In this document: in pieces, positions 1-58,706 of the stretch
Position numbering within the stretch: the stretch's first letter is position 1
How the letters are laid out: every line of letters begins with the position of its first letter
DNA from: a virus
Direction: 5' to 3' (one strand)
Virus record (IMG/VR): IMGVR_UViG_3300047490_000254
Span: 1 to 58,706 of that record
DNA length: 58,706 nucleotides
The notes under the pieces: generated by a model
Told to the model about the DNA's origin: nothing
The model's database searches: none
What the model saw: only the letters and a program-made list of their open reading frames with translations
Position numbers and translations under genes: made by a program

Positions 1-135
1 CCACTACCGCTTTTACCTGGGTTAGTTCCACTACCGCTTTTACCTGAGTTAGTTCCACTACCGCTTTTACCTGGGTTAGTTCCACTACCGCTTTTACCTG
101 AGTTAGTTCCACTACCGCTTTTACCTGAGTTAGTT
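1..135 (-). repeat. 27-bp tandem repeat, five copies, inside tape measure gene
   Basis: Five exact-length 27-bp units start at 1, 28, 55, 82 and 109 and continue past the left edge. On the minus strand each encodes nine residues, GKSGSGTN followed by P or S. The variable codon differs by one base (CCA or TCA) and reads, from position 1, P, S, P, S, S, hinting at a 54-bp higher-order unit. The array is in frame with the tape measure gene, so it is a flexible Gly/Ser-rich tail of that protein rather than a non-coding satellite. Confidence 0.95.
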
Positions 136-3100
136 GGTGTCGGCTTTTTACCAGTACCAGGTAGTAGAAATTCTATAATCCCAGTCACGCCACCATAAAG
201 TCCACCACTGCGAGGATCAGCATAATCAATTTTAGGTACGTTAACGTTATTAACAAAATTCTTTGTATTAAGGATGACTCGCTTAACGGGTTCAGGGGTA
301 TTCTCTCTTATGAATCCCTTGACCCAATTAATAGCCCGGTTAACGGGTGGTGTAGACGGTGTAGAAGATGTTGCTACCGGCTTTGGCTCTGGCAATAAAC
401 CTAAATTTGTCACAGCCTCGTTTGGCTGATCAAAGAACCTAGCCACTCTCTGGAAAGCATTTAATCTTTTATATTCAATATCCCTAACGACCTTTAATGG
501 GTCCATATTAGAAGAATTGATTTCTGTGCGGAACTTAAAGTTATTCCCTGCTAAATTCCCAATTAACTGCCCAGCGTTGATATTAACTGAACCACCATCA
601 TTGAGTTTCAAATTCTTCTTAACACTGGGAATATTCAACCCTTCATAAATCAGCTTAATAGTACCACCTTTGGTTTGTTTGATAATCTCCAAAGTATTAC
701 CAATAAGCGTAGCCATACCAGTTACAGAAGATTGAATATTGGTATTTTTACCAACCCCAATATTCTGATTAAACCGAATCCCTCCGGTCTTCCCAAAGGA
801 ATCCTCATGTCGGTATTTAGTATTAATGATGTTAGAAAGACTCTTGCCCACAATCGGTGACAAGAAAGCATTATCTGGTAACTTTGGTTTTGGCTTAGTG
901 ACTTGAGAATAAGGAGTATAACCCATACCCATATCTGACATAAGTCCAGCCACTAACATCTCTTTAGTCGCATTAGCTACTGGGGTGGATGTGGGTAGAC
1001 TAGCTTGAGGTATAGATAAAATTGCATTTGGATCGCCACTACCATTAACAGGTACTTGCGTTGCAGGATTTGATGGGTTATTAAATGGTTGCATTGCAGG
1101 ATTTAATGGATTTTTATTTATATCCTGCAAGGTCTTGAGGAGATCCTGTAAAGCTTTATTGAGGTTAATTGTAGAATTAACTGCGCTTACGCCTATGCCA
1201 TTTGCAACATTGTTAATTTCTTTGTTAATACTTGAAACACTCTTGTTAACAGTTCCTAGTTGCTTGTCAAAGTTACGAATCTGATCAAGACTAAAAGGTA
1301 CAATCTTACCCGGTAGACTACGCTGCATTTCCGTGACTTTAATCAGGATGTCCTGTATATTGTTCTCATAGTCTAACTTCTGTTTTTGCCTGTCTAAGCG
1401 TAAGTTCTCAATTTCCGTTAATTGTTGGAACAACCCAATCACACTGTCAATAAAGTTGGTAAAGATATTATTTCCCGCCCCAACCAAAGCCTGTTTCAGC
1501 TTAATAGCAAACTGTTGAGACTTAATGTTATTGGTAGCTTTATCAAACTCAATAGTAGCAGCTTGGGACTCCCTTAAAGATGTCCGATAGTATTCTGCTA
1601 CTTGCTTAGTCTGGTCAATTAACGCTTGTCTAGCTTCTCGTTGCGCCTTAATAATTTCTAAAGTATTTTGGCTTACCTGTTCCTTATCCTTCGCTATTTC
1701 CTGCTGAAGCTTGGTAATTTCCTCTTGTATTTGAGATAAGTTAGTTGGGCTTCCTGCGGCAGCTATTTGGAGTTTCTTTAAGCTATCTTCCTTGATTTTC
1801 AAAGAACGCTCTAATACTTTTTGCTGAAAGGTCAAATCTGCAATCTGTCTGTCAGATAAACCCGGCGCAATTTGCTGAGATGTCAAAGTAGTTCCGTAAA
1901 GTTTAGCTTGTGACTGGTTGGAAACAATCTTATTTTTACTGATGTCTACATTGGACTTAACTTCATTGTCTTTAAGTGCTGCGACCGCCTGAGTGTACAT
2001 TGTGTCAGCTATTGGTGCAATGCTGAACTTTTCCGCTTCTGCTAATGACTTTTCAAGTGTCTCCTGTGTTTTCCTCAATTCCTTTACTGTCACCGTCCTT
2101 TGCTGAGGAAGGATGCTTGAATCAGATAAAGTTTTCTCTATTTCCCTCTTGGTTACTTCCAGCATTTGCTTAATTGCTGGTGTAGGATCGCCAAACTCAT
2201 CAACTAATTTCTGTCTTCGTTTTTGTAGCTGCGCGATACGTTCTTTTGCTAACCCTGCTTTATTGCGTAGCTTGTCATTAGGGCTGACTGCTAATTGATT
2301 ACTAGCTTCAACAAATTCAGCAGCGGTTTTTTCAATGTCAACATCAATTTTCTTAATTGCATCATAGTTAACTCTGCGTTTTGCTGAAGCGTTAATATTT
2401 GTTTGTAAAACGGCTTTTTCTTTTTGTAGTTTCTCTAACTCTTTTGTTAATTCGTCTGCTTTAATGTTACGACCTATACTTGCTCCACCAAATCCGTCTG
2501 TAGTATAAGTATAGTCAAAATTCCTACTATCTTTATAAGAATCTGCTATCTCTTTTTCTTTATCTTTAATCTGCTTATCAATTGCATTCATTCTTGGCTT
2601 ATTGTCATAATTAGCCATAAAAGATATCTGCATCAACAGCTTATCTTTCTCCAATTGAGTAAGCTCTTCTTGGACTGTTTTATACCCTTCTTTGGATCTT
2701 GCTTTTGACTTTTCTGTTTCTGTAGTTCCTACATTTTCTAATCCTTGAAGTGACGCTTTTGTGTCTTCTATACGCTTAGTAATGTTTCGTACAGGGGTCT
2801 CACTTTCAAATTGTTCCTTCTGTTCCTGTGTCATGGGTACAACTGGTCGGGCAACAAAGCTGTAAGGGGTTTTCCCGTCTAAACCAATTGAAGCCATAAA
2901 CTCTTTTAATCTTTGGTTGCTGAGTTGCTGATCTTTGTAAAGCTTAATAACTTGCAAAGATGCAGAATCTAGCCTTTCACCAACTTCCTTAGCGTTAATA
3001 ATCTGTTTAATTTCTTCTGGCAACCCACCTTTTTCTTCTGTGTTGTTTAATTGCGCTTCAGTAATCTTAGGAGCAAACGCATCTAATGCCACTGTAGCCA

Positions 3101-6100
3101 GTCCTATGGCAGCTGCAAAGCCAATAACTGCTAAAGCAATAGGCGCAATAGGTGAAGCAAGCATGGGAGCGATCGCCATAGCAATTCTACCCATCAACGG
3201 AATAGAAATTGCTGCTTTAGCGAGTTGAGCAGCTTTTATTGCAGCTATAGTAGTTTCTGCTGTCGTTATAGCTGTAGCAAATATTTTAGCACCAGTCACG
3301 TAGGCAACCGCAGCACCACCAAGCCCCAAAGCCACCGGACCAAGAACATCCATTGCGCTTGGACCTGCAATTGCACCTGTACTACCTGGTCTGTATTTTG
3401 CGTTAGTATCCCGTACCGCGTCGTCCCATTTGTAATCACCACCACCCCAAAGACTTCTAATATCCAGTTGCACCCCTTTAGCTGGTAAAGCATCAGTGAT
3501 AGTATTACCAAGTTTCTCTACAGATTTAGTAGCTTTATTAAACGCTTCGGTGGTTTGTCCAATATTTAACCTGACTTGATTTAAATGTTTATTAATATCT
3601 GCGGTAGATTTATTAATTGATTCTCGTAATGGGTCGCTAAAATCACCTTTAGAAAACATCAGAACAGCGTAAGCTAGTCCAAAATGTAACAGTGCTTTAC
3701 TCAAAAATCCTAATGCACCTTGAACTATTGCTGTGCTTCTTACGCCACTTGCTGCAACATTATTAGTTGCGTTTGAAGCAACCGCTGAAGATGTCATCAT
3801 TAATTCAATAACGCTTTTGATAGTTCCCATTACCCCATAAAATGCTTTTGCTGTAGCACCAAATATTCCAGTAATGCCGCCCCACAGTTTTGTGATGGCA
3901 GGCCACAAAGCCATAACCATGAGACCTGTTCCTTGCTCTAGCATAAATACTATAGCTAGTATCTCTACAATCCCGGAGGGAAGAATTTTAAAGAAACCTG
4001 CAAACACCCCTTTAAGCCAGTCTATGATACTACCAGCTTGTTCTGCCCCTTGGATTAACCCACCAAAGAGAGAAGAAAAACTAACTTTGTTGTCACTCAT
4101 GGAACGCATGGCAGTGTCTATAGTGCTGAACACAGTGACAATCATGTTATTTATACCTTGAAACATATTGTCCAAGAGATTTCTTTCTGCACCTAACCAA
4201 CCATCAGCAACGTCTGAGACAATACCAACAACCATTGGCATCATATTGGTAGTAATAGCTGAAAAAGTAGCCAATAAGAAGCTTTGTAAACTACCTATGG
4301 CGACTCGTAAAGGTCCAAATTTAGAAAGAATGATTGTTAGTCCAATAGAAATTGTGGCTGCAAAGCCAATCATAAATGACTGGACTAATGGTATCATTTC
4401 TTTTAATGCACCGCTAAGTACGCCTAAAATATTAGCAAAAGTGTTAACAAAAAATGCTAGTGTGCCACCAATCTTATCAGTAAATATCGTTGTAATCTCA
4501 AAGCCCACATTACCTAATCTGTTCAGCGCAACTACCAGCCCCCCAGCTTGATCGGCGGCAGCACTACCATAATCTTCTTTTAATACTTTAGCTACTTTAG
4601 GTAAAATATCTTGGGATAAAATGCCACCAGACGCTACCAGTTCATTCATTTCAGGAATAGTCACACCCATAGCTTTAGCAAACGTAGCCATAGCAGGTGG
4701 GAACTTCTCACCTAATTGCTGTCTAAGTTCTTCCATAGACAATTTGCCTTTAGCCAATATCTGCGTATATGCCATGAAGACTAAACTAGCGTCTTGTCCA
4801 TTAATACCTAACGCGCTTAAAGATGAAGTGATACCTTCAAATAGTTCCTTAACCCCTTGACCTTCCATCTTGCTGTCTTTAGCAGCGATCGCTAGTTGAG
4901 AATAGGAGTTAGCAGCTACTTCTGAAGGTACGTTTAGTTTGGTGGCAATATCTTTTGCGTAATTAAATTCCGCTTTTCCGCCTTCTTTTGATCCGCCTAA
5001 AAACTTAAATCTTCTCTGTAGCACTTCTACCCTTTGAATGCCATCTATTAGTTTAGCCACATGAGGTGCAACCATATTTACAGCCATACCTATACCTGTG
5101 ATAATTGGGGCTAAAGGTAATAGCAATGGTGTAATTGCACCTATCATAGTGGTAATTGGTGCTAAAGTGGTGGTTATTGAACCCACAAACTGAAGGATAT
5201 TGGGGAATATCTCGTCGCCTTCCTTGGGATCTTTAAAGATCAAGTTCTTTACTCCAGATCCCATTTGGTTGTACATTTCTGCAAATTGACCTTGAGTGGC
5301 CACTGTACCCCTGAACATACGACGGAATATTAAACCTACAGAATCACCAAAATTAGCTTGTCCCATGACTTTTTTGGCATTGTATTCCAAGTCATCTTTC
5401 GCGTTAGCTAGATTTACCATTGAGTCTTTCAAGCCCTTAGCCAAAGCTTTACCCATGTCAAAGCCTTTTTCCCTGAACTTAGCCTGTAGTCCAGACAAAG
5501 TAGTCATTAATCCTGCGGTAGCTGTGTCTAAAAGCTTGGGGTCAATGTTGTTGACTTGCTTGGCAGACATCCCGGTTTTTCTTAATCCTTGCTTGACCAG
5601 TTCTTTCATAGCATCCTGGTCGTTACTAGCATAAGCTTCTGTGAGTCTACCCATAAATCCGCCTGTACGAGGATTGTCTCTCAAGTTGTCAGCAAAACTA
5701 CTTAATCCTTGTCCACCCTGTGATTGTTGAATCTGTTTTCTTTCAGCGCGACTCATCCCACGTTCTTGCAAAACAGACATTACCATAGCATCCCGTTTTC
5801 TTGTGGCTACATCATTTCCCATCGTTGCTGCATGAGATTCAAAATCACCCATAAACTTCAGAAGTTTACGCTCTCTAGCGGTTAAATCAATTGGGGATTT
5901 AGTTATTTTTTCACGGGATGCGGCTAATTGTTCTGGTGTCATGGCATTACGCACAGATTCAGTGACACCACGCTCTCTTAATATTTGTTTAGTGAGTCCA
6001 TCGGCTCTTTTTCCAAGATCCGTTCTACCTGATTGAACAGTTTTTTCTAATAATTGTTCAGCCTTGCTTTTTTCAACTCCAAACGCATTAATAGCATCTG

Positions 6101-9100
6101 CTATTGTTGCCGATCTTTCTCTTAGTTTTTTACCAATCATTCCTTGAATTACAGACTTAGGAATAACAGGAATATCAAGGTTGTTTAAAACACTGTTTAG
6201 TAAAGTATTTCCTAAGTTTTCTACTAGTTCTTTACTAGCAATACTGGCACTAGAAGTGCGTGGCTGAACTGTTTGTGTAGCAGTAGGCTGTTTTGTAATT
6301 GTAGGCAGGTTCTTTATTAAATCATCACCAACATTGAGTAGTGCGTATGCACCTGAATTTCGTATATTTTCAATATCCTGATCACTTTTCCCCCGTTCTT
6401 TAAGGATAGAGATAATCCTTTTCTCTTGTTCTTTTAGCGTAGCAGCATTAGCTTTTTTCATGTCTGCTGTGTACAAGAGAAAGTCACGTTCTTTACTGGT
6501 AGCGTTAAGAGGATTCTTGAGTATATTTTCCCGTTCAGTAAGTAACTCAGCAGAGTCCATTCGATTACGAACAAAACTACTTACACCACGCTCTCTTAAT
6601 GCCTTCCTGGTAAGTTCATCTAATTTTGGTATTGCTTTACCAGATTCAACAGCCCGTTTTAATAATTCTTCTGTTTTGGTTCTTTGGGCATCTGGATAAG
6701 CAGCAAGATTTTGTCCCACCCCTGCGTTGACACTGGCACTAGTACCAGTTTCTTTAACATCACGCAAAAGAGCTTTTTCTCTATTGATTTTAGTCTGGTC
6801 TTGTAATACTTTTTCAATAGTAGGAGCTTGTTTTTTGGGGTTGGGCTTCACTGATTTATCTAGTCCCAAGATACCACTAAAAGCATCATAAAACGGGCTT
6901 GCGCTTGATATCCCTAGTGTCAGCAATGGATTAAATTGTGAACCGACCAGCAGAGGTACTGGACTTACAATATTTTTTAAAAACCCTGTAACACCAGCAG
7001 TTTTGGTTCCTGATAAAGCTGATAAATCTACCCTAGTAATAGAACTCAATAAGTTTGTTAAAAAACCACCTTCTTTCAAAATATTGTTTTCTAATAAATT
7101 CTTAACAATTGAATTACCAAACCTTAATACCATACCACCAACAAAAGGTATGGCAAAACTTAATTTAGGAAGTAGTTGAAAACTGCGAGGTATAAATTTT
7201 AAGAACCAAGGCAATATACTCCTGGTTTGAGACAATAAAGCTTGATGCAGTGGTTGTTTAAGCGTATCCGCTAAAGAAAACAAAGCTGCGTTAACGGCAT
7301 TCCGCATGACTTGACCCAATGAAGCATAACCAGACAAAGTGCTTTGACGGATACTTGTACTAACAGCATTAAAAATATTTGTCACCAAATCAGTACCTAA
7401 GTTTAAATACTGGTTTAATAACGTAGGTGGCAAAGGTCGTACAGGGTTTAAATTGGGGTTGTTGCTTATACTTGGGGCTGAACTTGTATTTGGAGTTGGG
7501 TTAACAGGGACTGTGTATGCCGGTACAGTAGTTCCAAGAATTTGAGGTGGCAAAACATATTTTGGCGTAGCAGTACCAGCAGGTTGGGGAATAAAGGATG
7601 GTACAGTAGACGAAAGTGTAATAGGTATTTGTCCAGTAGGTAATTTACCAGCTTGTTTAAATGCTTGGGTAGAACGCGATGATGTTAGCCAAAAGTCGGG
7701 TATTGGTCTATATTGCCCAGTCATTTGCTTGCTCAATTGCTTGACTGCTTGCGTAGGCAAAGGTGGTGTAGTCCAAGGATCTGGTATGGGTGCAAAACGA
7801 GAAGAGACGGTTACTTTATTCCCAGCAATAATAGCTTGTATTTGTTTATTAGCAGCAATTAAAGCACTTATACTATTTTGTTCTAGTGAATGAGTTGATC
7901 TTATGGCTGGCGACAACCCTTGGACGACTGGTAAAATCAACTGTGCATCAGGCTTAGGCGTAAACTTTTGAGATGAGACTATTTGTGCATTTAGGTTAGG
8001 CGCAAAGTTCCTACTAAAAAGTATCTGTGCATCAGGCTTAGGCGTAAACTTTTGAGATGAGATTATCTGTGCATTTGGATTGAGTACAAAGTTTTTACTG
8101 GAAAGTATCTGTGCGTTGGGATAAGGATCAGCGATCGCATTCCTAATGTCTTCTGCCATGTTTCTAGCAGCATTAACAGCGGTCTGGGCTTGGTTGTTAA
8201 TACCAATAGCATGGGAACTGGCGTAATTTTCCCCAGTATCAATACCTTCACCTGATGGTGACGCTATTCTAAATACCTTTTTAACCGCGCTTAGTATGCC
8301 TTTAGCAAACTTGGTGACTATTCCTAGTACACCACCATTTGCAGACATAAATCCTTGTGCAAAAGAAGATATTAAGTTGCCCCCTATTTCTTTGAAGTTA
8401 AATCCACTACCAAATAAATCCTTAACTTTATTTATTTTGTCACCAATACCTTCACTACCAAATAAATCCTTAACTTTATTTATTTTGTCACCAATACCTT
8501 CAATACTTGGATTATTCGCTTTAAACTGATTTAACAAAATATTATGTAACCGAGATTGCATATCGCTATCGCCTCTCACCCCTGCCATTCTATGAGCAGA
8601 AATCAAAGACAATACGCTTTCTTTTGTCATATCATTATTTGGATTTTCAAGCTTATCGTATATATCTTCTGCTACCAGCCTATTTTTGTAATCGCCAGAT
8701 TTTTCTTGCTGATCAAGTTGTTGATAATACTCTTCATATTGTTTGTTTAGTTGACTAGAAACAGGATCAAAAATATTATCAAATACCTTCTTAAACTTAC
8801 TGCCTTCTCCAAAATCTTTTTTGACTGCTGAAACAAGGCTTTTAATGCCTCCTTCATCACTTGACTGAGTGGCTTTAATATATTTTGATATCTCTGGATG
8901 TTCCAAGAATGATTTTAAGTTTGGATTACCTTTAATGCTTTTAGATTTTAAATAAGGGTTTGTTGCTAAATCAATAAGATTATCAAATTCGTCTTTATTT
9001 AAATTATGGGTTTGAATATAAGGTGATCCACCTATCACAGATGAATGAACGGAATGCCCTAACTGAAAATCGTGCTTTTCTTTATTCAAAAAAGAAAATA

Positions 9101-12100
9101 GTTCTCGCCCAGTATTGGTGTCATACTTGGAATAAGCTTTTGAACCACCAAAATCAGTAGACTCTAACCCCAGCAAGTTAACTAGCCACTGGTTTTTATC
9201 AAGCATTGAATATATTTTTTTACCGAAATTATTAGGCAAACTAAATGGAGTATTTTTGTCAGTTTCTTCACTATTGTGCCAGTCATAGACATCATTAATC
9301 TGTAATCCACCGTCTTTAGTTTGGGTGTAATTAAATCCGCCTAATGTATGTGCAAGGGTAGGTAAGTTTTCATGCTTAACCATATTCACAAAGCCACCAT
9401 CAGGTAAATAGCCTTCTTTTTCCGCAGCTTGCATCATATTAAAAATGGTAGCAATCTCTGCCTCTCGCGCTAAAGCAGAATTAAGTTTATGTACTTGTGC
9501 TGTTCCTTGATAGAAAGCCCCTAAATGTCTTAAAGGCGTTTCAATATTTTTGGGTGTCAATCCTGAATTAGCTAAACCCATCATAATAGTTCCAATCATA
9601 GAACCAAACGCAGTAGGCTTACTTATTCCTTTGGACTCATCGTAAACTTTTTGGGTTAATTCAGAATTTGGACTAGATGCGTTTAAAGTTGCTTCCTGAA
9701 AAGCCTCAATATTTTGTGACGGCAAAGATTGCAAGGACTTCATCTTGTTGATTACCATGTCCGTTAATTCATCAGTGGCACTGGAAACATCAATAACACC
9801 TTTTTTAATCCCTATAGCCAACCCTGACGCTATCATTAAGCCCAATGCTATCATCACTTTCGATGGTGAACTGATACCCATATTCTGCTTAATCCGGGAT
9901 TGGATTGAATTACCAGCATTGTCCATAACTTTAGTAACACTTCCAATACTGTCCGCCATTCCTTTACCCAGTCCTTTCATAATATTTCCGCCTATGGACG
10001 TAAATGGCTTGGAAGAAGTATTATCAGAGGCTATAGCAGCACTACTAACATTTCTTGAGTCAGATTTACTTATTGGTTGCTGACTAGGTAAATGACCCAT
10101 ATTCTTTTTAACTTGATTACTTACAGCATTAGTACTAGCACTCACAACTTTAGATGAAGCTGCAACGGTATTAATAAGACTTCTATTAATGTTTTCAACT
10201 ACGTTGCCACTCATGCGAGCAAAAGCATTTAAGGAAACGCTGTGTTTGTCCCCAAAGCTACCAATGGCATCAGCTACTTGAGTGGGTGCGCCTAAATCAG
10301 TAATTGATTCCGCGATCGCCTGTTGATGAGTTGCACCTTTAGCAGCCTTTGTTACAATATTCCTATATAAATCTCTGGGAATAGTCAAAGCATCTATGCC
10401 ATCAGCAAATACCGTCCCTGCGGTTTCAGTAACGGAATTAGCTGCTGTACCAAAACCAGTAGGAACTACTTTTAATGCACTACCAATAGCTTTGATAATC
10501 TCAGGTTTAGTTAACTTTAAATCTTTTAATTTCTCCGTGAGAACCGCTTTATAAGCAGCCATGTAATCAAGAGACGGATCTTTTGCTAACCTGGTCTTAG
10601 TTTCCCCATGGGATTGGGCTACCGCTTTTCCTATTGCACCACTTCTTAAAAGTGCTGTCATACCAGACTGAGCCGCATCAAAAGCAGTAAATGAGCTTAC
10701 ACCGAAAGTAGCTGCACCTGCTTTACTTAAATTAATAAAATGATCAAATGCTTCTCTAGGCTTAGTAAGTGTCTTGTCAGCCCTTAGTTCAGCAACAAAA
10801 TCTTTTCCAGACTCAAACGCAGACTGAAATAATGTTTGTTCTGGGTTAGCAGCGTGTCGTTCTCCTACTTTGTCAAGCATCTTTAGCCCAGAATCAGATG
10901 CAGCTAATCCTACACTCCCATAAGTGGCCGCAGTAGACATACCCGGTATAAGACCACCAACAGCCAATGCTGGCTCAAGAATTTCTTTAGCTGAACCCAC
11001 AGCATCTTTAACGGTGCTTACAAGCTGTCTAGCCCCTACCGCAACTTTGCTGTTCCCTTTTTGCATCCCAAGAAACAGCCCAGAAGCTATCATCATCCCA
11101 ATCTCAAACATCACCAAAGATGGAGACTGGATTTTCATCTTAGCTTCAACAGTTTCAATCAAGTCATCAAGCATCTGTCTAGCAGTATCAGACACGCCAT
11201 CAGAGCCATGCTTAACACCTTTTGCTAATCCTGCGTCAATATCAATACCTAATTGTTGAGCCAAGGGTGCATAGTAAGCAAGCTGCTTATCAAAAATACT
11301 TTTTTCTTCTGTGTTTAGCTTACCTATTGCCTCATTAGCCCTTTTAGCATTAGCACTTACAGGAGATTTACCTCCAGCATGAACTTTGCTAAGATCACTG
11401 TTAATTTTTTTATCAAAACCAGCATCTTCGGCTTGTTTAACAATATTATCTATATCTTTTATTGCAGAATTACTAGTTAATATAAACTTTTTAAGTTTTT
11501 CTTTCGTGGCTTTAATTTCTGCTGGAGTTCCTGTTTTTTTAGTCTGGTCAACTTCAATTTTTAGCTTTTTATATTCTTCACTAAAATAATTGTTAATAGC
11601 TTTAAAAGAGGCTTTAACATTTTCTAAAGATATTTCTTTTTGTACTTTTATTTCGTCTGATTTTTTGGACTTTCCTATTTCCAATGGCACTAATTCTTCA
11701 CCATTCTCTCTAGCAGTTGCTTCAACATACTGCTTAGACAAATCAATATTTTTTAATGTATTAGTTTTTATGGTTTCAAAGTGCTGTTTTAGTTGCTGTG
11801 GTACTTGACTAGCAGTAGTTTCAATAGGCACTAATTCAAGTTCTGGTTGTGGTTTTTTGGATTTTCTAGGAATATTTACAGGAATATTTAATGGCTGCTC
11901 TACAGGCGATTGTATTGCTTGTGTTACCACAGGAGCAGCTATTAAATTAATAGCAGATATAGAATTATTTAATGTATTGACTGCATTGTTCAATGACTGA
12001 GCGGCGTTTTCTAAACTAATTGCAGCCTGACTTAATCCTGAATCGGTAGAAACGGTACTTACATTGGCTATGTACTCATTTAATCCTTTTGTGGCACTTT

Positions 12101-13613
12101 CTAAGTTGCTGGCAGCTTGTTTGAGTTCTGATTCAGGGGTGACAGGAATAGGCTTGGGTTTTGGAGTATTTATAGTCCCAGTTTTCAAAAACTCACTAAC
12201 AACACCATAAGTATTCGGTAGTATAGTTTTTGTTGTTGACTTTACAGATTGTTTTGCAAAACTAACTATTTGAGAGCCAATTTTTCCGCCAAGAGACCCA
12301 GAGCCATCTCCCGTTCCCTCTAAAGAATTAAATACACCATTAACTGCATTTTGTATCTTTGCAGAGGAATTAGCAAGAATATTCTGAGATCCTTTCCGCA
12401 CTGCGCCGATAGTAGCACTTTTAACTCTTTGGGCTGTGTTTTCAAGTGATTGCTCAATTTCAGTCACAAATTGATTGTTAATTTCAGTCAAGAACTGACT
12501 AGCAGCAGATGGTTTTACTGGTGTTTGTGTCTCTACATAATCATCAACCATCCCTCTTAAAATTGCCTCTACTCGCTTTTGTTCGTTTTTAGGATCTGAT
12601 TGGGCTTTTTTACCTATACCAAAATAACGCAACAAGCCTTTGGCGGCAACCTGTCCAGTAGCTTCAAAATCTACATCAACATCATTGGCGACTTTGGGTG
12701 GATTATATGCTTTTTTTCTACTTCTTTTGGTGCTACCAACAGCATTAGAATTGCTTGTACCTTGATACCATGCAGCGCGGTGATCGTGCGCTACAACAAA
12801 AGCATCAATTCCATCTTTAAGAATAGCTTCTACTCGCTTCTGTTCATTTTTAGGATCTGATTGCGCTTTCTTACCTACACCAAAATAACGCAACATCATG
12901 TTACTAGTTATCCTAGTCATAGTTGGAATATCAACACCAACAGCATCCTCAATACCTCTATTAATCCCATCAGTAAAACCTTTACCAAGTCCTCCAAATA
13001 TCCCGTCCATAATAGCTCTACCTGGATTAACCACCATGTCTACTTTTTGGACTTTATTTGGCGATGAAGCTTCTTTAGCTGTTTGTTGTTGAGCCGTTAC
13101 TGAAGCTTGTTCTGACATTTCTTCTTTAACAGCATTTTTAACAGCATCAGCTAAACTTTTTTCTAGTTGCTTACTTAAATCAGATTCAACAGTAATAGTA
13201 ATAGTTCTACTAGAAAGCCCGCCTAATCTTTCTTCTAATTCATCAAGACTTTTGGTATCGGTATTAACTTTAATTGGATTGCTATCAAAATACTTATTAA
13301 CTTGTTTAAGGTGCTGTACTTTTAAATTTAAGTGTTCATTCAAATCAGTCAAGCTACTATCATCAACATTGACAACAATAGGATTATTATTAAAATACTT
13401 ATTAACTTCTTTAAGATGTTGTACTTTTAAATTTAAGTGCTTATTTAAATTGACTAAGCTATCATCGTCCACTCCGACATTAAGATTAATATTTTCAAAG
13501 CTTTTTTCTACCGACACAGCCGCTTCATAAGCCTTCTTCTTAGCCCGTTCCAAAGTCTTTTCTAGCTCAGAAGAATCAGCAGATAACTCTACAATTAATT
13601 CGCCTAAATTCAT
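1..13613 (-). CDS. Giant tail tape measure protein (3' end outside window)
   Basis: The frame starting at the ATG at 13613 (AGGAG eight bases upstream) stays open for 4537 codons and leaves the window. A tape-measure N-terminal-type domain (TIGR02675-like) lies at about residues 2860-3020, with the typical sequence KGKLSMEELRQQLGEKFPPA. Also visible are hydrophobic Gly/Ala-rich stretches (about 3420-3510), long coiled coils (about 3640-4140), a degenerate M23/LytM-like domain (about 4245-4362) and GKSGSGTN repeats at the end. Short modules are duplicated internally, for example YFG[VI]GKKAQSDPKNEQ twice, EGIGDKINKVKDLFG twice and RERGV-type units several times. The family sets tail length during assembly and is ejected into the cell envelope with the DNA. 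It is the last gene seen in the late operon. Identity is firm; the total length is unknown. Confidence 0.93.
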   Translation of the reverse strand, partial: MNLGELIVELSADSSELEKTLERAKKKAYEAAVSVEKSFENINLNVGVDDDSLVNLNKHLNLKVQHLKEVNKYFNNNPIVVNVDDSSLTDLNEHLNLKVQHLKQVNKYFDSNPIKVNTDTKSLDELEERLGGLSSRTITITVESDLSKQLEKSLADAVKNAVKEEMSEQASVTAQQQTAKEASSPNKVQKVDMVVNPGRAIMDGIFGGLGKGFTDGINRGIEDAVGVDIPTMTRITSNMMLRYFGVGKKAQSDPKNEQKRVEAILKDGIDAFVVAHDHRAAWYQGTSNSNAVGSTKRSRKKAYNPPKVANDVDVDFEATGQVAAKGLLRYFGIGKKAQSDPKNEQKRVEAILRGMVDDYVETQTPVKPSAASQFLTEINNQFVTEIEQSLENTAQRVKSATIGAVRKGSQNILANSSAKIQNAVNGVFNSLEGTGDGSGSLGGKIGSQIVSFAKQSVKSTTKTILPNTYGVVSEFLKTGTINTPKPKPIPVTPESELKQAASNLESATKGLNEYIANVSTVSTDSGLSQAAISLENAAQSLNNAVNTLNNSISAINLIAAPVVTQAIQSPVEQPLNIPVNIPRKSKKPQPELELVPIETTASQVPQQLKQHFETIKTNTLKNIDLSKQYVEATARENGEELVPLEIGKSKKSDEIKVQKEISLENVKASFKAINNYFSEEYKKLKIEVDQTKKTGTPAEIKATKEKLKKFILTSNSAIKDIDNIVKQAEDAGFDKKINSDLSKVHAGGKSPVSANAKRANEAIGKLNTEEKSIFDKQLAYYAPLAQQLGIDIDAGLAKGVKHGSDGVSDTARQMLDDLIETVEAKMKIQSPSLVMFEIGMMIASGLFLGMQKGNSKVAVGARQLVSTVKDAVGSAKEILEPALAVGGLIPGMSTAATYGSVGLAASDSGLKMLDKVGERHAANPEQTLFQSAFESGKDFVAELRADKTLTKPREAFDHFINLSKAGAATFGVSSFTAFDAAQSGMTALLRSGAIGKAVAQSHGETKTRLAKDPSLDYMAAYKAVLTEKLKDLKLTKPEIIKAIGSALKVVPTGFGTAANSVTETAGTVFADGIDALTIPRDLYRNIVTKAAKGATHQQAIAESITDLGAPTQVADAIGSFGDKHSVSLNAFARMSGNVVENINRSLINTVAASSKVVSASTNAVSNQVKKNMGHLPSQQPISKSDSRNVSSAAIASDNTSSKPFTSIGGNIMKGLGKGMADSIGSVTKVMDNAGNSIQSRIKQNMGISSPSKVMIALGLMIASGLAIGIKKGVIDVSSATDELTDMVINKMKSLQSLPSQNIEAFQEATLNASSPNSELTQKVYDESKGISKPTAFGSMIGTIMMGLANSGLTPKNIETPLRHLGAFYQGTAQVHKLNSALAREAEIATIFNMMQAAEKEGYLPDGGFVNMVKHENLPTLAHTLGGFNYTQTKDGGLQINDVYDWHNSEETDKNTPFSLPNNFGKKIYSMLDKNQWLVNLLGLESTDFGGSKAYSKYDTNTGRELFSFLNKEKHDFQLGHSVHSSVIGGSPYIQTHNLNKDEFDNLIDLATNPYLKSKSIKGNPNLKSFLEHPEISKYIKATQSSDEGGIKSLVSAVKKDFGEGSKFKKVFDNIFDPVSSQLNKQYEEYYQQLDQQEKSGDYKNRLVAEDIYDKLENPNNDMTKESVLSLISAHRMAGVRGDSDMQSRLHNILLNQFKANNPSIEGIGDKINKVKDLFGSEGIGDKINKVKDLFGSGFNFKEIGGNLISSFAQGFMSANGGVLGIVTKFAKGILSAVKKVFRIASPSGEGIDTGENYASSHAIGINNQAQTAVNAARNMAEDIRNAIADPYPNAQILSSKNFVLNPNAQIISSQKFTPKPDAQILFSRNFAPNLNAQIVSSQKFTPKPDAQLILPVVQGLSPAIRSTHSLEQNSISALIAANKQIQAIIAGNKVTVSSRFAPIPDPWTTPPLPTQAVKQLSKQMTGQYRPIPDFWLTSSRSTQAFKQAGKLPTGQIPITLSSTVPSFIPQPAGTATPKYVLPPQILGTTVPAYTVPVNPTPNTSSAPSISNNPNLNPVRPLPPTLLNQYLNLGTDLVTNIFNAVSTSIRQSTLSGYASLGQVMRNAVNAALFSLADTLKQPLHQALLSQTRSILPWFLKFIPRSFQLLPKLSFAIPFVGGMVLRFGNSIVKNLLENNILKEGGFLTNLLSSITRVDLSALSGTKTAGVTGFLKNIVSPVPLLVGSQFNPLLTLGISSASPFYDAFSGILGLDKSVKPNPKKQAPTIEKVLQDQTKINREKALLRDVKETGTSASVNAGVGQNLAAYPDAQRTKTEELLKRAVESGKAIPKLDELTRKALRERGVSSFVRNRMDSAELLTERENILKNPLNATSKERDFLLYTADMKKANAATLKEQEKRIISILKERGKSDQDIENIRNSGAYALLNVGDDLIKNLPTITKQPTATQTVQPRTSSASIASKELVENLGNTLLNSVLNNLDIPVIPKSVIQGMIGKKLRERSATIADAINAFGVEKSKAEQLLEKTVQSGRTDLGKRADGLTKQILRERGVTESVRNAMTPEQLAASREKITKSPIDLTARERKLLKFMGDFESHAATMGNDVATRKRDAMVMSVLQERGMSRAERKQIQQSQGGQGLSSFADNLRDNPRTGGFMGRLTEAYASNDQDAMKELVKQGLRKTGMSAKQVNNIDPKLLDTATAGLMTTLSGLQAKFREKGFDMGKALAKGLKDSMVNLANAKDDLEYNAKKVMGQANFGDSVGLIFRRMFRGTVATQGQFAEMYNQMGSGVKNLIFKDPKEGDEIFPNILQFVGSITTTLAPITTMIGAITPLLLPLAPIITGIGMAVNMVAPHVAKLIDGIQRVEVLQRRFKFLGGSKEGGKAEFNYAKDIATKLNVPSEVAANSYSQLAIAAKDSKMEGQGVKELFEGITSSLSALGINGQDASLVFMAYTQILAKGKLSMEELRQQLGEKFPPAMATFAKAMGVTIPEMNELVASGGILSQDILPKVAKVLKEDYGSAAADQAGGLVVALNRLGNVGFEITTIFTDKIGGTLAFFVNTFANILGVLSGALKEMIPLVQSFMIGFAATISIGLTIILSKFGPLRVAIGSLQSFLLATFSAITTNMMPMVVGIVSDVADGWLGAERNLLDNMFQGINNMIVTVFSTIDTAMRSMSDNKVSFSSLFGGLIQGAEQAGSIIDWLKGVFAGFFKILPSGIVEILAIVFMLEQGTGLMVMALWPAITKLWGGITGIFGATAKAFYGVMGTIKSVIELMMTSSAVASNATNNVAASGVRSTAIVQGALGFLSKALLHFGLAYAVLMFSKGDFSDPLRESINKSTADINKHLNQVRLNIGQTTEAFNKATKSVEKLGNTITDALPAKGVQLDIRSLWGGGDYKWDDAVRDTNAKYRPGSTGAIAGPSAMDVLGPVALGLGGAAVAYVTGAKIFATAITTAETTIAAIKAAQLAKAAISIPLMGRIAMAIAPMLASPIAPIALAVIGFAAAIGLATVALDAFAPKITEAQLNNTEEKGGLPEEIKQIINAKEVGERLDSASLQVIKLYKDQQLSNQRLKEFMASIGLDGKTPYSFVARPVVPMTQEQKEQFESETPVRNITKRIEDTKASLQGLENVGTTETEKSKARSKEGYKTVQEELTQLEKDKLLMQISFMANYDNKPRMNAIDKQIKDKEKEIADSYKDSRNFDYTYTTDGFGGASIGRNIKADELTKELEKLQKEKAVLQTNINASAKRRVNYDAIKKIDVDIEKTAAEFVEASNQLAVSPNDKLRNKAGLAKERIAQLQKRRQKLVDEFGDPTPAIKQMLEVTKREIEKTLSDSSILPQQRTVTVKELRKTQETLEKSLAEAEKFSIAPIADTMYTQAVAALKDNEVKSNVDISKNKIVSNQSQAKLYGTTLTSQQIAPGLSDRQIADLTFQQKVLERSLKIKEDSLKKLQIAAAGSPTNLSQIQEEITKLQQEIAKDKEQVSQNTLEIIKAQREARQALIDQTKQVAEYYRTSLRESQAATIEFDKATNNIKSQQFAIKLKQALVGAGNNIFTNFIDSVIGLFQQLTEIENLRLDRQKQKLDYENNIQDILIKVTEMQRSLPGKIVPFSLDQIRNFDKQLGTVNKSVSSINKEINNVANGIGVSAVNSTINLNKALQDLLKTLQDINKNPLNPAMQPFNNPSNPATQVPVNGSGDPNAILSIPQASLPTSTPVANATKEMLVAGLMSDMGMGYTPYSQVTKPKPKLPDNAFLSPIVGKSLSNIINTKYRHEDSFGKTGGIRFNQNIGVGKNTNIQSSVTGMATLIGNTLEIIKQTKGGTIKLIYEGLNIPSVKKNLKLNDGGSVNINAGQLIGNLAGNNFKFRTEINSSNMDPLKVVRDIEYKRLNAFQRVARFFDQPNEAVTNLGLLPEPKPVATSSTPSTPPVNRAINWVKGFIRENTPEPVKRVILNTKNFVNNVNVPKIDYADPRSGGLYGGVTGIIEFLLPGTGKKPTPTNSGKSGSGTNSGKSGSGTNPGKSGSGTNSGKSGSGTNPGKSGS

Positions 13614-13637
13614 AATATTAACTCCTATAAAGAAAAA

Positions 13638-13668
13638 GATTACAGATTAAGAATATTAATCTGTAATC
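13638..13668 (-). terminator. Terminator-like hairpin between tail chaperone and tape measure genes
   Basis: Perfect 13-bp arms GATTACAGATTAA and TTAATCTGTAATC enclose five bases. On the minus strand the hairpin is followed by TTTTTCTTT and then by the tape measure RBS. It overlaps the stop codon of the frameshifted chaperone. It looks like an intrinsic terminator or attenuator that would lower tape measure transcription relative to upstream genes. Confidence 0.7.
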
Positions 13669-14065
13669 AAGAAAGTAGCAGATTCAAAGCTGATAAAACC
13701 GGAGGGGGCAACCGATTGTTCTTGATAATATCCTTAACAATGTTTTCCGTTGCTTGGCTAATCTTGCGGGTATCACCTCTAATATCGTCAGGAAAGGGTA
13801 GCAAATCAATAAAGTCCATATTGGGGTCATTTTCTTTTTTGAACCCGTTAAACAGTCCCGTCCAACCGATCGCATGAACCCGTCCCTCAACATTAGCCTG
13901 TTCCCTCCGGTGTTGTTCAAGTGCCTCAATGCACTCAAATACTACGTGAATGGGTTGATCTAAGAAACTATCCCAGTCTCTAAATCTGGGGTCAGAAACT
14001 CGGTAGGACTGGATTCGCCAGTAGATACTTCCCCAGTCAACTGAGGAACTGGTAGCTGCTCCCCC
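13667..14065 (-). CDS. Tail assembly chaperone, -1 frameshift extension (GT-type)
   Basis: This frame opens right after a TGA at 14068-14066 and runs 132 codons to TGA 13669-13667. Its first ATG lies far downstream and it has no ATG, GTG or TTG near its beginning, so independent initiation is unlikely. The product reads like a real protein: DWGSIYWRIQSYRVSDPRF, then Trp- and Phe-containing helical sequence. It overlaps the 3' end of the upstream chaperone frame in the -1 register, as lambda G and GT do. Slipping at the G-run 14065-14061 would give a fusion of about 385 residues. The family bridges the tape measure protein and tail tube subunits during assembly. The role is known from the family; the site is inferred. 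Confidence 0.8.
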   Translation of the reverse strand, partial: GGAATSSSVDWGSIYWRIQSYRVSDPRFRDWDSFLDQPIHVVFECIEALEQHRREQANVEGRVHAIGWTGLFNGFKKENDPNMDFIDLLPFPDDIRGDTRKISQATENIVKDIIKNNRLPPPVLSALNLLLS

Positions 14066-14823
14066 TCAGTCACAGGTGCAGGTGCTGATTCTGGTTCTAC
14101 TTTCCACCGACTACGCTCGTTCTCATAGAATTTGTAAATAGCAGATACAAATTCATCACTACAGTCTTTAGTGTCTTCTTCTGACCACTCATCCGTACCA
14201 ACTACGTAAGACTTAGTTGAGTTGTTGTATAAGAAACCAACGGTCATGGGTAGATTTTCAGATACAGGTTGAATCCTGATAATTGAATCTGTATCTGAAG
14301 GTTGATAGTTGCCCAACACAGTGACTAAACAATCGCCGAAGCGAATTATTTGTCCATCCTGTAATGGAAAGTGGGTTGAAGCAACGGAAATACTTGTGGA
14401 ATTAAAAGGTACTGATGATGTAAGTTCCACTGGGAAAGCTACCCGTTTTTTAATGAATAGAGTAGCCACAGCAATAGACACAGAAGCATTGTAAATGGAA
14501 CTCAAAGCTTCTAATTCAGTGAAGTCTTCAATGTAGTCGTAGATAACATCAGAATTATCAACTTCAGTTGCACCATCAGCAGACCGAGTAGGAGAAAGTA
14601 ATTCTTGGGCTTCTGCAATTGTGACACCACGATCAACAGAAATCTTTTTAACCAGCTTAGACGCAATAATGGCTGCTTTTTGACGTTTAGCATCAATGCT
14701 ATCAATATCTCTAGCTTCACCAACACTCAAAGAACCGCGTTTTTCTAAATAGATAATCCCAGTAGACTCATTACCCACAGGGATAACTTCATACTTGGCT
14801 TTTTTGTTAATTATTGGGCGCAT
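13960..14823 (-). CDS. Tail assembly chaperone (G-type), unshifted product
   Basis: A 287-residue soluble protein located between the tail tube protein and the tape measure protein, the conserved place for the tail assembly chaperone. The N-terminal two thirds are mixed alpha/beta (sequence such as VGEARDIDSIDAKRQ). The last 40 residues are Pro/Glu/Thr-rich and lie in the overlap with the -1 frame, which suggests a weakly constrained tail of the short product. The start overlaps the end of the upstream 79-residue gene. Longer than lambda gpG; assigned from position and the frameshift arrangement rather than a strong motif. Confidence 0.72.
   Translation of the reverse strand: MRPIINKKAKYEVIPVGNESTGIIYLEKRGSLSVGEARDIDSIDAKRQKAAIIASKLVKKISVDRGVTIAEAQELLSPTRSADGATEVDNSDVIYDYIEDFTELEALSSIYNASVSIAVATLFIKKRVAFPVELTSSVPFNSTSISVASTHFPLQDGQIIRFGDCLVTVLGNYQPSDTDSIIRIQPVSENLPMTVGFLYNNSTKSYVVGTDEWSEEDTKDCSDEFVSAIYKFYENERSRWKVEPESAPAPVTEGEQLPVPQLTGEVSTGESSPTEFLTPDLETGIVS
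14061..14070 (-). promoter_or_regulatory. Candidate -1 ribosomal slippery site
   Basis: The minus strand reads ACT GAG GGG GAG in the chaperone frame, giving a run of five G at 14065-14061. The -1 frame becomes open exactly at this run. GGG re-pairs perfectly after a one-base backward slip. It is the first run in the overlap that permits slippage and lies upstream of the conserved-looking -1 sequence. It is not the classic lambda GGGAAAG heptamer, so the exact codon is inferred. Confidence 0.55.
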
Positions 14824-15050
14824 AATTCAATCTCTAAATTGTCTTGGGAATCTGCCAAAAGTTGATAAGTTGCTACCTGTTTAACGGAATCAGGAATCTT
14901 GACTTGGTAAGAGGAGTAGCGATCAGAAACGGTAATTTGCCCTGACAATCCTCCTCTAAAAACTGCCGCACCGCATAGCAACCTATCTTCATCAATGCGG
15001 CAGTTAATGAGGACAGCTAATAACCCAGTGCTATCCTTGAGAATTTTCAT
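14811..15050 (-). CDS. Small tail-region protein, unknown
   Basis: 79 residues, acidic C-terminus, beta-rich look (GGLSGQITVSDRYSSYQV). The ATG overlaps the stop of the tail tube gene (TAATG), and its own end overlaps the chaperone start, so translation is probably coupled. Position between tail tube and chaperone suggests a tail accessory protein. No family recognised. Confidence 0.7.
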   Translation of the reverse strand: MKILKDSTGLLAVLINCRIDEDRLLCGAAVFRGGLSGQITVSDRYSSYQVKIPDSVKQVATYQLLADSQDNLEIELCAQ

Positions 15051-15808
15051 TACAAGTTATAAACAGGGAATCCGGTACTAGAACCACCAGAAGCATAATA
15101 AGCAGGAGTCCAGGATATTTCATCTTGAAACTCTAACGTGAAAGTATATTTCAAGACTTCCATCTGTGTTGCTGGCATAGTCAAAGCCGTTACTTTAGAT
15201 GCACCTTCCAGTCTTGCGCCGTTGGGATAAGTAGCGATCGCGTACAATTCCCTGTTCATAAATACAGGGTCAAAAAAGGTACGTTTAATAAATTGTTCTA
15301 AAGCAATATCACCAACGTATTCAATGCCTTCCACAGTAAGTTCTCTTTTGGTGCGGACAATAGCAGAACTAGTACCACTACCAGACTGAGCGTGAGTAGT
15401 GTCTACTACAGTGGGACTAAGTTGAGGACCAAGGTTGGTAATCCCTAGTACAGGAAACATATCCTGAACTAATCTAGCGGTAGAGTTGGCCGGAATAGCA
15501 TCCAAAAGAGGTGCGACCGTTAAAGACACTGCGGTAGTACCAGCTAAAGTAGCATTAGACAATACTAGTATTTGATGGCGGATTAAAGGATTAGTAGGTG
15601 CAACAAAAGACAAAGAAGTACCAGCGGCAATAGTATAAGTGACACCAGTAGTAGCACTAACACTAATATTAGTAGCACCCTCTAAAGCACCAGCAGTACA
15701 AGTTAAAGTAGTGGTAGTAACTGCACGGGTGTTTTCTGGTAACATTTTAACATCAAGAGCAAAGTTTTGAAGAATTACGGTTTGGACTGGACGATTAGCT
15801 AAAGCCAT
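15050..15808 (-). CDS. Major tail tube protein (probable)
   Basis: 252 residues. It lies upstream of the tail chaperone and tape measure genes, where siphoviruses encode the tail tube subunit. The central part (about 35-115) is Thr/Ala/Val-rich and resembles an inserted Ig-like or adhesion-type beta domain. The C-terminal part (VLKYTFTLEFQDEISWTPAY) fits a tube-type beta-barrel. The start has a clear AGGAG at 15818. Tube identity is inferred from position and size. Confidence 0.65.
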   Translation of the reverse strand: MALANRPVQTVILQNFALDVKMLPENTRAVTTTTLTCTAGALEGATNISVSATTGVTYTIAAGTSLSFVAPTNPLIRHQILVLSNATLAGTTAVSLTVAPLLDAIPANSTARLVQDMFPVLGITNLGPQLSPTVVDTTHAQSGSGTSSAIVRTKRELTVEGIEYVGDIALEQFIKRTFFDPVFMNRELYAIATYPNGARLEGASKVTALTMPATQMEVLKYTFTLEFQDEISWTPAYYASGGSSTGFPVYNL

Positions 15809-15849
15809 TTATAAACTCCTAAGCAATTACAAAAATAAATGTAAAACAA

Positions 15850-16461
15850 TTAAGCACTACGAGATACACGAATAGCGTTATAGAAAGCATCAAGATCAAT
15901 ACTGGGTAAATTACCTGATGAATCAGTGAGGTTAATTGATGAAGCAGCATTAGCAACTGTGCCGGCTGTGCCACCAAGAGTACCATCGTAAAAATAGATA
16001 GTAGGGCGAATAGTGATTACAGAACCAGATTTTGTGTACAACAATCTAACTCCCCACACAGTAGGAGAAATTGCGGGTGGTGCAAGCTGTATTGTAGAGC
16101 TATTGGCGGTTGTACTACTTACAGTTGCGTTCACGCTAATAGTGATAGAAGTAGTGCTATTGATAGTCAGCACAGTGTTAGCAGCAATAGTACCACCGCC
16201 AGCCGTTACTGTAACCACATCACCAACACGCACATTAGCAAACCCGTTAGCAGTGGTAGTAGTAATAGTTGCACTACCGTTGGTAATATTGCAGTTGGCG
16301 ACAGTGAAAGTGCTAGGGGTAATAGAAGCATGGGTAAAAGGAAAAAACTGAGATTCTTCAGATCCAGTGTCCACTTCAACTACAGAACCTGCGGTAATTG
16401 ACGCATTAGTGGCATTTGTGGGAACAGATTTTGGTCTGGCAAAGTCTAAAACTACTGGCAT
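15850..16461 (-). CDS. Beta-rich virion protein, possibly tail or neck
   Basis: 203 residues with strong Thr/Ser/Val content and a repeated short-strand pattern (TNGSATITTTTANG, TVTAGGGTIAANTVLT) like phage Ig-like surface modules embedded in a larger fold. The ends (VLDFARPKSV and IDLDAFYNAIRVSRSA) look non-repetitive. It sits between the tail completion gene and the tail tube gene. No SD is evident at the ATG. The exact role is unknown; a second tube-like or decoration protein is possible. Confidence 0.6.
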   Translation of the reverse strand: MPVVLDFARPKSVPTNATNASITAGSVVEVDTGSEESQFFPFTHASITPSTFTVANCNITNGSATITTTTANGFANVRVGDVVTVTAGGGTIAANTVLTINSTTSITISVNATVSSTTANSSTIQLAPPAISPTVWGVRLLYTKSGSVITIRPTIYFYDGTLGGTAGTVANAASSINLTDSSGNLPSIDLDAFYNAIRVSRSA

Positions 16462-16488
16462 AATTTTTAAGTGATTGTTATGTGACTG

Positions 16489-16543
16489 TTATGTGACTAT
16501 AAAGTCAAAAATGACAACTTTGCTTTGTTTTGGTAAGTCAGAA
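16489..16543 (-). pseudogene. Duplicated 3' fragment of the downstream-listed tail completion gene
   Basis: A 55-bp stretch duplicates, with substitutions, the last 55 bp of the neighbouring gene (16553-16607), including its stop codon. Translated in the same register it gives SDLPKQSKVVIFDFIVT, against SDILEQSRIVIFDPIVT at the real C-terminus. A further partial TTATGTGACT lies at about 16478. It has no start and is too short to be a gene: a relic of a tandem duplication or an imprecise recombination event. Confidence 0.8.
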
Positions 16544-16552
16544 TAGTCACCG

Positions 16553-16921
16553 TTATGTGACTATAGGGTCAAAAATGACAATCCTGCTTTGTTCTAGTAT
16601 ATCAGAAGTAGCAGGAATGTGTGTATACCTTAAAACAGGTAAACGTCTCTCTATCTTAGCGATCGCCGTTGGTAAATTAGAATTTTTTACCCAATTACGC
16701 AGTAGAATTTCCCATTGTTGAGGCTTATATCTTGACCCAGCGCTGGTAGCTTTAGCCGCAACATTAGGGGTTTCCTTAATCAAACATTCAAGCCCGTTAC
16801 TTGCAGATGGTGGTTGAGATGAACTACCGTATACCCAGATTGAAGGCAACCCATTAGTATAAGTACCCAACTCAGTAGCTAGTAACGTTGCCAGAATTTT
16901 TCTGAGGTCAATTGCCTTCAT
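16553..16921 (-). CDS. Tail completion/terminator-like protein
   Basis: 122 residues, order in operon: after the HK97-gp10-like neck protein and before the tail proteins, where the tail terminator (lambda gpU-like) is usual. The sequence WEILLRNW and TAIAKIERRLP fits the mixed alpha/beta fold of that group. The start overlaps the end of the previous gene by 14 bp. Its 3' end is duplicated in the adjacent intergenic space. The call is positional. Confidence 0.55.
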   Translation of the reverse strand: MKAIDLRKILATLLATELGTYTNGLPSIWVYGSSSQPPSASNGLECLIKETPNVAAKATSAGSRYKPQQWEILLRNWVKNSNLPTAIAKIERRLPVLRYTHIPATSDILEQSRIVIFDPIVT

Positions 16922-17303
16922 ATTGCACCTCGTAAGAGTTTTTCAGTTCCCCAGTGTCCACAATGTCACGGGGTGAACCAACTACATCCCCACTCTTACG
17001 GACGGTGGTGCGTGGCCATTGCCAACGGACATCCTCAAGATTTGCCTGACAAGCTTCACCAAATCCTTCAGACATAGCCATAAAAGCCTGTTTGAAGTTC
17101 TCACTTTGGTTAAACCCGTCGGCATATTCACCCAAAAAATCATACTCATCAATAGCAGTGCCAACCCAAGGACGGGCTGGGTTTTCAGAGCCATTAGAGA
17201 AAGTCGCACCTTCATGGACAATCACTGCATGAGGGGCAGTCCATGCGTGGGTAGCAGTGAGTTTTCGGGGAATTTTAATACTTTTCCAATTAGCTACAAC
17301 CAT
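16908..17303 (-). CDS. Neck protein, HK97 gp10-like
   Basis: 131 residues. It contains PARPWVGTAIDEYDF, like the arginine-proline-hydrophobic signature of HK97-gp10 family head-tail joining proteins, and DIVDTGELKNSYEV near the end, like the D-TG-L-S motif of the same group. A weak SD (AGTAGGG) precedes the ATG. It lies in the connector region between capsid and tail genes. Family assignment is moderate. Confidence 0.6.
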   Translation of the reverse strand: MVVANWKSIKIPRKLTATHAWTAPHAVIVHEGATFSNGSENPARPWVGTAIDEYDFLGEYADGFNQSENFKQAFMAMSEGFGEACQANLEDVRWQWPRTTVRKSGDVVGSPRDIVDTGELKNSYEVQYEGN

Positions 17304-17305
17304 AA

Positions 17306-17728
17306 TTATACCCTACTTGTTATAGTTAAACGACCCTCAATGTATCTTTTTCTTACTTCTAAATAAGTTGCAATTCGGTTTTGAGGTACAGGAATAAATT
17401 GCCATTGTCCTGTAACTATACTACCACTTGAATCAGTAAGTACAGCATCAGCAATTAATTGATAATCAAAAATCAAATTACTCCAATTACCAATCATTCT
17501 TCCCTTCAAATAGATAATATTTCTACCCATTTGAGCATCTTCAAACAAAGGCTTAAAATCCTTCTTAGCAGATACAGAAGCTTGAACAATCACAGTAGAA
17601 ACTGTTTCAATCCTATTCCCCACAGCATCCTCAACAAAATGACCATTACCCATTTGAAAGGTTAATGTTAAGTTAGAATTAAAGGGTTCTAAATATCCAA
17701 TTGTTTGGTTTACATAAGAGGAAATCAT
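17306..17728 (-). CDS. Putative head closure/neck protein
   Basis: 140 residues from the ATG at 17728 (MISSYVNQTIG). A TTG start at 17785 would overlap the opposite gene more. The ATG overlaps the ATG of the divergent adaptor gene by two bases. The sequence is beta-rich (GRNIIYLKGRMIGNW, GQWQFIPVPQNRIATYLEV) and ends two bases before the next ATG. Position suggests a head closure protein. No SD is visible, so the start is uncertain. Confidence 0.55.
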   Translation of the reverse strand: MISSYVNQTIGYLEPFNSNLTLTFQMGNGHFVEDAVGNRIETVSTVIVQASVSAKKDFKPLFEDAQMGRNIIYLKGRMIGNWSNLIFDYQLIADAVLTDSSGSIVTGQWQFIPVPQNRIATYLEVRKRYIEGRLTITSRV

Positions 17729-18140
17729 GATTTTATTCAGTAACTTTATTGTCAAGTATCCAGAATTTGTCGGTGAAGAAACCAAGTTTAATTTGTTCTT
17801 ACCAGAAGCACTTTTAGAAGTTGAACTGTACCATTGGGGAACTTTAAAAGACGTAGCAGCTGAGTTATTGACCGCTCACAAAATTACCTTAACTAAACAA
17901 AGTACGGGTAGTGATTACAGTACGGGAGTCTTAAAACGCTTAGAAGTAGATGATGAGTCTTACAACATTGAGTTGCAAAGTGTTCCTGATAGCTACGGAC
18001 AAAGTAAGTACGGACTTGAATACCAACGACTGTTAAAGATAGTCACAAATACCAGTCCGGAATCAGCATCACCAACCAAAGGTACATCCATGTTTGGGTT
18101 TAGAGGAAATAGCCCAATCAAGTGGTCACAATCTAAATAA
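17727..18140 (+). CDS. Head-tail adaptor, DUF4054-like, inverted in the late operon
   Basis: 137 residues. The pattern F-x-x-YPEF at the start, a central WG and AAELLTAHKITL helix, and a YG-x-EY-x-x-L near the end match the DUF4054 family of phage head-tail connector proteins. SD AGAGGA precedes the ATG. It sits between capsid and neck genes, the expected place, but is on the plus strand while all neighbours are on the minus strand. Its stop overlaps the capsid gene stop by eight bases. It needs its own promoter or read-through from the left. Family call good; the reason for inversion unknown. Confidence 0.8.
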   Translation: MILFSNFIVKYPEFVGEETKFNLFLPEALLEVELYHWGTLKDVAAELLTAHKITLTKQSTGSDYSTGVLKRLEVDDESYNIELQSVPDSYGQSKYGLEYQRLLKIVTNTSPESASPTKGTSMFGFRGNSPIKWSQSK

Positions 18141-19311
18141 CTGTCAACGCAGTGGCACTATTAGTACTTCTAGCCCCGATAAAACGAGGGTCCATCACAA
18201 GAGGAAAGCCACGTCCCGCTACAGTGATTTTTTCTTGAGGTGGTTCTTTGCTGACGACTTCAGTAGTAGTTACCAGTCCCCCAGCAAAGTTGTTAGAAGC
18301 AGTGGGAACAATCGCCCGTTCAATGTAGTTATCAAGAGCAAAGAAGTAATAATCAGCAGGGACATAGGTTTTCACTTCTGTGCCTACACGACCTGAACCG
18401 CGCTGATAGTAAACTGCATCAGAAACAATAATCTCAATGTTGGGATTTTGACCACCACCTGCTAATAATCGTTGTCCAACCACACCACCAATTTCCTGTA
18501 AAGATGGAGGTGGCAAAGCAGCTACGGCAGCCGGGTTAGCAGCCCCCACTTCCACAATCATCCCTTTAGCACGCCCCACAATTTCTTTAGTGCTAGTTTG
18601 GTTTCTAAGGTTGTTAGCAGTCAGCCTAGACATAACAATATAAGGAGGAAACCTTTTAACACTGTTGTAGTAACTAGACAAGTGGCTCACCAAATCATCA
18701 ATACCTGTAGCGGTAGTTGAAGCGGACCACACAGCAGTACCCGTCAAAGCAGATGGTAAATTGTCCGAAGGGATTTGACTTCTGTAACTAAGAACTGCTG
18801 ACGCTCCTGATGTAGGGTCAGGATAGTTGCATTGTCCAGTACAAGCAATCAGCAAAGTCAATACAGTGTGTAAGTTAATAACAGACTGGGTAAGCAGTGC
18901 GGGTACGCCTAAAAAGATATTCCTGATAGCTTCAGACGCTTGGGCGTTACCGGACATAGCCAAGCGTTCCGCCTGTTGAGCAAGGTTAAAATCCTCTTCA
19001 GTAATCAATCTAGATTTAGCCAGTTTAAAATTACCAAAGGTTTCTTGAGTCACACTAAGACGTTCTACATCTTGGGGAATAGCACCATCAGTAGCTACCA
19101 CATAAGCAAGAGTAGGAGTATAAGCCCGCATTTTGAGCAATGCCAAAACCGGATCACTATACTGAACAAAAGGAAAAAAACGATTCAAAGCAGGGTCGGG
19201 ATAACCGTCAGCATAGACTTCACCAGTGCTAGAGACAGTTGCCAGTTGCAAGTCAATAGCCCGCTGAACCACACCCGGTTGAGAGTTAATTAATTCAATA
19301 ATTGACGGCAT
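18133..19311 (-). CDS. Major capsid protein (HK97 fold, lambda gpE-like)
   Basis: 392 residues, directly downstream of the protease/scaffold and decoration genes. Features fitting the capsid E type: early PFVQYSDPVLALLKM, a central RFPPYIVMSRLTANNLRNQ spine-helix and strand region, and a C-terminal GRGFPLVMDPRFIGA, comparable with the Pro-rich C-terminal segment of gpE-type capsid proteins. The ATG lies four bases after the previous stop. The family forms the icosahedral shell. Confidence is high from both order and sequence. Confidence 0.85.
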   Translation of the reverse strand: MPSIIELINSQPGVVQRAIDLQLATVSSTGEVYADGYPDPALNRFFPFVQYSDPVLALLKMRAYTPTLAYVVATDGAIPQDVERLSVTQETFGNFKLAKSRLITEEDFNLAQQAERLAMSGNAQASEAIRNIFLGVPALLTQSVINLHTVLTLLIACTGQCNYPDPTSGASAVLSYRSQIPSDNLPSALTGTAVWSASTTATGIDDLVSHLSSYYNSVKRFPPYIVMSRLTANNLRNQTSTKEIVGRAKGMIVEVGAANPAAVAALPPPSLQEIGGVVGQRLLAGGGQNPNIEIIVSDAVYYQRGSGRVGTEVKTYVPADYYFFALDNYIERAIVPTASNNFAGGLVTTTEVVSKEPPQEKITVAGRGFPLVMDPRFIGARSTNSATALTVI

Positions 19312-19314
19312 AAA

Positions 19315-20262
19315 TTACACCAAACGAATTTCAGGATATAAAGCGGCTAGTTGTCCATCTATATAAGGCAACTTAGACCCATAAACATCGCCTTCTAAGT
19401 AGAGAGCGTAATTTTGGCTTTCTCTGTACAACAAATCAATAGGAACTTCAGGAGACAACATTCCTAAATTTTCCGGTGAACTAGCAGCCACACCTATAGG
19501 CATACCCAAAGGCACGGATACAGAAGCCGCACTAATGGTAACAGCATCTGTAACTGTGTTAACAGCGGAAATTGTACCTATAGTTGTATTAGGAGCAAAT
19601 ACAGCCGCAGAAGCGGTAGCTGCGCCATTAGCACCAGTGTCAGTAGCAGCAAAGCTGTAAAGACTAGTAAAATCTTTTGCCCAAAAAACAATTACAGTGT
19701 CAGTAGCACCACTGGCTATAGACAATCCAGAAACCAGTCTAGAAGTATAAGGATTAGTAGCGATCGCCGCAATAATTTTAGCAGCTACGTTAGTATTAGT
19801 TGCTGTCAATGAACCACCAATATCACCAGCCACCACAGTATAAGTAACAGCAACGCCATTGACGGTTACAGTGATAGTATCATTAGCAGCCCATCCTGTA
19901 CTTGAGGATGAGATTGTCAATCTTACTGAAGGTGCAATAATAGAGAGAACATCAGTAGGTATGAAAATACCAGCAGTACCGACAGGGAAAGAAATACTAG
20001 TAGCACTAGCAGCAGTAGCAGTTCTGGTAGTCATACGGGGTAAAATCCGATTACCAGCCAATAAAGCCGAAGTACCACTACCAGCAAAGAAACCAGGAGC
20101 AAAAGTTTTAACCAGCTTACGGATAGCCCCAGTAGATCCCGTTGCATAGGCTTCATTTAAGCGGGTGTATCGGGTAGGGGTTGTTTCTGTAGCCCGTGCT
20201 AATACAGGCAAAAACCCTGATAACTCATCGTCGTAAAGATACGACTCATAACGCATAGTCAT
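19315..20262 (-). CDS. Head decoration/structural protein with inserted beta domain
   Basis: 315 residues between protease and capsid protein, the usual place for a decoration protein. The N- and C-terminal parts (ETTPTRYTRLNEAYATGS and PIDLLYRESQNYALYLEGD) flank a central Ala/Thr/Ser-rich region of about 180 residues resembling Ig-like or Hoc-like surface modules. This suggests a decoration core carrying a surface-exposed insertion, possibly for binding host mucilage or cell-surface sugars. That last point is inference. Confidence 0.6.
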   Translation of the reverse strand: MTMRYESYLYDDELSGFLPVLARATETTPTRYTRLNEAYATGSTGAIRKLVKTFAPGFFAGSGTSALLAGNRILPRMTTRTATAASATSISFPVGTAGIFIPTDVLSIIAPSVRLTISSSSTGWAANDTITVTVNGVAVTYTVVAGDIGGSLTATNTNVAAKIIAAIATNPYTSRLVSGLSIASGATDTVIVFWAKDFTSLYSFAATDTGANGAATASAAVFAPNTTIGTISAVNTVTDAVTISAASVSVPLGMPIGVAASSPENLGMLSPEVPIDLLYRESQNYALYLEGDVYGSKLPYIDGQLAALYPEIRLV

Positions 20263-20266
20263 AGTA

Positions 20267-21427
20267 TTAATCTATAATTGGTTTAGATTGACCTAAAGAT
20301 TGAATAATCTGTAAAGCCCGTGTTTCTAAATCAGCAGGATTAGACTGACCAGCATTGACAATAGGCTCAGAAATTGACTGCTTTAAGTTAAGTAAAGGTG
20401 CGGTTCTCTTATTGATTAATTCAAGATGAAACTCAATATAACCCAAGCGATCGCTCTTGGTATGATGGGCAATATCGCTACTAGGTGTTTCAGAGAATAA
20501 ATCCCCAAATTCAACAGCAGACAACTTACCTTCGGACACCAAATCTTCAGCTTTTTGACGTAAATCATAATAGCGAGATACCACTGATTCACGCTTTTCA
20601 AAAGTAGAAATAGCAGTGTTTTTTTCCTCAATAGACTTGCTTAAAACTTTGATTTGTTCACTCAGTCTATTGTTTTCATTGGTTAACAAAACCTGCTTTT
20701 CAGACAATAAAACATTAGTATTATTAGCTTCTGCTAAAGCGGTTTTAATTGCAGTTAACTCCAATTTAGTTGTAGTTAACTCCAGTTCAGTTTTTTCATT
20801 CATTTTTCGATTGGGGTTGAAATTGGGATCTCCTTTAACTGAAATATCGTCAAAACATACAAAAGACTTTCCGTATCCAACTGTTGGGTCCGCTGGTATG
20901 TCTTCAGAAGATATTTCCAATAGAACTATCTTTGTCGCTTCTAAGAGGGCTTTCTTTGTCAGCATAACGCAACCATCCTTATCAGTAGCGTACTCTGCTG
21001 GGGTAATAACACGGTATTCCTCTACGGTATACCCAAAGCTGATACCTCCAGAAGTACCATCTTCTATGTCAGACATGAATTGCTCTGCTAAACCGTTTCT
21101 AGACAGCTTCACAGTTGCCATGCCGCGATCGCCGTCCAAACCGACTTCAGTAACAATGCCGATTTTTTGACCACGTGCATGATTTTTGAGAAAAGGACAA
21201 GTTTTATTAGTAACCCTTGTCAAGTCCCAGCTACGAGCATCGTGGGATAATTGTTCATCAAAAACGACACTAGCACCTTCAGGTAAATCACCATAGAGAG
21301 AATATCTTTCACAGATATTACTCTTAGAAGAAAACGAGAATCCTAGAGTTCTTGCATCCCGATTTAATAGCAAATCAGAACTTAAAACCTTAGTTAAGAT
21401 AGTTTTATTTTTAGTTGTATTTGGCAT
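20267..21427 (-). CDS. Prohead protease fused to scaffold domain
   Basis: 386 residues. The protease part (about 1-200) carries the two HK97-protease landmarks: His in FLKNHARGQKIGIV and Ser in TSGGISFGYTVEEY. About residues 210-290 form a long coiled coil (ELELTTTKLELTAIKTALAE), the scaffold domain that templates the procapsid and is then digested. The C-terminal delta-like tail ends QIIQSLGQSKPIID. Single-gene fusions of this kind are common. It is the first gene of the leftward late operon. No strong SD is seen. Confidence 0.88.
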   Translation of the reverse strand: MPNTTKNKTILTKVLSSDLLLNRDARTLGFSFSSKSNICERYSLYGDLPEGASVVFDEQLSHDARSWDLTRVTNKTCPFLKNHARGQKIGIVTEVGLDGDRGMATVKLSRNGLAEQFMSDIEDGTSGGISFGYTVEEYRVITPAEYATDKDGCVMLTKKALLEATKIVLLEISSEDIPADPTVGYGKSFVCFDDISVKGDPNFNPNRKMNEKTELELTTTKLELTAIKTALAEANNTNVLLSEKQVLLTNENNRLSEQIKVLSKSIEEKNTAISTFEKRESVVSRYYDLRQKAEDLVSEGKLSAVEFGDLFSETPSSDIAHHTKSDRLGYIEFHLELINKRTAPLLNLKQSISEPIVNAGQSNPADLETRALQIIQSLGQSKPIID

Positions 21428-21457
21428 AACTAAAACATTTAAAACTGCTTTTATTTT

Positions 21458-21517
21458 AACCGTTAAGCTAATTATTTGACTTAATTAAATCTGCGAAAAA
21501 AGCGAGAATTAACGGTT
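21458..21517. promoter_or_regulatory. Divergent control region with inverted repeat
   Basis: Between the late operon (minus) and the XRE-type regulator (plus) lies an inverted repeat AACCGTTAA (21458-21466) and TTAACGGTT (21509-21517), 42 bp apart. It is a plausible operator for the adjacent regulator, controlling both directions. A -10-like TATATT is at about 21526. No proof of binding. Confidence 0.5.
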
Positions 21518-21562
21518 TTCTTTGATATATTATTAGTGGTGTAAATAATTAATATAACAGTC

Positions 21563-21829
21563 ATGATTGTAGAACCAAATAGCTTTGAAACCTTGTCCAC
21601 AGAAGGGAAAATAGGAATCTTAATTTATATAGCTCGTGAAAAAGCGGGAATGTCCAGGAAACAACTAGCAGCAAAAATTGATAAATCAGTGAACGTCATT
21701 ATTGCCATAGAAGATTTATTCAAAGGACAGGACGGCAGAAGACAAACCATATCATTTAGTGAGATTGAATCAATTGCCAATGCCTTAAATCTCCCTATTC
21801 AATCCTTACTCCCAAAAAACGTATATTGA
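21563..21829 (+). CDS. XRE-family helix-turn-helix regulator
   Basis: 88 residues. A lambda-repressor-like HTH is clear at about 22-75: AREKAGMSRKQLAAKIDKS for the first helices, a recognition helix NVIIAIEDLFKG, and ESIANALNLPIQSLL closing the domain. No dimerisation or cleavage domain follows, so it is a small DNA-binding regulator. It is divergent from the late operon across an inverted repeat, suggesting a Cro/CI-like or late-switch role. That role is inferred. Confidence 0.85.
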   Translation: MIVEPNSFETLSTEGKIGILIYIAREKAGMSRKQLAAKIDKSVNVIIAIEDLFKGQDGRRQTISFSEIESIANALNLPIQSLLPKNVY

Positions 21830-21831
21830 AA

Positions 21832-22016
21832 AGAAAAAATCTAGCGACATTGGAGCGATCGCTAGATTCACGTAACCAGGTATGCTCATTACAATTGTAA
21901 CACATAAAAAAATCCAGTGATGTTGAAGTGATCACTGGACTGACTTGATAGTAACAAGGGGTTCTATTTTCATAATTATAGCACACAAAAAAATCAGTGG
22001 CTATAATTCCACTGAT
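21832..22016 (-). terminator. Three tandem hairpins, terminator-like on minus strand
   Basis: Stems: TCTAGCGA/TCGCTAGA (21840-21866), TCCAGTGAT/ATCACTGGA (21913-21939), ATCAGTGG/CCACTGAT (21993-22016). On the minus strand each is followed directly by six or more T and preceded by a GTTAC box (GGTTACGTGA, TTGTTACTATCA, GGGTTACAGCGGA). The stems differ but the layout is conserved. They would stop leftward transcription from the 22337-23197 gene; each unit also carries a TATAAT-like stretch before the next hairpin. Confidence 0.7.
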
Positions 22017-22043
22017 TCCGCTGTAACCCTTAAACGTACAGCA

Positions 22044-22262
22044 ATGCTATATAAAATACTTGATAACAGCAAAGAAGCATCAGCAACAAGAAACATCGCT
22101 ACTAACTTTGATCGCAACTATGGAGATCATAGCTTCAAAGAAAATCAGCACATTGCTAATGAAATCACAAAACGCTTAGATAAAATATTGGAAGGTTTTA
22201 AACAGCAAAAAAGAGTCCAGCGTTTTTATGAAGCGTCTAAGCTATTTGATAAACACAACTAA
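22044..22262 (+). CDS. Small charged protein, unknown
   Basis: 72 residues from the ATG at 22044 (MLYKILDNSKEAS); an upstream TTG would place the start inside the hairpin array. Highly charged and predicted helical (NEITKRLDKILEGFKQQKR). No SD is obvious and no family recognised. It is surrounded by minus-strand terminators, so expression is uncertain. Confidence 0.45.
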   Translation: MLYKILDNSKEASATRNIATNFDRNYGDHSFKENQHIANEITKRLDKILEGFKQQKRVQRFYEASKLFDKHN

Positions 22263-22336
22263 AAACTTAGGTAAATGACATTAATCTACCTAAACACAAT
22301 TAAAAATATTTTATTTCACTGAAAATAGCAGAAGTA

Positions 22337-23197
22337 TTAATAGGGTACTTCTACTATACTTCCCAATGGTTCATCAACTAGCTTAGACGTGAGTGATACA
22401 GCCTGTTGAGCAATTTGCCCTGCTTTGACTAGCATACGTTCCCAAACCATCCTAAACAAGCCTTTACGTCTGGTCCACTTCCAGATAATGACTTTAAAAA
22501 CTGGAGTTGGTTCAACAATCTCACCATCGTAATTTAGCGTTTCAATAATCACATCACCATGTCCATGACAATTGCCACGAAAGTCGCTGGTGACATGAAA
22601 TAAGGCATTGTAGAACTGAACCATCATCATGCCACCGTGTTCAGGCATACACTCAAAACTGGAAACATTCTCTGAATGTCTTAACTTCCAATTAATTCTG
22701 TCCCTACGAACCTGATCAAATACCTGATAGAAAATCAGGATTTTGGGGATATCAACCCGTTCCAAAACTGGGGGGGTGGCTGTACCTTGTCCTTCCACAC
22801 CATTAGCCGCACCCCAAGCCGCGCCCTTGGGACGGGAATCAATATCAAACCAGAATAAACCCCACTGGATATGGAGCTTCCGGTAAGTTCTTAAAGTGTT
22901 TTTATTATAAAAAGCACCCTTCCAGTTGCTTGTCAAATAGTCTTCCAAGTACTTGTGAGCAACCATGATATTTACATTCTGGTCTTTACTGCAAAGCAGT
23001 AAGTTCTTCCAGTTGTCTAAATCCATATTCTTGGCGTTGACTCCATAATCAACAGCAGCCCGCCACATTAAGGCATTGAGAATACCCATGTGGGTAAACA
23101 AAACCCGGTCAGTCAGGTCATTGGCGATCGCATAAGCCAATTCCCGAATTTCCGCTACTTCCTGTTCCGTTAAAATCGTTTCTACTTGATTTTTCAT
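22337..23197 (-). CDS. Unknown 286-residue protein
   Basis: Soluble, Trp- and Met-rich protein. A helical N-terminal region (LTEQEVAEIRELAYAIANDL) is followed by mixed sequence with a cluster of His/Gly residues (CHGHGDVIIETLNYDGE) and an EHGGMMMVQFYNALFHV segment. No signature for portal, capsid or enzyme families was recognised. It lies between TerL and the protease, where a portal is often found, but size and sequence do not fit. It has its own 500-bp upstream region, so it is probably transcribed separately. Confidence 0.7.
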   Translation of the reverse strand: MKNQVETILTEQEVAEIRELAYAIANDLTDRVLFTHMGILNALMWRAAVDYGVNAKNMDLDNWKNLLLCSKDQNVNIMVAHKYLEDYLTSNWKGAFYNKNTLRTYRKLHIQWGLFWFDIDSRPKGAAWGAANGVEGQGTATPPVLERVDIPKILIFYQVFDQVRRDRINWKLRHSENVSSFECMPEHGGMMMVQFYNALFHVTSDFRGNCHGHGDVIIETLNYDGEIVEPTPVFKVIIWKWTRRKGLFRMVWERMLVKAGQIAQQAVSLTSKLVDEPLGSIVEVPY

Positions 23198-23260
23198 AAA
23201 CCATGAGTTACCATTTAATTAAGTTGTAATTTGTAATGAAATTAGGTTTACTAATTTCCT

Positions 23261-23311
23261 AACGCTGTAGCGGTTGACAGACATCAAGCCGCTACAGCGT
23301 TTTTGTTTTTG
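23261..23311 (+). terminator. Strong intrinsic terminator or sRNA 3' end
   Basis: Perfect 13-bp arms AACGCTGTAGCGG and CCGCTACAGCGTT with a 15-base loop, followed on the plus strand by TTTTTGTTTTT. The nearest plus-strand gene ends 1 kb upstream, so it either ends an unrecognised RNA or acts in the leader of the divergent minus gene. Confidence 0.65.
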
Positions 23312-23530
23312 TAACCATCACGCTTTTAGTTTAACACAGCTTTTTATCCCTGTCAAGCTAATTAGCTGGTTATTTGCTGTACTTTTAATAAATTCTCAAT
23401 ATTTAACTACAGTATCTTACTGGCAAACATCTATATCAAGAGAATTTAATTCCAAAAAGACATTTATTTATCTATTAATAAGATAATGTAACCAAATATT
23501 TAAGCCCTTTATTTTTCAATGCTTTCAAGC

Positions 23531-23613
23531 TTGACAAGAATATTTATGTTATAATATATTAAGATGCACCTTTACAAACTACTAAGTAAACCCTCTTTAT
23601 TTAGTAGTTTTTT
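23531..23613 (+). ncRNA. Candidate small RNA of about 50 nt
   Basis: TTGACA at 23531 and TATAAT/TATATT at 23550-23560 look like a promoter. About 15 bases later a 10-bp hairpin AAACTACTAA/TTAGTAGTTT ends in a T-run at 23608-23613. There is no RBS and no frame in between. Promoter plus terminator without coding sequence suggests a small RNA; the -35/-10 spacing is imperfect. Confidence 0.45.
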
Positions 23614-23629
23614 ATTGTGTAAAAATTCA

Positions 23630-23675
23630 GTATAAAATTTATTGACAATAAACAAATAATAAGATAGACTATATT
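23630..23675 (+). promoter_or_regulatory. Family promoter (TTCAGT box, TTGACA, TAGACTATA)
   Basis: Contains TTCAGTA, TTGACA at 23642 and ATAGACTATA at 23664-23673. The same combination precedes several small genes in the window (26.35, 26.42, 27.9, 28.1 kb; looser at 37.9 and 57.3 kb), so it is probably a phage-specific or phage-tuned promoter. Confidence 0.7.
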
Positions 23676-23703
23676 TATCAATTGAAAGACAAACCAATGA
23701 AAA

Positions 23704-23856
23704 ATGAAATATGAATACAAGGGGAAAAGCATAACCTTAATACCAGTTGGCAACTGGTATAACGTTGTCATTGATGACGACAATCTTCTTGAATCCTTTC
23801 AAGATTTTTGGACTGCAAAAGCAGCAGCCCAAGACTTAATAGATATGATGAGTTAA
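23704..23856 (+). CDS. 50-residue protein, unknown
   Basis: ATG at 23704 to TAA at 23854-23856. The product MKYEYKGKSITLIPVGNWYNV continues to an acidic DDDNLLESF and a helical FWTAKAAAQDLIDMM end, a compact beta-hairpin plus helix pattern common in small phage proteins. It lies directly behind a family promoter and 30 bp before the next gene, so it likely forms a two-gene transcript with it. No SD is obvious. Confidence 0.6.
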   Translation: MKYEYKGKSITLIPVGNWYNVVIDDDNLLESFQDFWTAKAAAQDLIDMMS

Positions 23857-23886
23857 ACAGTTAAACAAGTTAACAGGAGACAAAAA

Positions 23887-24414
23887 ATGACTACTTTAAC
23901 ATTTGGAAAACATAAAGGCACGGACATTAAAAACGTGCCTTTAGAATACCTGGAGTGGGGTTCTAACAAGCTAGAATCGCCGAAACTGAAGAAACAGTTT
24001 AAAGACGAAATTAAACGTCGTCTTGACGAAAATACCATCAAAGAAAAATACATTCTGGAGAACATTGATTCCCCAGAGGTATGGGAAATGCTTATTTCAG
24101 AAGTAGAAGCTGAATTATGGCAGCAAGAGATAAATGCAAATGCAGTTAATTGTCAGTATGACAGTCAGGCTATTACTGAAGAAGTCAATGATTTAGCTAA
24201 TGAAAAATTAGCTAAGTATAAAAAGAAAATACAATTAAGTCAGTTAGACGCTGACTTTAAAGTCAAATGGAATTTGTCAGACAAGCAGATGAACACTTTG
24301 ATATCTGCAATTGATATCAATCAAAAGATGTTTTCAACAGAAGAGAAATACCTCTCTGCTGTTGAATATATAGAAGCAAGAAATGAACTACTGTGGCAAA
24401 TAATGATGCCATAA
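23887..24414 (+). CDS. DUF3820-like protein
   Basis: 175 residues, preceded by ACAGGAGACAAAAA. The N-terminus LTFGKHKGTDIKNVPLEYL matches the FGK-h-G-x-x-x-x-x-h-P-x-x-YL signature of DUF3820 and related small domains often joined to exonucleases. The remainder is charged and helical (EEVNDLANEKLAKYKKK). It is the second gene behind the 23.65-kb promoter and is followed by a strong terminator. The molecular role is unknown. Confidence 0.7.
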   Translation: MTTLTFGKHKGTDIKNVPLEYLEWGSNKLESPKLKKQFKDEIKRRLDENTIKEKYILENIDSPEVWEMLISEVEAELWQQEINANAVNCQYDSQAITEEVNDLANEKLAKYKKKIQLSQLDADFKVKWNLSDKQMNTLISAIDINQKMFSTEEKYLSAVEYIEARNELLWQIMMP

Positions 24415-24444
24415 TACATAATAGATTTAGCTTTCTCATCCTTT

Positions 24445-24472
24445 AACCCACTATTAACAGTGGGTTTTTTTG
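24445..24472 (+). terminator. Intrinsic terminator
   Basis: AACCCACT/AGTGGGTT stem with six-base loop followed by a T-run. It separates the DUF3820-like gene from terL. Confidence 0.88.
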
Positions 24473-24486
24473 TGCATATAAAAATC

Positions 24487-25959
24487 ATGAACAAACTTAA
24501 TCCTAAAAACATCATTAAAGTCAGAGAATACACTAAAACCAGGTCATCTAAAAACCAAATAATCCATATTGATCTGCCGGACCCCCAACCCGGAGCGCAA
24601 GAACTATTTTATGACAACTACGCTGATGTCTGCATATATGGGGGTGCAGCCGGCAGTGGCAAAAGCTACGCTATGTTACTAAAAGCAGCTAAATATTTAA
24701 ACGTGCCTGGTTATGGTTCAGTAATTTTCAGAAGAACTCGACCGGAAATAACTAATGAAGGTGGTTTATGGGATGAGTCTAGGAGTTTATATAAACAGAT
24801 TAAGAACTCAGTAGCCCGTGAGTACCAGCTTGACTGGACATTTCCCAATGGTAGCGCGATTAGTTTTGGTCATGCTCAGTACGAGAAAGATGTAGAAGAC
24901 AAGTACCCTGGTTCGCAGATATGCCATATCGGTTTTGATGAACTGACTAAGTTTACTGAGCGTCAATTCTGGTTTCTCTTTTCCCGTAATCGTTCCGCCT
25001 GTGGGGTCAAGCCTCGCATAGATGCAACTTGTAACCCTGATGCTGATTCATGGGTAGCTAAGATGATTAGTTGGTACATTGATCAGAACACAGGATATCC
25101 CATAGAAGAACGGTCAGGAATTATCCGTTATTTCTATCGGATTAATGGGGAATTGCACTGGGGTGATACTGAAGATGAACTCATGGACAAGTTTCCTGAC
25201 TTAGCAGAAATAGCACCGCCTAAAAGCTTTAGTTTTATTAAAGGTACGGTTTATGACAACCCGGCACTAATAGAAACTAACCCTCAATACTTACAAAATC
25301 TATTATCGTTGCACCCTGTAGAGATGGAAAGGCTACTTAAAGGCAACTGGAAAATTAAATATGAATCAGGGACCATCTTTAATCGTCAGTGGTTTGAGAT
25401 TGTTAATGCAGTTCCCAGTGGTGGTACAACTGTGGCATTTTGGGACTTTGCAGCCACCGCCGCTGATGTTGCCACCAAGTCTAGTTTTTATAGTGTACGT
25501 ACTAAAATTAAATTACATCAAGGTACGTACTATATTCTTGACTGTCACTGGGAACAGGTATCAGCAGAAGAAGGCGACTTATCAGTAGTCAAAATAGCTT
25601 ACCAGGATGGTCCAGATTGTAAAATCAGATGGGAACTAGAAGGTGGTAGTGCTGGTAAACGTTATGAAGTTTCGCTAAAGCGTCAATTAGCACAATTTGA
25701 CGCTAAAGGAATTAAACCATTGGGGGATAAAGTGACCCGTGCCTTACCCATGGCGATCGCAGCCAAACAGGGAAAAGTCAAACTACTTAGGGGTGCTTGG
25801 AACGACCAGTTTCTCGCTGCGATACATGAATTTGATGGAAGTAAAAAACCCCTCACCAATGACATTGTAGACAGTGCCGATGGTGCTTTTAGTGAATTGG
25901 GCAACTCAGCACCTCGAAGCACCTTTGTGGGCGGAAAAATTAACAATCCGTTTGCTTAG
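24487..25959 (+). CDS. terL: Terminase large subunit
   Basis: 490 residues from ATG 24487; in-frame GTG or TTG codons upstream lie in the terminator. ATPase half: Walker A GGAAGSGKSYAM, arginine-rich VIFRRTRPEIT, Walker B ICHIGFDELTKF, and a coupling motif around DATCNPDADSWV. Nuclease half: acidic residues in FWDFAATAADV and in NDIVDSADGAFSEL, as in RNase-H-like terminase nucleases. The protein pumps and cuts DNA at the portal. It is on the plus strand, opposite to TerS (30.6-31.2 kb) and the capsid genes, an unusual split. Expression may need read-through or an unseen promoter. Confidence 0.95.
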   Translation: MNKLNPKNIIKVREYTKTRSSKNQIIHIDLPDPQPGAQELFYDNYADVCIYGGAAGSGKSYAMLLKAAKYLNVPGYGSVIFRRTRPEITNEGGLWDESRSLYKQIKNSVAREYQLDWTFPNGSAISFGHAQYEKDVEDKYPGSQICHIGFDELTKFTERQFWFLFSRNRSACGVKPRIDATCNPDADSWVAKMISWYIDQNTGYPIEERSGIIRYFYRINGELHWGDTEDELMDKFPDLAEIAPPKSFSFIKGTVYDNPALIETNPQYLQNLLSLHPVEMERLLKGNWKIKYESGTIFNRQWFEIVNAVPSGGTTVAFWDFAATAADVATKSSFYSVRTKIKLHQGTYYILDCHWEQVSAEEGDLSVVKIAYQDGPDCKIRWELEGGSAGKRYEVSLKRQLAQFDAKGIKPLGDKVTRALPMAIAAKQGKVKLLRGAWNDQFLAAIHEFDGSKKPLTNDIVDSADGAFSELGNSAPRSTFVGGKINNPFA

Positions 25960-26302
25960 TATCTTCCTTGTTCTGTAGCTTTTTTAGTCGTCTTTTTCTG
26001 CTGTACTCACGCATATACTCCCGTTGCTTCTCGCGTTGTTCCTCAGTCATATTGTTTAACCATCTTTGCCTAGACTCACGCTGCTTTATTAATTGGTCTT
26101 CTGTCATGTTAGCAGCCCACTCACGATTAGCTTGACGCTGCTTTTCCTTCTGTTCCTCAGTCATGTTTTCTGCCCATTCGCGTTTAGCTTGACGCTGCTT
26201 TTCCTTCTGTTCTTCAGTCATGTTGGCAGCCCACTTGCGTTTACGCGCCTTACCTTTTTCAGTAGCGTTGTAGCGGGCTTGAGTTTCTGGATGATAAGTC
26301 AT
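25940..26302 (-). CDS. Tandem-repeat charged protein (NMTEEQKEKQ repeats)
   Basis: 120 residues made of about four to five copies of a unit of roughly 19-20 residues: RQA-x-REWA-x-NMTEEQKEKQ. The unit is strongly helical and charged. Similar repeats precede HNH or AP2 domains in some phage proteins, but no nuclease domain follows here. Its 3' end overlaps the terL stop by 20 bp, tail to tail. It is expressed from a family promoter at about 26330-26360. Function unknown; a nucleic-acid-binding coil is possible. Confidence 0.7.
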   Translation of the reverse strand: MTYHPETQARYNATEKGKARKRKWAANMTEEQKEKQRQAKREWAENMTEEQKEKQRQANREWAANMTEDQLIKQRESRQRWLNNMTEEQREKQREYMREYSRKRRLKKLQNKEDTKQTDC

Positions 26303-26327
26303 ATTGTCTTCTTTTTAATTTGTAACC

Positions 26328-26462
26328 ACTAACATAGTCTATCTATTAAACCTTGTCAACGTGCCTAGGAATTATGTACTTTAAGTATAAATAGAAGTTA
26401 CTAAAGTTCAGTGCATGAACCTGTTGACAATAAATAAATAGTAAGATAGTCTATATATATAG
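26328..26462. promoter_or_regulatory. Divergent pair of family promoters
   Basis: Minus strand: GTTGACAAGG then ATAGACTATG (about 26360-26332) drives the repeat protein. Plus strand: GTTCAGT, TTGACA at 26424 and ATAGTCTATA at 26446-26455 drive 26482-26742. Both carry the same elements in opposite directions. Confidence 0.7.
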
Positions 26463-26481
26463 ACAAAAAACAGGAGACAAA

Positions 26482-26742
26482 ATGACACTGTTAGTCAAAA
26501 TTGAGCGGAATAAAGAAACTGATTCTTTTTCTGCCATTTTAACAATAAATACTTATGTATTTATTGTTCCCCAAATTTCAATTAGTCCTTTACCAAAAGG
26601 ACCATATACAATAATACTGTTGTATGAAATGCTAAATGCTGCTACAGCAGTATTGATAGATTCAAATACTTTGAGTCTATCACACAAAGATTTTTCATTA
26701 ACTTTTAAAGTTAATGAAACAACAAGAATTTTAGAAAATTAA
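26482..26742 (+). CDS. 86-residue protein, unknown
   Basis: SD ACAGGAGACAAA before the ATG. Sequence is beta-rich at the start (SFSAILTINTYVFIVPQIS) and ends in short strands (FSLTFKVNETTRILEN). No membrane segment of full length and no family recognised. First gene behind a family promoter, followed after 24 bp by the next gene with its own SD. Confidence 0.65.
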   Translation: MTLLVKIERNKETDSFSAILTINTYVFIVPQISISPLPKGPYTIILLYEMLNAATAVLIDSNTLSLSHKDFSLTFKVNETTRILEN

Positions 26743-26766
26743 ACCAATTAACAAGGAGACAAAGCG

Positions 26767-27042
26767 ATGACGGACTTATTTAACTTATGCGAACTCAACT
26801 TCCAATTGCATTGGAAACGCTTGACTACTATTAAGTTTATCAAGTTACCTACATTTAAGATTGAAATTATTCAAGGGTCTACCCTTGAATATGGAAAATT
26901 AGAGTTTACATGGGAAATATCCCAAGTAGACATCTCAGTTCCAGTTCTTTATTCTGAGTACGTCAAAACTACTCAAGAAGTTCATGACTACTATTGGGCT
27001 GCATACAATGAGTCAAGCGACCCTGACGACATTCCTTTTTAA
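26767..27042 (+). CDS. 91-residue protein, unknown
   Basis: SD ACAAGGAGACAAAGCG precedes the ATG. Aromatic-rich (NFQLHWKRLTTIKFIKLP, EVHDYYWAAYNES) and acidic at the end (SSDPDDIPF). The stop codon overlaps the first iteron of the cis element at 27039. No family recognised; likely co-transcribed with the preceding gene. Confidence 0.65.
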   Translation: MTDLFNLCELNFQLHWKRLTTIKFIKLPTFKIEIIQGSTLEYGKLEFTWEISQVDISVPVLYSEYVKTTQEVHDYYWAAYNESSDPDDIPF

Positions 27043-27230
27043 TCGTGCCAACTTATTGTCCCTGGCTAAAACCTTTACAGGGCAATAAGTTGACTCAATA
27101 CCGTTCAAAATTCCCAAGAACGGTTGGCACGATTGACTAACAAGATAATAAGTATTTGGCATGATTGAGCCTGTTTAAATTAAATTTAAACAGGCAATTT
27201 TTATGGCTTTTTGTCCTTTGGCACGATTGC
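27039..27230 (+). repeat. Four-iteron structured element, copy A
   Basis: Four copies of a 13-bp motif TTGGCACGATTGA: inverted at 27039-27051, direct at 27124-27136, 27156-27168 and 27218-27230 (spacing 85, 32, 62). The first two form an outer stem that encloses two hairpins, CTTATTG..CAATAAG with a GGCTAAAACC loop and CCGTTC..GAACGG. Copy B at 58441-58632 is inverted and has identical spacing. Candidate origin, partition site, operator array or structured RNA. Confidence 0.85.
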
Positions 27231-27286
27231 CCAAAGACAAATTAAATAAGCTACACTTGCTTAAACTTTAATTTAAGCAGGTTTTT
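27169..27286 (+). terminator. Two terminator-like hairpins
   Basis: GCCTGTTTAAAT/ATTTAAACAGGC (27169-27195) is a 12-bp palindrome followed by AATTTTT. CTTGCTTAAA/TTTAAGCAGG (about 27257-27280) is followed by six T. They flank the last iteron and would isolate the HNH gene from upstream transcription. Confidence 0.65.
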
Positions 27287-27320
27287 TATTATCATTGGTA
27301 GTAGTTATCTATTTGCAAAA

Positions 27321-27665
27321 ATGACTAATTACCAAATTAGATATGGAAGTAATGCCAAAAAGCATAGAAAAAAGTGCCGCAACGCACATATAAGAACTCA
27401 TGGTATTTGTTGTGTCTGCATGATCAATAAGTCTGAACAAGTCCACCACTCTAGCTACAGGAAGTCAGGAGACAGATATGGGATTAATATTTTTCCAGTC
27501 TGTAGACACTGTCATAAAACTGTCTGCCATAGCCTTAAAAATTGGATTATAGACTCTGTAAATCCAGAATGGAAGAATCATAATACTGCTGAGTTTACAG
27601 CCCGCTTAAAGCGAAATTATCAACGGTTGCGGAAATTAAAAATTAATGTTAAAAAACCCTTTTGA
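27321..27665 (+). CDS. HNH-type nuclease-like protein
   Basis: 114 residues. Metal-site pattern CCVCMINKSEQVHHSSY then FPVCRHCHKTVCHS: paired CxxC motifs around an His-His core, as in HNH/zinc-finger endonucleases. The Lys/Arg-rich ends suit DNA binding. A paralog lies on the minus strand at 46509-46907. Probably a free-standing homing-type or packaging-related HNH protein; the catalytic role is inferred. Confidence 0.72.
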   Translation: MTNYQIRYGSNAKKHRKKCRNAHIRTHGICCVCMINKSEQVHHSSYRKSGDRYGINIFPVCRHCHKTVCHSLKNWIIDSVNPEWKNHNTAEFTARLKRNYQRLRKLKINVKKPF

Positions 27666-27703
27666 TAGTCAAGAGGGTTTTGATTGCTTTATTGCTTTAT
27701 GGT

Positions 27704-27862
27704 TTAATCTTCATCTGTATCGCCGTCTTCATCTTCATCTGTGTCGTCATCGCCGCCATATAAGTCATGAATGCTGTTAGCTTCTTTAACAACTACACAT
27801 TTGCTTAACGCAGGAACGTAAGCAACTGCTTGTGCCTTCCCATCTTTCCATCTGTACTTCAT
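27704..27862 (-). CDS. 52-residue acidic-tailed protein
   Basis: ATG at 27862 behind CCAGGAAACAAGT, directly downstream of a family promoter on the minus strand. The first 35 residues are ordinary (MKYRWKDGKAQAVAYVPAL); the last 17 are almost all Asp/Glu/Thr (GGDDDTDEDEDGD). Such tails suggest a DNA mimic or protein inhibitor, but that is speculation. No family recognised. Confidence 0.6.
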   Translation of the reverse strand: MKYRWKDGKAQAVAYVPALSKCVVVKEANSIHDLYGGDDDTDEDEDGDTDED

Positions 27863-27879
27863 ACTTGTTTCCTGGTTTT

Positions 27880-28140
27880 GTTTATATATATAGTCTATCA
27901 CGTTATATATTTATTGTCAACAGGTTTTAGAAAATATTTTATAAATTCTTGAAACCATTATTTTATAAAGACTTGGGGAATTATCAGGGTAATCCTGTGG
28001 TTCTAGTTGTGCCTAAACAGAGCTAAGTTCCATTCTTTGCCGTAAACTTGACTACACAAGAAAATCTTTTAAAAGTTCAGTACAAATTATTTTAAAAATC
28101 TATTGACAACAAATAGTAGAATAGACTATAGTAATTACAT
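27880..28140. promoter_or_regulatory. Two family promoters, divergent, in a gene-free stretch
   Basis: Minus strand: CTGTTGACAATAAATA then GATAGACTATATATA (about 27935-27890) for the acidic gene. Plus strand: AAAAGTTCAGTAC at 28072, TTGACA at 28103 and ATAGACTATAG at about 28121-28131 for 28165-28419. Nothing else is seen between them apart from AT-rich sequence. Confidence 0.68.
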
Positions 28141-28164
28141 ACACAAAAAACAAGGGAGACATAA

Positions 28165-28419
28165 ATGTTCATTGAATTTGAAACTGACAAATCTAAGCTT
28201 ATTACCATTGATGCCACTGAAGTCAAAACCTGGTCTCAAGATTCCTTGGTCAGATACGCGTCTGAACAATTAGGAGTAGATTATGTTGACTGGAAGGTCA
28301 TCAGGAAAATGAAAGATAGAGTAGTTACTAATATAGACTGGCGACCCTTGAAAGTCGCTTATCGTCAAGAATGGCTCACGCTTAAACGACCACCGCGCAA
28401 GTTTCTCATGTCTATTTAA
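28165..28419 (+). CDS. 84-residue protein, unknown
   Basis: SD AAGGGAGACATAA before the ATG. Mixed alpha/beta sequence with several Trp (TWSQDSLVRYASEQLGVDY) and a basic tail (LTLKRPPRKFLMSI). Single-gene unit between a family promoter and a perfect terminator. No family recognised. Confidence 0.7.
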   Translation: MFIEFETDKSKLITIDATEVKTWSQDSLVRYASEQLGVDYVDWKVIRKMKDRVVTNIDWRPLKVAYRQEWLTLKRPPRKFLMSI

Positions 28420-28423
28420 TTTT

Positions 28424-28462
28424 AAAACCCCCGGATTAGCATTAATCCGGGGGTTTTGTTTT
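28424..28462 (+). terminator. Intrinsic terminator
   Basis: Perfect 15-bp arms AAAACCCCCGGATTA/TAATCCGGGGGTTTT with a four-base loop, followed by GTTTTT. It ends the 28165 gene. Confidence 0.92.
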
Positions 28463-28479
28463 TGACTAAAAATCTGGGA

Positions 28480-28646
28480 TACAAGCCCCGTCTTTTTAGG
28501 ACGGCTTTATGTTAAAATTTGGTTATAGTCGCCATAGGGCATTGGGAGACTCTAAACGGGCGCAGAGACAGAGTAAGACTACCTCGGTAGCATCAGTCGG
28601 TGAAGCGTCAAGAATCACCTCGCCTTCAGGCAGGTGAGTATGTCAA
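28480..28646 (+). mobile_element. IS200/IS605 remnant keeping both ends and an omega-RNA-like 3' part
   Basis: The right side has the hairpin CACCTCGCC/GGCAGGTG framed by AAGAAT and GAGTATGTCAA, a layout typical of cyanobacterial IS200/IS605 right ends. The left side has GCCCCGTCTTTTTAGGACGGC. In between, one frame reads HRALGDSKRAQRQSKTTSV and on to GEASRITSPSGR then stop, like the C-terminal tail of TnpB. About 165 bp remain, so the transposase body is gone. It may be a small non-autonomous derivative that still specifies a guide-RNA scaffold. Confidence 0.65.
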
Positions 28647-28663
28647 CTCGGTATTAGGTTACT

Positions 28664-28726
28664 TCCCCTGCGGACTTGGTGCTGATAACACCATCCGGCG
28701 AGGGGATTACATAGTAATTATAGCAC
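28664..28726 (-). other. Hairpin with upstream promoter-like box, unknown
   Basis: CCCCTGCGGA..TTGGTG and CACCA..CCGGCGAGGGG form a long interrupted hairpin (28664-28705). On the minus strand a TGTGCTATAAT box (about 28726-28716) precedes it. It could be a small structured RNA reading into the IS remnant, or part of the same degraded element. Confidence 0.4.
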
Positions 28727-28751
28727 AGTTTTTAATACATTGCCAAAAAAC

Positions 28752-29795
28752 TTACAATAACCACTGACTAATTACTGCTTGTGCTACCTTTTCCATCATG
28801 CGCGGTGGTACACTCATGCCTATCATATACTTACCTATCCTTGTACTTCTAGCTTTATAATCATCTGGAAACGAGCCTAAGCGTTTATATTCTCTATAAG
28901 TTAGTTTTCTGCATACATCCCAATGCGTATATAGTTCCGGTGTAGAACTAAGCGTACTAGCAGGGCAACTATCATTTAATCTAATATTGTTAAAGCAAGC
29001 ATTACGTTTCTCTGTCTTGAATAAAAAAGTTCTGTACATATCACCTTTGCGTGTATGCTCCCAGCACTTAATATCATTGGGACTAGGACGGGTTTCTTTG
29101 ATTTCATCCTGTGTAAGCACTTGCAAATCACTAGTGGCTTCTCCCGTGCTAACCCATCGGTGCTTAGGTGCTAATATCAGCTTAGGCTTATGAATATCGT
29201 TGCGTAGTGCAATAAAAAATACCCGTTCTCGTCTCTGCGGTACACCACAGTCCGCAGCATTAACTAAGAATAGTTGCGGACTATAACCAATAGCTTTGAA
29301 TCTGTCAATAATAAGTTTGCAATAACCTTTAGCATTACCTAATATTAACCCCTTGACATTTTCAGCGATCGCCACCTTGGGTTTTAGCTTTCCAACTAAG
29401 TTTAAATAGTCAAAGAAGAGGTCATCAAGAACCTGTACAGCTTGACCTTCCCGAAAGTGTTTTTTCTTCCCCCAGTCCTTTTCCCGATTACCTGATACTG
29501 AAAAATTAGAACAAGGAGGACTGCCATCTAATATATCTAAATGGTAGAGTTCACTGGGTAATGGTTTCTTGAGTAAGTCCTTAACTGGACACAAGAAATA
29601 GTGTGTGGGATTAAGATTTAGCTGATAATGATAAGCCATTTCCGGGTCAATATCGTTAGCAGCAATGACATTGCAACCTGCCAGTTTATAACCCATAGAA
29701 CTACCACCACCGCAACTAAAAGTAGACATTACCTTTAGTCCATTTTGGGGTATAAACTTCAAATCTTTTAAGTACCAGGCGTGGGGATTATTCAT
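28752..29795 (-). CDS. DNA (cytosine-5)-methyltransferase
   Basis: 347 residues with the ordered C5-methylase motifs: I MSTFSCGGGSSMGYKLAG, II-like NDIDPEM, IV DGSPPCSNFS with the catalytic Cys, VI AIAENVKGL, VIII PQRRERVFFIAL, then a target recognition region and a C-terminal motif X-like end. The ATG overlaps the stop of the ParB-like gene by four bases. No cognate restriction gene is nearby, so it is an orphan methylase, likely protecting phage DNA or altering regulation. The target sequence cannot be read from here. Confidence 0.93.
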   Translation of the reverse strand: MNNPHAWYLKDLKFIPQNGLKVMSTFSCGGGSSMGYKLAGCNVIAANDIDPEMAYHYQLNLNPTHYFLCPVKDLLKKPLPSELYHLDILDGSPPCSNFSVSGNREKDWGKKKHFREGQAVQVLDDLFFDYLNLVGKLKPKVAIAENVKGLILGNAKGYCKLIIDRFKAIGYSPQLFLVNAADCGVPQRRERVFFIALRNDIHKPKLILAPKHRWVSTGEATSDLQVLTQDEIKETRPSPNDIKCWEHTRKGDMYRTFLFKTEKRNACFNNIRLNDSCPASTLSSTPELYTHWDVCRKLTYREYKRLGSFPDDYKARSTRIGKYMIGMSVPPRMMEKVAQAVISQWLL

Positions 29796-30328
29796 TTTTT
29801 ATCATTGTACTGAAAACCACATTTAGGACACTTGTGGTCAAATTCAAACTCATCTACATTGACTTCCTTGGTTGAGGATTTTGGGCTGTAAGGTTCATTA
29901 ACCTCCTTTTCCGGTTCGTCATCCAGAAAACTTAATTCCAATTCCCCAAAACCCGTTAAACCCAGATCAAAATCACTATCCTGTAAAAACTCAAAATCCA
30001 GTTTCAACATATCAGGATCAAATCCAGTATTCATGGTCAGCTTGTTGTGTGCTAACCGATATGCCACTTTTTGAGCATCTGACAGCCCAGTAACTTGAAT
30101 TACGGGAATTGTACTATCACCCCGTTTCTTGGCTGCTAAAAGCCGACCGTGACCTTCTAATATTTCACCATTCTCATCTACTGCCACCGGGTCGAGAAAA
30201 GTAAATTCCTCAATGGAGTTGGCTATCTGTTCAATGTGAGAATCAGGGTGTAACTTAGCATTGTTCTCATAAGGAGACAGCCGATCAATATCCCATTCTT
30301 CTATCTGGCTACGCTTGATTTTGTTCAT
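29792..30328 (-). CDS. ParB/Srx-domain protein with C-terminal zinc ribbon
   Basis: 178 residues from ATG 30328. The N-terminus has the ParB-like layout: LSPYENNAKLHPD, FLDPVAVDENGEILEGHGR with the GHGR core, then AAKKRGDSTIPV. The C-terminus carries CPKCGFQYN and an upstream HK, a short zinc-ribbon-like end. Such ParB-like proteins sit beside phage methylases, as here, and may guide or regulate DNA modification. Translationally coupled on both sides. The plasmid partition role is not supported because no ParA was found. Confidence 0.85.
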   Translation of the reverse strand: MNKIKRSQIEEWDIDRLSPYENNAKLHPDSHIEQIANSIEEFTFLDPVAVDENGEILEGHGRLLAAKKRGDSTIPVIQVTGLSDAQKVAYRLAHNKLTMNTGFDPDMLKLDFEFLQDSDFDLGLTGFGELELSFLDDEPEKEVNEPYSPKSSTKEVNVDEFEFDHKCPKCGFQYNDKK

Positions 30329-30620
30329 CAAAGTACCACTTATACGCTTTTTTCATTACACGCTGTATCATATCACGTTTATGTTCACTGAGTCCACTAA
30401 ACTCAATTAATCCATTCACTTTTTCCTGGGGGATATCCCTCAGCAATCGCCCCAAAGCAACTCCCACAAATGCAGTACCTAAAATCTCAATTCCTGTAAA
30501 ATCCAATTGCACCAACTCATTACGTAGTAAGTGGTAATGAATTGCCTTGTATACAGTTTCTCCATGTTCAATAGCGATCGCGTTATATCCAGTAAAATCA
30601 AAAACTTTAAATGTCTTCAT
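30309..30620 (-). CDS. STAS-like DUF4325-type protein
   Basis: 103 residues from ATG 30620 behind a good SD GGAGGTGA. The core LVQLDFTGIEILGTAFVGVAL resembles the LDF-x-G-h-x-x-h-x-x-x-F-h pattern of STAS-like DUF4325 domains, which are anti-sigma-antagonist-like folds found next to phage and defence genes. It overlaps TerS upstream and the ParB-like gene downstream. Function unknown. Confidence 0.65.
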   Translation of the reverse strand: MKTFKVFDFTGYNAIAIEHGETVYKAIHYHLLRNELVQLDFTGIEILGTAFVGVALGRLLRDIPQEKVNGLIEFSGLSEHKRDMIQRVMKKAYKWYFDEQNQA

Positions 30621-31167
30621 CTTCACCTCCATTGCTTGGATCAATAATTTGGTAGCCTTCCCTAGACAGCTTATCAGCAGCCGCATTGACATCAACAAAG
30701 TATTTTATTCCTCTAGTCTCATTGATAGCACTTGTTGATCGCTGTAAGGCTTGCGACCATTGATTTGTTTCGGGTGCGCTATGTAGAGAAATTGCTTTCT
30801 TTCTTTCTTCTCCCGTCAGTTCTAAATCTTCTGCCAATTGTCTAGCTTTAACCTCAATTATTTTAGCCACATAATCCCTAGCGAGTTTGTGTACTTTGTA
30901 ATTTTCAATGACAATTTGAGAGAGTTCATCTGATATTTTCTCAGATGCTTTCTGTATAGTTTTAACTTGAATAGTTGTCTTTAGGGTGTCTTGGTACTGT
31001 CGCCTTTGGTCTACCCATAATTCTCGTCTTACCCATACTTCAACAGTTCCCTTACCCAAGCCAGCCTCGACAGCCAGTTTTCTAATACCTATATCCTCTT
31101 CACTTTCAACGTAGCGACGGCGACACTGTTCTTTAGTCCATGGTTTTGGTAGTTTTTCCCATTTCAT
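30607..31167 (-). CDS. terS: Terminase small subunit (probable)
   Basis: 186 residues. N-terminal HTH: DIGIRKLAVEAGLGKGTVEVW followed by WVDQRRQYQDTL, typical of small terminases that read the packaging site. A long central helix (about 60-120) suits ring oligomerisation, and the end is acidic (PSNGGEDEDI). It lies 5 kb from terL and on the opposite strand. First gene of the TerS/STAS/ParB/methylase unit. Confidence 0.72.
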   Translation of the reverse strand: MKWEKLPKPWTKEQCRRRYVESEEDIGIRKLAVEAGLGKGTVEVWVRRELWVDQRRQYQDTLKTTIQVKTIQKASEKISDELSQIVIENYKVHKLARDYVAKIIEVKARQLAEDLELTGEERKKAISLHSAPETNQWSQALQRSTSAINETRGIKYFVDVNAAADKLSREGYQIIDPSNGGEDEDI

Positions 31168-31284
31168 AGCATTAAAAGCTCAACATTTTTGTTTTCAATT
31201 ATTACATATAGTTGATTGTAATGTACAATATCAGTAGAAATATTTTGATAAATTTTATTGAATATATAGCCCGCTTAGACTTGA

Positions 31285-31716
31285 TTAAGGTCTAAATATT
31301 TGAATCAAACTCAGTTCCAACTTAAACACCTTATCGCTAGATGGTGTCCACTTAAACGTCTCGCAACGGTACAAAGTGGAATTAAAGTAGAAAGGCTTAC
31401 CTAAATTATTAGTTAAAAAAGTATCAATCTCTGAATAAGTAAATAGACTATCAATGGTTAAAGTCAAAGTCTGCGTACCAACCACCTGGTTAAGCTGGTT
31501 TCTATTCCCTTTCTCATCCACACCACCCTGGTAGTTTTGAGATAAGAAACTTGCTTCAAAACTTATGGCATTATCCCAACTGATTTTAAGAGAATTAGGC
31601 GCATTTGGGAACATAATGATAAAGCTGTCAGCAATACTGACAGCACCCTTAATATATCTGAGCTTGACATTATTATTATAGCGTAAAATCTTTGTTTCAA
31701 TTGCTTTTAATGTCAT
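31285..31716 (-). CDS. Minor tail protein, lambda gpM-like
   Basis: 143 residues. The end NNLGKPFYFNSTLYRCETFKW through KLELSLIQIFRP follows the gpM pattern: FL..GKPF, a variable strand, C..W, then a final strand ending in F-x-x-x-F-x-P. The middle (SQNYQGGVDEKGNRNQ) fits the G-Y-x-Q-R-like loop. In known phages this gene follows the tape measure gene; here it is displaced 31 kb away and followed by tnpB on the opposite strand, suggesting rearrangement. Confidence 0.6.
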   Translation of the reverse strand: MTLKAIETKILRYNNNVKLRYIKGAVSIADSFIIMFPNAPNSLKISWDNAISFEASFLSQNYQGGVDEKGNRNQLNQVVGTQTLTLTIDSLFTYSEIDTFLTNNLGKPFYFNSTLYRCETFKWTPSSDKVFKLELSLIQIFRP

Positions 31717-31733
31717 ATATTTAAGTTAAATGC

Positions 31734-31791
31734 TATAATATTTAAACCTAGTCGCGTGGTGATGTTCTCAGCATCAAGCCACCACTAGGAG
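31734..31791 (+). other. IS605-type left end / structured tnpB leader
   Basis: TATAAT at 31734-31739 is followed by an interrupted hairpin: CCTAGT/ACTAGG (31747-31789), GTGG/CCAC and TGATG/CATCA. It may be the subterminal left-end hairpin of the element or a transcribed leader. Its three-helix build resembles the leaders at 41.1 and 43.0 kb. Confidence 0.5.
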
Positions 31792-31823
31792 TAGGTCCAA
31801 CATACCCACGCATCTATTTTATC

Positions 31824-33395
31824 ATGAAAACTTTTGAATTTAAACTTGACCCCACGGTTGCACAGGTACAAACGATTAATCAATGGCTAGACAAACTCAA
31901 GTGGGTTTGGAATACAGGGCTGTCACTCAAGCTAGCAGGAAGACAGAAATATTATAGAGAGAAAGAAATAGGCGATCGCGTCATTCCCGATGGTGTGGTT
32001 TTGCAGTGGAAATGGCGAAAGGTTGTTACTGAAGACAAAAAAGGTAAGTCTACCGAGAAATGGGAGAAAGTACGCTTAGTTGGTACAGGTGTCATTAGAC
32101 CTAAAAGCGGTCATCCTTACTGTGAAATTAGACAACATTTGAATATTGAAAACCCTGATAAATATGGACAATGTGAATTTTATAGGAGTGACAATATTCC
32201 CGACTTTATGGCAGATGTTCCCACTAAATTTAAGGCAGGGGTAATTGATTCTTTAAAGAAATCATGGAAAGCTTACGTCACCCCAAAACACCCCGGTAGA
32301 AAGCCAAAATTCAAAGGGAGAAATGATAAAATCAAGTCACTTGTTAATCTCAACGCTGGGGGTTTATCTAAAGAATTAAAACCGGAAAAAATACCCGGTT
32401 CAAATAATGGTTATGTCCAGTTCCCCAAGCTTGGTAAAATTAAAGTTAAAGGATTATTTGATAGATATGACTGGCAAGAATGGGGTCCAGCCAGAATAGT
32501 TAAAGAACCATCAGGTTACTATCTTCATGTATGCGCTGATGTCCCTAATGACCCATTACCAAAATCTGATAAAGCAGTGGGAATTGATCCGGGTTTACTA
32601 TCAATTATTACCACAGATCAAGGGAGAGAAATAGAACCGCCCAAGCTATTTAGAAAACAACAGGTAAAGCTAAGACGATTACAGCGTAAAGCATCTAGGC
32701 AGAAGAAAGGAGGATGTAATCAGAAGAAAACCTATCACAAAATAGCTCTACACCATGAAAAGATCCGCCGCAGCCGCAACGCATTTAACCATAAGTTATC
32801 TACTAAAGTTGTGCGTGAGTATTCTGGGATTGTGATGGAAGACTTAAAGATACAAAACCTGAACCGTAAGCCCAAAGCCAAGAAACGTGAGGACGGCAAT
32901 GGCTATGAACAAAACGGTGCAAAACGTAAAGCCGGGTTAAACAAAAGTTTTGCCGATTCAGCACTGGGTGATTTAATCAGTAAGATTGAAACAAAGTGCA
33001 AAGATACTGATAGAGAGTTTGTAAAAGTTGCGGCACACTACACTACGGTTGACTGTTCAAAATGTGGCGCTAAAATAAAGAAAGCATTGAGCCAAAGAAC
33101 TCACTGCTGTACAGAATGTGGTCACACTGAAGGACGTGATTCTAATGCAGCCAAGAATATTTTACTCAAAGGCAAAAAGCAATTACAAACAGTGTACCGC
33201 GCTTGGGCGTGGGAACATGGGGAAACCCGAAAGCCTGGCTCTGATTCCAATACGGAATGTCACCAGGAAGGTGTGCAAACACCACCGGAAGATGGATATT
33301 CCTCCCAATTAAACCCCGAAAGGGGAACTCAGCGCGGAAGGGGGGATGTAAAAACCTCTAAAACCGTGAAAACAACCCCAAAGGTAGACAGGTGA
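31824..33395 (+). CDS. tnpB: RNA-guided nuclease TnpB (IS200/IS605 family)
   Basis: 523 residues, longer than the usual 370-450 because of an inserted N-terminal stretch (about 40-95) and a long basic tail. The split RuvC site is intact: Asp in AVGIDPGLLS, Glu in IVMEDLKIQNL, Asp in GRDSNAAKNIL. The four-Cys zinc ribbon DCSKCG..CTECG lies between the last two. TnpB cuts DNA guided by omega-RNA made from the 3' end of its own gene and the element's right end. There is no tnpA here, so movement would need a transposase in trans. It is immediately adjacent, tail to tail, to csf1. Confidence 0.93.
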   Translation: MKTFEFKLDPTVAQVQTINQWLDKLKWVWNTGLSLKLAGRQKYYREKEIGDRVIPDGVVLQWKWRKVVTEDKKGKSTEKWEKVRLVGTGVIRPKSGHPYCEIRQHLNIENPDKYGQCEFYRSDNIPDFMADVPTKFKAGVIDSLKKSWKAYVTPKHPGRKPKFKGRNDKIKSLVNLNAGGLSKELKPEKIPGSNNGYVQFPKLGKIKVKGLFDRYDWQEWGPARIVKEPSGYYLHVCADVPNDPLPKSDKAVGIDPGLLSIITTDQGREIEPPKLFRKQQVKLRRLQRKASRQKKGGCNQKKTYHKIALHHEKIRRSRNAFNHKLSTKVVREYSGIVMEDLKIQNLNRKPKAKKREDGNGYEQNGAKRKAGLNKSFADSALGDLISKIETKCKDTDREFVKVAAHYTTVDCSKCGAKIKKALSQRTHCCTECGHTEGRDSNAAKNILLKGKKQLQTVYRAWAWEHGETRKPGSDSNTECHQEGVQTPPEDGYSSQLNPERGTQRGRGDVKTSKTVKTTPKVDR

Positions 33396-33481
33396 AACCG
33401 ACCTTGGGGAACTGGGTTAATTGCAAGTTGAAAGCCTTATAGGTGAAACCGACCTTGGGGAACTGGGTTAATTGCAAGTTG
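33372..33481 (+). repeat. Right-end hairpin and 41-bp direct duplication
   Basis: CCCCAAAGGT and ACCGACCTTGGGG (about 33375-33410) form a right-end-like hairpin overlapping the tnpB stop. A 41-bp segment at 33390-33430 is repeated exactly at 33441-33481, ten bases later, ending next to the csf1 stop. A third, diverged partial copy (GAACTGGGCTGATTGCAGGTAG) lies inside csf1. The omega-RNA scaffold and guide would lie here. Confidence 0.7.
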
Positions 33482-34243
33482 CTAAAATAAGGACAACTGA
33501 ACTGGGCTGATTGCAGGTAGAATCATGGGAGAAGCAGGAATTACAGGAATTGGTGTTATTTCCGCCACGAAGACACTTGATTGTATTTGAGCGATGTAAT
33601 TTATCAACTCTATTAATCTAGTGCCTCTAATGGCTTTTATTCCTCCTTCAAGTTCCCAAAATCTATCGTCAAAAACTTTCATTAGTTTGTCGCTTCTATA
33701 ATTGCCTGAATCAATCTCAGTTTTACTAAATCCCAATCCCATTAATTCTTCATATATCTGCAAATACTTTTTAAATCTGCTATCAACATAAACTGTGTCC
33801 AACTCAAATTGAACTGGAAAAAGCGTACGACTACGCGCTTCTAATGCCCATGGGATAATGTGTTTTTGTCCTGATTCTGCTATGGCAATAGTAAACGGTG
33901 GTTCAGGAGGATTTAATAAGTATTCCCTGGTTTCTACCCGTGTTAATAAGTTTTTGACCACACCGAAAGTATCTTTACCTTCAGTATGAGTACCTTCAAT
34001 TATTGGTGCTATTAAAGTGTCACCTTGGTACACCCTGGACAAAGACCGTCCCCACAGTTTTGACCACTTATTTTTACCTTCATTCCAATACCATAACTGC
34101 TTTTGATTACCAGAAATTGTGGAATAGCAGCGATCGCACAGCAGCTTAGAATCTGGACACTTAGCTGATGAGTGCATAGTGAAAGTATTAGATAATTCCA
34201 ATGGATTTGAAGCTGGTTTAGCGCAAAGGTAACAGTTAAACAT
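33482..34243 (-). CDS. csf1: Csf1, type IV-B CRISPR-Cas large-subunit-type protein
   Basis: 253 residues from ATG 34243, which overlaps the cysH stop (ATGTTTAA). Four cysteines C4xxC7 and C36xxC39 near the start form a zinc finger as known for Csf1. The rest is mixed, with VLAEITPIPV-type hydrophobic sequence late. The protein ends PVQLSLF, a perfect QL[SD]LF beta-clamp-binding pentapeptide. It comes last in the operon here. Identity rests on operon context plus the zinc finger; size fits the family. Confidence 0.75.
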   Translation of the reverse strand: MFNCYLCAKPASNPLELSNTFTMHSSAKCPDSKLLCDRCYSTISGNQKQLWYWNEGKNKWSKLWGRSLSRVYQGDTLIAPIIEGTHTEGKDTFGVVKNLLTRVETREYLLNPPEPPFTIAIAESGQKHIIPWALEARSRTLFPVQFELDTVYVDSRFKKYLQIYEELMGLGFSKTEIDSGNYRSDKLMKVFDDRFWELEGGIKAIRGTRLIELINYIAQIQSSVFVAEITPIPVIPASPMILPAISPVQLSLF

Positions 34244-34982
34244 AGTTTGATATTTGTGGGAATTTATCAACAAATTGGTTGTAAATATTGGGATAATATC
34301 TTTTTAATTCAGCTAATCTACCCCAGTTTGCTCCTGTAGTTCCAATCGGGCAACCATTCCTGATTGTCATTTTGTTAATGTCATAAATTGCTGGGTATTT
34401 GAGTGAGTACATATCTATGTACTGCCATATTTCTTCTGTAGTCCAGTGAGCAATAGGCGAGCAACAAATTAACCCATTTTTTAGTTCATGAACTTCGCCA
34501 TACTTGTTAAGATAAAATGCTCTATTTTTGCTTTCTTGTTTCCTTATTCCCCATGCGTACCCTTTGATATTGTTAATTTCTTGGTACTCTTGTAATGGAT
34601 CATAAATCAATTTTTGGTTAATTAATTTATCTACTTTTGTATCCATCGTACCCTCTAATGGAACTCCGTAATCTATGTATAAATGCCATAGGTCACGAAC
34701 TGGACAAAGCTCAATAATGTTCCAGTTTTGAGTTTTTAAGTATTCCAATAACTCAATACAATCATCCCATTCTGCTAACAACCCTTGGTTTACCCAAACT
34801 AACGGGCAATCAGGGTAAACTTTTCTAATTAAATGAGACATTACCAAGCTATCTTTACCACCGGAAATACTTGCATAAACCTGATAGTTGCATTGTTCTA
34901 GCCATTGATTAATGAAATTAATAGCCTTGGTAATTTTCTTTTTTAACCAAGGGTATTGAGTCCCTGAACCGTTACTAAGCAT
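34236..34982 (-). CDS. cysH: CysH-like PAPS-reductase-family protein of type IV-B
   Basis: 248 residues. PP-loop SGGKDS at 40-45, then WGIRKQESKNR and SPIAHWTTEEIWQYI, all family landmarks. The metabolic-enzyme catalytic ECGLH-type tail is missing; instead it has NGCPIGTTGANW. A CysH-like gene inside a csf operon is the hallmark of subtype IV-B. The ATG overlaps the csf3 stop by eight bases (ATGCTTAG). The biochemical role in IV-B is unresolved; nucleotide or RNA modification is a hypothesis. Confidence 0.88.
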   Translation of the reverse strand: MLSNGSGTQYPWLKKKITKAINFINQWLEQCNYQVYASISGGKDSLVMSHLIRKVYPDCPLVWVNQGLLAEWDDCIELLEYLKTQNWNIIELCPVRDLWHLYIDYGVPLEGTMDTKVDKLINQKLIYDPLQEYQEINNIKGYAWGIRKQESKNRAFYLNKYGEVHELKNGLICCSPIAHWTTEEIWQYIDMYSLKYPAIYDINKMTIRNGCPIGTTGANWGRLAELKRYYPNIYNQFVDKFPQISNYV

Positions 34983-35661
34983 AAATCACATTATCCTTTG
35001 GCATATAGCAAAGTTCTTTATTAGCTGCCAGCCAAGCCGGGCTTTTCCATCCCCAAATCAATTGAGGATTATCTATTTTTTGTGATATTAACTTCACAGG
35101 CATAGGACGCATTAGCTTATCATCTCGCCATAAATGATAGTCATCATAAGCTATTTCTATTTGCCATTGCTTAATCTCACCATTGCCATAACTTCGTTTT
35201 TTCTGAATATGGGTAACAGGTGACAATAGAGCGTTAATCCTGGCTTTGTCTCCTACTGCAAACCAACTAATACTATTCGTTAAACGAGTGTATAAAGGCA
35301 AATCATAAGACTTTTCCACGCCTTCACCTGTCAAGAATTTAGCTTTTCTTTTCCCCCAATTCAAACTATTTTCATGATTATCCCATCTTTTCCGGTATCT
35401 ATCAGTATTTTCACTTTTGACCACGTAACAAGGTGAACTTACACAGAAATATTTATCATTCATTATTGTATTCTGTTTAAGCGGTAATTCATCTACTAAA
35501 AAATCCTGAACCTTTGCTACTTGCTCTGCGGTAGGATTGGGAGACAATAGATTATTTTCTTCCAATAATCTATGAGTAAGAAGTCCCTCTAAAGCAGGAC
35601 TCCAATTGTCATAGACACCAATCGGTGTAGACAAATATGCAGTGACTTTTAAATTATTCAC
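34975..35661 (-). CDS. csf3: Csf3, Cas5-like RAMP subunit
   Basis: 228 residues from a GTG start overlapping the csf2 stop (GTGAATAA). RAMP-like features: ALEGLLTHRLL in the first helix and THIQKKRSYGNGEIKQWQI, a Gly-rich Cas5-type loop followed by a beta strand. Cas5-type subunits cap the 5' handle of guide RNA. Its place between csf2 and cysH matches type IV-B operons. Confidence 0.8.
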   Translation of the reverse strand: MNNLKVTAYLSTPIGVYDNWSPALEGLLTHRLLEENNLLSPNPTAEQVAKVQDFLVDELPLKQNTIMNDKYFCVSSPCYVVKSENTDRYRKRWDNHENSLNWGKRKAKFLTGEGVEKSYDLPLYTRLTNSISWFAVGDKARINALLSPVTHIQKKRSYGNGEIKQWQIEIAYDDYHLWRDDKLMRPMPVKLISQKIDNPQLIWGWKSPAWLAANKELCYMPKDNVIYA

Positions 35662-36787
35662 CTAACAACTTCCTTAATTCTTTGGATGTTTTTGCTTCAC
35701 TTAAAAACTGCTGATACTGACTGATATATTCCCGATATTTTTGATGGGAATTAAGAAACCTATCTCCTATAATTCCATCTTTCAGAGAACACAATAACCC
35801 CCGTTCATGGTCAGACTGAAACCAGAAATCAAGATGAACCCTGCCATTGCCACGATTGCCTTTACCACCAATATAAGGTGATTCTGAAAACTTGAGCAAA
35901 GTATCAAATATCCATCCCTCCTCTACTTGAGTACAATTCAAATCCCATCGGGAATAAAGTTTAGCACCGGGCATAATTAATCTATCAGCAGCAATCATCT
36001 GGTCTGATTTATTTTTCTCTTTAGTTTTACCATCACCTGTTAATCGCGCTTGTACTTCTGATGGTAGAAATTTGAGTAAGTTGGGATCTAAAGTGCTATC
36101 CCTGCGAGTTGTCTGATCAATTGTTAAGTATTCAGTCCATGTTTTCATTGCTTTTTTGACCAATGGTAAACATTCTGATTTTACTTGATTCCAATTAGTC
36201 AAGTCTTGTGGTTTTGTGGCAACAAAAGGGTCAGAAGAAAGTCTGTTTTTGGCTTCAATTAATGTTAAAATAGTCGGTTGTATTTCCGGTGGTAAAATTG
36301 CTGGGACTTGATTGTAAACGTATTCTGCTGACTCATAGCAGACTAAATAACCACTGCCAACATTAATTCTACCAGCTACCATCTGAGCTTCTTTAGTTCC
36401 AAAAACACCTATGGGTTTAGCTGTTCCTAATACTGACAACCAAGGCATAAAGACCCGGATCTTTTTATCCAGTTCCATATCTGAAGCCGTCCCCCCATCA
36501 ATTCGCCCGCCAGCAAACATTGTATGGTGAGTATCTGGATTTACTTTAATTCTTAATTCTGTGAGTGCTGCTGCCACTCCTACCCGGCGCAAAATACCGT
36601 TTCTGATTGCATTACCAGAATAGACAAAAACACTTCTAGGATTACCTTCAAAATCCAATAACTTAGTAGTTTTCAAGTTGCTAACATTGCCAGATACTTC
36701 GCCTATATGGCTCAATGGTGTCTGTAGCGTGATTAAGCAATGCAGAGTTAATTTCTCTCTGTCAAAAATATTATAATTGTCAAACAT
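35654..36787 (-). CDS. csf2: Csf2, Cas7-like backbone subunit
   Basis: 377 residues. Cas7/RAMP features: TPLSHIGEVSGNV strand-loop, VYSGNAIRNGILRRV (the G-N-x-x-R-x-x-x-R helix found in Cas7 and Csm3), and a late Gly-rich SPYIGGKGNRGNGRVHL. Csf2 polymerises along guide RNA. The ATG overlaps the cas11 stop by eight bases (ATGTTTGA). This is the best-supported csf gene by sequence. Confidence 0.88.
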   Translation of the reverse strand: MFDNYNIFDREKLTLHCLITLQTPLSHIGEVSGNVSNLKTTKLLDFEGNPRSVFVYSGNAIRNGILRRVGVAAALTELRIKVNPDTHHTMFAGGRIDGGTASDMELDKKIRVFMPWLSVLGTAKPIGVFGTKEAQMVAGRINVGSGYLVCYESAEYVYNQVPAILPPEIQPTILTLIEAKNRLSSDPFVATKPQDLTNWNQVKSECLPLVKKAMKTWTEYLTIDQTTRRDSTLDPNLLKFLPSEVQARLTGDGKTKEKNKSDQMIAADRLIMPGAKLYSRWDLNCTQVEEGWIFDTLLKFSESPYIGGKGNRGNGRVHLDFWFQSDHERGLLCSLKDGIIGDRFLNSHQKYREYISQYQQFLSEAKTSKELRKLLGE

Positions 36788-37298
36788 TTGTCACTTCTAC
36801 CTCAATAAATTCCTCTGGTTCATCAAGTCCCAAGCTTCTGTCTTCTTCAAAACGCAGCCGACAAATTACTTGGATAATTCCTGTTTTTGTTCTTAATAAT
36901 TCCAGTACATCCCATTCGCTAAATCCGTGGGGTTCAATATCAGCAAGCAAGTCAAGCCACCCCATAAAAACCAAACTTCGATCTATTGGTAGTTCCTTGA
37001 TTTCAGTTGCATCTTCATTAATTCTCAGTATTCTCTGAGTTGGTTGAATGATTTTGGTTAGCTCTACAGGTCTTAATTGCGATATCAATTTATCGCAAAG
37101 CCTTTGTAAATAATCTTCTAAATTTGTGGATATTTCTGCGCAATTCTTGATAGAAGATTCCAAGTATGTCCAGGTTTTAGTTCCCATCGCTGGACTACGT
37201 TTTCTATCACGACATTTGAAAACCCAATAACTTAAACAAGCCGCTACGCCATAACATTTGTCTCGTGTCTGCGGCATCCCATAATGATTTATTGTCAC
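36780..37298 (-). CDS. Cas11-like small subunit of type IV-B
   Basis: 172 residues from a GTG start. Largely helical with RDKCYGVAACLSYWVFKCRDR near the N-terminus trimmed to fit the small-subunit helical bundle, and an acidic end (EEFIEVEVTNV). First gene of the csf operon, the position of cas11 in IV-B. It has no motif of its own, so the call is contextual. Upstream 250 bp contain no obvious repeat array. Confidence 0.65.
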   Translation of the reverse strand: MTINHYGMPQTRDKCYGVAACLSYWVFKCRDRKRSPAMGTKTWTYLESSIKNCAEISTNLEDYLQRLCDKLISQLRPVELTKIIQPTQRILRINEDATEIKELPIDRSLVFMGWLDLLADIEPHGFSEWDVLELLRTKTGIIQVICRLRFEEDRSLGLDEPEEFIEVEVTNV

Positions 37299-37548
37299 CT
37301 TACTTTCCCAAACTAAAGTAAATAAGTATTTATTAACTATAGCAGATTTTCTGGATTCAGGTTTTCTGATTGTGGTTTTTCTATAGCATTAGTTAAAAGT
37401 ACAAAAAGACTTTCTTTATGACGACAACTAAACTGGACTTGTGGATAGAAATAGCCATTAAAGACATTGGATTATTGAAAACAATGATTCAATCACGCAA
37501 CTATAATCAATCCCTTTAATGGCGAAAATAATATCAATTCCTGGAACT
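37299..37548. other. Leader region of the csf operon
   Basis: About 250 bp, AT-rich. I see no CRISPR repeat, no tRNA and no convincing promoter boxes. A 33-codon plus-strand frame lacks an RBS. Confidence 0.5.
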
Positions 37549-37836
37549 TTAAAACCAATCCCTTTTGCCGGGACAGCGTTTAACTTTTTTGCAAGGTAGA
37601 AAATGCCCTGAAATATGCCCAATCCATTTGCCATATTCATCTACTAGAGTCTGGCTAAAATCAGCGTTAAGCAGTTGACACGGTCTGATAGATATTCCAC
37701 ACCCAGGGCAACGACTACCACCCCAGGAAGCCAAAAAAAGGTTGTAGCTGTTATGGATTTGTTTAAGTGCGATCGCATCTAATTCCCTTAGTTGCTGTTT
37801 TAGTTGATGTCGGTTACGTCGTTTACTTCTTTTCAT
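37549..37836 (-). CDS. Small zinc-binding-type protein, unknown
   Basis: 95 residues from ATG 37836. Basic start KRSKRRNRHQLKQQLREL, then CPGCGISIRPC and a late CKKVKRC, giving four to five Cys in a zinc-ribbon-like arrangement. It is upstream of the csf operon on the same strand but 250 bp away. A DNA- or RNA-binding role is plausible; no family recognised. Confidence 0.6.
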   Translation of the reverse strand: MKRSKRRNRHQLKQQLRELDAIALKQIHNSYNLFLASWGGSRCPGCGISIRPCQLLNADFSQTLVDEYGKWIGHISGHFLPCKKVKRCPGKRDWF

Positions 37837-37854
37837 ATTGTACAATTTACAACT

Positions 37855-37945
37855 TCAAAAGTTCAGTACAAAATATTTTAAAATACGGACAATTTCTTAT
37901 TGACAAGGATAAAATATTGTGTAATGATATAAATATAGAGACAAG
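37855..37945 (+). promoter_or_regulatory. Family-type promoter
   Basis: AAAAGTTCAGTAC at 37856-37868 and TTGACA at 37898, then an AT-rich TAATGATATAAATATAGA. The upstream box is identical to that at 28072; the -10 is less clear. Confidence 0.6.
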
Positions 37946-37993
37946 GGAGACAGCCCAAGCCTCTATTAACCAAGTGATTAGGAGTATTGTACC

Positions 37994-38437
37994 ATGGGTG
38001 TTGCACTTATCGTTAAAAAGTTAAAGTCAGCGATCGCCAAGCTGAAAAACCAGATAGCTATAGGCATTAAAAATGCCCGTAAGTACATTATCGCCTTAAT
38101 TGACTGTGAAAACAAACTCACAAGTATAGAAGCTGCTGTTCAACCCCCTCTCAAGTCTGTCACCCCCCCCCCAGTGCAACTGAACTTAATGGACTTTCTT
38201 GTTCCCACATATTCAGAAGAACAAATCAAAAAGGCTTTTGTTGAAGTCGGTGGCTGTCTGCAAAAATATTGGAAACCTGAAATGCTCAGATTAATTCCTG
38301 AATTGATTGGGTTAGAAGTCAGACCGTCTGATCCTTGGGACTGGATGAGTCAGTTCACGCCCATCCAAGAAATGGAAAAACTGGGGTGGAGTGACAGACT
38401 AATTTGTTATTGCGTAAGTGCAAGTAAAATCCTGTAA
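37994..38437 (+). CDS. 147-residue protein, unknown
   Basis: Starts at ATG 37994 with AGGAG ten bases upstream. A basic amphipathic helix opens it (VKKLKSAIAKLKNQIAIG), then a Pro-rich linker TPPPVQLNLMDFL, then a helical domain with Trp (KPEMLRLIPELIGLEV, DPWDWMSQF). The first part resembles the N-terminus of 57381-57863 in layout: basic helix, coiled coil, Pro linker. First of a run of small genes behind a family promoter. Confidence 0.65.
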   Translation: MGVALIVKKLKSAIAKLKNQIAIGIKNARKYIIALIDCENKLTSIEAAVQPPLKSVTPPPVQLNLMDFLVPTYSEEQIKKAFVEVGGCLQKYWKPEMLRLIPELIGLEVRPSDPWDWMSQFTPIQEMEKLGWSDRLICYCVSASKIL

Positions 38438-38453
38438 TAGAAAGGACATAATC

Positions 38454-38614
38454 ATGTTTAGATGGGAAAACGAATCAAAAGAATTGCAATTGGAACATGA
38501 CAAGTTTATGGCACAGGCACACCATTATCAGTTCTGGTAATGGCAATGGTACAAAAAAACGTTCGCCCCTTATCTACGCGACAAAGGGATGGAAATTGAA
38601 ATTTACTTACAATG
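38454..38614 (+). pseudogene. Small gene interrupted by an in-frame TAA
   Basis: ATG 38454 with AAAGGA upstream gives 28 residues (MFRWENESKELQLEHDKFMA to HHYQFW) and then TAA at 38538-38540. The same frame continues WQWYKKTFAPYLRDKGMEI to a TGA that overlaps the next gene's ATG (ATGACC) as expected for a coupled full-length gene. A single C-to-T change from CAA would explain the stop. Either a nonsense mutation, a sequencing error, or stop read-through. Confidence 0.6.
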
Positions 38615-38863
38615 ACCAGAAAACAAGAGAGCATCACGCTCTCCATCTCAATGGAAGACAAAACTAGGCTAGAGAATAAAGCCTTAAAGTTTGACTGTTT
38701 GTGGGGTGAAGACCCCAACATTTCTAAATTCATAAAACTAATAGCCAATGATGAGTTATTAGTTTCTAAACCAAATAAACCCGCAACCCAAAAGCGGGCA
38801 TTAATCAAGGATGCAATCAACAGCATCCAATCGGCACTAACGATTTTATTGGAGTTAATTTGA
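38612..38863 (+). CDS. Small RHH/CopG-like protein
   Basis: 83 residues. ESITLSISMEDKTRLENKA fits the beta strand plus helix of ribbon-helix-helix proteins, followed by NISKFIKLIANDELL as the second helix. The stop overlaps the next ATG (TGATG). Probably a regulator; family call moderate. Confidence 0.55.
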   Translation: MTRKQESITLSISMEDKTRLENKALKFDCLWGEDPNISKFIKLIANDELLVSKPNKPATQKRALIKDAINSIQSALTILLELI

Positions 38864-39279
38864 TGCAAGTATACCTACTAACGTCTGGTACATACGACGA
38901 TTACCAAGTTCACGGCGCTTTCGCATCCATGGAAGATGCAGAAAGAGCAAAAGTCCTGTGGGGATTTAAAGATGATAAGTCAGCACAGATTGAAAAATTG
39001 GAAGTCTTGACAATTCCAGAATCCAAGCATAATGAAACTCCGTATACGGTAAAAATTCCTGCTAAAGAGGAATACCCTGTATATGTCTCCAAAGGATGGA
39101 TTGGAATAATAAACTCAGTTGAAGAAGGATACTCTTTTCTGGGAGACGTATATAGATTTTACGTCTATGCCGTATATGAAGAGGATGCTAAAAAGAAGGC
39201 AATTTCTTATCTGCACACCTTGTCAAAACTGGCATGGAAAGAGCAGCGGCGATCTGATACATGGTATCCAGTGAAGTAG
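38863..39279 (+). CDS. DUF7336-like small protein
   Basis: 138 residues from ATG 38863. VYLLTSGTYDDYQVHGAFASM followed by EDAERAKVLWG gives the strand-loop-helix pattern of small proteins that reformat 'how-it-changes' loops in phages; a second similar half follows (VYAVYEEDAKKKAISYL). No catalytic motif. Translationally coupled to the RHH-like gene. Confidence 0.5.
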   Translation: MQVYLLTSGTYDDYQVHGAFASMEDAERAKVLWGFKDDKSAQIEKLEVLTIPESKHNETPYTVKIPAKEEYPVYVSKGWIGIINSVEEGYSFLGDVYRFYVYAVYEEDAKKKAISYLHTLSKLAWKEQRRSDTWYPVK

Positions 39280-39289
39280 CTTATTTCAC

Positions 39290-39315
39290 TACCCACTAAA
39301 ACGTTTTAGTGGGTA
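39290..39315. repeat. 26-bp perfect palindrome, copy 1
   Basis: Half-site TACCCACTAAAAC followed by its exact reverse complement. It lies ten bases after a stop codon and could act as a terminator or operator. Same element at 39646, diverged at 41955 and 43873. Confidence 0.85.
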
Positions 39316-39353
39316 CTATTAAAACCGTTTATAATAGTAAGTACAAGGGCAAA

Positions 39354-39635
39354 ATGATAACATTAAAAAATGGGCAAATGTTTGGTATTTGTGGTAGCTA
39401 TTTTAAGGATGCTGATGGCTGCTGGGGACGGATGAAATCTTTGGATAGAGAATGTTCAGAACAAAGAATGTTGCAAACCTGGACAAGCAATAAAAACTGT
39501 CGTGGCAGAAATTTTAACACAGTAATTGATAGACCCCAAGAAATTATCAAAAATGGGAAAACTTGGATGTGGAATTTGTACAGTGCTGATACCTTAGTAA
39601 ACATGAAAATTCAAAGAGCCAAAAACAATTGGTGA
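39354..39635 (+). CDS. 93-residue protein, unknown
   Basis: ATG 39354 (MITLKNGQMFG) is preferred over the GTG inside the palindrome. Contains GICGSYFKDADGCWGRMKSL and a Lys/Arg/Trp-rich end. ACAAGGGC precedes it weakly. The gene is bracketed by identical palindromes (39290 and 39646), suggesting it moved or was duplicated as a cassette. Confidence 0.6.
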   Translation: MITLKNGQMFGICGSYFKDADGCWGRMKSLDRECSEQRMLQTWTSNKNCRGRNFNTVIDRPQEIIKNGKTWMWNLYSADTLVNMKIQRAKNNW

Positions 39636-39645
39636 ATAATTCCAC

Positions 39646-39671
39646 TACCCACTAAAACGTTTTAGTGGGTA
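39646..39671. repeat. 26-bp perfect palindrome, copy 2
   Basis: Identical to copy 1. The 16 bp ATTGGTGAATAATTCC just upstream also precede copy 3 at 41939-41954. Confidence 0.85.
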
Positions 39672-39684
39672 AATACACTGCAAA

Positions 39685-39996
39685 TTAATAAACAGTTACC
39701 AGTAATAAATTGTGCCTAAACAAATTACCAAGAACTTGATAGTCTTGTAACAGATCAAATTGTTCCTCAAGAGAAAGTTTTAACGCTGACAAAGTATCAA
39801 CGATAATCCCCTCAATAGCCTCCCACACAGCGTCATTCATCATAAAGCTAGTGGAAGTAGGTGAAAGGTAATCAGCCGTACACAAAAGAGATTCTAAAGT
39901 TTCTTCATAAGCACTAATGCAAGACAAAGGCGACCTTAATTCAACCTTTTCAGGAGTAACTTTGCTATTATTAAAAAAATACAAACTTTGTGTCAT
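39685..39996 (-). CDS. 103-residue protein, unknown
   Basis: ATG 39996 (MTQSLYFFNN). Acidic, Leu-rich, helical (YEETLESLLCTADYL, LEEQFDLLQDYQVLGNLF). No membrane segment and no known motif. Convergent with the gene that ends at 39635. Low-GC upstream region, no SD. Confidence 0.55.
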   Translation of the reverse strand: MTQSLYFFNNSKVTPEKVELRSPLSCISAYEETLESLLCTADYLSPTSTSFMMNDAVWEAIEGIIVDTLSALKLSLEEQFDLLQDYQVLGNLFRHNLLLVTVY

Positions 39997-40270
39997 AATT
40001 ATACCCAAAATCATTAATTTAATATTAACTTACTTTTGAAAGCCGGATTAAAACTAACAGAACAGCTAACACTCATAACATAGCTACCATAAAACCTTAA
40101 ATATTTATAATTATTTGTGATACAATAATTGTTATGTTTCCCTTATACCTGTAGGATTTCAAGATGATTCTATGGGTATTTTTTACTTATAATTGAATAA
40201 AGATTATAGGTAAAAGAACAATATGAAAAGCAGGAAACTACATTAATTCTATAGAAAGTAGAGAAAAACT

Positions 40271-40414
40271 ATGTCTGCATACGGAGAAGGATATGATGCT
40301 GGGTTCAACAATCAACCTTACAATAATCCCTACCCAGAAGGAACAAGAGACAACGAGCAATACCTTTATGGCTACTGCATTGGGGAAGACATGAGTGAAG
40401 CTGCTTATGGCTGA
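40271..40414 (+). CDS. RMF/CrpP-fold-like small protein
   Basis: 47 residues, ATG 40271 to TGA 40412-40414. Pattern EGYDAGFNNQPYNNPYPEGT then YLYGYCIGEDM resembles the GYxAG..(C/N)PY..(W/Y)..G(W/Y) pattern of ribosome modulation factor and the CrpP group, found on plasmids and phages. SD GTAGAGAAAA is weak. It could bind ribosomes, but that is inference from a short motif. Confidence 0.5.
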   Translation: MSAYGEGYDAGFNNQPYNNPYPEGTRDNEQYLYGYCIGEDMSEAAYG

Positions 40415-40417
40415 TCA

Positions 40418-40472
40418 GCTACCGCAAAACACGGGCTACCGCAGAACACGGACTAATATAATCTCCGTGTTT
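40418..40472. terminator. Terminator-like hairpin with 17-bp tandem repeat
   Basis: GCTACCGCAAAACACGG and GCTACCGCAGAACACGG are adjacent tandem copies (40418-40451). The second copy pairs AACACGGA with TCCGTGTT (40464-40471), then TTATTG. It would separate the convergent genes; the minus-strand gene reads through it. Confidence 0.55.
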
Positions 40473-41006
40473 ATTGTGTCTCAATAAAATATAAAATAAT
40501 TTAGGAAGTTGAGTAATAGCAATTTCCAGTAACAAAAATGAACAGTCATTTATTATATATATCCCATAGCTCACAGTCTGGCGATCGCGCAACCACACCT
40601 GACATATTAAACCCTCTTTAGCGTTTTTATAATATTTATGAGTTATTTTTGCTTGTATCATGCGGTTAAATTCTTCACTGATATAAGCAAAAGATAATTT
40701 AGTGTCCTTTCGCATAGGAATAGACTTAGACGCTTCTATCCATAATGTGTAAGAGTCTGCTTGAATAAGATTATTGTTTATGTATGGTGAGTCTAGGAAA
40801 TAAAGAGACACGCGATTAAAGCTTGTAGTTGCTAATATCTGCTGCATATATGCTTTAATTTCTGACTCTTGATTTGGGGATAGCTTGGGTCTGTTCTTGT
40901 TTTTAAAAACTCTCTTATCTAATCTTTGCAATGATGGAATTATTTTAAAATGCAGTAAGTAGACTAGATATGATATTAAGATTAAAGCGATTAATGTTAC
41001 TTCCAT
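40419..41006 (-). CDS. Single-pass membrane protein, unknown
   Basis: 195 residues from ATG 41006. One N-terminal membrane helix (VTLIALILISYLVYLLHF) then a basic soluble domain (LDKRVFKNKNRPKLSPN) with helix and strands. A GAF-like profile in the C-terminal half is possible, as in 44183-45013. Its last 20 codons overlap the terminator hairpin and tandem repeat. SD-like AGGGAA upstream. Confidence 0.6.
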   Translation of the reverse strand: MEVTLIALILISYLVYLLHFKIIPSLQRLDKRVFKNKNRPKLSPNQESEIKAYMQQILATTSFNRVSLYFLDSPYINNNLIQADSYTLWIEASKSIPMRKDTKLSFAYISEEFNRMIQAKITHKYYKNAKEGLICQVWLRDRQTVSYGIYIINDCSFLLLEIAITQLPKLFYILLRHNKHGDYISPCSAVARVLR

Positions 41007-41043
41007 AAAGCTTATTCCCTTTTGCAAAAATCATTAAATATCA

Positions 41044-41155
41044 CATAATTATTATATCAATAAGTGTAGTCATATTTGCGATTAAGTGTTATAATAATAA
41101 AATACCAGCACCGTTAAGAATGGTATCAACATTCCCAACGGCGATATCACTGGTA
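41044..41155 (+). promoter_or_regulatory. Promoter and structured leader of the Rha-type gene
   Basis: TTGCGA and TATAAT (about 41077-41095) lie in a segment that is nearly identical to 42950-43013. The leader folds into three stacked helices: TACCAG/CTGGTA, CCGTT/AACGG, GAATG/CATTC. See the twin at 42950. Confidence 0.65.
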
Positions 41156-41180
41156 ATCAACTTAAAAATAAGAAGTGACT

Positions 41181-41948
41181 ATGAACAGTCTAACACAAAT
41201 TGACGTAATTGACAGAAATGGTGAACTGGTTATTGATTCCCGACTCATTGCCAGGGAGCTAGGTATTGAGCATGAATCATTTGTTAGGACAATCAAGAAA
41301 TACTGGACAGAGATTCAAGAGTTCGGACACCTCCGATTTGAAAACGGAACTGCAACAAACTCAGCCGGTGCAAAGAATACAACCGTTTTCTACTATTTGA
41401 ATGAAGACCAAGCTACTTACGTAATGACTTTATCCAAAAACACCGATAAAGTTAGACAATGTAAGCGATCGCTGGTCAAGGCATTTAAAGATGCTAAAGC
41501 CGTCATAAAAACCGTTATCCCCCAACAATCAGAGCGTATTCGTGAGCTAGAACTTCAGTTAGCAGTTGCCAAGGAAATCAACAAAGGCAAAGAATTAGAC
41601 TCCTCTATGCTCACTATGCACGGCAAAGAAACAGTTTTAGCATTAAGAGGGATGTCAGATCAGATTGTCAGGTCTGAGGTTTTAGTTACTGAGATTGTGC
41701 AACCGGAAACGGGTAAAGTATCCAAAGTCCTGACCGCTGATCAACTCAAAGCAGAAATTAAAAAGCGTACTGGACAAAAGATACCCTCGCTTAAATGGGT
41801 AGCTGATAAATTACGGAACATGAACCGTGATGATTTATTAATACCCGTTACTAGGCACTCTACTAGTGAGTATGTTGCACCTGATTCATTGGATGAAGTC
41901 ATTGATTTAATATTTGGAGATACTAAGCAAAGATTAATTGGTGAATAA
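41181..41948 (+). CDS. Rha-family antirepressor-type protein
   Basis: 255 residues from ATG 41181. N-terminal Rha-like domain: DSRLIARELGIEHESFVRTI, then FYYLNEDQATYVMTLSKNT and VRQCKRSLVKAF, typical of phage Rha/pRha regulators. The C-terminal half contains VLTADQLKAEIKKRTGQKI and RHSTSEYVAPDSL, a second small domain. Such proteins modulate lysogeny. Expressed from the duplicated promoter-leader. Confidence 0.85.
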   Translation: MNSLTQIDVIDRNGELVIDSRLIARELGIEHESFVRTIKKYWTEIQEFGHLRFENGTATNSAGAKNTTVFYYLNEDQATYVMTLSKNTDKVRQCKRSLVKAFKDAKAVIKTVIPQQSERIRELELQLAVAKEINKGKELDSSMLTMHGKETVLALRGMSDQIVRSEVLVTEIVQPETGKVSKVLTADQLKAEIKKRTGQKIPSLKWVADKLRNMNRDDLLIPVTRHSTSEYVAPDSLDEVIDLIFGDTKQRLIGE

Positions 41949-41954
41949 TTCCCA

Positions 41955-41980
41955 TATCCACTAAAACGCTTTAGTGGGTA
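41955..41980. repeat. Palindrome, copy 3 (diverged)
   Basis: TATCCACTAAAAC/GCTTTAGTGGGTA: two mismatches from the perfect form. Lies between the convergent Rha and methyltransferase genes and may terminate both. Confidence 0.75.
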
Positions 41981-41983
41981 CTC

Positions 41984-42925
41984 TTAAAACAACGATAGCT
42001 GTTGATGACCGGGTTTAATCTTCTCCTCAATCTCTACCTGTTCCTCTACAGTTAATCCCCTCTGAGTTATTGGTGTGTTTAAGCGTTGATGGATAATGTC
42101 AACATATTCCCGTTCTTTCTCAATGCAGATATAGTTTCTGTTGAGTTCTTTACAGGCTAGTGCCGTTGTACCACTACCAGCAAATGGGTCAAGAACTGTA
42201 CCACCTTCAGGAGTCAGCATTTCTACTAGTCGCTTCATGATTTCTAATGGCTTTTCTGTGGGGTGGTTGTAAATACCTTTTCCAGCCCTTCCTGTCTGCC
42301 GATGAGATGGCAAAAAAGACCATACATTTGTAAAATTAACATCTCTGATTGCATACTCAGAGCGACTCATTTCAGGCTTTTTAAATTTTCTTGTTTTGTT
42401 AAATCTTGCTTTTTGAGTGTCTGCAAAATGACAGTCCTCCTTCCCAAAAGACCCAGTTTTGATTTTAGCTATTAATGCTGAAAAGTACCTTGAAAAAGAT
42501 TCAATTGAATGGGTATCAAACATTATTCCTGGTATTTTTACATCTGTATAACAACCTTGGGTAATATAAAATTTATTTTGTTTTTTTGTTTTATATATAA
42601 CTATTGATTCATGTGCTTTGTTTAAATTTTGTGGATGGGTAGCATAGCAAGCCCTCTTAATCCATGAGATATGTTCGCAATAATGCAGCTTTTCATTATT
42701 AGCTGAATTAATCCAATTAACCATAGTTGGCATTTGTCCAAAGAACGCATAAAAGCCATTGGTGACTCGTTTTACTTCTTTGGTAAAAAGTGGAATATCA
42801 ACCACAGAATCCCATTTAGCTAATCCAATACCATAAGGCGGATCTGTGATTACAGCGTCAATAGAACCATCAGGAATATCTTTCAAAACTTCAAAACAAT
42901 CACCATGAATTATCTGATTAATCAT
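41984..42925 (-). CDS. Site-specific DNA methyltransferase (N6-A or N4-C type)
   Basis: 313 residues. Motif IV DPPY at about 28-31 precedes motif I DPFAGSGTTALACKEL near 243-258, i.e. the beta-class order for DNA_methylase N-4/N-6. Between them lies the target recognition region with many Lys/Arg. It ends GHQQLSLF, a beta-clamp-binding pentapeptide like that of Csf1. No cognate nuclease is visible. Probably protects phage DNA or affects regulation. Confidence 0.92.
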   Translation of the reverse strand: MINQIIHGDCFEVLKDIPDGSIDAVITDPPYGIGLAKWDSVVDIPLFTKEVKRVTNGFYAFFGQMPTMVNWINSANNEKLHYCEHISWIKRACYATHPQNLNKAHESIVIYKTKKQNKFYITQGCYTDVKIPGIMFDTHSIESFSRYFSALIAKIKTGSFGKEDCHFADTQKARFNKTRKFKKPEMSRSEYAIRDVNFTNVWSFLPSHRQTGRAGKGIYNHPTEKPLEIMKRLVEMLTPEGGTVLDPFAGSGTTALACKELNRNYICIEKEREYVDIIHQRLNTPITQRGLTVEEQVEIEEKIKPGHQQLSLF

Positions 42926-42949
42926 GCCCTGGCTATCAATAAAAGTACA

Positions 42950-43055
42950 TAATAATTATATCAATAAGTGTAGTTATATTTGCGATTAAGTGTTATAATT
43001 AAAATACCAGCACTTCAAAAGGTGGATACAGCCACCCATGAAGTCTTATCGCTGG
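42950..43055 (+). promoter_or_regulatory. Promoter and structured leader of the BRO-type gene
   Basis: The first 64 bp repeat 41044-41111 with few changes (AATTATATCAATAAGTGTAG, TTGCGATTAAGTGTTATAAT). The leader then differs in sequence but not in layout: CCAGC/GCTGG (43007/43051), CTTCA/TGAAG (43013/43039), GGTGG/CCACC (43021/43032), with a similar right-side internal loop. Covariation between the two leaders supports a real RNA structure. Confidence 0.65.
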
Positions 43056-43079
43056 GGTCAACCTAACTAACAGGTCAAC

Positions 43080-43865
43080 ATGACTAGTTTAACAGCTTTT
43101 AATTTTAATAACAATCAAGTCCGCGTTTTGATGATTGACGGCGAACCTTGGTTTGTAGCTAAAGATGTTGCAGAAATTTTTGATTATGCCGATTTATCAA
43201 AAATGCTGAACCTCGTAGATACTGAAGACAAGGATGTGATTAATCCCAAAAAATTAGATTCCGCCATTTTGGCGGAATCCTTTAGCAGCAATACTTTCAA
43301 GGTTTCAATCATTAATGAGTCTGGATTGTACGCTTGTATCTTTGGAAGTCATAAACCACAAGCTAAAGAATTTAAACGGTGGGTAACATCACAAGTATTA
43401 CCAGCGATCAGGAAGTCAGGCACTTATTCAACCTTGACCTCAATACCCCAAGTACAGGAGATAGGATCAGCTATAGATGTGGTATTCGCTTGTACAGCCA
43501 TAGACTCACGTTTAATAGCAGGGGTCAAAGCTAATCAGATTGCCAAAAGCTATCCTGCGTTAGCATCTGCCATGGAAGAATCAAAAACTCTCTTAGGCAT
43601 TCCTGTAGAGAAGGAACTGGTGCGCCCTGGTAAATTGGCAGAACTTTATGCTCAAAAAACAGGGCTGGAAATTTCCGCTAGAAAGATGAATTTACTCTTG
43701 ATGGAAAAAGGGATGCAAACTAAAAATACCAGCGGTTCTAGCCCGTTGTGGTTGCCAACAGAAGAGGGTAAGGAATATTCTCAAATAGTTTTGGATACAG
43801 CCAAAGGACATAATAAAACCGTCCAGTCCCTACAGTGGTATCCATCTGTGGTTGACGTGATTTAA
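43080..43865 (+). CDS. BRO-N domain antirepressor-type protein
   Basis: 261 residues. N-terminal BRO core: VRVLMIDGEPWFVAKDVAEI, then LYACIFGSHKPQAKEFKRWV and VLPAIRKSGTY, all standard. The C-terminal domain (about 150-261) has LAELYAQKTGLEISARKMN, seen in phage antirepressor C-termini. ATG 43080 sits in AGGTCAACATG after a weak SD. Pairs with the Rha gene as an antirepressor module. Confidence 0.92.
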   Translation: MTSLTAFNFNNNQVRVLMIDGEPWFVAKDVAEIFDYADLSKMLNLVDTEDKDVINPKKLDSAILAESFSSNTFKVSIINESGLYACIFGSHKPQAKEFKRWVTSQVLPAIRKSGTYSTLTSIPQVQEIGSAIDVVFACTAIDSRLIAGVKANQIAKSYPALASAMEESKTLLGIPVEKELVRPGKLAELYAQKTGLEISARKMNLLLMEKGMQTKNTSGSSPLWLPTEEGKEYSQIVLDTAKGHNKTVQSLQWYPSVVDVI

Positions 43866-43926
43866 TTAAAGCTACCTATTAACACGCTTTAATGAGTATT
43901 TTTAAAGCAATGAAACCCAACTAAGT

Positions 43927-44013
43927 ATGTGCTAAAATCTAAATAGACACAGTCTAGGGGTCGTCGTAGAACTGCCGCAACATTACCGCTCACGTAGCGG
44001 TTTTGTTGTTTTT
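43927..44013 (+). ncRNA. Candidate small RNA
   Basis: A -10-like GCTAAAAT at about 43930-43938 is followed about 50 bp later by ACCGCT/AGCGGT (43985-44001) and TTTGTTGTTTTT. No RBS or frame in between. Evidence is thin. Confidence 0.35.
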
Positions 44014-44145
44014 AATGATGGTAAAAACACTACCAAAAGATAAATATTTCTTTAAAATCTTAAATAATTATAAAATATTATAATAACATTTTTTGTGGAA
44101 TGTCCACACTTACAACGTTTTCAGGAATTTTGTAAGGACTTTTAC

Positions 44146-44176
44146 TTAACTATAATTAAGTAAAAATTATAGTTAA
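44146..44176. promoter_or_regulatory. Operator-like inverted repeat
   Basis: TTAACTATAATT/AATTATAGTTAA, perfect 12-bp arms with a seven-base centre, ending seven bases before the ATG at 44183. It could be an operator at the promoter of the 44183 gene. Confidence 0.5.
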
Positions 44177-44182
44177 ATTACC

Positions 44183-45013
44183 ATGAAAAAGAAAAAAATA
44201 TTGTACGGGTTAATGTTTTTATTAATTGGGATTGAAGGCTTCATTCATGTCACCATTACATCACGTCAAGTGAAAGCCCTTGATAACACAGAAGGATTAT
44301 CTAAGCAGGTACAAGTCTATCAAGCTAATTCACAAAAACCGATAAAAGTACAGGAGAATTATCAAAAATCTGATTATGAAGATTTTCATCAAGCTGTTGT
44401 ATCACTGAATATTATCAAAGCTTTAATTGTTGTATCTGGATGCTTATTCACGGCTGTGGTGTCCTTAACAGGTGAGACTTTGGTTAAAACAATTATTTAT
44501 CAGTTTAAAGATGTTTTATTGGAAATAATGAGTAATCAAAAATATTTTGATAATATTTCCTCTGAAGAGGTACTACGAATTACTCAAGAAATGAAGCGCA
44601 CGAGAAAGGAAATAAGTGCAACTAGGCTATCTATGTTTAAGCAGTATGAAGGAGATTATACAGTGTTCTTAGAAGTATCCTCAGATGGTAAATATTCTTT
44701 AGCCCGTGAATCATCAATCAATAAACATTTTTTTGACTACGCTGTTTTACCAATGATTAATGATAACCAAAAATATTTTTATTGTACCAACAATGAGACT
44801 TGTGAGACTTGGTTAGCAGAAAGGGGAACTGGTCGTTTCGCTATTCATTTATTCTTTTATAAGAATACTTTTGCTGGCTTCTTATTGGCTGAGTGGAATA
44901 AATTAATGCTGTTTAATTCAGTATTCAAGTATCAACAAAACACCGATTACTATGAGTCTAAATTGGAGGATTTAGCTGCTATAATCAATGAAGCCATTAA
45001 AGACAAAAAGTAA
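44183..45013 (+). CDS. Membrane protein with two helices and GAF-like end
   Basis: 276 residues. Helix one near 8-24 (YGLMFLLIGIEGFIHVTI), helix two near 76-98 (ALIVVSGCLFTAVVSL). The C-terminal half (about 125-255) reads like a small sensor domain, with FAIHLFFYKNTFAGFLLAEW, echoed by the 40419-41006 protein. No SD. Overlaps no gene and is followed after 15 bp by the winged-helix gene, so they may form an operon. Confidence 0.65.
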   Translation: MKKKKILYGLMFLLIGIEGFIHVTITSRQVKALDNTEGLSKQVQVYQANSQKPIKVQENYQKSDYEDFHQAVVSLNIIKALIVVSGCLFTAVVSLTGETLVKTIIYQFKDVLLEIMSNQKYFDNISSEEVLRITQEMKRTRKEISATRLSMFKQYEGDYTVFLEVSSDGKYSLARESSINKHFFDYAVLPMINDNQKYFYCTNNETCETWLAERGTGRFAIHLFFYKNTFAGFLLAEWNKLMLFNSVFKYQQNTDYYESKLEDLAAIINEAIKDKK

Positions 45014-45028
45014 GTTAGGTGTAAGCAG

Positions 45029-46270
45029 ATGTTGATAAACCAAAATGGAATTATAGACTTTATTAAAGTTCGTGGAGGAATAATTAACCTGCGCGAACTT
45101 TCTCACTTTAACCGCAAAGATATTGAAGCTTTACAGTTAGAAGGATACATCAAAGTTAGTCGAGGAAGTAGCGGTATTGAAGTCACTTTATTAGATAAAT
45201 TCACCAAGAAATATGATGGAATAGCAGCAAAAGAAGAAGTACGAAAACACCATCAAGTCATTGAAAATAAGCTAGTAGAAAAGAAAAAAAGCAAGAGGGA
45301 CGCTAATGATTTCTCTCTGAAAAACAAGATATTTAGTGTTATTAAAAACGCTGATTATCCAGTGACAGCCAGTGAGATTAAAGAACAACTAATCCAGTGC
45401 AATCCTGATAGTATCTGCGCTTATTTGTCAGCACTGGTTAAAGCTAATATTATAGTTTGCAGTGAAAATAGAAAAATGTTTAGGCACTACACCACGCCCG
45501 ACCGAAAAGATTTACTAACAGGATTAAACAGAAAGCCCAAAAAACCTAAACCCGAACCAATCCCTGTTCCTGCCACCGCAGCTGCTTTAAAAGAGAAATT
45601 AGCCACAGCTAAAGACATAAATCTAAAACACAAGGTACTAGAGATTGTCGTTGATTCCGACTCGCCAATGACATTACAGCAAGTGCGATCGCTATTACCA
45701 GAATCCACTAACATCAAAACCATATCTGCATACTTATCACTGTTTGCCCGCAAAGGAATCTTATGCTGTAGTCGTGTTACCAAGAATAATATCAAATACT
45801 ACACCACCCCAGATCGCTCTCACTTATTTGGGGACTGGACACCCCGACCCGGTTCACAAAAGGTTGCTGAAAGAATTTTAAGTGTACTAGAAAATACTAG
45901 CATTGCTTTGGGGATTCGTGGTATATCTGCACAATCCCAAATACCACGTAAATCCGCTTGGGTTGTTATACACAAGCTAAAGAACAAAGGACTAATTGAG
46001 TTAAAGCGCACCGGATACTCTTTACATATTGCTCTCAAGTCCAATTCTTCCGCTATGGACAGCCTAAACAAAGTTTCTGGATACACATTAAGAGACCAGG
46101 TCATTGAATCCATTAAAAACAATAACCATCACGCTCAAAGCATTTTAAGCGACTTAATTAATGATTATTCCCTTCCACATATTCACAGGGTACTACGACA
46201 AATGAAGTCCACAGGAGTTTTGTATTCCCGTAGCAAAGGACGGCATACTCTTTATTTTTTGAATAATTAA
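45029..46270 (+). CDS. Winged-helix repeat DNA-binding protein
   Basis: 413 residues with at least four HTH-like units: FIKVRGGIINLRELSHF, VTASEIKEQLIQCNPDSI, TLQQVRSLLPESTNIKTI and IRGISAQSQIPRKSAWVV. Two units end in YTTPDR[KS]. The first unit closely resembles the start of the minus-strand protein at 47301-48140, so the two are paralogs. SD AGGTG upstream. Likely a DNA-binding organiser or regulator; exact role unknown. Confidence 0.7.
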   Translation: MLINQNGIIDFIKVRGGIINLRELSHFNRKDIEALQLEGYIKVSRGSSGIEVTLLDKFTKKYDGIAAKEEVRKHHQVIENKLVEKKKSKRDANDFSLKNKIFSVIKNADYPVTASEIKEQLIQCNPDSICAYLSALVKANIIVCSENRKMFRHYTTPDRKDLLTGLNRKPKKPKPEPIPVPATAAALKEKLATAKDINLKHKVLEIVVDSDSPMTLQQVRSLLPESTNIKTISAYLSLFARKGILCCSRVTKNNIKYYTTPDRSHLFGDWTPRPGSQKVAERILSVLENTSIALGIRGISAQSQIPRKSAWVVIHKLKNKGLIELKRTGYSLHIALKSNSSAMDSLNKVSGYTLRDQVIESIKNNNHHAQSILSDLINDYSLPHIHRVLRQMKSTGVLYSRSKGRHTLYFLNN

Positions 46271-46280
46271 TAACAAAAAA

Positions 46281-46478
46281 GATGGGGACGACCCCATCAA
46301 ATCACAGGTAACCTCAAAAAACCTATCATCATATTATCATATCAAAATATTTTTTAAATAACAATAATTAATAAAAAGATAGGCTATGGGAAACCTATCT
46401 TGATCTTGCATCATTATTTATGAGCATCTACCTCCTTTATTGTAGCACAAAAAAAGATAGGTTTCCACAACCTATCTT
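46281..46478 (-). terminator. Three tandem hairpins, terminator-like on minus strand
   Basis: GATGGGG/CCCCATC (46281-46298), AAGATAGG/CCTATCTT (46376-46401), AAGATAGG/CCTATCTT (46454-46478). On the minus strand each is followed by a T-run. The leftmost is preceded by GGTTACCTGTGA, like the array at 21.8-22.0 kb. They lie directly downstream of the HNH gene. Confidence 0.7.
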
Positions 46479-46508
46479 GACCTTATGTATCAATTCCTGT
46501 TGAAATAA

Positions 46509-46907
46509 TTATATCAGATTTATGCCTTCATAGAGCAATTGATATCCTAATCTTAATCGCTGCAAAAATTCTGAAGTATTCCTGTTTTTCCACAATGGAT
46601 TGCTACCGTCTTTAATCCAATTCTTGGGGCTATGGCAGATAGATTGATGACAAGATAAGCAAACCGGAAATGTAGACTCCCCAATTGCATCTTTCCCATA
46701 GTAAGCATGATGTATCTCATCTGATTTTTTAACCATACATACGCAACATAAGCCATGGGTTGACTTATGGGCGATCGCACACTGTCTTCGGTATTTCCTA
46801 AAACTACCATAGCGTTTATCGTAGTCCACTTTTTGCTTCCGTATCTTTTTCTTCTCTGCCATTTTCCGTTGCCGATACTTATTTTTCTTTTCGTATTTGG
46901 TAGACAT
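46509..46907 (-). CDS. HNH-type nuclease-like protein, paralog of 27321-27665
   Basis: 132 residues. Very basic start (KKNKYRQRKMAEKKKIRKQ), then CCVCMVKKSDEIHHAYY and FPVCLSCHQSICHSPKNWI, the same Cys/His layout and even the same NW following it as in the 27.3-kb protein. HNH-like nuclease or DNA-binding protein. Ends a leftward operon just before three terminator-like hairpins. Confidence 0.72.
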   Translation of the reverse strand: MSTKYEKKNKYRQRKMAEKKKIRKQKVDYDKRYGSFRKYRRQCAIAHKSTHGLCCVCMVKKSDEIHHAYYGKDAIGESTFPVCLSCHQSICHSPKNWIKDGSNPLWKNRNTSEFLQRLRLGYQLLYEGINLI

Positions 46908-46944
46908 TTCTGGTTTCTTGATAGTAAATAATAATCATATTTTA

Positions 46945-47166
46945 CTATTTAGTATCAATTAATTTGTTCAGTTCATTAGCTAATTTTTCCGCCTTCTTTT
47001 GGGATAATCCGTACTTAATAGTTGTTAATCCATCACTGTTTTTAAAAACAATTTGCCACCATTTCTTGACAGTAATTGAAGACTGAACAGCATGAAATTT
47101 ATCAATGACTAAGTTATCCCTGGCTTGCTTAAATTCGTGACACAATGCGTAAGATATTTCACTCAT
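46945..47166 (-). CDS. Small DNA-modulating-type protein, unknown
   Basis: 73 residues; ATG overlaps the end of the 52-residue gene by eight bases. Sequence WWQIVFKNSDGLTTIKYGLS followed by a Lys-rich helix KKAEKLANELNKLI. Strand-strand-helix pattern. No family recognised. Confidence 0.55.
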   Translation of the reverse strand: MSEISYALCHEFKQARDNLVIDKFHAVQSSITVKKWWQIVFKNSDGLTTIKYGLSQKKAEKLANELNKLIDTK

Positions 47167-47317
47167 ATTTGACTTGACCCTTTAATTTGAGAACTAAATT
47201 AATAGCAGTTTCAACAGTGGAATTGTCTGCTAATTCTGGATGCTGAGAAAGCGCGTCTAAAGACTTGACAGCACTTTTGATTAATTCACTAACGGTGGCT
47301 TTAGTTATGGTCTTCAT
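47159..47317 (-). CDS. 52-residue helical protein, unknown
   Basis: ATG 47317 lies inside the end of the winged-helix gene; TGA at 47161-47159 overlaps the next ATG. Product MKTITKATVSELIKSAVKSL then ALSQHPELADN and a helical end. Both junctions are coupled overlaps, as elsewhere in this operon, which supports it as a gene. Confidence 0.55.
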   Translation of the reverse strand: MKTITKATVSELIKSAVKSLDALSQHPELADNSTVETAINLVLKLKGQVKYE

Positions 47318-48140
47318 GACTATTTTTTGGGGGTAATGATAACTGAGAATTTAACTTTCTCTTCTTATATTTGATTAGTTGATTTAAGTGGGATAAAGCT
47401 ATTAAATTATCAATAAGAGCAAAGTACACAATATTACTTTTGACATAGCTTCCCGCCCTGGCTATACCCTTTGTAATGAACAATTCTAATATCTTTCTTA
47501 AAGTAGTCCCGCTACATTGATTTGGTGGTAACTTACGTAAAATACCTGTCACTGACATTGCTTCATCTGCATTTTTCAAAACATCTAAAACAGCGTTCTT
47601 GTTTTTGCATCTACCAACATAATTACCTGTCATTTTATTAAGTAAATTTTTTCTGTCTGCATCAATCCATAACCTTCTATTCCAATCAATAGAACACACT
47701 AAATGTTCGTTTTCCAGTATATTTAAATGATAAGAAATAACTCTAGCTCTAATTAAAAGCTTATCTTTTAATTCTAAAGCAGATACTGGTTCATCTACTT
47801 TTTTAATTTCATTTAAAATGAAATTTCTTATTTGTTTGCAGCGATCAACTCTGGTATCAGTAATCTTTAATTGAGGCTTTGCTTTAGGTTTTTTGGGGAT
47901 TTGAAAAGGTTCTTTAGGTTTAATGATAATTTGTGTTGGTTGCGGTTTTTTCTCGTCTTTAGCCTGAAATTCACTGCAAATTAAACATACTTCATAAGAA
48001 CCAACTCGACCCGTTACTTTTATGTATTGGTGCAATTGCAATGTATCTAAAATACTATTAGGAAATTGCTTTAATTCTCTTAGATTAGCAACCCCGCCAC
48101 GGGCTTTCAGGAAGTCCAATACTTGTTGATAAGCTGACAT
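47301..48140 (-). CDS. Winged-helix protein, paralog of 45029-46270
   Basis: 279 residues. Starts VLDFLKARGGVANLRELKQF, nearly the same as the plus-strand protein's first unit, followed by a Lys/Pro-rich linker and two further HTH units (VSALELKDKLLIRARVISYH, SVTGILRKLPPNQCSGTT). Fewer units than its paralog. It lies at the end of the membrane/ATPase operon. DNA-binding role likely. Confidence 0.68.
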   Translation of the reverse strand: MSAYQQVLDFLKARGGVANLRELKQFPNSILDTLQLHQYIKVTGRVGSYEVCLICSEFQAKDEKKPQPTQIIIKPKEPFQIPKKPKAKPQLKITDTRVDRCKQIRNFILNEIKKVDEPVSALELKDKLLIRARVISYHLNILENEHLVCSIDWNRRLWIDADRKNLLNKMTGNYVGRCKNKNAVLDVLKNADEAMSVTGILRKLPPNQCSGTTLRKILELFITKGIARAGSYVKSNIVYFALIDNLIALSHLNQLIKYKKRKLNSQLSLPPKNSHEDHN

Positions 48141-48208
48141 AGCAAGCCTTAAACTACATTTAAAAAGAGTATATAGATATTTTATACTCTTTTATTAGCA
48201 ATTATTCA

Positions 48209-48412
48209 TTAGGTTTGCTGATGAATTTGATAACAAATTAATGGCATTGATCCTAGTCCCCTTACTGCTTTGAACACATCAATTTCTCGTAGTGAATCAA
48301 ATAGATAAGCTTCACTAATCCTGGATGTAAATACAACACTAAAAATGCTGGTATCTTTGTGAATCAATCCTTGATCAGCCTGTAACACAAATCCTTTCAA
48401 CTGATTACTCAT
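48209..48412 (-). CDS. 67-residue protein, unknown
   Basis: ATG overlaps the end of the ATPase gene. Sequence LKGFVLQADQGLIHKDTSIF, VVFTSRISEAYLFDSLREI: short alpha/beta protein. It follows the ATPase closely, so it may be a partner or regulator. Confidence 0.55.
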   Translation of the reverse strand: MSNQLKGFVLQADQGLIHKDTSIFSVVFTSRISEAYLFDSLREIDVFKAVRGLGSMPLICYQIHQQT

Positions 48413-49976
48413 CTCCCATTCCCTCCTTTAATTTTGCCATTAATAATTCCACACCTTTATCGTTTAATTCCTGTTGGGTTAAATGTTTCCATGCTGCTTT
48501 TAACTCATCTGCTGTAGGTTGCCTTTCCAAGACTTCCTTGCACCATTGAGTCAGTATTTGATAATAGTCCGCTGTGTTTTCCTGCGGTTGGGCTTCACCC
48601 TCATCTTCACTTTGATCACCACTAGTTTGTTCCATTGCATCAATATCAAATACAGGAATCAAAGCAATAAAAGGACTACCACGAGTAGGGACTACTAAGG
48701 CGTATCTCACCTGTTCTTTGTCTAAGAGTTCACACACTTGACTAAACAAATCAGATATTTCTGCTTTGACATTTAACAATTCCGGCATCTTGGTTAAGAC
48801 GTAATTAGATACTTTTCCTAGTGCCAAAAAGCAGATATTTTTAAGCGCAGGACGACTAAAACCAGTGTAGGTACTCAATGGGTTTTGTCCCATAAAAATA
48901 CCGTGAATCTTCATAGCAGCTGTGAAATTAATAATATAATTCCACATAGCACAAAGGTTCATTGCTGTGTCTTTCGGCACTTGTCCAACAAGTCCTTTCC
49001 CTTCACCAAATACCACATTAACCTCATCTTGAATCAGGAATATTTCCCCAAGTCCTTCACCCTTGCGGTTGTTTTTAAACTCATCCTGACGTGCATCTAT
49101 AACTTTTGTGGCAAACGTAACCCACTGATCTAGATTGGTTTTGAAACCATCGAATTTACGACTAAATTTACACAACCAAGCTGTTAAATAGTTCTTAGGG
49201 TCTGAACCAAACACATAAGCTGGTCCTTGTGACTTAGCAGCAATCTTATTGATAAAAACACCCGCTAAAGTAGACTTTCCTGACTGAGTTTCACCCCAAA
49301 AGCTAAAGTGGTGGTTAGCCCGTTCGCTCATCTTCTGTCTAGCGGAACTTTCACACAATTCATCAACCCATTGATCATCTATCCTTACGTAATCAGGATA
49401 TTGAGATGCTAATTCTTCCAGTAATTGTCGGGTACTGGGATTGATGATTGATTGAACCATCTTTTCATCCACTGTGGCTATTTCAGGATTAGCAACGGCA
49501 CGAGAGCCAGGTAATTGTCTAGGCTCATCAAGAACCGCTTGCTGTACTTGTGGCAACTCAACCAAGCCTTGTAATCCATAAGATTGCATCCATCGGGGTC
49601 GTTCCATTTCTGGAAGTCCATTTATGTACCCAGCTAACTCACGCTTAGATTGAATAGCATTTTTACATTGTTCAAAGGTAAACGTACCTTTGAGTTCCTC
49701 TTTGATAATGGCGTGACTAGCATCTTCAATAGACTTGTAAAACTTCTCTTTATGCTTGCGTCGGTAAGCTTCAGCGGTAAAACACGCGCCCGAAAAAAGC
49801 CCAAGCAACTGTTGAATTAGCTTGACTTCACTATTTAAGTTTGGGGCAAATATCACTGGGGTAAACGTACCTGCTATTGCTGTAGCTGCAAGAGTTCCCA
49901 TCAAAATTCGCTCAACGTTTATCAGTTTGGAATAGATGTCTTTGTCCCTTGAGAATGGATTAGTATGATGCTGCAT
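48405..49976 (-). CDS. Membrane-anchored P-loop ATPase (FtsK/TraD-like)
   Basis: 523 residues. Two hydrophobic helices near the start (MGTLAATAIAGTFTPVIFA, QQLLGLFSGACFTAEAY), a linker domain, Walker A SFWGETQSGKSTLAG, a DPKNYLTAWLC segment, Walker B EIFLIQDEVNVVF, and later helices. This build resembles DNA-pumping or coupling ATPases of plasmids and phages but without the full FtsK or VirD4 signature. It may drive DNA or protein movement at the membrane. A shortened paralog lies just upstream. Confidence 0.72.
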   Translation of the reverse strand: MQHHTNPFSRDKDIYSKLINVERILMGTLAATAIAGTFTPVIFAPNLNSEVKLIQQLLGLFSGACFTAEAYRRKHKEKFYKSIEDASHAIIKEELKGTFTFEQCKNAIQSKRELAGYINGLPEMERPRWMQSYGLQGLVELPQVQQAVLDEPRQLPGSRAVANPEIATVDEKMVQSIINPSTRQLLEELASQYPDYVRIDDQWVDELCESSARQKMSERANHHFSFWGETQSGKSTLAGVFINKIAAKSQGPAYVFGSDPKNYLTAWLCKFSRKFDGFKTNLDQWVTFATKVIDARQDEFKNNRKGEGLGEIFLIQDEVNVVFGEGKGLVGQVPKDTAMNLCAMWNYIINFTAAMKIHGIFMGQNPLSTYTGFSRPALKNICFLALGKVSNYVLTKMPELLNVKAEISDLFSQVCELLDKEQVRYALVVPTRGSPFIALIPVFDIDAMEQTSGDQSEDEGEAQPQENTADYYQILTQWCKEVLERQPTADELKAAWKHLTQQELNDKGVELLMAKLKEGMGDE

Positions 49977-50469
49977 AAGAAGGTTTTGGTAAGTTGGGAG
50001 CTAATGTTATGTAAGAGTCCTTGTTTGTAGGAATTACCAATGCACAAGGAATATTTTTGTTGTCAAGCAAATCCCGTACGTGCCTAAAAAAATTTGCTAA
50101 TTCTGGGTTAATTCTCCAGTAATTAGGTTGGATCAAATAGTGGATCATTACTCTAGTACCCATTGCAATTAAACAGATATTTTCTCTCTGTTTTTTAGTA
50201 AGTCCGTCATCAAACGGTCTTTGTCTTTCCAAAATGTCGTCTCTATGTAAACCAGTTCTCTCTTGAATTATCTCAATCAATGCTGATTTACCAATACAAA
50301 ATTCCCCGGTTACTATTAGTTGAAAACGCTGGTTTTGATTTGAGTTTTGTTTTTGTGTCACCAAACTATCGCATAGATCATCTAGCCAATAATTATCAAG
50401 TATGATATGTTCAGGGTATTCAGAAGACAAAGTTTCTAAGCGTTTTAAAATTGGGTTAAGATGCTGCAT
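49960..50469 (-). CDS. Internally deleted paralog of the membrane ATPase
   Basis: 169 residues. Start YPEHIILDNYWLDDLCDSL matches YPDYVRIDDQWVDELCESS of the full protein, Walker A is partly kept (VTGEFCIGKSAL), then it jumps to QRENICLIAMG..NIPCALVIPTNKDSYITL, matching the C-terminal part KNICFLALG..YALVVPTRGSPFIAL. The Walker B middle and both N-terminal membrane helices are missing. It overlaps the next gene by 17 bp. It could bind and modulate the full ATPase. Confidence 0.7.
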   Translation of the reverse strand: MQHLNPILKRLETLSSEYPEHIILDNYWLDDLCDSLVTQKQNSNQNQRFQLIVTGEFCIGKSALIEIIQERTGLHRDDILERQRPFDDGLTKKQRENICLIAMGTRVMIHYLIQPNYWRINPELANFFRHVRDLLDNKNIPCALVIPTNKDSYITLAPNLPKPSYAASY

Positions 50470-50743
50470 AAAGACCTACCATAACTGCAAATAGAACTAA
50501 ACCACCAAAGATGTAAATAGGGGCAAACCCCACTAAAGTTAAGTTTTTACTCATTACTCCGTGATATCTGTGGTATAACCCTAACCAATTATTAAAACCA
50601 GCAACTAGTATGAGTAACAGTCCTAAAAGAATCAGTGCGATCGCACCGCCGGCAGTAGAAGGATAAGCTTTTATTAAAAAGCCTAAAAGCTGGAAAGTTG
50701 CATACCCACAAAATAATAATCCACCGTACGATAGTCTATTCAT
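50456..50743 (-). CDS. Three-helix membrane protein, unknown
   Basis: 95 residues with three hydrophobic segments: YGGLLFCGYATFQLLGFLI, GAIALILLGLLLILVAGF and PIYIFGGLVLFAVMVGLY. Coupled to the truncated ATPase gene. Role unknown, probably part of a membrane complex with the ATPase. Confidence 0.65.
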   Translation of the reverse strand: MNRLSYGGLLFCGYATFQLLGFLIKAYPSTAGGAIALILLGLLLILVAGFNNWLGLYHRYHGVMSKNLTLVGFAPIYIFGGLVLFAVMVGLYAAS

Positions 50744-50748
50744 CTTTT

Positions 50749-50928
50749 TTAATCCTTGAAAATCAACAATTGAGAAATTTGGAATGCTTTATCTATAAGC
50801 GTTTGCTCCTCCGGGGTGCGCGATCGCGTTCGATCATTGATTATTATTTGAGCGCAATCTTCAGCCATTTGTCTGGACAAGCCTCTGATTTCAAAAGCAC
50901 ATCTATAAGCTTTTTTTAGTTGATTCAT
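50749..50928 (-). CDS. Small basic protein, unknown
   Basis: 59 residues from ATG 50928 behind the SD GAGGAGG, which is made by the last codons of the upstream gene. MNQLKKAYRCAFEIRGLSRQM then AEDCAQIIINDRT. Helical. No family recognised. Confidence 0.6.
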   Translation of the reverse strand: MNQLKKAYRCAFEIRGLSRQMAEDCAQIIINDRTRSRTPEEQTLIDKAFQISQLLIFKD

Positions 50929-50930
50929 CA

Positions 50931-51026
50931 CTACCTCCTCATGTCGTATTGCAAATACAAAATCATGCCCAAGAACAATGCAATTAATAATATTGTGATT
51001 ACACTTTTGATATCTGTTACTGGCAT
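50931..51026 (-). CDS. 31-residue single-helix membrane peptide
   Basis: ATG 51026 with a strong SD AAGGAGAGAG; TAG at 50933-50931. Product MPVTDIKSVITILLIALFLG, then MILYLQYDMRR. One helix. Its ending codons AGG AGG form the SD of the next gene, showing tight packing. The strong SD argues that it is real. Confidence 0.65.
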   Translation of the reverse strand: MPVTDIKSVITILLIALFLGMILYLQYDMRR

Positions 51027-51027
51027 T

Positions 51028-51510
51028 TTAATCTCTCTCCTTACTTGCTAAATCAAATACATTTGCACATCCAAAAGCCAATTCGCTACCAACGACAAAT
51101 ACTCCACAAAGAACCCTCAAAAACATAGCAGAAGGGTTACCTAACTGCTTCAAATTAATTTGATAATCAGTCCAGAATGTGTAGGATGCTACGAGCAGAA
51201 AAATTATTAATCCTACAAAGAAAACTGTATCAAATACTGTCTTTACTTCTTTATCTGCTTTGGGCTTTGTCAATACTTTAATCAACATCCTAGGATCAAA
51301 TATAACCGTTGTTACTGACAATTCAATCCCCAAAATCAAAGCTACTGCTACAGCACTTGCAAATATTCTTTGCCAATATTCCGCACCCTTTAATAAGCCG
51401 TAAAAGTGGGGGTAGAGGGTGTAAGCATTGTATAAAAGCACGCCCCAACCGACTTTATTAAAGAATTGGAATAGGGTTGCATCAGCTTCACTATTCCGTT
51501 TAAATATCAT
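51028..51510 (-). CDS. Four-helix membrane protein, unknown
   Basis: 160 residues with about four hydrophobic stretches (VGWGVLLYNAYTLYPHFYGL, ASAVAVALILGIELSVTTV, VFFVGLIIFLLVASYTFW, AMFLRVLCGVFVVGSELAFG). Starts RNSEADATLFQFF. Overlaps the upstream gene by four bases (ATGA). No transporter signature. Confidence 0.65.
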   Translation of the reverse strand: MIFKRNSEADATLFQFFNKVGWGVLLYNAYTLYPHFYGLLKGAEYWQRIFASAVAVALILGIELSVTTVIFDPRMLIKVLTKPKADKEVKTVFDTVFFVGLIIFLLVASYTFWTDYQINLKQLGNPSAMFLRVLCGVFVVGSELAFGCANVFDLASKERD

Positions 51511-51944
51511 GAAAATATCTCCTTAGCTTGAACTTCGTAAACTGTTTGAAAGCCGTCTAAATTGACTTGAGTTTCCGCTGCGCCTAGTTGATATCTGGAT
51601 ACAACTTTACCGTGACTAGCACTAATTCCTCTTAAACGTTCATCAACTTGCATCACTTTTTGAGTATGCTGAACATTTAACTCATGGAGTCTCAGTAATT
51701 GATCCATTTGCTGACTTCTACTAGCAACTATGTCTTTGGCCAATTCCAACTGGGCTTCTATTTCTCCAGTATTTTTGGCTTCCTGGAGGACTTGCTGGGC
51801 GGATACCCCTGCTGGTAACTTCATGGTTGCTTTAATTCTGTTCAAAGAAGCCCCCATATCACCAATTACCGTGACATCAGTACCAAGTCCAGTTAATTGT
51901 GTCTTTTCTTGAGTTGCGAGTCCTGCGAAAATGTTGTCAAACAT
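51507..51944 (-). CDS. Coiled-coil soluble protein, unknown
   Basis: 145 residues, helical and charged: LPAGVSAQQVLQEAKNTGEI, then IVASRSQQMDQLLRLHELNV and VMQVDERLRGISA. No membrane helix. Starts inside the end of the 51893 gene and ends by overlapping the four-helix gene. Perhaps a peripheral partner. Confidence 0.6.
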   Translation of the reverse strand: MFDNIFAGLATQEKTQLTGLGTDVTVIGDMGASLNRIKATMKLPAGVSAQQVLQEAKNTGEIEAQLELAKDIVASRSQQMDQLLRLHELNVQHTQKVMQVDERLRGISASHGKVVSRYQLGAAETQVNLDGFQTVYEVQAKEIFS

Positions 51945-52258
51945 TGTTTATGCTCCTGGTTATTTGATTTGTTAATGCTTAAAAATGCACAGAGAATTAA
52001 AGTTAATGTTGCCAAGCCTAAAAAGGTAATGGTCATGGCATTTGTCATTTTGGCTTCATCGCTTATGCGTTGCTCTAGCTCTGACTTGAGGCGACGATCT
52101 TGGTCTCTGTGATAGTCTGATGAAATTATCAATCTATCAATTGCATTGAGCGCAGGAGAACCCTTTAAAGTAAATTCACCGCCGGGCTTGTACGTAAGTT
52201 CCACTGGTTGTGGAACGGTGACTTCCTCCTGTATTTCTAGGTGGCTGGGAAATTGCAT
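51893..52258 (-). CDS. Single-pass membrane protein, unknown
   Basis: 121 residues: acidic N-terminal part with LKSELEQRISDEAKM coil, then a helix TFLGLATLTLILCAFLSI and a polar end. Tail-anchored-like layout. Overlaps neighbours at both ends by 50 to 80 bases, unusually long for this operon. Confidence 0.6.
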   Translation of the reverse strand: MQFPSHLEIQEEVTVPQPVELTYKPGGEFTLKGSPALNAIDRLIISSDYHRDQDRRLKSELEQRISDEAKMTNAMTITFLGLATLTLILCAFLSINKSNNQEHKQCLTTFSQDSQLKKRHN

Positions 52259-52311
52259 AAACCACTATTCCTGACAGTATAAAAAATTGAACAAATATCG
52301 CTACAATCATC
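52176..52311 (-). CDS. Small single-helix membrane protein
   Basis: Probably ATG 52311 (MIVAIFVQFFILSGIVVYAI), placed four bases after the stop of the upstream gene, then a polar tail SQPPRNTGGSHRSTTSGT. An upstream in-frame start at 52370 would overlap the upstream gene and is less likely. No family recognised. Confidence 0.55.
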
Positions 52312-52314
52312 CAA

Positions 52315-52884
52315 TTAGACGGCTTCAAAATTGATGATATCTTCAAAAGCCTCATCGAAGATTGATCCAATCTGTTGGCGAAAGGATGCAGACTGATCTG
52401 TGTACCCCTCTAACTCACTGGACACTTTAGCAATAATATTTGGGTTGATTTGTTGGCAGCGTTCCATAATTTTAGCTGTCACGGCACTCTCAACTCTTCC
52501 ACAGTTGCTATCGAATACTTGGATGATTTCTTTAGTTTCAGACTCAACTGCTGTTTTCAAACTCTGAACAGCAGGTCTTAACGCCTCAACACCATTTGCA
52601 TTGGGCGTATTGGTGTTATTAATCTCGCTTTTTTTACCCTTCTTTTTGGGTTCTGTTGTGGCTAATTGAGTGTCATTATTAATGACAGCAGGTAAGTTAT
52701 TGGCTTTATCCACTTCTTCAGCAATAAATCTAGCGGTAGCCTCATCAAATGTATTAGCTTCTGCATTGTAAATAGCAGCTAAATTAATTCCTACTTCATT
52801 GGCAATAGACTGGGCTTTTGCTGCTAATTGTTCATCAGAAATAGCATTCTTTAAGTATTGTTTAATCAAATCAAATACGTTCAT
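52315..52884 (-). CDS. Soluble helical protein with Lys-rich middle, unknown
   Basis: 189 residues. Helical N-terminus (DLIKQYLKNAISDEQLAAKA), a low-complexity linker EPKKKGKKSEINNTNTPNAN, then a second helical half with IMERCQQINPNIIAKVSSEL. No membrane segment. SD AGGAGCTAATT is present. Confidence 0.62.
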   Translation of the reverse strand: MNVFDLIKQYLKNAISDEQLAAKAQSIANEVGINLAAIYNAEANTFDEATARFIAEEVDKANNLPAVINNDTQLATTEPKKKGKKSEINNTNTPNANGVEALRPAVQSLKTAVESETKEIIQVFDSNCGRVESAVTAKIMERCQQINPNIIAKVSSELEGYTDQSASFRQQIGSIFDEAFEDIINFEAV

Positions 52885-53032
52885 AATTAGCTCCTGTGAC
52901 TCCTATCATTTGTTGAATTTCTTTCTTTGCTTTAGCATTGAATGCGTTAAAACCGGGTCGTGCTTGCCATTCAGTGTAACTACCGTCGGGTTCTAACTTG
53001 CGGACTACAACTAATACCTCAATGTTTTGCAT
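52871..53032 (-). CDS. Small beta-type protein, unknown
   Basis: 53 residues from ATG 53032 behind GAGGTGG. MQNIEVLVVVRKLEPDGSYT, then WQARPGFNAFNAKAKKEI. Two strands and a helix. Overlaps the signal-peptide gene upstream and the 189-residue gene downstream. Confidence 0.58.
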   Translation of the reverse strand: MQNIEVLVVVRKLEPDGSYTEWQARPGFNAFNAKAKKEIQQMIGVTGANYERI

Positions 53033-53144
53033 TAACCACCTCAGATTGTGGAACATTGATATTATTAGCTAATAGCCATGAACACGGGGGAATTGTTAAT
53101 AATAAAAAAACAACAATTATGGCTTCTAACTTAGATCTAAACAT
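53019..53144 (-). CDS. 41-residue exported or membrane peptide
   Basis: ATG 53144 with SD AAGGAGATAGC; TGA 53021-53019. MFRSKLEAIIVVFLLLTIPP, then CSWLLANNINVPQSEV. A basic start plus hydrophobic core, with Cys after Pro-Pro, resembles a signal peptide or lipoprotein leader, but no canonical lipobox. Overlaps both neighbours. Confidence 0.6.
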   Translation of the reverse strand: MFRSKLEAIIVVFLLLTIPPCSWLLANNINVPQSEVVNAKH

Positions 53145-53421
53145 TGCTATCTCCTTGGTTGATTTGCTTTAGTCCTGATTCAATCATTTTTTCTTTTCCT
53201 TTAAAGTTCTTGTACTTACGCAATAACGTTTGTACTTCTTTTAAGTAGTTGACTTCTTTGTCAGTAAGTGGGCTACCGTTTAACTGGTTTGTTACTGGGT
53301 CAATAAAAGAACTAAATGAACTTAAATACTGAACCGCAACTTTTAAATATCGCTGTACCTGTCTTTCTCCTACTCCTAAACGATTACCCGCTTCTTTTCG
53401 ACTTAACTTTGGTAGATTCAT
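53137..53421 (-). CDS. Small HTH protein
   Basis: 94 residues. KLSRKEAGNRLGVGERQVQRYL is a clear helix-turn-helix of the kind used by excisionases and small regulators. The rest is charged and helical (EVNYLKEVQTLLRKYKNFK). It is near the head of the leftward operon and could regulate it. Confidence 0.72.
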   Translation of the reverse strand: MNLPKLSRKEAGNRLGVGERQVQRYLKVAVQYLSSFSSFIDPVTNQLNGSPLTDKEVNYLKEVQTLLRKYKNFKGKEKMIESGLKQINQGDSNV

Positions 53422-53548
53422 CTCATATTGTTTTCCCGTCTCATGTCCGGGTCATGTCTGATATGTCCTCAATATAAAACCCCTCCAATAGAGCGTCAAT
53501 AGATATCTGGTAAATCCCATAAATCATTGACTTCTATTTAAAGGGGTG

Positions 53549-53791
53549 TTAGACTAGCAAGTTTTTTTTGAACATGACCACAGCCCAGTCTGGGATGTTG
53601 TCTTTATAAAACCAAGCTTGGATTGTGGATAATGTTGGCGGCTGAATCCCAGTCCCTTGATAGTATTCGTTGATTTTCCTGTCAATGTAATTAATACAGA
53701 AATTCTGGTATCCGTGGCATTCTGGCGAAAAACCGGCTTTTCTCGCTTCTTGTTTCGGTAAAATATCCTCAATCACCTTAACTCGTGCCAT
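53549..53791 (-). CDS. Small DNA-binding-type protein, first gene of the leftward operon
   Basis: 80 residues with SD AGGAGC nine bases upstream. ARVKVIEDILPKQEARKAGF, then FCINYIDRKINEYYQGTGI and TLSTIQAWFYKDNIPDW, where a HTH-like end is possible. Transcription starts beside the large operator at 53873-53902. No family recognised. Confidence 0.6.
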   Translation of the reverse strand: MARVKVIEDILPKQEARKAGFSPECHGYQNFCINYIDRKINEYYQGTGIQPPTLSTIQAWFYKDNIPDWAVVMFKKNLLV

Positions 53792-53821
53792 AATTTATTA
53801 GCTCCTATGTACGGGGTCAAT

Positions 53822-53902
53822 ATCCTCCTAGTTGGTTTCAGCTTCTAGGAGGATTTAAAATAAAAATAGCATATTTCACTAATAGTGTGCTATTAGTGAA
53901 AT
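53822..53902. promoter_or_regulatory. Divergent operator region with two perfect inverted repeats
   Basis: ATTTCACTAATAG/CTATTAGTGAAAT (53873-53885 and 53890-53902) has 13-bp arms and a TGTG centre, so it is 30 bp long: a classic two-fold operator. ATCCTCCTAG/CTAGGAGGAT (53822-53831, 53845-53854) is a second one, also able to form an RNA hairpin. They lie between the 53791 (minus) and 53923 (plus) genes, and the RHH-like protein of the latter is a likely binder. Confidence 0.8.
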
Positions 53903-53922
53903 AAGAACATTTAGGTAAATTA

Positions 53923-54300
53923 ATGACTAATCGCAAAAAACCAGAAACAAGAGAACAATTGCAAGCTGATATTGCAGCACATCCTGATCGAGGCATGATT
54001 AACGGTCGCAAAGTTGTAGACGATGCTAGACGGGAAGTACGTGCTAAAGTCCCTGCGGAACTTAAGCGTAAACTTTTAAGAGTGCAAGCCTGCTATGGCG
54101 TAGGGATGAATGAAGGATTAGAGATGGCGATCGCTTCTTTATGGAGACAGGAACAGCAAGTAGTGAAGCTGCATGAACAAGAAAAAGCCCAAGAATTTGG
54201 AGTTACAGAGAAAGACATCCAGATTAAAGAATTTGGCCATTACAAAGCAGTAGGACGGCAAAAGAGACTAAATTTAGTTAATGGAGAAGCCAATGAGTAA
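53923..54300 (+). CDS. Ribbon-helix-helix-type regulator
   Basis: 125 residues. RREVRAKVPAELKRKLLRVQ then CYGVGMNEGLEMAIASLWRQ fits beta strand, helix, helix as in RHH proteins, at about 37-78. The N-terminal part is polar, the C-terminal coil is charged. ATG is 20 bp after the operator; it likely autoregulates. Its stop overlaps the HAD gene start. Confidence 0.65.
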   Translation: MTNRKKPETREQLQADIAAHPDRGMINGRKVVDDARREVRAKVPAELKRKLLRVQACYGVGMNEGLEMAIASLWRQEQQVVKLHEQEKAQEFGVTEKDIQIKEFGHYKAVGRQKRLNLVNGEANE

Positions 54301-54781
54301 AATATTATTCTTAGATTTAGACGGCACTGTACGGCAAACTAAATCAGGACAAACATTTATTAACGACCCTTACGATCAAGAATTAATACCTGGGGTAGGA
54401 GAAACAATAACCCGATATTCAGACTGGACTATTGTAGGCGTGACTAACCAAGCAGGTGTAGAAGCGCGTAAAAAGACGTTAGAAAGTTGCATCAAAGAAC
54501 AAATGTACACAATGCAATTATTACCACAACTACAATGTATTAATTTCTGTACTACTTTTGACGGTAGCAATGGATATCGGTGCTATCCACACGGAAATGT
54601 AGTTAATTTACAGCCAGGGCGCAATTATCGTAAACCTTCCCCAGGTATGCTTATGCAGTTCATTGAAGACTGCTGTTCATTGCCATTGGAAGATGCTTTA
54701 ATGGTGGGAGACAGGGTAGAAGATGAGCAATGCGCCAAAAACGCTGGGATTAATTTTATTTGGGCTAACGATTGGAGGTAA
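54293..54781 (+). CDS. HAD-superfamily phosphatase (polynucleotide/histidinol-phosphatase type)
   Basis: 162 residues from ATG 54293. Motif I FLDLDGTVR with both Asp, motif II VGVTNQAGV, a later RKPSPGM with the motif III Lys, and motif IV MVGDRVEDEQCAKNAG. The arrangement matches small HAD enzymes such as the 3'-phosphatase of polynucleotide kinases or GmhB. Could heal RNA or DNA ends during infection. The fold is certain, the substrate not. Confidence 0.88.
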   Translation: MSKILFLDLDGTVRQTKSGQTFINDPYDQELIPGVGETITRYSDWTIVGVTNQAGVEARKKTLESCIKEQMYTMQLLPQLQCINFCTTFDGSNGYRCYPHGNVVNLQPGRNYRKPSPGMLMQFIEDCCSLPLEDALMVGDRVEDEQCAKNAGINFIWANDWR

Positions 54782-54783
54782 GT

Positions 54784-55005
54784 ATGTGGAAAATTCCTTT
54801 GTTAAGTGTTTTACAGTATTTAGAGTCTGACTGCAACGACTTTGACTTATATGATTTAGCAAAAGTCTTAGAAGCCTTAGCACTTATTTCTGCTAGTGAA
54901 ATATTAGCCGATGACCTTGAGCAAGCAGCGAAAGATTACCGCAGCGGGAGCTATTCCTATAGAGCATTACAAGAATTGATAACGAGGATTGCTAGTTATG
55001 AGTAA
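54784..55005 (+). CDS. 73-residue protein, unknown
   Basis: ATG 54784 behind GGAGGTAAGT. Starts MWKIPLLSVLQYLESDCNDF, then LAKVLEALALISASEILADD and a helical end. Helical, acidic. Coupled between HAD and the next gene. Confidence 0.6.
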   Translation: MWKIPLLSVLQYLESDCNDFDLYDLAKVLEALALISASEILADDLEQAAKDYRSGSYSYRALQELITRIASYE

Positions 55006-55492
55006 TATGTATCCTGAACTTTGGGTGCGGGCTGTCTGTGTCAAGCTATACGGTAGCCCCATCTGCGATCGCACTTGGGGGAAATACAAGCATATTTGCA
55101 AAGTTCCCGACGGTCGGAAAACTCCCAATGATAGTCAAGTGTTAATTAGCAAAACTCATTGTCAGTGGCTAATGATGTTAGCCTATATTAGGCGGGAACA
55201 AAAACGTGGTGATAAACCTCCGGTGGGATGGAAGTCAGGAGTAACTCTGAAACAAATAATTACCCGTTTAAATGAACCTGGAGTTAAATTAGCGTTGGAT
55301 CAAGCAATGGGAGACGAAATAATTCTTGAGGGACTTAAAGGGGCAGATGTACCCTTGTGGTTGAATCACCAGATTGGGCGATCGCCACATATTAAAACCT
55401 TGAGGAGATGGGCAAAAAAACACGGGCTAGAGTTCCACACTCATTTGCCCGTGCCGCCTAAAACATTAGATGTATTTTTGAAGATTGCTTAG
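54998..55492 (+). CDS. Unknown protein, probably DNA-binding
   Basis: 164 residues from ATG 54998, overlapping the previous gene. AVCVKLYGSPICDRTWGKYK at the start and RSPHIKTLRRWAKKHGLEF near the end look like DNA-binding helices; the centre holds SGVTLKQIITRLNEPGVKL. Basic overall. Ends before a bidirectional terminator. No family recognised. Confidence 0.62.
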   Translation: MSNMYPELWVRAVCVKLYGSPICDRTWGKYKHICKVPDGRKTPNDSQVLISKTHCQWLMMLAYIRREQKRGDKPPVGWKSGVTLKQIITRLNEPGVKLALDQAMGDEIILEGLKGADVPLWLNHQIGRSPHIKTLRRWAKKHGLEFHTHLPVPPKTLDVFLKIA

Positions 55493-55497
55493 ACATT

Positions 55498-55520
55498 ATA
55501 CCCCATTAAGGGGTATTTTT
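55498..55520. terminator. Bidirectional terminator
   Basis: ATACCCC/GGGGTAT stem with a five-base loop, T-run on the plus strand and A-rich context on the other, between the convergent genes 55492 and 55526. Confidence 0.82.
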
Positions 55521-55525
55521 ATTAT

Positions 55526-55864
55526 TTAATGCCTTGTATTATTGAGTTGCTCAAGCAAATTTTTCTCTTCATTTATTTTTTGAAAGCCAACTTCTGTATC
55601 TTCTATTTCAGCCATTTCATTCAAGAATTTTACAAAATCTGGAATCAAACGTAAAGCTTCAAGATTACTTGAATCTTCTATTAATAAATCCACTGAATCA
55701 ATAAGCTGTTCAAACTCATGCTGTTGATTCTTATACAACTCAACAGTGGTTTCCCAATCATCATCGTCTGCGGCATTAACGCCATGTTCATCTTCTATCA
55801 TTTCGTTTACCCATTCAAGATGAGTTGATAGTCTTGTTTTCAGTCTTTCAAGAATTGTTTTCAT
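55526..55864 (-). CDS. Acidic helical protein, unknown
   Basis: 112 residues. Coil-like: ERLKTRLSTHLEWVNEMIED, then ELYKNQQHEFEQLIDSVDLL. Very acidic; an antirestriction-like DNA-mimic is conceivable but unsupported. Ends at the terminator. Confidence 0.6.
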   Translation of the reverse strand: MKTILERLKTRLSTHLEWVNEMIEDEHGVNAADDDDWETTVELYKNQQHEFEQLIDSVDLLIEDSSNLEALRLIPDFVKFLNEMAEIEDTEVGFQKINEEKNLLEQLNNTRH

Positions 55865-55933
55865 GTCTTTTTTACTCAGATTTAGGTGTAATTATGATAT
55901 CATGTTTATGTACATTCAAGATGAATCCTTGGT

Positions 55934-55965
55934 AAGGAACTAACAAGCAGGTAGTTCCTTATTTC
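55934..55965 (+). terminator. Terminator-like hairpin
   Basis: AAGGAACTA/TAGTTCCTT (55934-55942, 55952-55960) followed by ATTTCTT. Lies between two minus-strand genes, so it may end a short plus-strand RNA. Confidence 0.55.
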
Positions 55966-56232
55966 TTAACAAGTCTGTAAGTATTCCAACAACCAATTTA
56001 ATAGCTCATTACTTAAATTAAACCATTCATTATTTCTACCAAAAATACTTTTATTTTGCCATAACATTGAGTGTATTCTTTTCTCAGTAATTTTTTCATT
56101 CTGTACATTCAGCATGGCAACCATCTTTAACTTTTCACCATTACCTACTTGTAATTGGTTAAGTCGTTTAAGCGGATTATTAGAAATACCAATCTTATAT
56201 AAGTTGTTACTAGATTCAATTACGTAAAGCAT
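55966..56232 (-). CDS. GIY-YIG/MUG113-type small nuclease-like protein
   Basis: 88 residues from ATG 56232. MLYVIESSNNLYKIGISNNP followed by KRLNQLQVGN is the standard strand-strand-helix of T5orf172/MUG113 GIY-YIG domains: V-I at the first strand, YKIG at the second, then the conserved R in helix one. Late HSMLWQNKSIFGRNNEWF holds the catalytic-type Glu. Such proteins cut DNA; here likely phage-specific. Directly downstream of nblA. Confidence 0.78.
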   Translation of the reverse strand: MLYVIESSNNLYKIGISNNPLKRLNQLQVGNGEKLKMVAMLNVQNEKITEKRIHSMLWQNKSIFGRNNEWFNLSNELLNWLLEYLQTC

Positions 56233-56292
56233 ATAAATAAATATGTTAGTCCCACAAAAAATATAACAGCAAACAGTGGGACTAAAAACCAA

Positions 56293-56472
56293 TTATGGGA
56301 TATAGCTAATTCCCCACTGATGTCCTAAAAGTTCAATGTAAGCTGCCCTTTGAGTTTGATATTGCTTGAACAAATTAATCAAAAATTCTTGTGCTTGTTC
56401 CCGCGACATTTGCCTTACTTGAACTTCAAAAGCAGCTAACTGAAACTGCTGATCAATTGATAATTCAGCCAT
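56293..56472 (-). CDS. nblA: NblA, phycobilisome degradation adaptor
   Basis: 59 residues, ATG 56472 with AAGGA upstream, TAA 56295-56293. Family hallmarks: LSIDQQFQLAAFEVQV, MSREQAQEFLINLFKQ and a final LLGHQWGI. NblA binds phycobiliproteins and the Clp protease so that light-harvesting antennae are digested. Known from cyanobacteria and from some of their phages. Here it sits among phage genes, as an auxiliary metabolic gene that could free amino acids or alter light use in the infected cell. Confidence 0.93.
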   Translation of the reverse strand: MAELSIDQQFQLAAFEVQVRQMSREQAQEFLINLFKQYQTQRAAYIELLGHQWGISYIP

Positions 56473-56774
56473 AATATTAATCCTTGAAACTACTAATTAT
56501 TATTGCAGATATTTTTATTGTTGCCAATTGAATAATTGACATTTTAATAAATAAAAGTTAAGCTAATAAAATCTCGAATAAAGTTAACAGGTTTGTCACC
56601 ACTAGCAACAAAAACCTCTTTTTTGTTGCTTTTTTAACAACTTTGATCATGAAATATATCAATTACATTAATGCCCTTTCTGAAAATATACGACACAAAT
56701 CTCTGAGTACTATAGAAAGAGATATTGTGAGCCTTCTTTTATAGCGAGACAAATATTGAACATCAGTAACTATC
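56473..56774. other. 302-bp gene-free stretch
   Basis: Contains the nblA upstream region, an AT-rich stretch, the terminator at 56604-56636 and a 31-codon frame (56649-56744) lacking an RBS. No other feature is seen. Confidence 0.55.
56604..56636 (+). terminator. Intrinsic terminator
   Basis: AGCAACAAAA/TTTTGTTGCT with a seven-base loop followed by TTTTT. It would end a plus-strand RNA starting near 56550; no gene in that direction is seen. Confidence 0.7.
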
Positions 56775-57236
56775 ATGATCAGCAAAGAACAATTAGAAAT
56801 TATAGCACGTGAAAAATGCCCTAAAGCCGCCAGAATACTGGGAATTGAATTATCAAAAGTACGGTATTACAGAAGAAGAATCGTGGAAGGACATATTAAT
56901 ATTGTAGTTCCAAAAAGAGAATTAAATACATCAAGAAAATGGACTACTGAAGAAGACAGAACTTTAATGAAAGAAATTGAAAACAGCCACATTGCACAAG
57001 TCGGAATTGCGCTTAAAAGAACCAAAGAAGATGTTGAAAAAAGACTTAGCCTGATGCTGAAAAAAGAGAAAGTTAAGCTACCAATACTGGAGATTTTGAT
57101 TCAATTCCCTGATATGCTACCCAGTCAAGTTGATCAGATGAAAAGCATCTATGAATATAGCCCTCAAAGTGCGCTTAGATATTGTCAAATAATTCAAACA
57201 TACAACGATAAATACATACCAGATGAAGTAGGTTGA
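56775..57236 (+). CDS. Myb/SANT- or HTH-like DNA-binding protein
   Basis: 153 residues. SRKWTTEEDRTLMKEIENSH then IAQVGIALKRTKEDVEKRL matches the W-T-x-E-E-D...L helix set of Myb/SANT-like domains (about 56-95), rare in bacteria but seen in phages. The N-terminus (CPKAARILGIELSKVRYYRR) is a second HTH-like unit. Ends before a terminator. A likely transcription or DNA-structuring factor. Confidence 0.68.
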   Translation: MISKEQLEIIAREKCPKAARILGIELSKVRYYRRRIVEGHINIVVPKRELNTSRKWTTEEDRTLMKEIENSHIAQVGIALKRTKEDVEKRLSLMLKKEKVKLPILEILIQFPDMLPSQVDQMKSIYEYSPQSALRYCQIIQTYNDKYIPDEVG

Positions 57237-57238
57237 TT

Positions 57239-57276
57239 AAATCCCCAGTTCTTCTATCAAGGATTGGGGATTTTTG
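57239..57276 (+). terminator. Intrinsic terminator
   Basis: AAATCCCCA/TGGGGATTT arms with inner AATCC/GGATT possibility, followed by TTTTTG. Ends the 56775 gene. Confidence 0.85.
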
Positions 57277-57316
57277 TATTTACTTATCTGCTTCATGTCT
57301 TAAATAAATTTATTAA

Positions 57317-57368
57317 TTTCAGTATTGACATTATTTTCTTTATCTTATTATAGAAATATAAACAAACA
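57317..57368 (+). promoter_or_regulatory. Family-like promoter
   Basis: TTTCAGTA directly followed by TTGACA at 57325, then TATTATAG about 20 bp later. Looser match than the 23-28 kb members. The ATG at 57381 has GGGAGC upstream. Confidence 0.5.
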
Positions 57369-57380
57369 GGGAGCAAACAA

Positions 57381-57863
57381 ATGTCCACAACCATCTCTTT
57401 CAAGATCCGTACAATCAAGCATCAAATTCAAGCCTGTTTGCGGGCTATAAAGAATGGCTTGCGCTCATTCGTTGACCGACTGTGTGTATTAGAAGCAAAA
57501 TTAGAGGCAATGACACAAGTAACACCACAACCACAACCAATGAAAGTTCAAGTAAAAACCGGGCGTGAATCTCACACAACGAACTGGCGCTCTGCCATGG
57601 TTCGCATCAACGGAAAACCAATTTATGAAGTTTTGAAACCACTTTCTAAGCCAGAATGGGAGCTAATCGGCAATAGAGGCAACCACGGAAAGTGGTGTAT
57701 TGCTGAGTACGAATTGCCTATAGGGGCAATAATTGAGTTTGTCGCAAAAGCCAACTCTCAAGAACCAATTGAATTTAAGTTCAAAGTTGGTCAAATTCCT
57801 TCAGTTGATGTTGAAGGACATAAATACAGCAATGCTATTTGCGGATGGATTGTAAGCATTTAA
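57381..57863 (+). CDS. Unknown protein, layout like 37994-38437
   Basis: 160 residues. Basic helix plus coil (KIRTIKHQIQACLRAIKNGL, DRLCVLEAKLEAMT), a Gln/Pro linker, then a Trp-rich beta domain (SAMVRINGKPIYEV, GNHGKWCIAEYELPIGA). Only the N-terminal plan is shared with the 37.99-kb protein. Overlap and coupling to the next gene are absent; a SD precedes that gene. Confidence 0.62.
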   Translation: MSTTISFKIRTIKHQIQACLRAIKNGLRSFVDRLCVLEAKLEAMTQVTPQPQPMKVQVKTGRESHTTNWRSAMVRINGKPIYEVLKPLSKPEWELIGNRGNHGKWCIAEYELPIGAIIEFVAKANSQEPIEFKFKVGQIPSVDVEGHKYSNAICGWIVSI

Positions 57864-57871
57864 GGATAAAA

Positions 57872-58372
57872 ATGACAAAATATGACACTTTTGTGTACAC
57901 AGCATATTACGCTTACACAAGCTACAATAAACTTTCAGATTCTTATGCTAAAAGCATAGCTTCTGGAAATTACAATGATATCCCAGATATCATTGAGACA
58001 GGTTTAGGAGATATAGATATCGCTGACGATATCTATATGATAGAAGCTTACGAAAATCCCGGTAAGCTTTGGAATCATTGCAAAAAATCGGATTGGTATA
58101 TTCATATACCAACGGGAATAAAGATAAAAAAGGAAGTCAAAAAGTCTTGTGACTACGACAAACCGTTTGGTAACGGCACTAGTGAAACAACCCTAACAGT
58201 CAAAATCCCCATCCCTGATGGGAGAGGGAAAAACCCCAAGTCCCATAATAATAAACCAAAAATTGACGGGAAGTGCCGTCAGGTTAAATTATCAGAAGAG
58301 GAATGGAATACCCTTAAAACCCTTGGGGAAGGGAAAGGGTATTCCCAAGGAATTAGAAACCTTCTTAATTAA
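57872..58372 (+). CDS. Unknown protein with CopG-like C-terminus
   Basis: 166 residues from ATG 57872 behind TTAAGGATAAA. Aromatic start DTFVYTAYYAYTSYNKLSDS, an acidic centre containing DIDIADDIYMIEAYENPGKL, and a C-terminal VKLSEEEWNTLKTLGEGKGY then SQGIRNLL, resembling the strand-helix of RHH proteins. The DNA around 58010-58045 holds an 11-bp perfect inverted repeat inside the coding frame. Role unknown. Confidence 0.6.
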   Translation: MTKYDTFVYTAYYAYTSYNKLSDSYAKSIASGNYNDIPDIIETGLGDIDIADDIYMIEAYENPGKLWNHCKKSDWYIHIPTGIKIKKEVKKSCDYDKPFGNGTSETTLTVKIPIPDGRGKNPKSHNNKPKIDGKCRQVKLSEEEWNTLKTLGEGKGYSQGIRNLLN

Positions 58373-58386
58373 ATGATACCAAAACA

Positions 58387-58416
58387 AAACCCTGTACATC
58401 AACTACAGGGTTTTTT
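58387..58416 (+). terminator. Intrinsic terminator
   Basis: AAACCCTGTA/TACAGGGTTT with a seven-base loop and T-run; ends the 57872 gene. Confidence 0.9.
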
Positions 58417-58440
58417 CTTTTTCAAGAATTTTGTCCTTGA

Positions 58441-58632
58441 TCAATCGTGCTAAATGACAAAAATACTGTTTTTGTCCTTAAAATAATCCAATTTAACCAG
58501 GCTCAATCGTGCCAAATGCTGATTATCTCGTTAGTCAATTATGCCAACCGTTCTTGGCGATTTTAAATAGAACAAGGGGAATGTATTGCTGTACAATGGT
58601 TTTAGCCAGGGACAGGCAATTGGCACGATTGA
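58441..58632 (-). repeat. Four-iteron structured element, copy B (inverted)
   Basis: Four 13-bp motifs at 58441-58453, 58503-58515, 58535-58547 (as TCAATCGTGCCAA with changes) and 58620-58632 (TTGGCACGATTGA). Gaps are 62, 32 and 85 bp, exactly as in copy A read from the other strand. Sequence between them is also alike on the minus strand (TGTCCCTGGCTAAAACC, CCAAGAACGGTTGGCA, GACTAAC then AGATAAT). Same outer stem and two inner hairpins, with changed base pairs in the stems. Confidence 0.85.
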
Positions 58633-58706
58633 AACTAGAAAATTAAAGTCCTGATTTTCAAGGGTTTTGGGCTTTCGTATTCACTTTATATCCAAGTTCA
58701 GCTAAC

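Follow-up and report, generated by a model that had tools for sequence, protein, structure and literature searches.

A tape measure protein of near-record size from a probable cyanophage fragment, and candidate ruler alleles among its relatives

Tail length and the size of the tape measure protein (TMP) have been reported together for several long-tailed phages: Thermus phage P23-45 with a tail of >800 nm and a TMP of 5,002 aa (PMC9022992), Katyusha with 500 nm and a TMP gene of 9,084 bp (PMC4919401), Tsamsa with 440 nm and 3,123 aa (PMC3903500), Mic1 with 400 nm and 2,572 aa (PMC7156551), and CL131 with 361 nm and 2,131 aa (PMC6293099). Across these five pairs the ratio is 0.141-0.169 nm per residue, with a regression slope of 0.157 and an intercept of 2 nm, which bears out the 0.15 nm per residue on which the first-pass annotation of the DNA studied here had relied. 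The rule is also fitted by phiCbK, with 300 nm and 1,964 aa, and by Colossus, with 336 nm and 2,155 aa (PMC3556154). In mycobacteriophage TM4, removing a 114-aa hydrolase motif from within the TMP made the tail ~20 nm shorter, where 17 nm had been expected (PMC1796659); embedded domains can thus count as tape. The rule can also fail, since tails of 200, 357 and 420 nm were reported for Basilisk-like phages with TMPs of equal length (PMC6145125).

The stretch analysed here (58,706 bases), referred to as the window, corresponds to an entire IMG/VR record. Neither terminal redundancy nor terminal repeats were found in it, and hence it is a fragment. The TMP gp64 of the isolate CrV-01T (Cylindrospermopsis raciborskii virus, MH636380) resembles the window TMP in its start region, its SPS-type motifs, the presence of a TMP_3 domain (at ~1974) and a similar C-terminal length. 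However, identity is only 22-43% in matched segments, and the N-terminal part of gp64 is ~890 aa shorter. Its chaperone homologue (MH636380 28426-29226) is separated by ~28 kb from the TMP gene (57277-70527), while the two are adjacent in the window. Cylindrospermopsis phage Cr-LKS4 (OQ625504) shares homologous TMP_3 and C-terminal parts, but its TMP comprises 2,987 aa with an N-terminal part of only ~1,000 aa.

The reading frame and its neighbourhood

The features that identify the gene are the following.

3-13613 (-): TMP open reading frame, residues 1-4537, 3' end missing (ORF and TMP families)
4509-5036 (-): TMP_3/tape_meas_nterm domain, residues 2860-3035 (PF20155, E 1.1e-25; TIGR02675, E 2.7e-14)
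1-135 (-): tandem array of 27 bp x 5, in frame, 9-residue repeat of GKSGSGT type; the contig ends inside it
13667-14067 (-): GT extension frame, -1 relative to G and overlapping it; open, 67-98% identity in relatives
13960-14823 (-): G-type protein, presumed tail assembly chaperone, 287 aa; relatives conserve it immediately before the TMP
14059-14065 (-): putative slip site G.GGG.GAG; -1 register in 9/9 relatives checked
15050-15808 (-): possible major tail (tube) protein, on weak matches only (PF06199, E 0.06; phrog_820, E 0.02)
24460-25959 (+): terminase large subunit (PF03237, E 1e-29)

The frame opens with an ATG at 13613, preceded by a GGAG ribosome site, and passes through 4,537 codons with 0 stops to the contig edge, where it is still open, just as had been claimed for a TMP of at least 4537 residues running off the window. 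A stop-free run of this length has a chance probability of ~1e-145, computed from the base composition of the gene, and the codon-position GC of 48/39/28% is the pattern of a real gene. The start, MNLGELIVEL, is common to relatives. By sequence comparison the ORF is a tape measure protein: TMP_3 (PF20155) scores 90.9 bits against a cut-off of 41 and TIGR02675 53.2 bits against 21.35, matches to several PHROG tape measure families have E-values of 2.7e-35 to 1.4e-7, and the PDB tape measure chains 8vjh, 9ndy and 9cuy were matched by phmmer through the TMP_3 region. Together with the upstream G/GT pair, these matches confirm the original assignment. The position of TMP_3 is unusually distant from the N-terminus.

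The G gene and the GT extension lie directly upstream of the TMP in 24 of the 24 IMG/VR loci that show this stretch, an arrangement which normally precedes tape measure genes and has been described for phiCbK (PMC3556154). Remote homologues of the G-type protein occur in CrV and Cr-LKS4. The overlap of G and GT begins at an invariant GGGGGAG in register X XXY YYZ (9/9 relatives checked). It would be a P-site slip sequence, not a textbook XXXYYYZ heptamer; the frameshift, like the chaperone role of the G/GT proteins, is presumed.

The fragment is of freshwater origin and probably derives from a virus of filamentous cyanobacteria. Among the matches listed, its tail genes are closest to Cylindrospermopsis phages, whereas its terminase is not. 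A search of 84,980 genomes for prophages or hosts, with the C-terminal part and the chaperone as queries, returned none, so that the host assignment is drawn from the CrV/Cr-LKS4 homology only. No integrase turned up in the ORFs that were scanned; given this result and the lack of a prophage relative in the genome search, the induced particles mentioned in the first-pass annotation are not implied.

Several further features of the window were recorded. An IS605 OrfB/TnpB-type gene (PF01385, PF07282) is located at 31824-33395 (+), and annotated transposase genes are also present in CrV, Cr-LKS4, CL131 and Mic1. Inverted repeats of ~205 bp, 74% identical, lie at 27037-27241 and 58430-58634, one of them near the right contig end. 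Genes for two DNA methylases, of C5 and N4/N6 type, and for two antirepressor-type proteins (pRha and BRO-N) occupy 28752-29795, 41984-42925, 41175-41948 and 43080-43865. Tandem repeats of 11 bp and 64 bp are placed between two head/tail genes at 16467-16607.

Anatomy of the tape measure protein

Within the TMP, five further elements were delimited.

13263-13472 (-): two 105-nt (35-residue) repeats near the N-terminus; relatives share the 35-residue period
6315-12797 (-): variable N-terminal block, residues ~273-2433 (approximate), exchanged between relatives and differing in length
8739-9806 (-): insert, residues 1270-1625, with an alpha/beta core predicted at ~1374-1580 (alignment and model)
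1116-3065 (-): long stretch of tape-like helices, residues 3517-4166 (84% helix as modelled)
459-896 (-): degenerate M23-like (LytM/SpoIIQ-like) domain, residues 4240-4385 (profile against SpoIIQ, E 0.0014; beta fold in the model)

SPS...G...GL..GI motifs occur at residues 830 and 1249, in stretches matching C-terminal parts of other TMP profiles, and residues ~1830-2150 are rich in proline. For the alpha/beta insert (residues 1270-1625), no relative in Pfam, PHROG or PDB and no known fold was found; a UBX match fell below the cut-off and was taken as chance. At the place of this insert, the relatives L005, L007, L011, L018 and L019 carry a HEMFH segment (in L007 at 14558-15190), which is HExxH metallopeptidase-like and weakly SprT-like. 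In this family, a ruler protein harbours exchangeable enzyme-like inserts.

In the model of the C-terminal region, the helical stretch of residues 3517-4166 is followed by a disordered, proline-rich stretch and then by a small beta domain (~4280-4385), which falls into the M23-like region. SpoIIQ is itself a degenerate M23 protein. A Pfam M23 match in the relative L013 reaches E 3e-4, yet stays below the Pfam cut-off. The M23 zinc ligand motifs HxxxD and HxH are absent in the window and in the L004, L007, L018 and L022 types, while L013 keeps HNKVD but reads HHLDF at the second motif. Since the metal ligands are missing, the window copy is probably inactive, judged from its residues. In the L013 TMP (21323-22330), the M23-like domain is succeeded by a segment that weakly resembles YkuD (L,D-transpeptidase) and bears an SSGCI motif.

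Two segments were modelled with AlphaFold, from input alignments without rows from public phage records, and show 61% and 67% helix, the second at low confidence; the model of the N-terminal segment has a pLDDT of 43. Neither model found a significant match in Foldseek, which was to be expected of long helices and of a model with low confidence. The two segments include a disordered proline-rich stretch, a beta-type M23-like domain and the alpha/beta insert, so that the helical tape on which the first-pass annotation made its tail estimate conditional is not the whole of the protein.

Relatives, completed length and block exchange

Relatives were collected in one IMG/VR scan, which yielded 28 loci; these records lack end repeats and are probably fragments. 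The complete IMG/VR relatives comprise seven distinct TMPs of 4,448-6,228 aa, listed here with the isolate.

L007: TMP 6,228 aa; TMP_3 start 3,634; 2,419 aa after TMP_3
L018: TMP 6,123 aa; TMP_3 start 3,641; 2,307 aa after TMP_3
L011: TMP 5,846 aa; TMP_3 start 3,334; 2,337 aa after TMP_3
L022: TMP 5,772 aa; TMP_3 start 3,252; 2,345 aa after TMP_3
L013 = L016: TMP 5,050 aa; TMP_3 start 2,414 (L013); 2,461 aa after TMP_3 (L013)
L004: TMP 4,505 aa; TMP_3 start 1,975; 2,355 aa after TMP_3
L025: TMP 4,448 aa; TMP_3 start 2,158; 2,115 aa after TMP_3
CrV-01T (isolate): TMP 4,416 aa; TMP_3 start 1,974; 2,267 aa after TMP_3

The part after TMP_3 is nearly constant among the relatives (2,115-2,461 aa), and the part before it varies from ~1,970 to ~3,640 aa. 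On the same anchoring, TMP_3 of the window starts at 2,861. With ~2,860 aa before TMP_3 and the C-terminal part of the long-type relatives, the finished window TMP would comprise about 5,340-5,500 aa; the estimate from aligning it directly with L004 and L007 is about 5,380-5,440 aa. Its C-terminus is expected to read like SQTVQALVSDGIRRE. No near-identical contig was available to finish the gene, as the last unique stretch has no exact match in IMG/VR. At ~5,400 residues when completed from relatives, the protein is among the largest known tail-length rulers. The first-pass annotation had held that few phages approach this size. The protein is indeed in the size class of Thermus P23-45, but it does not stand alone: a 4,416-aa relative is known from the isolate CrV-01T, and some metagenomic relatives outgrow the Thermus protein.

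Tandem repeats were rejected as the main cause of lengthening, as they account for only 0-332 aa per protein, and so were added SPS modules, with 1-2 motifs in every complete IMG/VR relative, whatever its length. In L029 (7448-13840), the frame continues beyond a single in-frame stop and resembles L030; the stop is either a nonsense allele or a sequencing error.

Comparison of closely related loci locates the differences within the TMP gene. Between L014 and L007, identity is 99.2% across 10,548 bp, a stretch that reaches 548 nt into the TMP gene; past this breakpoint the two diverge, and L014 matches L004 at 96.7%. Upstream, L004 and L007 share 95-97% identity, and their final 2.7 kb are 95% identical, yet their TMPs differ by 1,723 aa. 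For L011 and L022, identity reaches 97.7% upstream and 99% downstream, and the N-terminal blocks that lie between fail to align at >=85%. The window itself shows 92-94% identity with the L004/L007 group across the 10 kb upstream. Rulers of 4,505 or 6,228 aa, with block-exchanged N-terminal halves, are thus carried by phages with 95-99% identical flanks. As the L007-type allele was recovered from three independent samples, the exchanges are unlikely to be assembly accidents. A large survey of mosaicism in phage proteins confirmed no genuine recent case in tape measure proteins (PMC10684548); L014/L007/L004 and L011/L022, with their sharp breakpoints, look like such recent mosaicism.

These loci may represent natural ruler alleles within one phage species, in which 95-99% identical head and tail-tube genes are combined with TMPs differing by up to ~1,720 aa through N-terminal block exchange, and the same tube is built to ~710 or ~985 nm; at ~985 nm, a tail would rank with the longest known. 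We regard this proposal as evenly poised between right and wrong. Nearly identical phages with very different rulers constitute a natural experiment, more useful than the identity of the TMP. It would let one ask whether every part of the TMP, inserted enzyme-like segments included, acts as ruler, and what use cyanophages would have for tails of nearly a micron.

Tail length, competing explanations and known systems

Our preferred reading, to which we assign a probability of roughly 0.75, is that the ORF encodes the TMP of a phage with a long tail, probably a siphovirus that infects filamentous cyanobacteria and is related to CrV-01T and Cr-LKS4; the TMP would have a finished length of ~5,340-5,500 aa and an N-terminal block that sets tail length. 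By the standard mechanism, G and its frameshifted GT product would coat the nascent TMP, the C-terminal part would dock on the tail tip, tube subunits would polymerise along the protein until it is covered, and the TMP would exit through the tail tip at infection. From TMP_3 onward, the protein is nearly constant in this family (about 2,300-2,600 aa, TMP_3 included), while the N-terminal part (~2,860 aa in the window), presumably proximal to the head, has grown and is exchanged in blocks. It is this division into a constant C-terminal and a variable, block-exchanged N-terminal part which suggests that the N-terminal block would set tail length. The inserted and degenerate enzyme-like segments would be threaded as tape. 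By the ratios of the published pairs, the visible part of the window TMP predicts a tail of 640-770 nm and the completed protein one of about 750-930 nm; the corresponding predictions are 880-1,050 nm for L007 (6,228 aa) and 640-760 nm for L004. Points that weigh against the preferred reading are the pLDDT of 43 in the N-terminal model, the proline content of residues ~1830-2150, the unequal tails of Basilisk-like phages, the open 3' end of the window gene and the probably fragmentary records of its IMG/VR relatives.

A different use of the N-terminal half would change these figures. It could be exchangeable cargo, i.e., a processed or folded injection or effector region attached to a normal C-terminal TMP of ~2,300-2,600 aa, and tails would then measure ~350-450 nm whatever the full length. 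The constancy of the C-terminal part and inserts such as the alpha/beta domain and the HExxH segments speak for cargo, as does the position of TMP_3, which normally lies nearer the N-terminus (the phrog_339 match starts at profile position 66) and is found here at 2,860. However, the sampled N-terminal segment is predicted to be mostly helical with little beta structure, the tube lumen of ~4 nm offers little room for folded domains (PMC9022992), the embedded enzyme motif of TM4 counted as tape (PMC1796659), and no processing site was identified in the TMP. We therefore consider cargo unlikely, and keep the full-length ruler as the preferred reading.

Two other explanations carry far less weight. 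That the protein is the ruler of a contractile, myovirus-type tail is suggested by TMP_3 relatives in myoviruses (vB_PaeM phages were matched), but it is very improbable, as the tail sheath family PF04984 is absent in all 11 related records including the window (the records being fragments), and the nearest isolates, Cr-LKS4-6, were described with long non-contractile tails (PMC12507012). Still harder to credit is an open frame produced by misassembly or chimerism. The metagenomic contig does terminate in a tandem array, the gene contains internal repeats, and the frame of one relative, L029, is broken by a stop behind codon 2130. Nevertheless, the array is likely the reason why assembly stopped; collinear relatives are known from many samples, three independent ones (L005, L006+L021, L007) yielded the L007 type with 99-100% amino-acid identity, and the isolate CrV-01T carries a 4,416-aa homologue. 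The window frame is collinear with relatives from independent assemblies and hence not a chimeric read-through, so that an artefact is already largely refuted.

Among known systems, Thermus phage P23-45 is similar in scale: P23p96 is a very long protein of 5,002 aa from a phage with a tail >800 nm, and a metallopeptidase domain is annotated in it (PMC9022992). No Thermus phage homologue of the window TMP appeared among the matches listed, and P23p96 is shorter than the longest relatives of the window protein (6,228 aa). Mycobacteriophage TM4 likewise embeds a peptidoglycan-enzyme-like segment in its ruler; the TM4 motif is active (PMC1796659), whereas the M23-like domain of the window lacks the conserved ligands. 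The identity of the window TMP is ordinary and its size at the edge of what is known, exceeded by its own relatives (6,228 aa against 5,002 in P23-45). It is a known kind of protein of near-record size, with candidate natural ruler alleles in its family.

Follow-up and report, generated by a model that had tools for sequence, protein, structure and literature searches.

The function of type IV-B CRISPR-Cas complexes and the source of their guides have been a standing question since the subtype was defined (PMC7937560, PMC8175902, PMC11656645). The same question is raised here by an operon on the IMG/VR virus record IMGVR_UViG_3300047490_000254, of which the whole stretch of 58,706 nucleotides was analysed and is referred to below as the window. 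What does such an operon do for a virus, and which RNAs would it carry?

Viral origin and genetic context of the locus

Genes for terminase, capsid and tape measure proteins and a strong cyanobacterial HIP1 signal identify the window as a virus record, and support the proposal of a previous sequence-only reading that a cyanophage-like virus carries the IV-B operon. In that reading structural phage genes lay on both sides of the operon. Profile searches of the window ORFs confirmed this for the left side, with large terminase, major head and tape measure genes all within 1-26 kb; on the right flank they gave antirepressors, methyltransferases and proteins of unknown function. Neither tRNA genes nor matches to Rfam families were detected in the window. 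An origin of the locus from a host chromosome was considered and rejected, as the Csf2 profile retrieved one true member from 386 cyanobacterial genomes; the weaker matches in these genomes covered the profile partially and resembled type III Cas7. The relevant features are:

31824..33395, plus strand, c2c8 (V-U2 / Cas12u2, TnpB-like); NCBIfam V_cas_c2c8 1.1e-145, PADLOC Cas12u2 3.4e-165
33391..33478, plus strand, relict CRISPR array; a 37-nt repeat in two identical copies (33391-33427 and 33442-33478) with a 14-nt gap
33482..34273, minus strand, csf1 (Cas8-like); PADLOC Csf1 7.1e-22, TIGR03114 1e-7
33485..33499, minus strand, C-terminal QLSLF of Csf1, following a disordered linker and predicted to bind the beta clamp
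34236..34982, minus strand, cas-type cysH; PF01507 5.1e-18, alignment of 39 homologues
34975..35661, minus strand, csf3 (Cas5-like); PADLOC Csf3 1.9e-41, TIGR03116 1.3e-10
35654..36787, minus strand, csf2 (Cas7-like backbone); PADLOC Csf2 7.9e-36, NCBIfam TIGR03115 1.1e-7
36780..37298, minus strand, cas11, encoding the small subunit, at the start of the operon; PADLOC typeIV_Cas11 6e-6 (weak)
41984..42925, minus strand, N6/N4 DNA methylase with the C-terminus QQLSLF; PF01555 4.6e-38

Gene content and classification of the operon

The five contiguous, co-directional genes reported earlier are present in the order cas11-csf2-csf3-cysH-csf1, and every neighbouring pair overlaps. The overlaps comprise 8 bp, except for cysH/csf1 with 38 bp, which is reduced to 8 bp if csf1 starts at the ATG at 34243, the likely true start as judged from homologues. 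The core genes csf1, csf2 and csf3 were all recognized by profiles, including those for csf2 (35654-36787) and csf3 (34975-35661) on which the earlier assignment had been made to depend. Structure prediction, likewise suggested there, gave a Csf1 model (AF2) with a core pLDDT of about 95, whose fold matches that of IV-A Csf1 (7xg1_A, 8rc3_G; Foldseek). All NCBIfam type IV matches lie under the curated cut-offs, as is expected because the branch is divergent. Based on three profile libraries, with matches for Csf1, Csf2, Csf3, Cas11 and CysH, and on the Csf1 fold, the operon is type IV-B, as originally proposed, and represents a distinct cyanobacterial branch.

The small subunit gene is assigned with moderate support. 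Its AF2 model is a helical bundle (pLDDT 81.5) for which a fold search against the PDB returned no match, so that the assignment depends on the PADLOC score and on the conserved position, cas11 homologues being located upstream of csf2 in most examined IV-B loci. In an alignment of 39 homologues, CysH retains the SGGKDS pyrophosphatase loop and has no conserved catalytic cysteine, as is characteristic of IV-B; PADLOC relates it to the DndC, SspD and BrxP profiles. Genes encoding PAPS reductases and ParB-like proteins occur near IV-B in other loci.

Among about 40 scanned window ORFs no dinG, cas6 or adaptation genes were found, and tblastn detected no cas6 in the window or its close relatives, which agrees with the earlier observation for cas6 and dinG. 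Cas6-like genes are present in other members of the cyanobacterial branch. The terminal position of csf1, which had been noted as unusual, is real and is the rule throughout this branch, whereas most other IV-B operons compared are arranged csf1-cas11-csf2-csf3-cysH.

Distribution of related operons

Of 13 further virus contigs, nearly all have the five genes in the same order, with Csf2 identities to relatives of 52-98%, and the operon is kept across phage contigs whose other gene content differs. Cellular relatives of the branch are one Spirulinaceae MAG contig and one Gloeobacter plasmid. Phage-borne IV-B as such is not new, and the previous statement that IV-B loci reside mostly on plasmids overstated the rarity of viral ones: an archaeal virus family carries them (PMC10848311), about 50 further IV-B loci were found in IMG/VR, and a search of phage isolates with Rhodovastum Csf2 as query revealed Skermania phage SPI1, the only isolate found, in which the operon is unannotated.

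C2c8 effectors, arrays and spacers

Upstream of the relict array, which lies between c2c8 and csf1, the window encodes a C2c8 effector that shares 76% identity with its V-U2 counterpart in cyanophage CL131 and whose RuvC residues D-E-D are intact in the alignment, as required for V-U2. An array with usable spacers, which would complete a V-U2 system, is reduced here to two repeats and a 14-nt gap. Orientation and repeat assign this array to C2c8 and not to the adjacent csf1, and its repeats are the remnant of a C2c8 array, which relatives have at full length; in contig L194 the window's repeat heads a long array.

The majority of published IV-B loci lack arrays, and some have them. For the window, the sequence-only reading had stated that no CRISPR array was present and that guide RNA would come from elsewhere. 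The first statement is inexact in view of the relict array, and the second overlooks both the C2c8 gene beside it and the full arrays near the operon in most relatives. Eight of the 13 relatives found first combine the same operon with full arrays and a second gene resembling c2c8. Nine virus contigs were found to encode C2c8-B; IV-B is present on eight of them, and the ninth is too short to judge. In these eight, IV-B lies 1.25-8.3 kb upstream of C2c8-B on the same strand, and in each an array follows about 0.4 kb downstream of C2c8-B. No C2c8-B was detected in 386 cyanobacterial genomes at E 1e-60, in a search run without positive control. Phages with adjacent IV-B, C2c8-B and arrays offer a candidate guide source for IV-B. 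A conserved non-coding RNA upstream of cas11 was also considered as guide and discarded, since relatives remain similar over no more than about 60-110 nt from the start. As for class-1-like hairpins, only some of the phage repeats fold better than shuffled sequences, and no argument is built on them.

The arrays of the relatives contain 88 unique spacers with a mean length of 36 nt, none of which matches the phages' own contigs. Few spacers gave matches, and these hit cyanobacterial plasmids or replication genes; the matches were strong for four spacers only, all from relatives' arrays and none from the window. The targets include plasmid pANA03 of Anabaena sp. 90 (33/35 and 33/34), a 168.5-kb Mob_Pre-bearing contig matched by two adjacent spacers (32/33 and 30/35, the latter within a DUF3854 gene) and a 22.5-kb contig, within a long gene (31/35). 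Compared with these four real spacers, 0 of 4400 shuffled spacers scored below 1e-6 against the selected targets, which had been picked by the spacer search itself.

A predicted clamp-binding motif at the C-terminus of Csf1

Csf1 ends in a tail of low model confidence (AF2 pLDDT 52-61) that carries QLSLF. The consensus for beta-clamp binding is QLxLF, and QLSLF has been called the full consensus (PMC4549789); a motif of this type at a flexible C-terminus is what sequences of clamp-binding proteins show. QLSLF is invariant among relatives although linker identity drops to 38-42%, and four of its five codons vary synonymously. A C-terminal clamp motif occurs in 12 of 64 Csf1 clusters versus 5 of 1870 control ORFs, an enrichment to be read with the fact that the motif was first noticed in the window clade (7/62 for the strict motif after removal of the two window-clade clusters). 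It is present in 20 of 77 Csf1 rows, in none of the 12 plasmid-borne ones, and in no csf2, csf3 or cysH; at least seven changes fall on well-supported tree branches, and the motif recurs at the Csf1 C-termini of distant virus-borne IV-B systems. A chance C-terminus was rejected with control ORFs and shuffles. The tail is missing in several members of the same branch (G013, L063, L065-L069, L028 and Gloeobacter) and is therefore not essential to IV-B. The DNA methylase at 41984..42925 of the same phage ends in QQLSLF as well.

From this five-residue motif we predict that the Csf1 tail binds the host beta sliding clamp. A search of open-access journal papers gave none that connects type IV CRISPR with the sliding clamp. 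The recurrent tail is a concrete hint as to where IV-B acts, and a predicted clamp-docking tag gives IV-B a testable job.

Possible function of the locus

The reading we favour, with slightly less than even confidence, is a clamp-tethered IV-B complex that serves competition between phage and plasmids and is carried together with a C2c8 effector and its array. Csf2, Cas11, Csf3 and Csf1 would form a nuclease-free filament on a small RNA, as is known for one IV-B complex; the IV-B ribonucleoprotein structure was solved on non-specific RNA (PMC7937560). The flexible Csf1 tail would dock through QLSLF on the host clamp and bring the complex to replicating DNA, where CysH, as ATP pyrophosphatase, may act on nucleic acid or on the complex. 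Competing elements, above all plasmids, would be disturbed in replication or expression; interference with plasmids is known for IV-A (PMC11656645). In most relatives the linked C2c8-type arrays may supply guides. In the window, with its array collapsed to two repeats, the complex would carry RNAs of another kind or be disarmed in part. Several points count against the favoured reading. Several branch members lack the tail, no cas6 was found in the window or its close relatives, and the four strong spacer matches all stem from relatives. The recombinant IV-B complex was not enriched in crRNAs (PMC7937560), and the C2c8 effectors, with their RuvC residues, may use the arrays alone. A more specific form, in which guides from arrays shared with a dedicated C2c8 partner direct a clamp-borne IV-B complex that stops replication of rival plasmids, appears unlikely. 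If this form were true, a class 1 effector and a class 2 effector would draw on a common guide store in a phage.

C2c8 with its array could also target plasmids as one passenger and IV-B be an unrelated second one, both merely occupying the same phage hotspot. CL131 has C2c8 and an array with no other cas genes reported around the locus (PMC6293099), most C2c8-A contigs found lack an intact IV-B, and the distance between csf1 and C2c8-B is variable. We nevertheless regard this as rather unlikely: no virus contig of judgeable length was found with C2c8-B but without IV-B, csf1 remnants lie near C2c8-A in three contigs, and on an Actinomyces plasmid IV-B is likewise reported next to a mini-array and a type V variant (PMC12669027). 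The tie to C2c8-B is equally left unexplained if the IV-B filament is an RNA sponge, as proposed in PMC7937560 and PMC8175902, that absorbs small RNAs including host crRNAs and so shields the phage from host CRISPR, the linked arrays serving C2c8 only. The window has no usable spacer, and IV-B in E. coli bound heterogeneous RNA of uniform length (PMC7937560), both in line with sponging; cysH and the recurrent clamp ligand find no explanation in it, and we consider it improbable. In a further alternative, CysH and the complex would modify new phage DNA, or RNA, at the fork for evasion of restriction, like the methylase with the same tail. The shared motif, the SGGKDS loop with its relationship to DndC, SspD and BrxP, and the PAPS-reductase and ParB-like neighbours elsewhere point in this direction. 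CysH has no conserved catalytic cysteine (PMC8175902), which excludes phosphorothioation, and no IV-B system is known to carry out a modification. We regard this role as very unlikely.

Comparison with known systems

The IV-B systems of actinobacterial plasmids (Mycobacterium sp. JS623 and others) share csf1, csf2, csf3, cas11 and a cysH-like gene without catalytic cysteine, and likewise no cas6 or dinG was found in the scanned window. The window differs by its tailed phage carrier, the terminal csf1, the predicted clamp-ligand tail of Csf1 and the linkage to C2c8 and arrays. IV-B of the Fuxiviridae, viruses of Bathyarchaeia (PMC10848311), is also virus-borne, includes CysH and is accompanied by a mini-array in the virus; the host is archaeal, and the passages considered describe neither a clamp tail nor a C2c8 effector. 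The V-U2 system of cyanophage vB_AphaS-CL131 (PMC6293099) shares its closely similar effector, followed by an array, and its phage carrier with the window, but has an intact 10-spacer array with another repeat and no reported IV-B. On the Actinomyces plasmid (PMC12669027, Extended Data Fig. 7) a mobile element likewise brings IV-B together with an array and a type V effector; this element is a plasmid, and its Cas12b3, a V-B derivative, has an inactivated RuvC, whereas C2c8 of the window has kept the RuvC residues. The C-terminal QLxLF, in Csf1 a predicted clamp ligand, is shared with beta-clamp-binding transposases and replication proteins (PMC4549789).

Type IV-B operon and carrying element

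The operon of the window (33482-37298) consists of five overlapping genes, all on the minus strand, in the order cas11-csf2-csf3-cysH-csf1. Type IV profiles recognized Csf1, Csf2, Csf3 and Cas11, and the PAPS_reduct profile matched CysH, which retains the SGGKDS loop and has no conserved cysteine, as described for IV-B CysH (PMC8175902). The AlphaFold model of Csf1 was confident over residues 11-230 and its sole strong PDB matches were IV-A Csf1 proteins. By all sequence features tested, the array excepted, the operon is of subtype IV-B. The sequence-only reading had placed such an operon on a cyanophage-like element, and both the operon and its location are borne out. The phage structural genes are:

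1-13.6 kb: tape measure protein
20-21 kb: major head protein
24-26 kb: large terminase

These genes, as well as antirepressors and methyltransferases elsewhere in the window, were assigned by PHROG profiles. The virus record (58,706 bases) is linear and therefore possibly a fragment. The tape-measure-like ORF (1-13646, minus strand) is very long, reaching 4548 aa without being closed at the edge of the contig, and contains 27-bp tandem repeats at 1-135. Among isolates, the large terminase (24460-25959, plus strand) is closest to Methanoculleus (archaeal) viruses, with 46% identity. The octamer GCGATCGC (HIP1), a signature of cyanobacterial DNA, occurs 27 times versus 0.26 copies expected from composition. 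Because of this excess and of a c2c8 gene 76% identical to that of Aphanizomenon phage CL131, the host is likely a cyanobacterium.

Relatives and gene order

The branch was found on 13 more virus contigs (Csf2 identity 63-98%), some truncated by contig ends, and a distant scan yielded further members; on cellular DNA the branch turned up only twice, in a contig of a Spirulinaceae MAG and on plasmid pGMOR1 of Gloeobacter. In this branch csf1 is the last gene, whereas the usual order elsewhere is csf1-cas11-csf2-csf3-cysH. A Cas6-like gene lies inside the operon in Gloeobacter and the compared loci L063 and L065-L069; a search of the window and of the contigs closely related to it found none. 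In contig L004 (11806-13207) the usual cysH has given way to a divergent cysH and an extra 230-aa gene ahead of csf1, which shows that cysH can be swapped. In locus L075 (7478-8431) the operon core is deleted, leaving a csf2 stub of 61 aa and, after it, the 3' portion of csf1. The isolated Skermania phage SPI1 (L078, KR011061) carries a csf1-cas11-csf2-csf3-cysH operon at 3846-7479, annotated merely as hypothetical proteins.

C2c8 effectors, arrays and spacers

Downstream of csf1 and oriented toward it lies a C2c8 (V-U2) effector gene with intact RuvC residues:

31824-33395, plus strand: c2c8 (type C2c8-A)
33391-33427 and 33442-33478, between c2c8 and csf1: two identical 37-nt repeats, 14-nt gap

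The earlier claim that an array is missing has to be revised, as the repeats adjoining csf1 form a relict array, because arrays behind near-identical c2c8 genes are long: about 20 repeats in contig L194, headed by the window's repeat letter for letter (c2c8 96% identical), and 28 in G004 (97%). The 3' end of csf1 (33499-33515) has 15 of 17 nt in common with the C2c8-A repeat TGCAATTAACCCAGTTC (17 of 17 in contig L003), which may date from a recombination event in which the array collapsed through exchange with csf1. Fragments of csf1 near C2c8-A also occur in three phages without an IV-B operon in the stretch read (L193, 13433; L195, 7983-8090; L196, 8927-9043) and are remnants of an operon that has been lost.

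Of the 13 relatives, eight have a further C2c8-like gene, termed C2c8-B (27% identity to the first). It lies 1.25-8.3 kb beyond csf1 on the same strand and is followed by an array about 0.4 kb on. Nine contigs with C2c8-B were found in IMG/VR, eight of them with IV-B; the ninth is a 7.6-kb fragment whose 5.9 kb upstream fall short of the largest observed distance.

The relatives' arrays hold 88 unique spacers (mean length 36 nt), none of which matched the 14 phage contigs. Strong matches were obtained on pANA03 of Anabaena sp. 90 (33/35 and 33/34), on a contig of 168.5 kb that encodes a Mob_Pre relaxase (32/33; the neighboring spacer matched its DUF3854 gene with 30/35) and in a long gene of a 22.5-kb contig (31/35); one more spacer resembles a spacer of a host array (29/32). 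These few matches point to plasmids and replication genes as targets. The single spacer match of phage CL131 is likewise a primase pseudogene (PMC6293099).

Predicted clamp-ligand tail of Csf1

Csf1 of the window ends in QLSLF (33485-33499), a full-consensus form of the bacterial beta clamp ligand QLxLF (PMC4549789), on a tail with pLDDT 52-61 (AlphaFold). Compared with contigs L006 or L008, the core is 81-85% and the linker 38-42% identical, while the motif is conserved in 5/5 residues; four of its five codons vary synonymously across the clade. Across IV-B loci, the strict motif occurs within the last 20 residues in 9 of 64 Csf1 clusters versus 4 of 1870 control ORFs, and in 12 versus 5 if the hexapeptide form is included. 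Three of the control ORFs with the motif represent one phage DNA methylase family, including window 41984-42925. In the same scan csf2, csf3 and cysH gave none and cas11 one. In the Csf1 tree the motif is found in 20 of 77 rows (0 of 12 plasmid rows), with 10 changes, at least seven forced by well-supported branches; variants include QLSLF (L077, L094), QLGLF, QLELF, QLALF, QLLLF and QLALDLF. That the motif has arisen repeatedly, always at this end of this subunit, suggests that the tail has a function.

The methylase at 41984-42925 (N6/N4 type, minus strand; homologs in L002 and L004) ends in QQLSLF, the same predicted ligand. On a Rhodovastum plasmid (L027, 7483-7953) Cas11, not Csf1, has a clamp-like C-terminal motif (FQLELFEAA). 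One contig (L013/L064, 1454-8665) carries duplicate csf3, cysH and csf1 and a csf2 remnant, with the motif (QLLLF) only on the second csf1.

Proposed role and known systems

We propose a nuclease-free RNP which the clamp would bring to replicating DNA; it would be used against plasmids, whose replication is the putative process blocked, and the C2c8-linked arrays are the putative guide source. Set beside the C2c8-B linkage, it seems rather unlikely that C2c8 with its array and IV-B are independent passengers. An RNA sponge function of the IV-B complex is considered unlikely too, and a DNA marking system quite improbable.

Parts of the arrangement have precedents: virus-borne IV-B (PMC10848311), phage V-U2 arrays in cyanophage CL131 (PMC6293099), and one plasmid carrying IV-B together with a type V variant (PMC12669027). 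Within the literature searched, two features appear to be new: the dedicated linkage to C2c8-B and the Csf1 tail with its clamp ligand.
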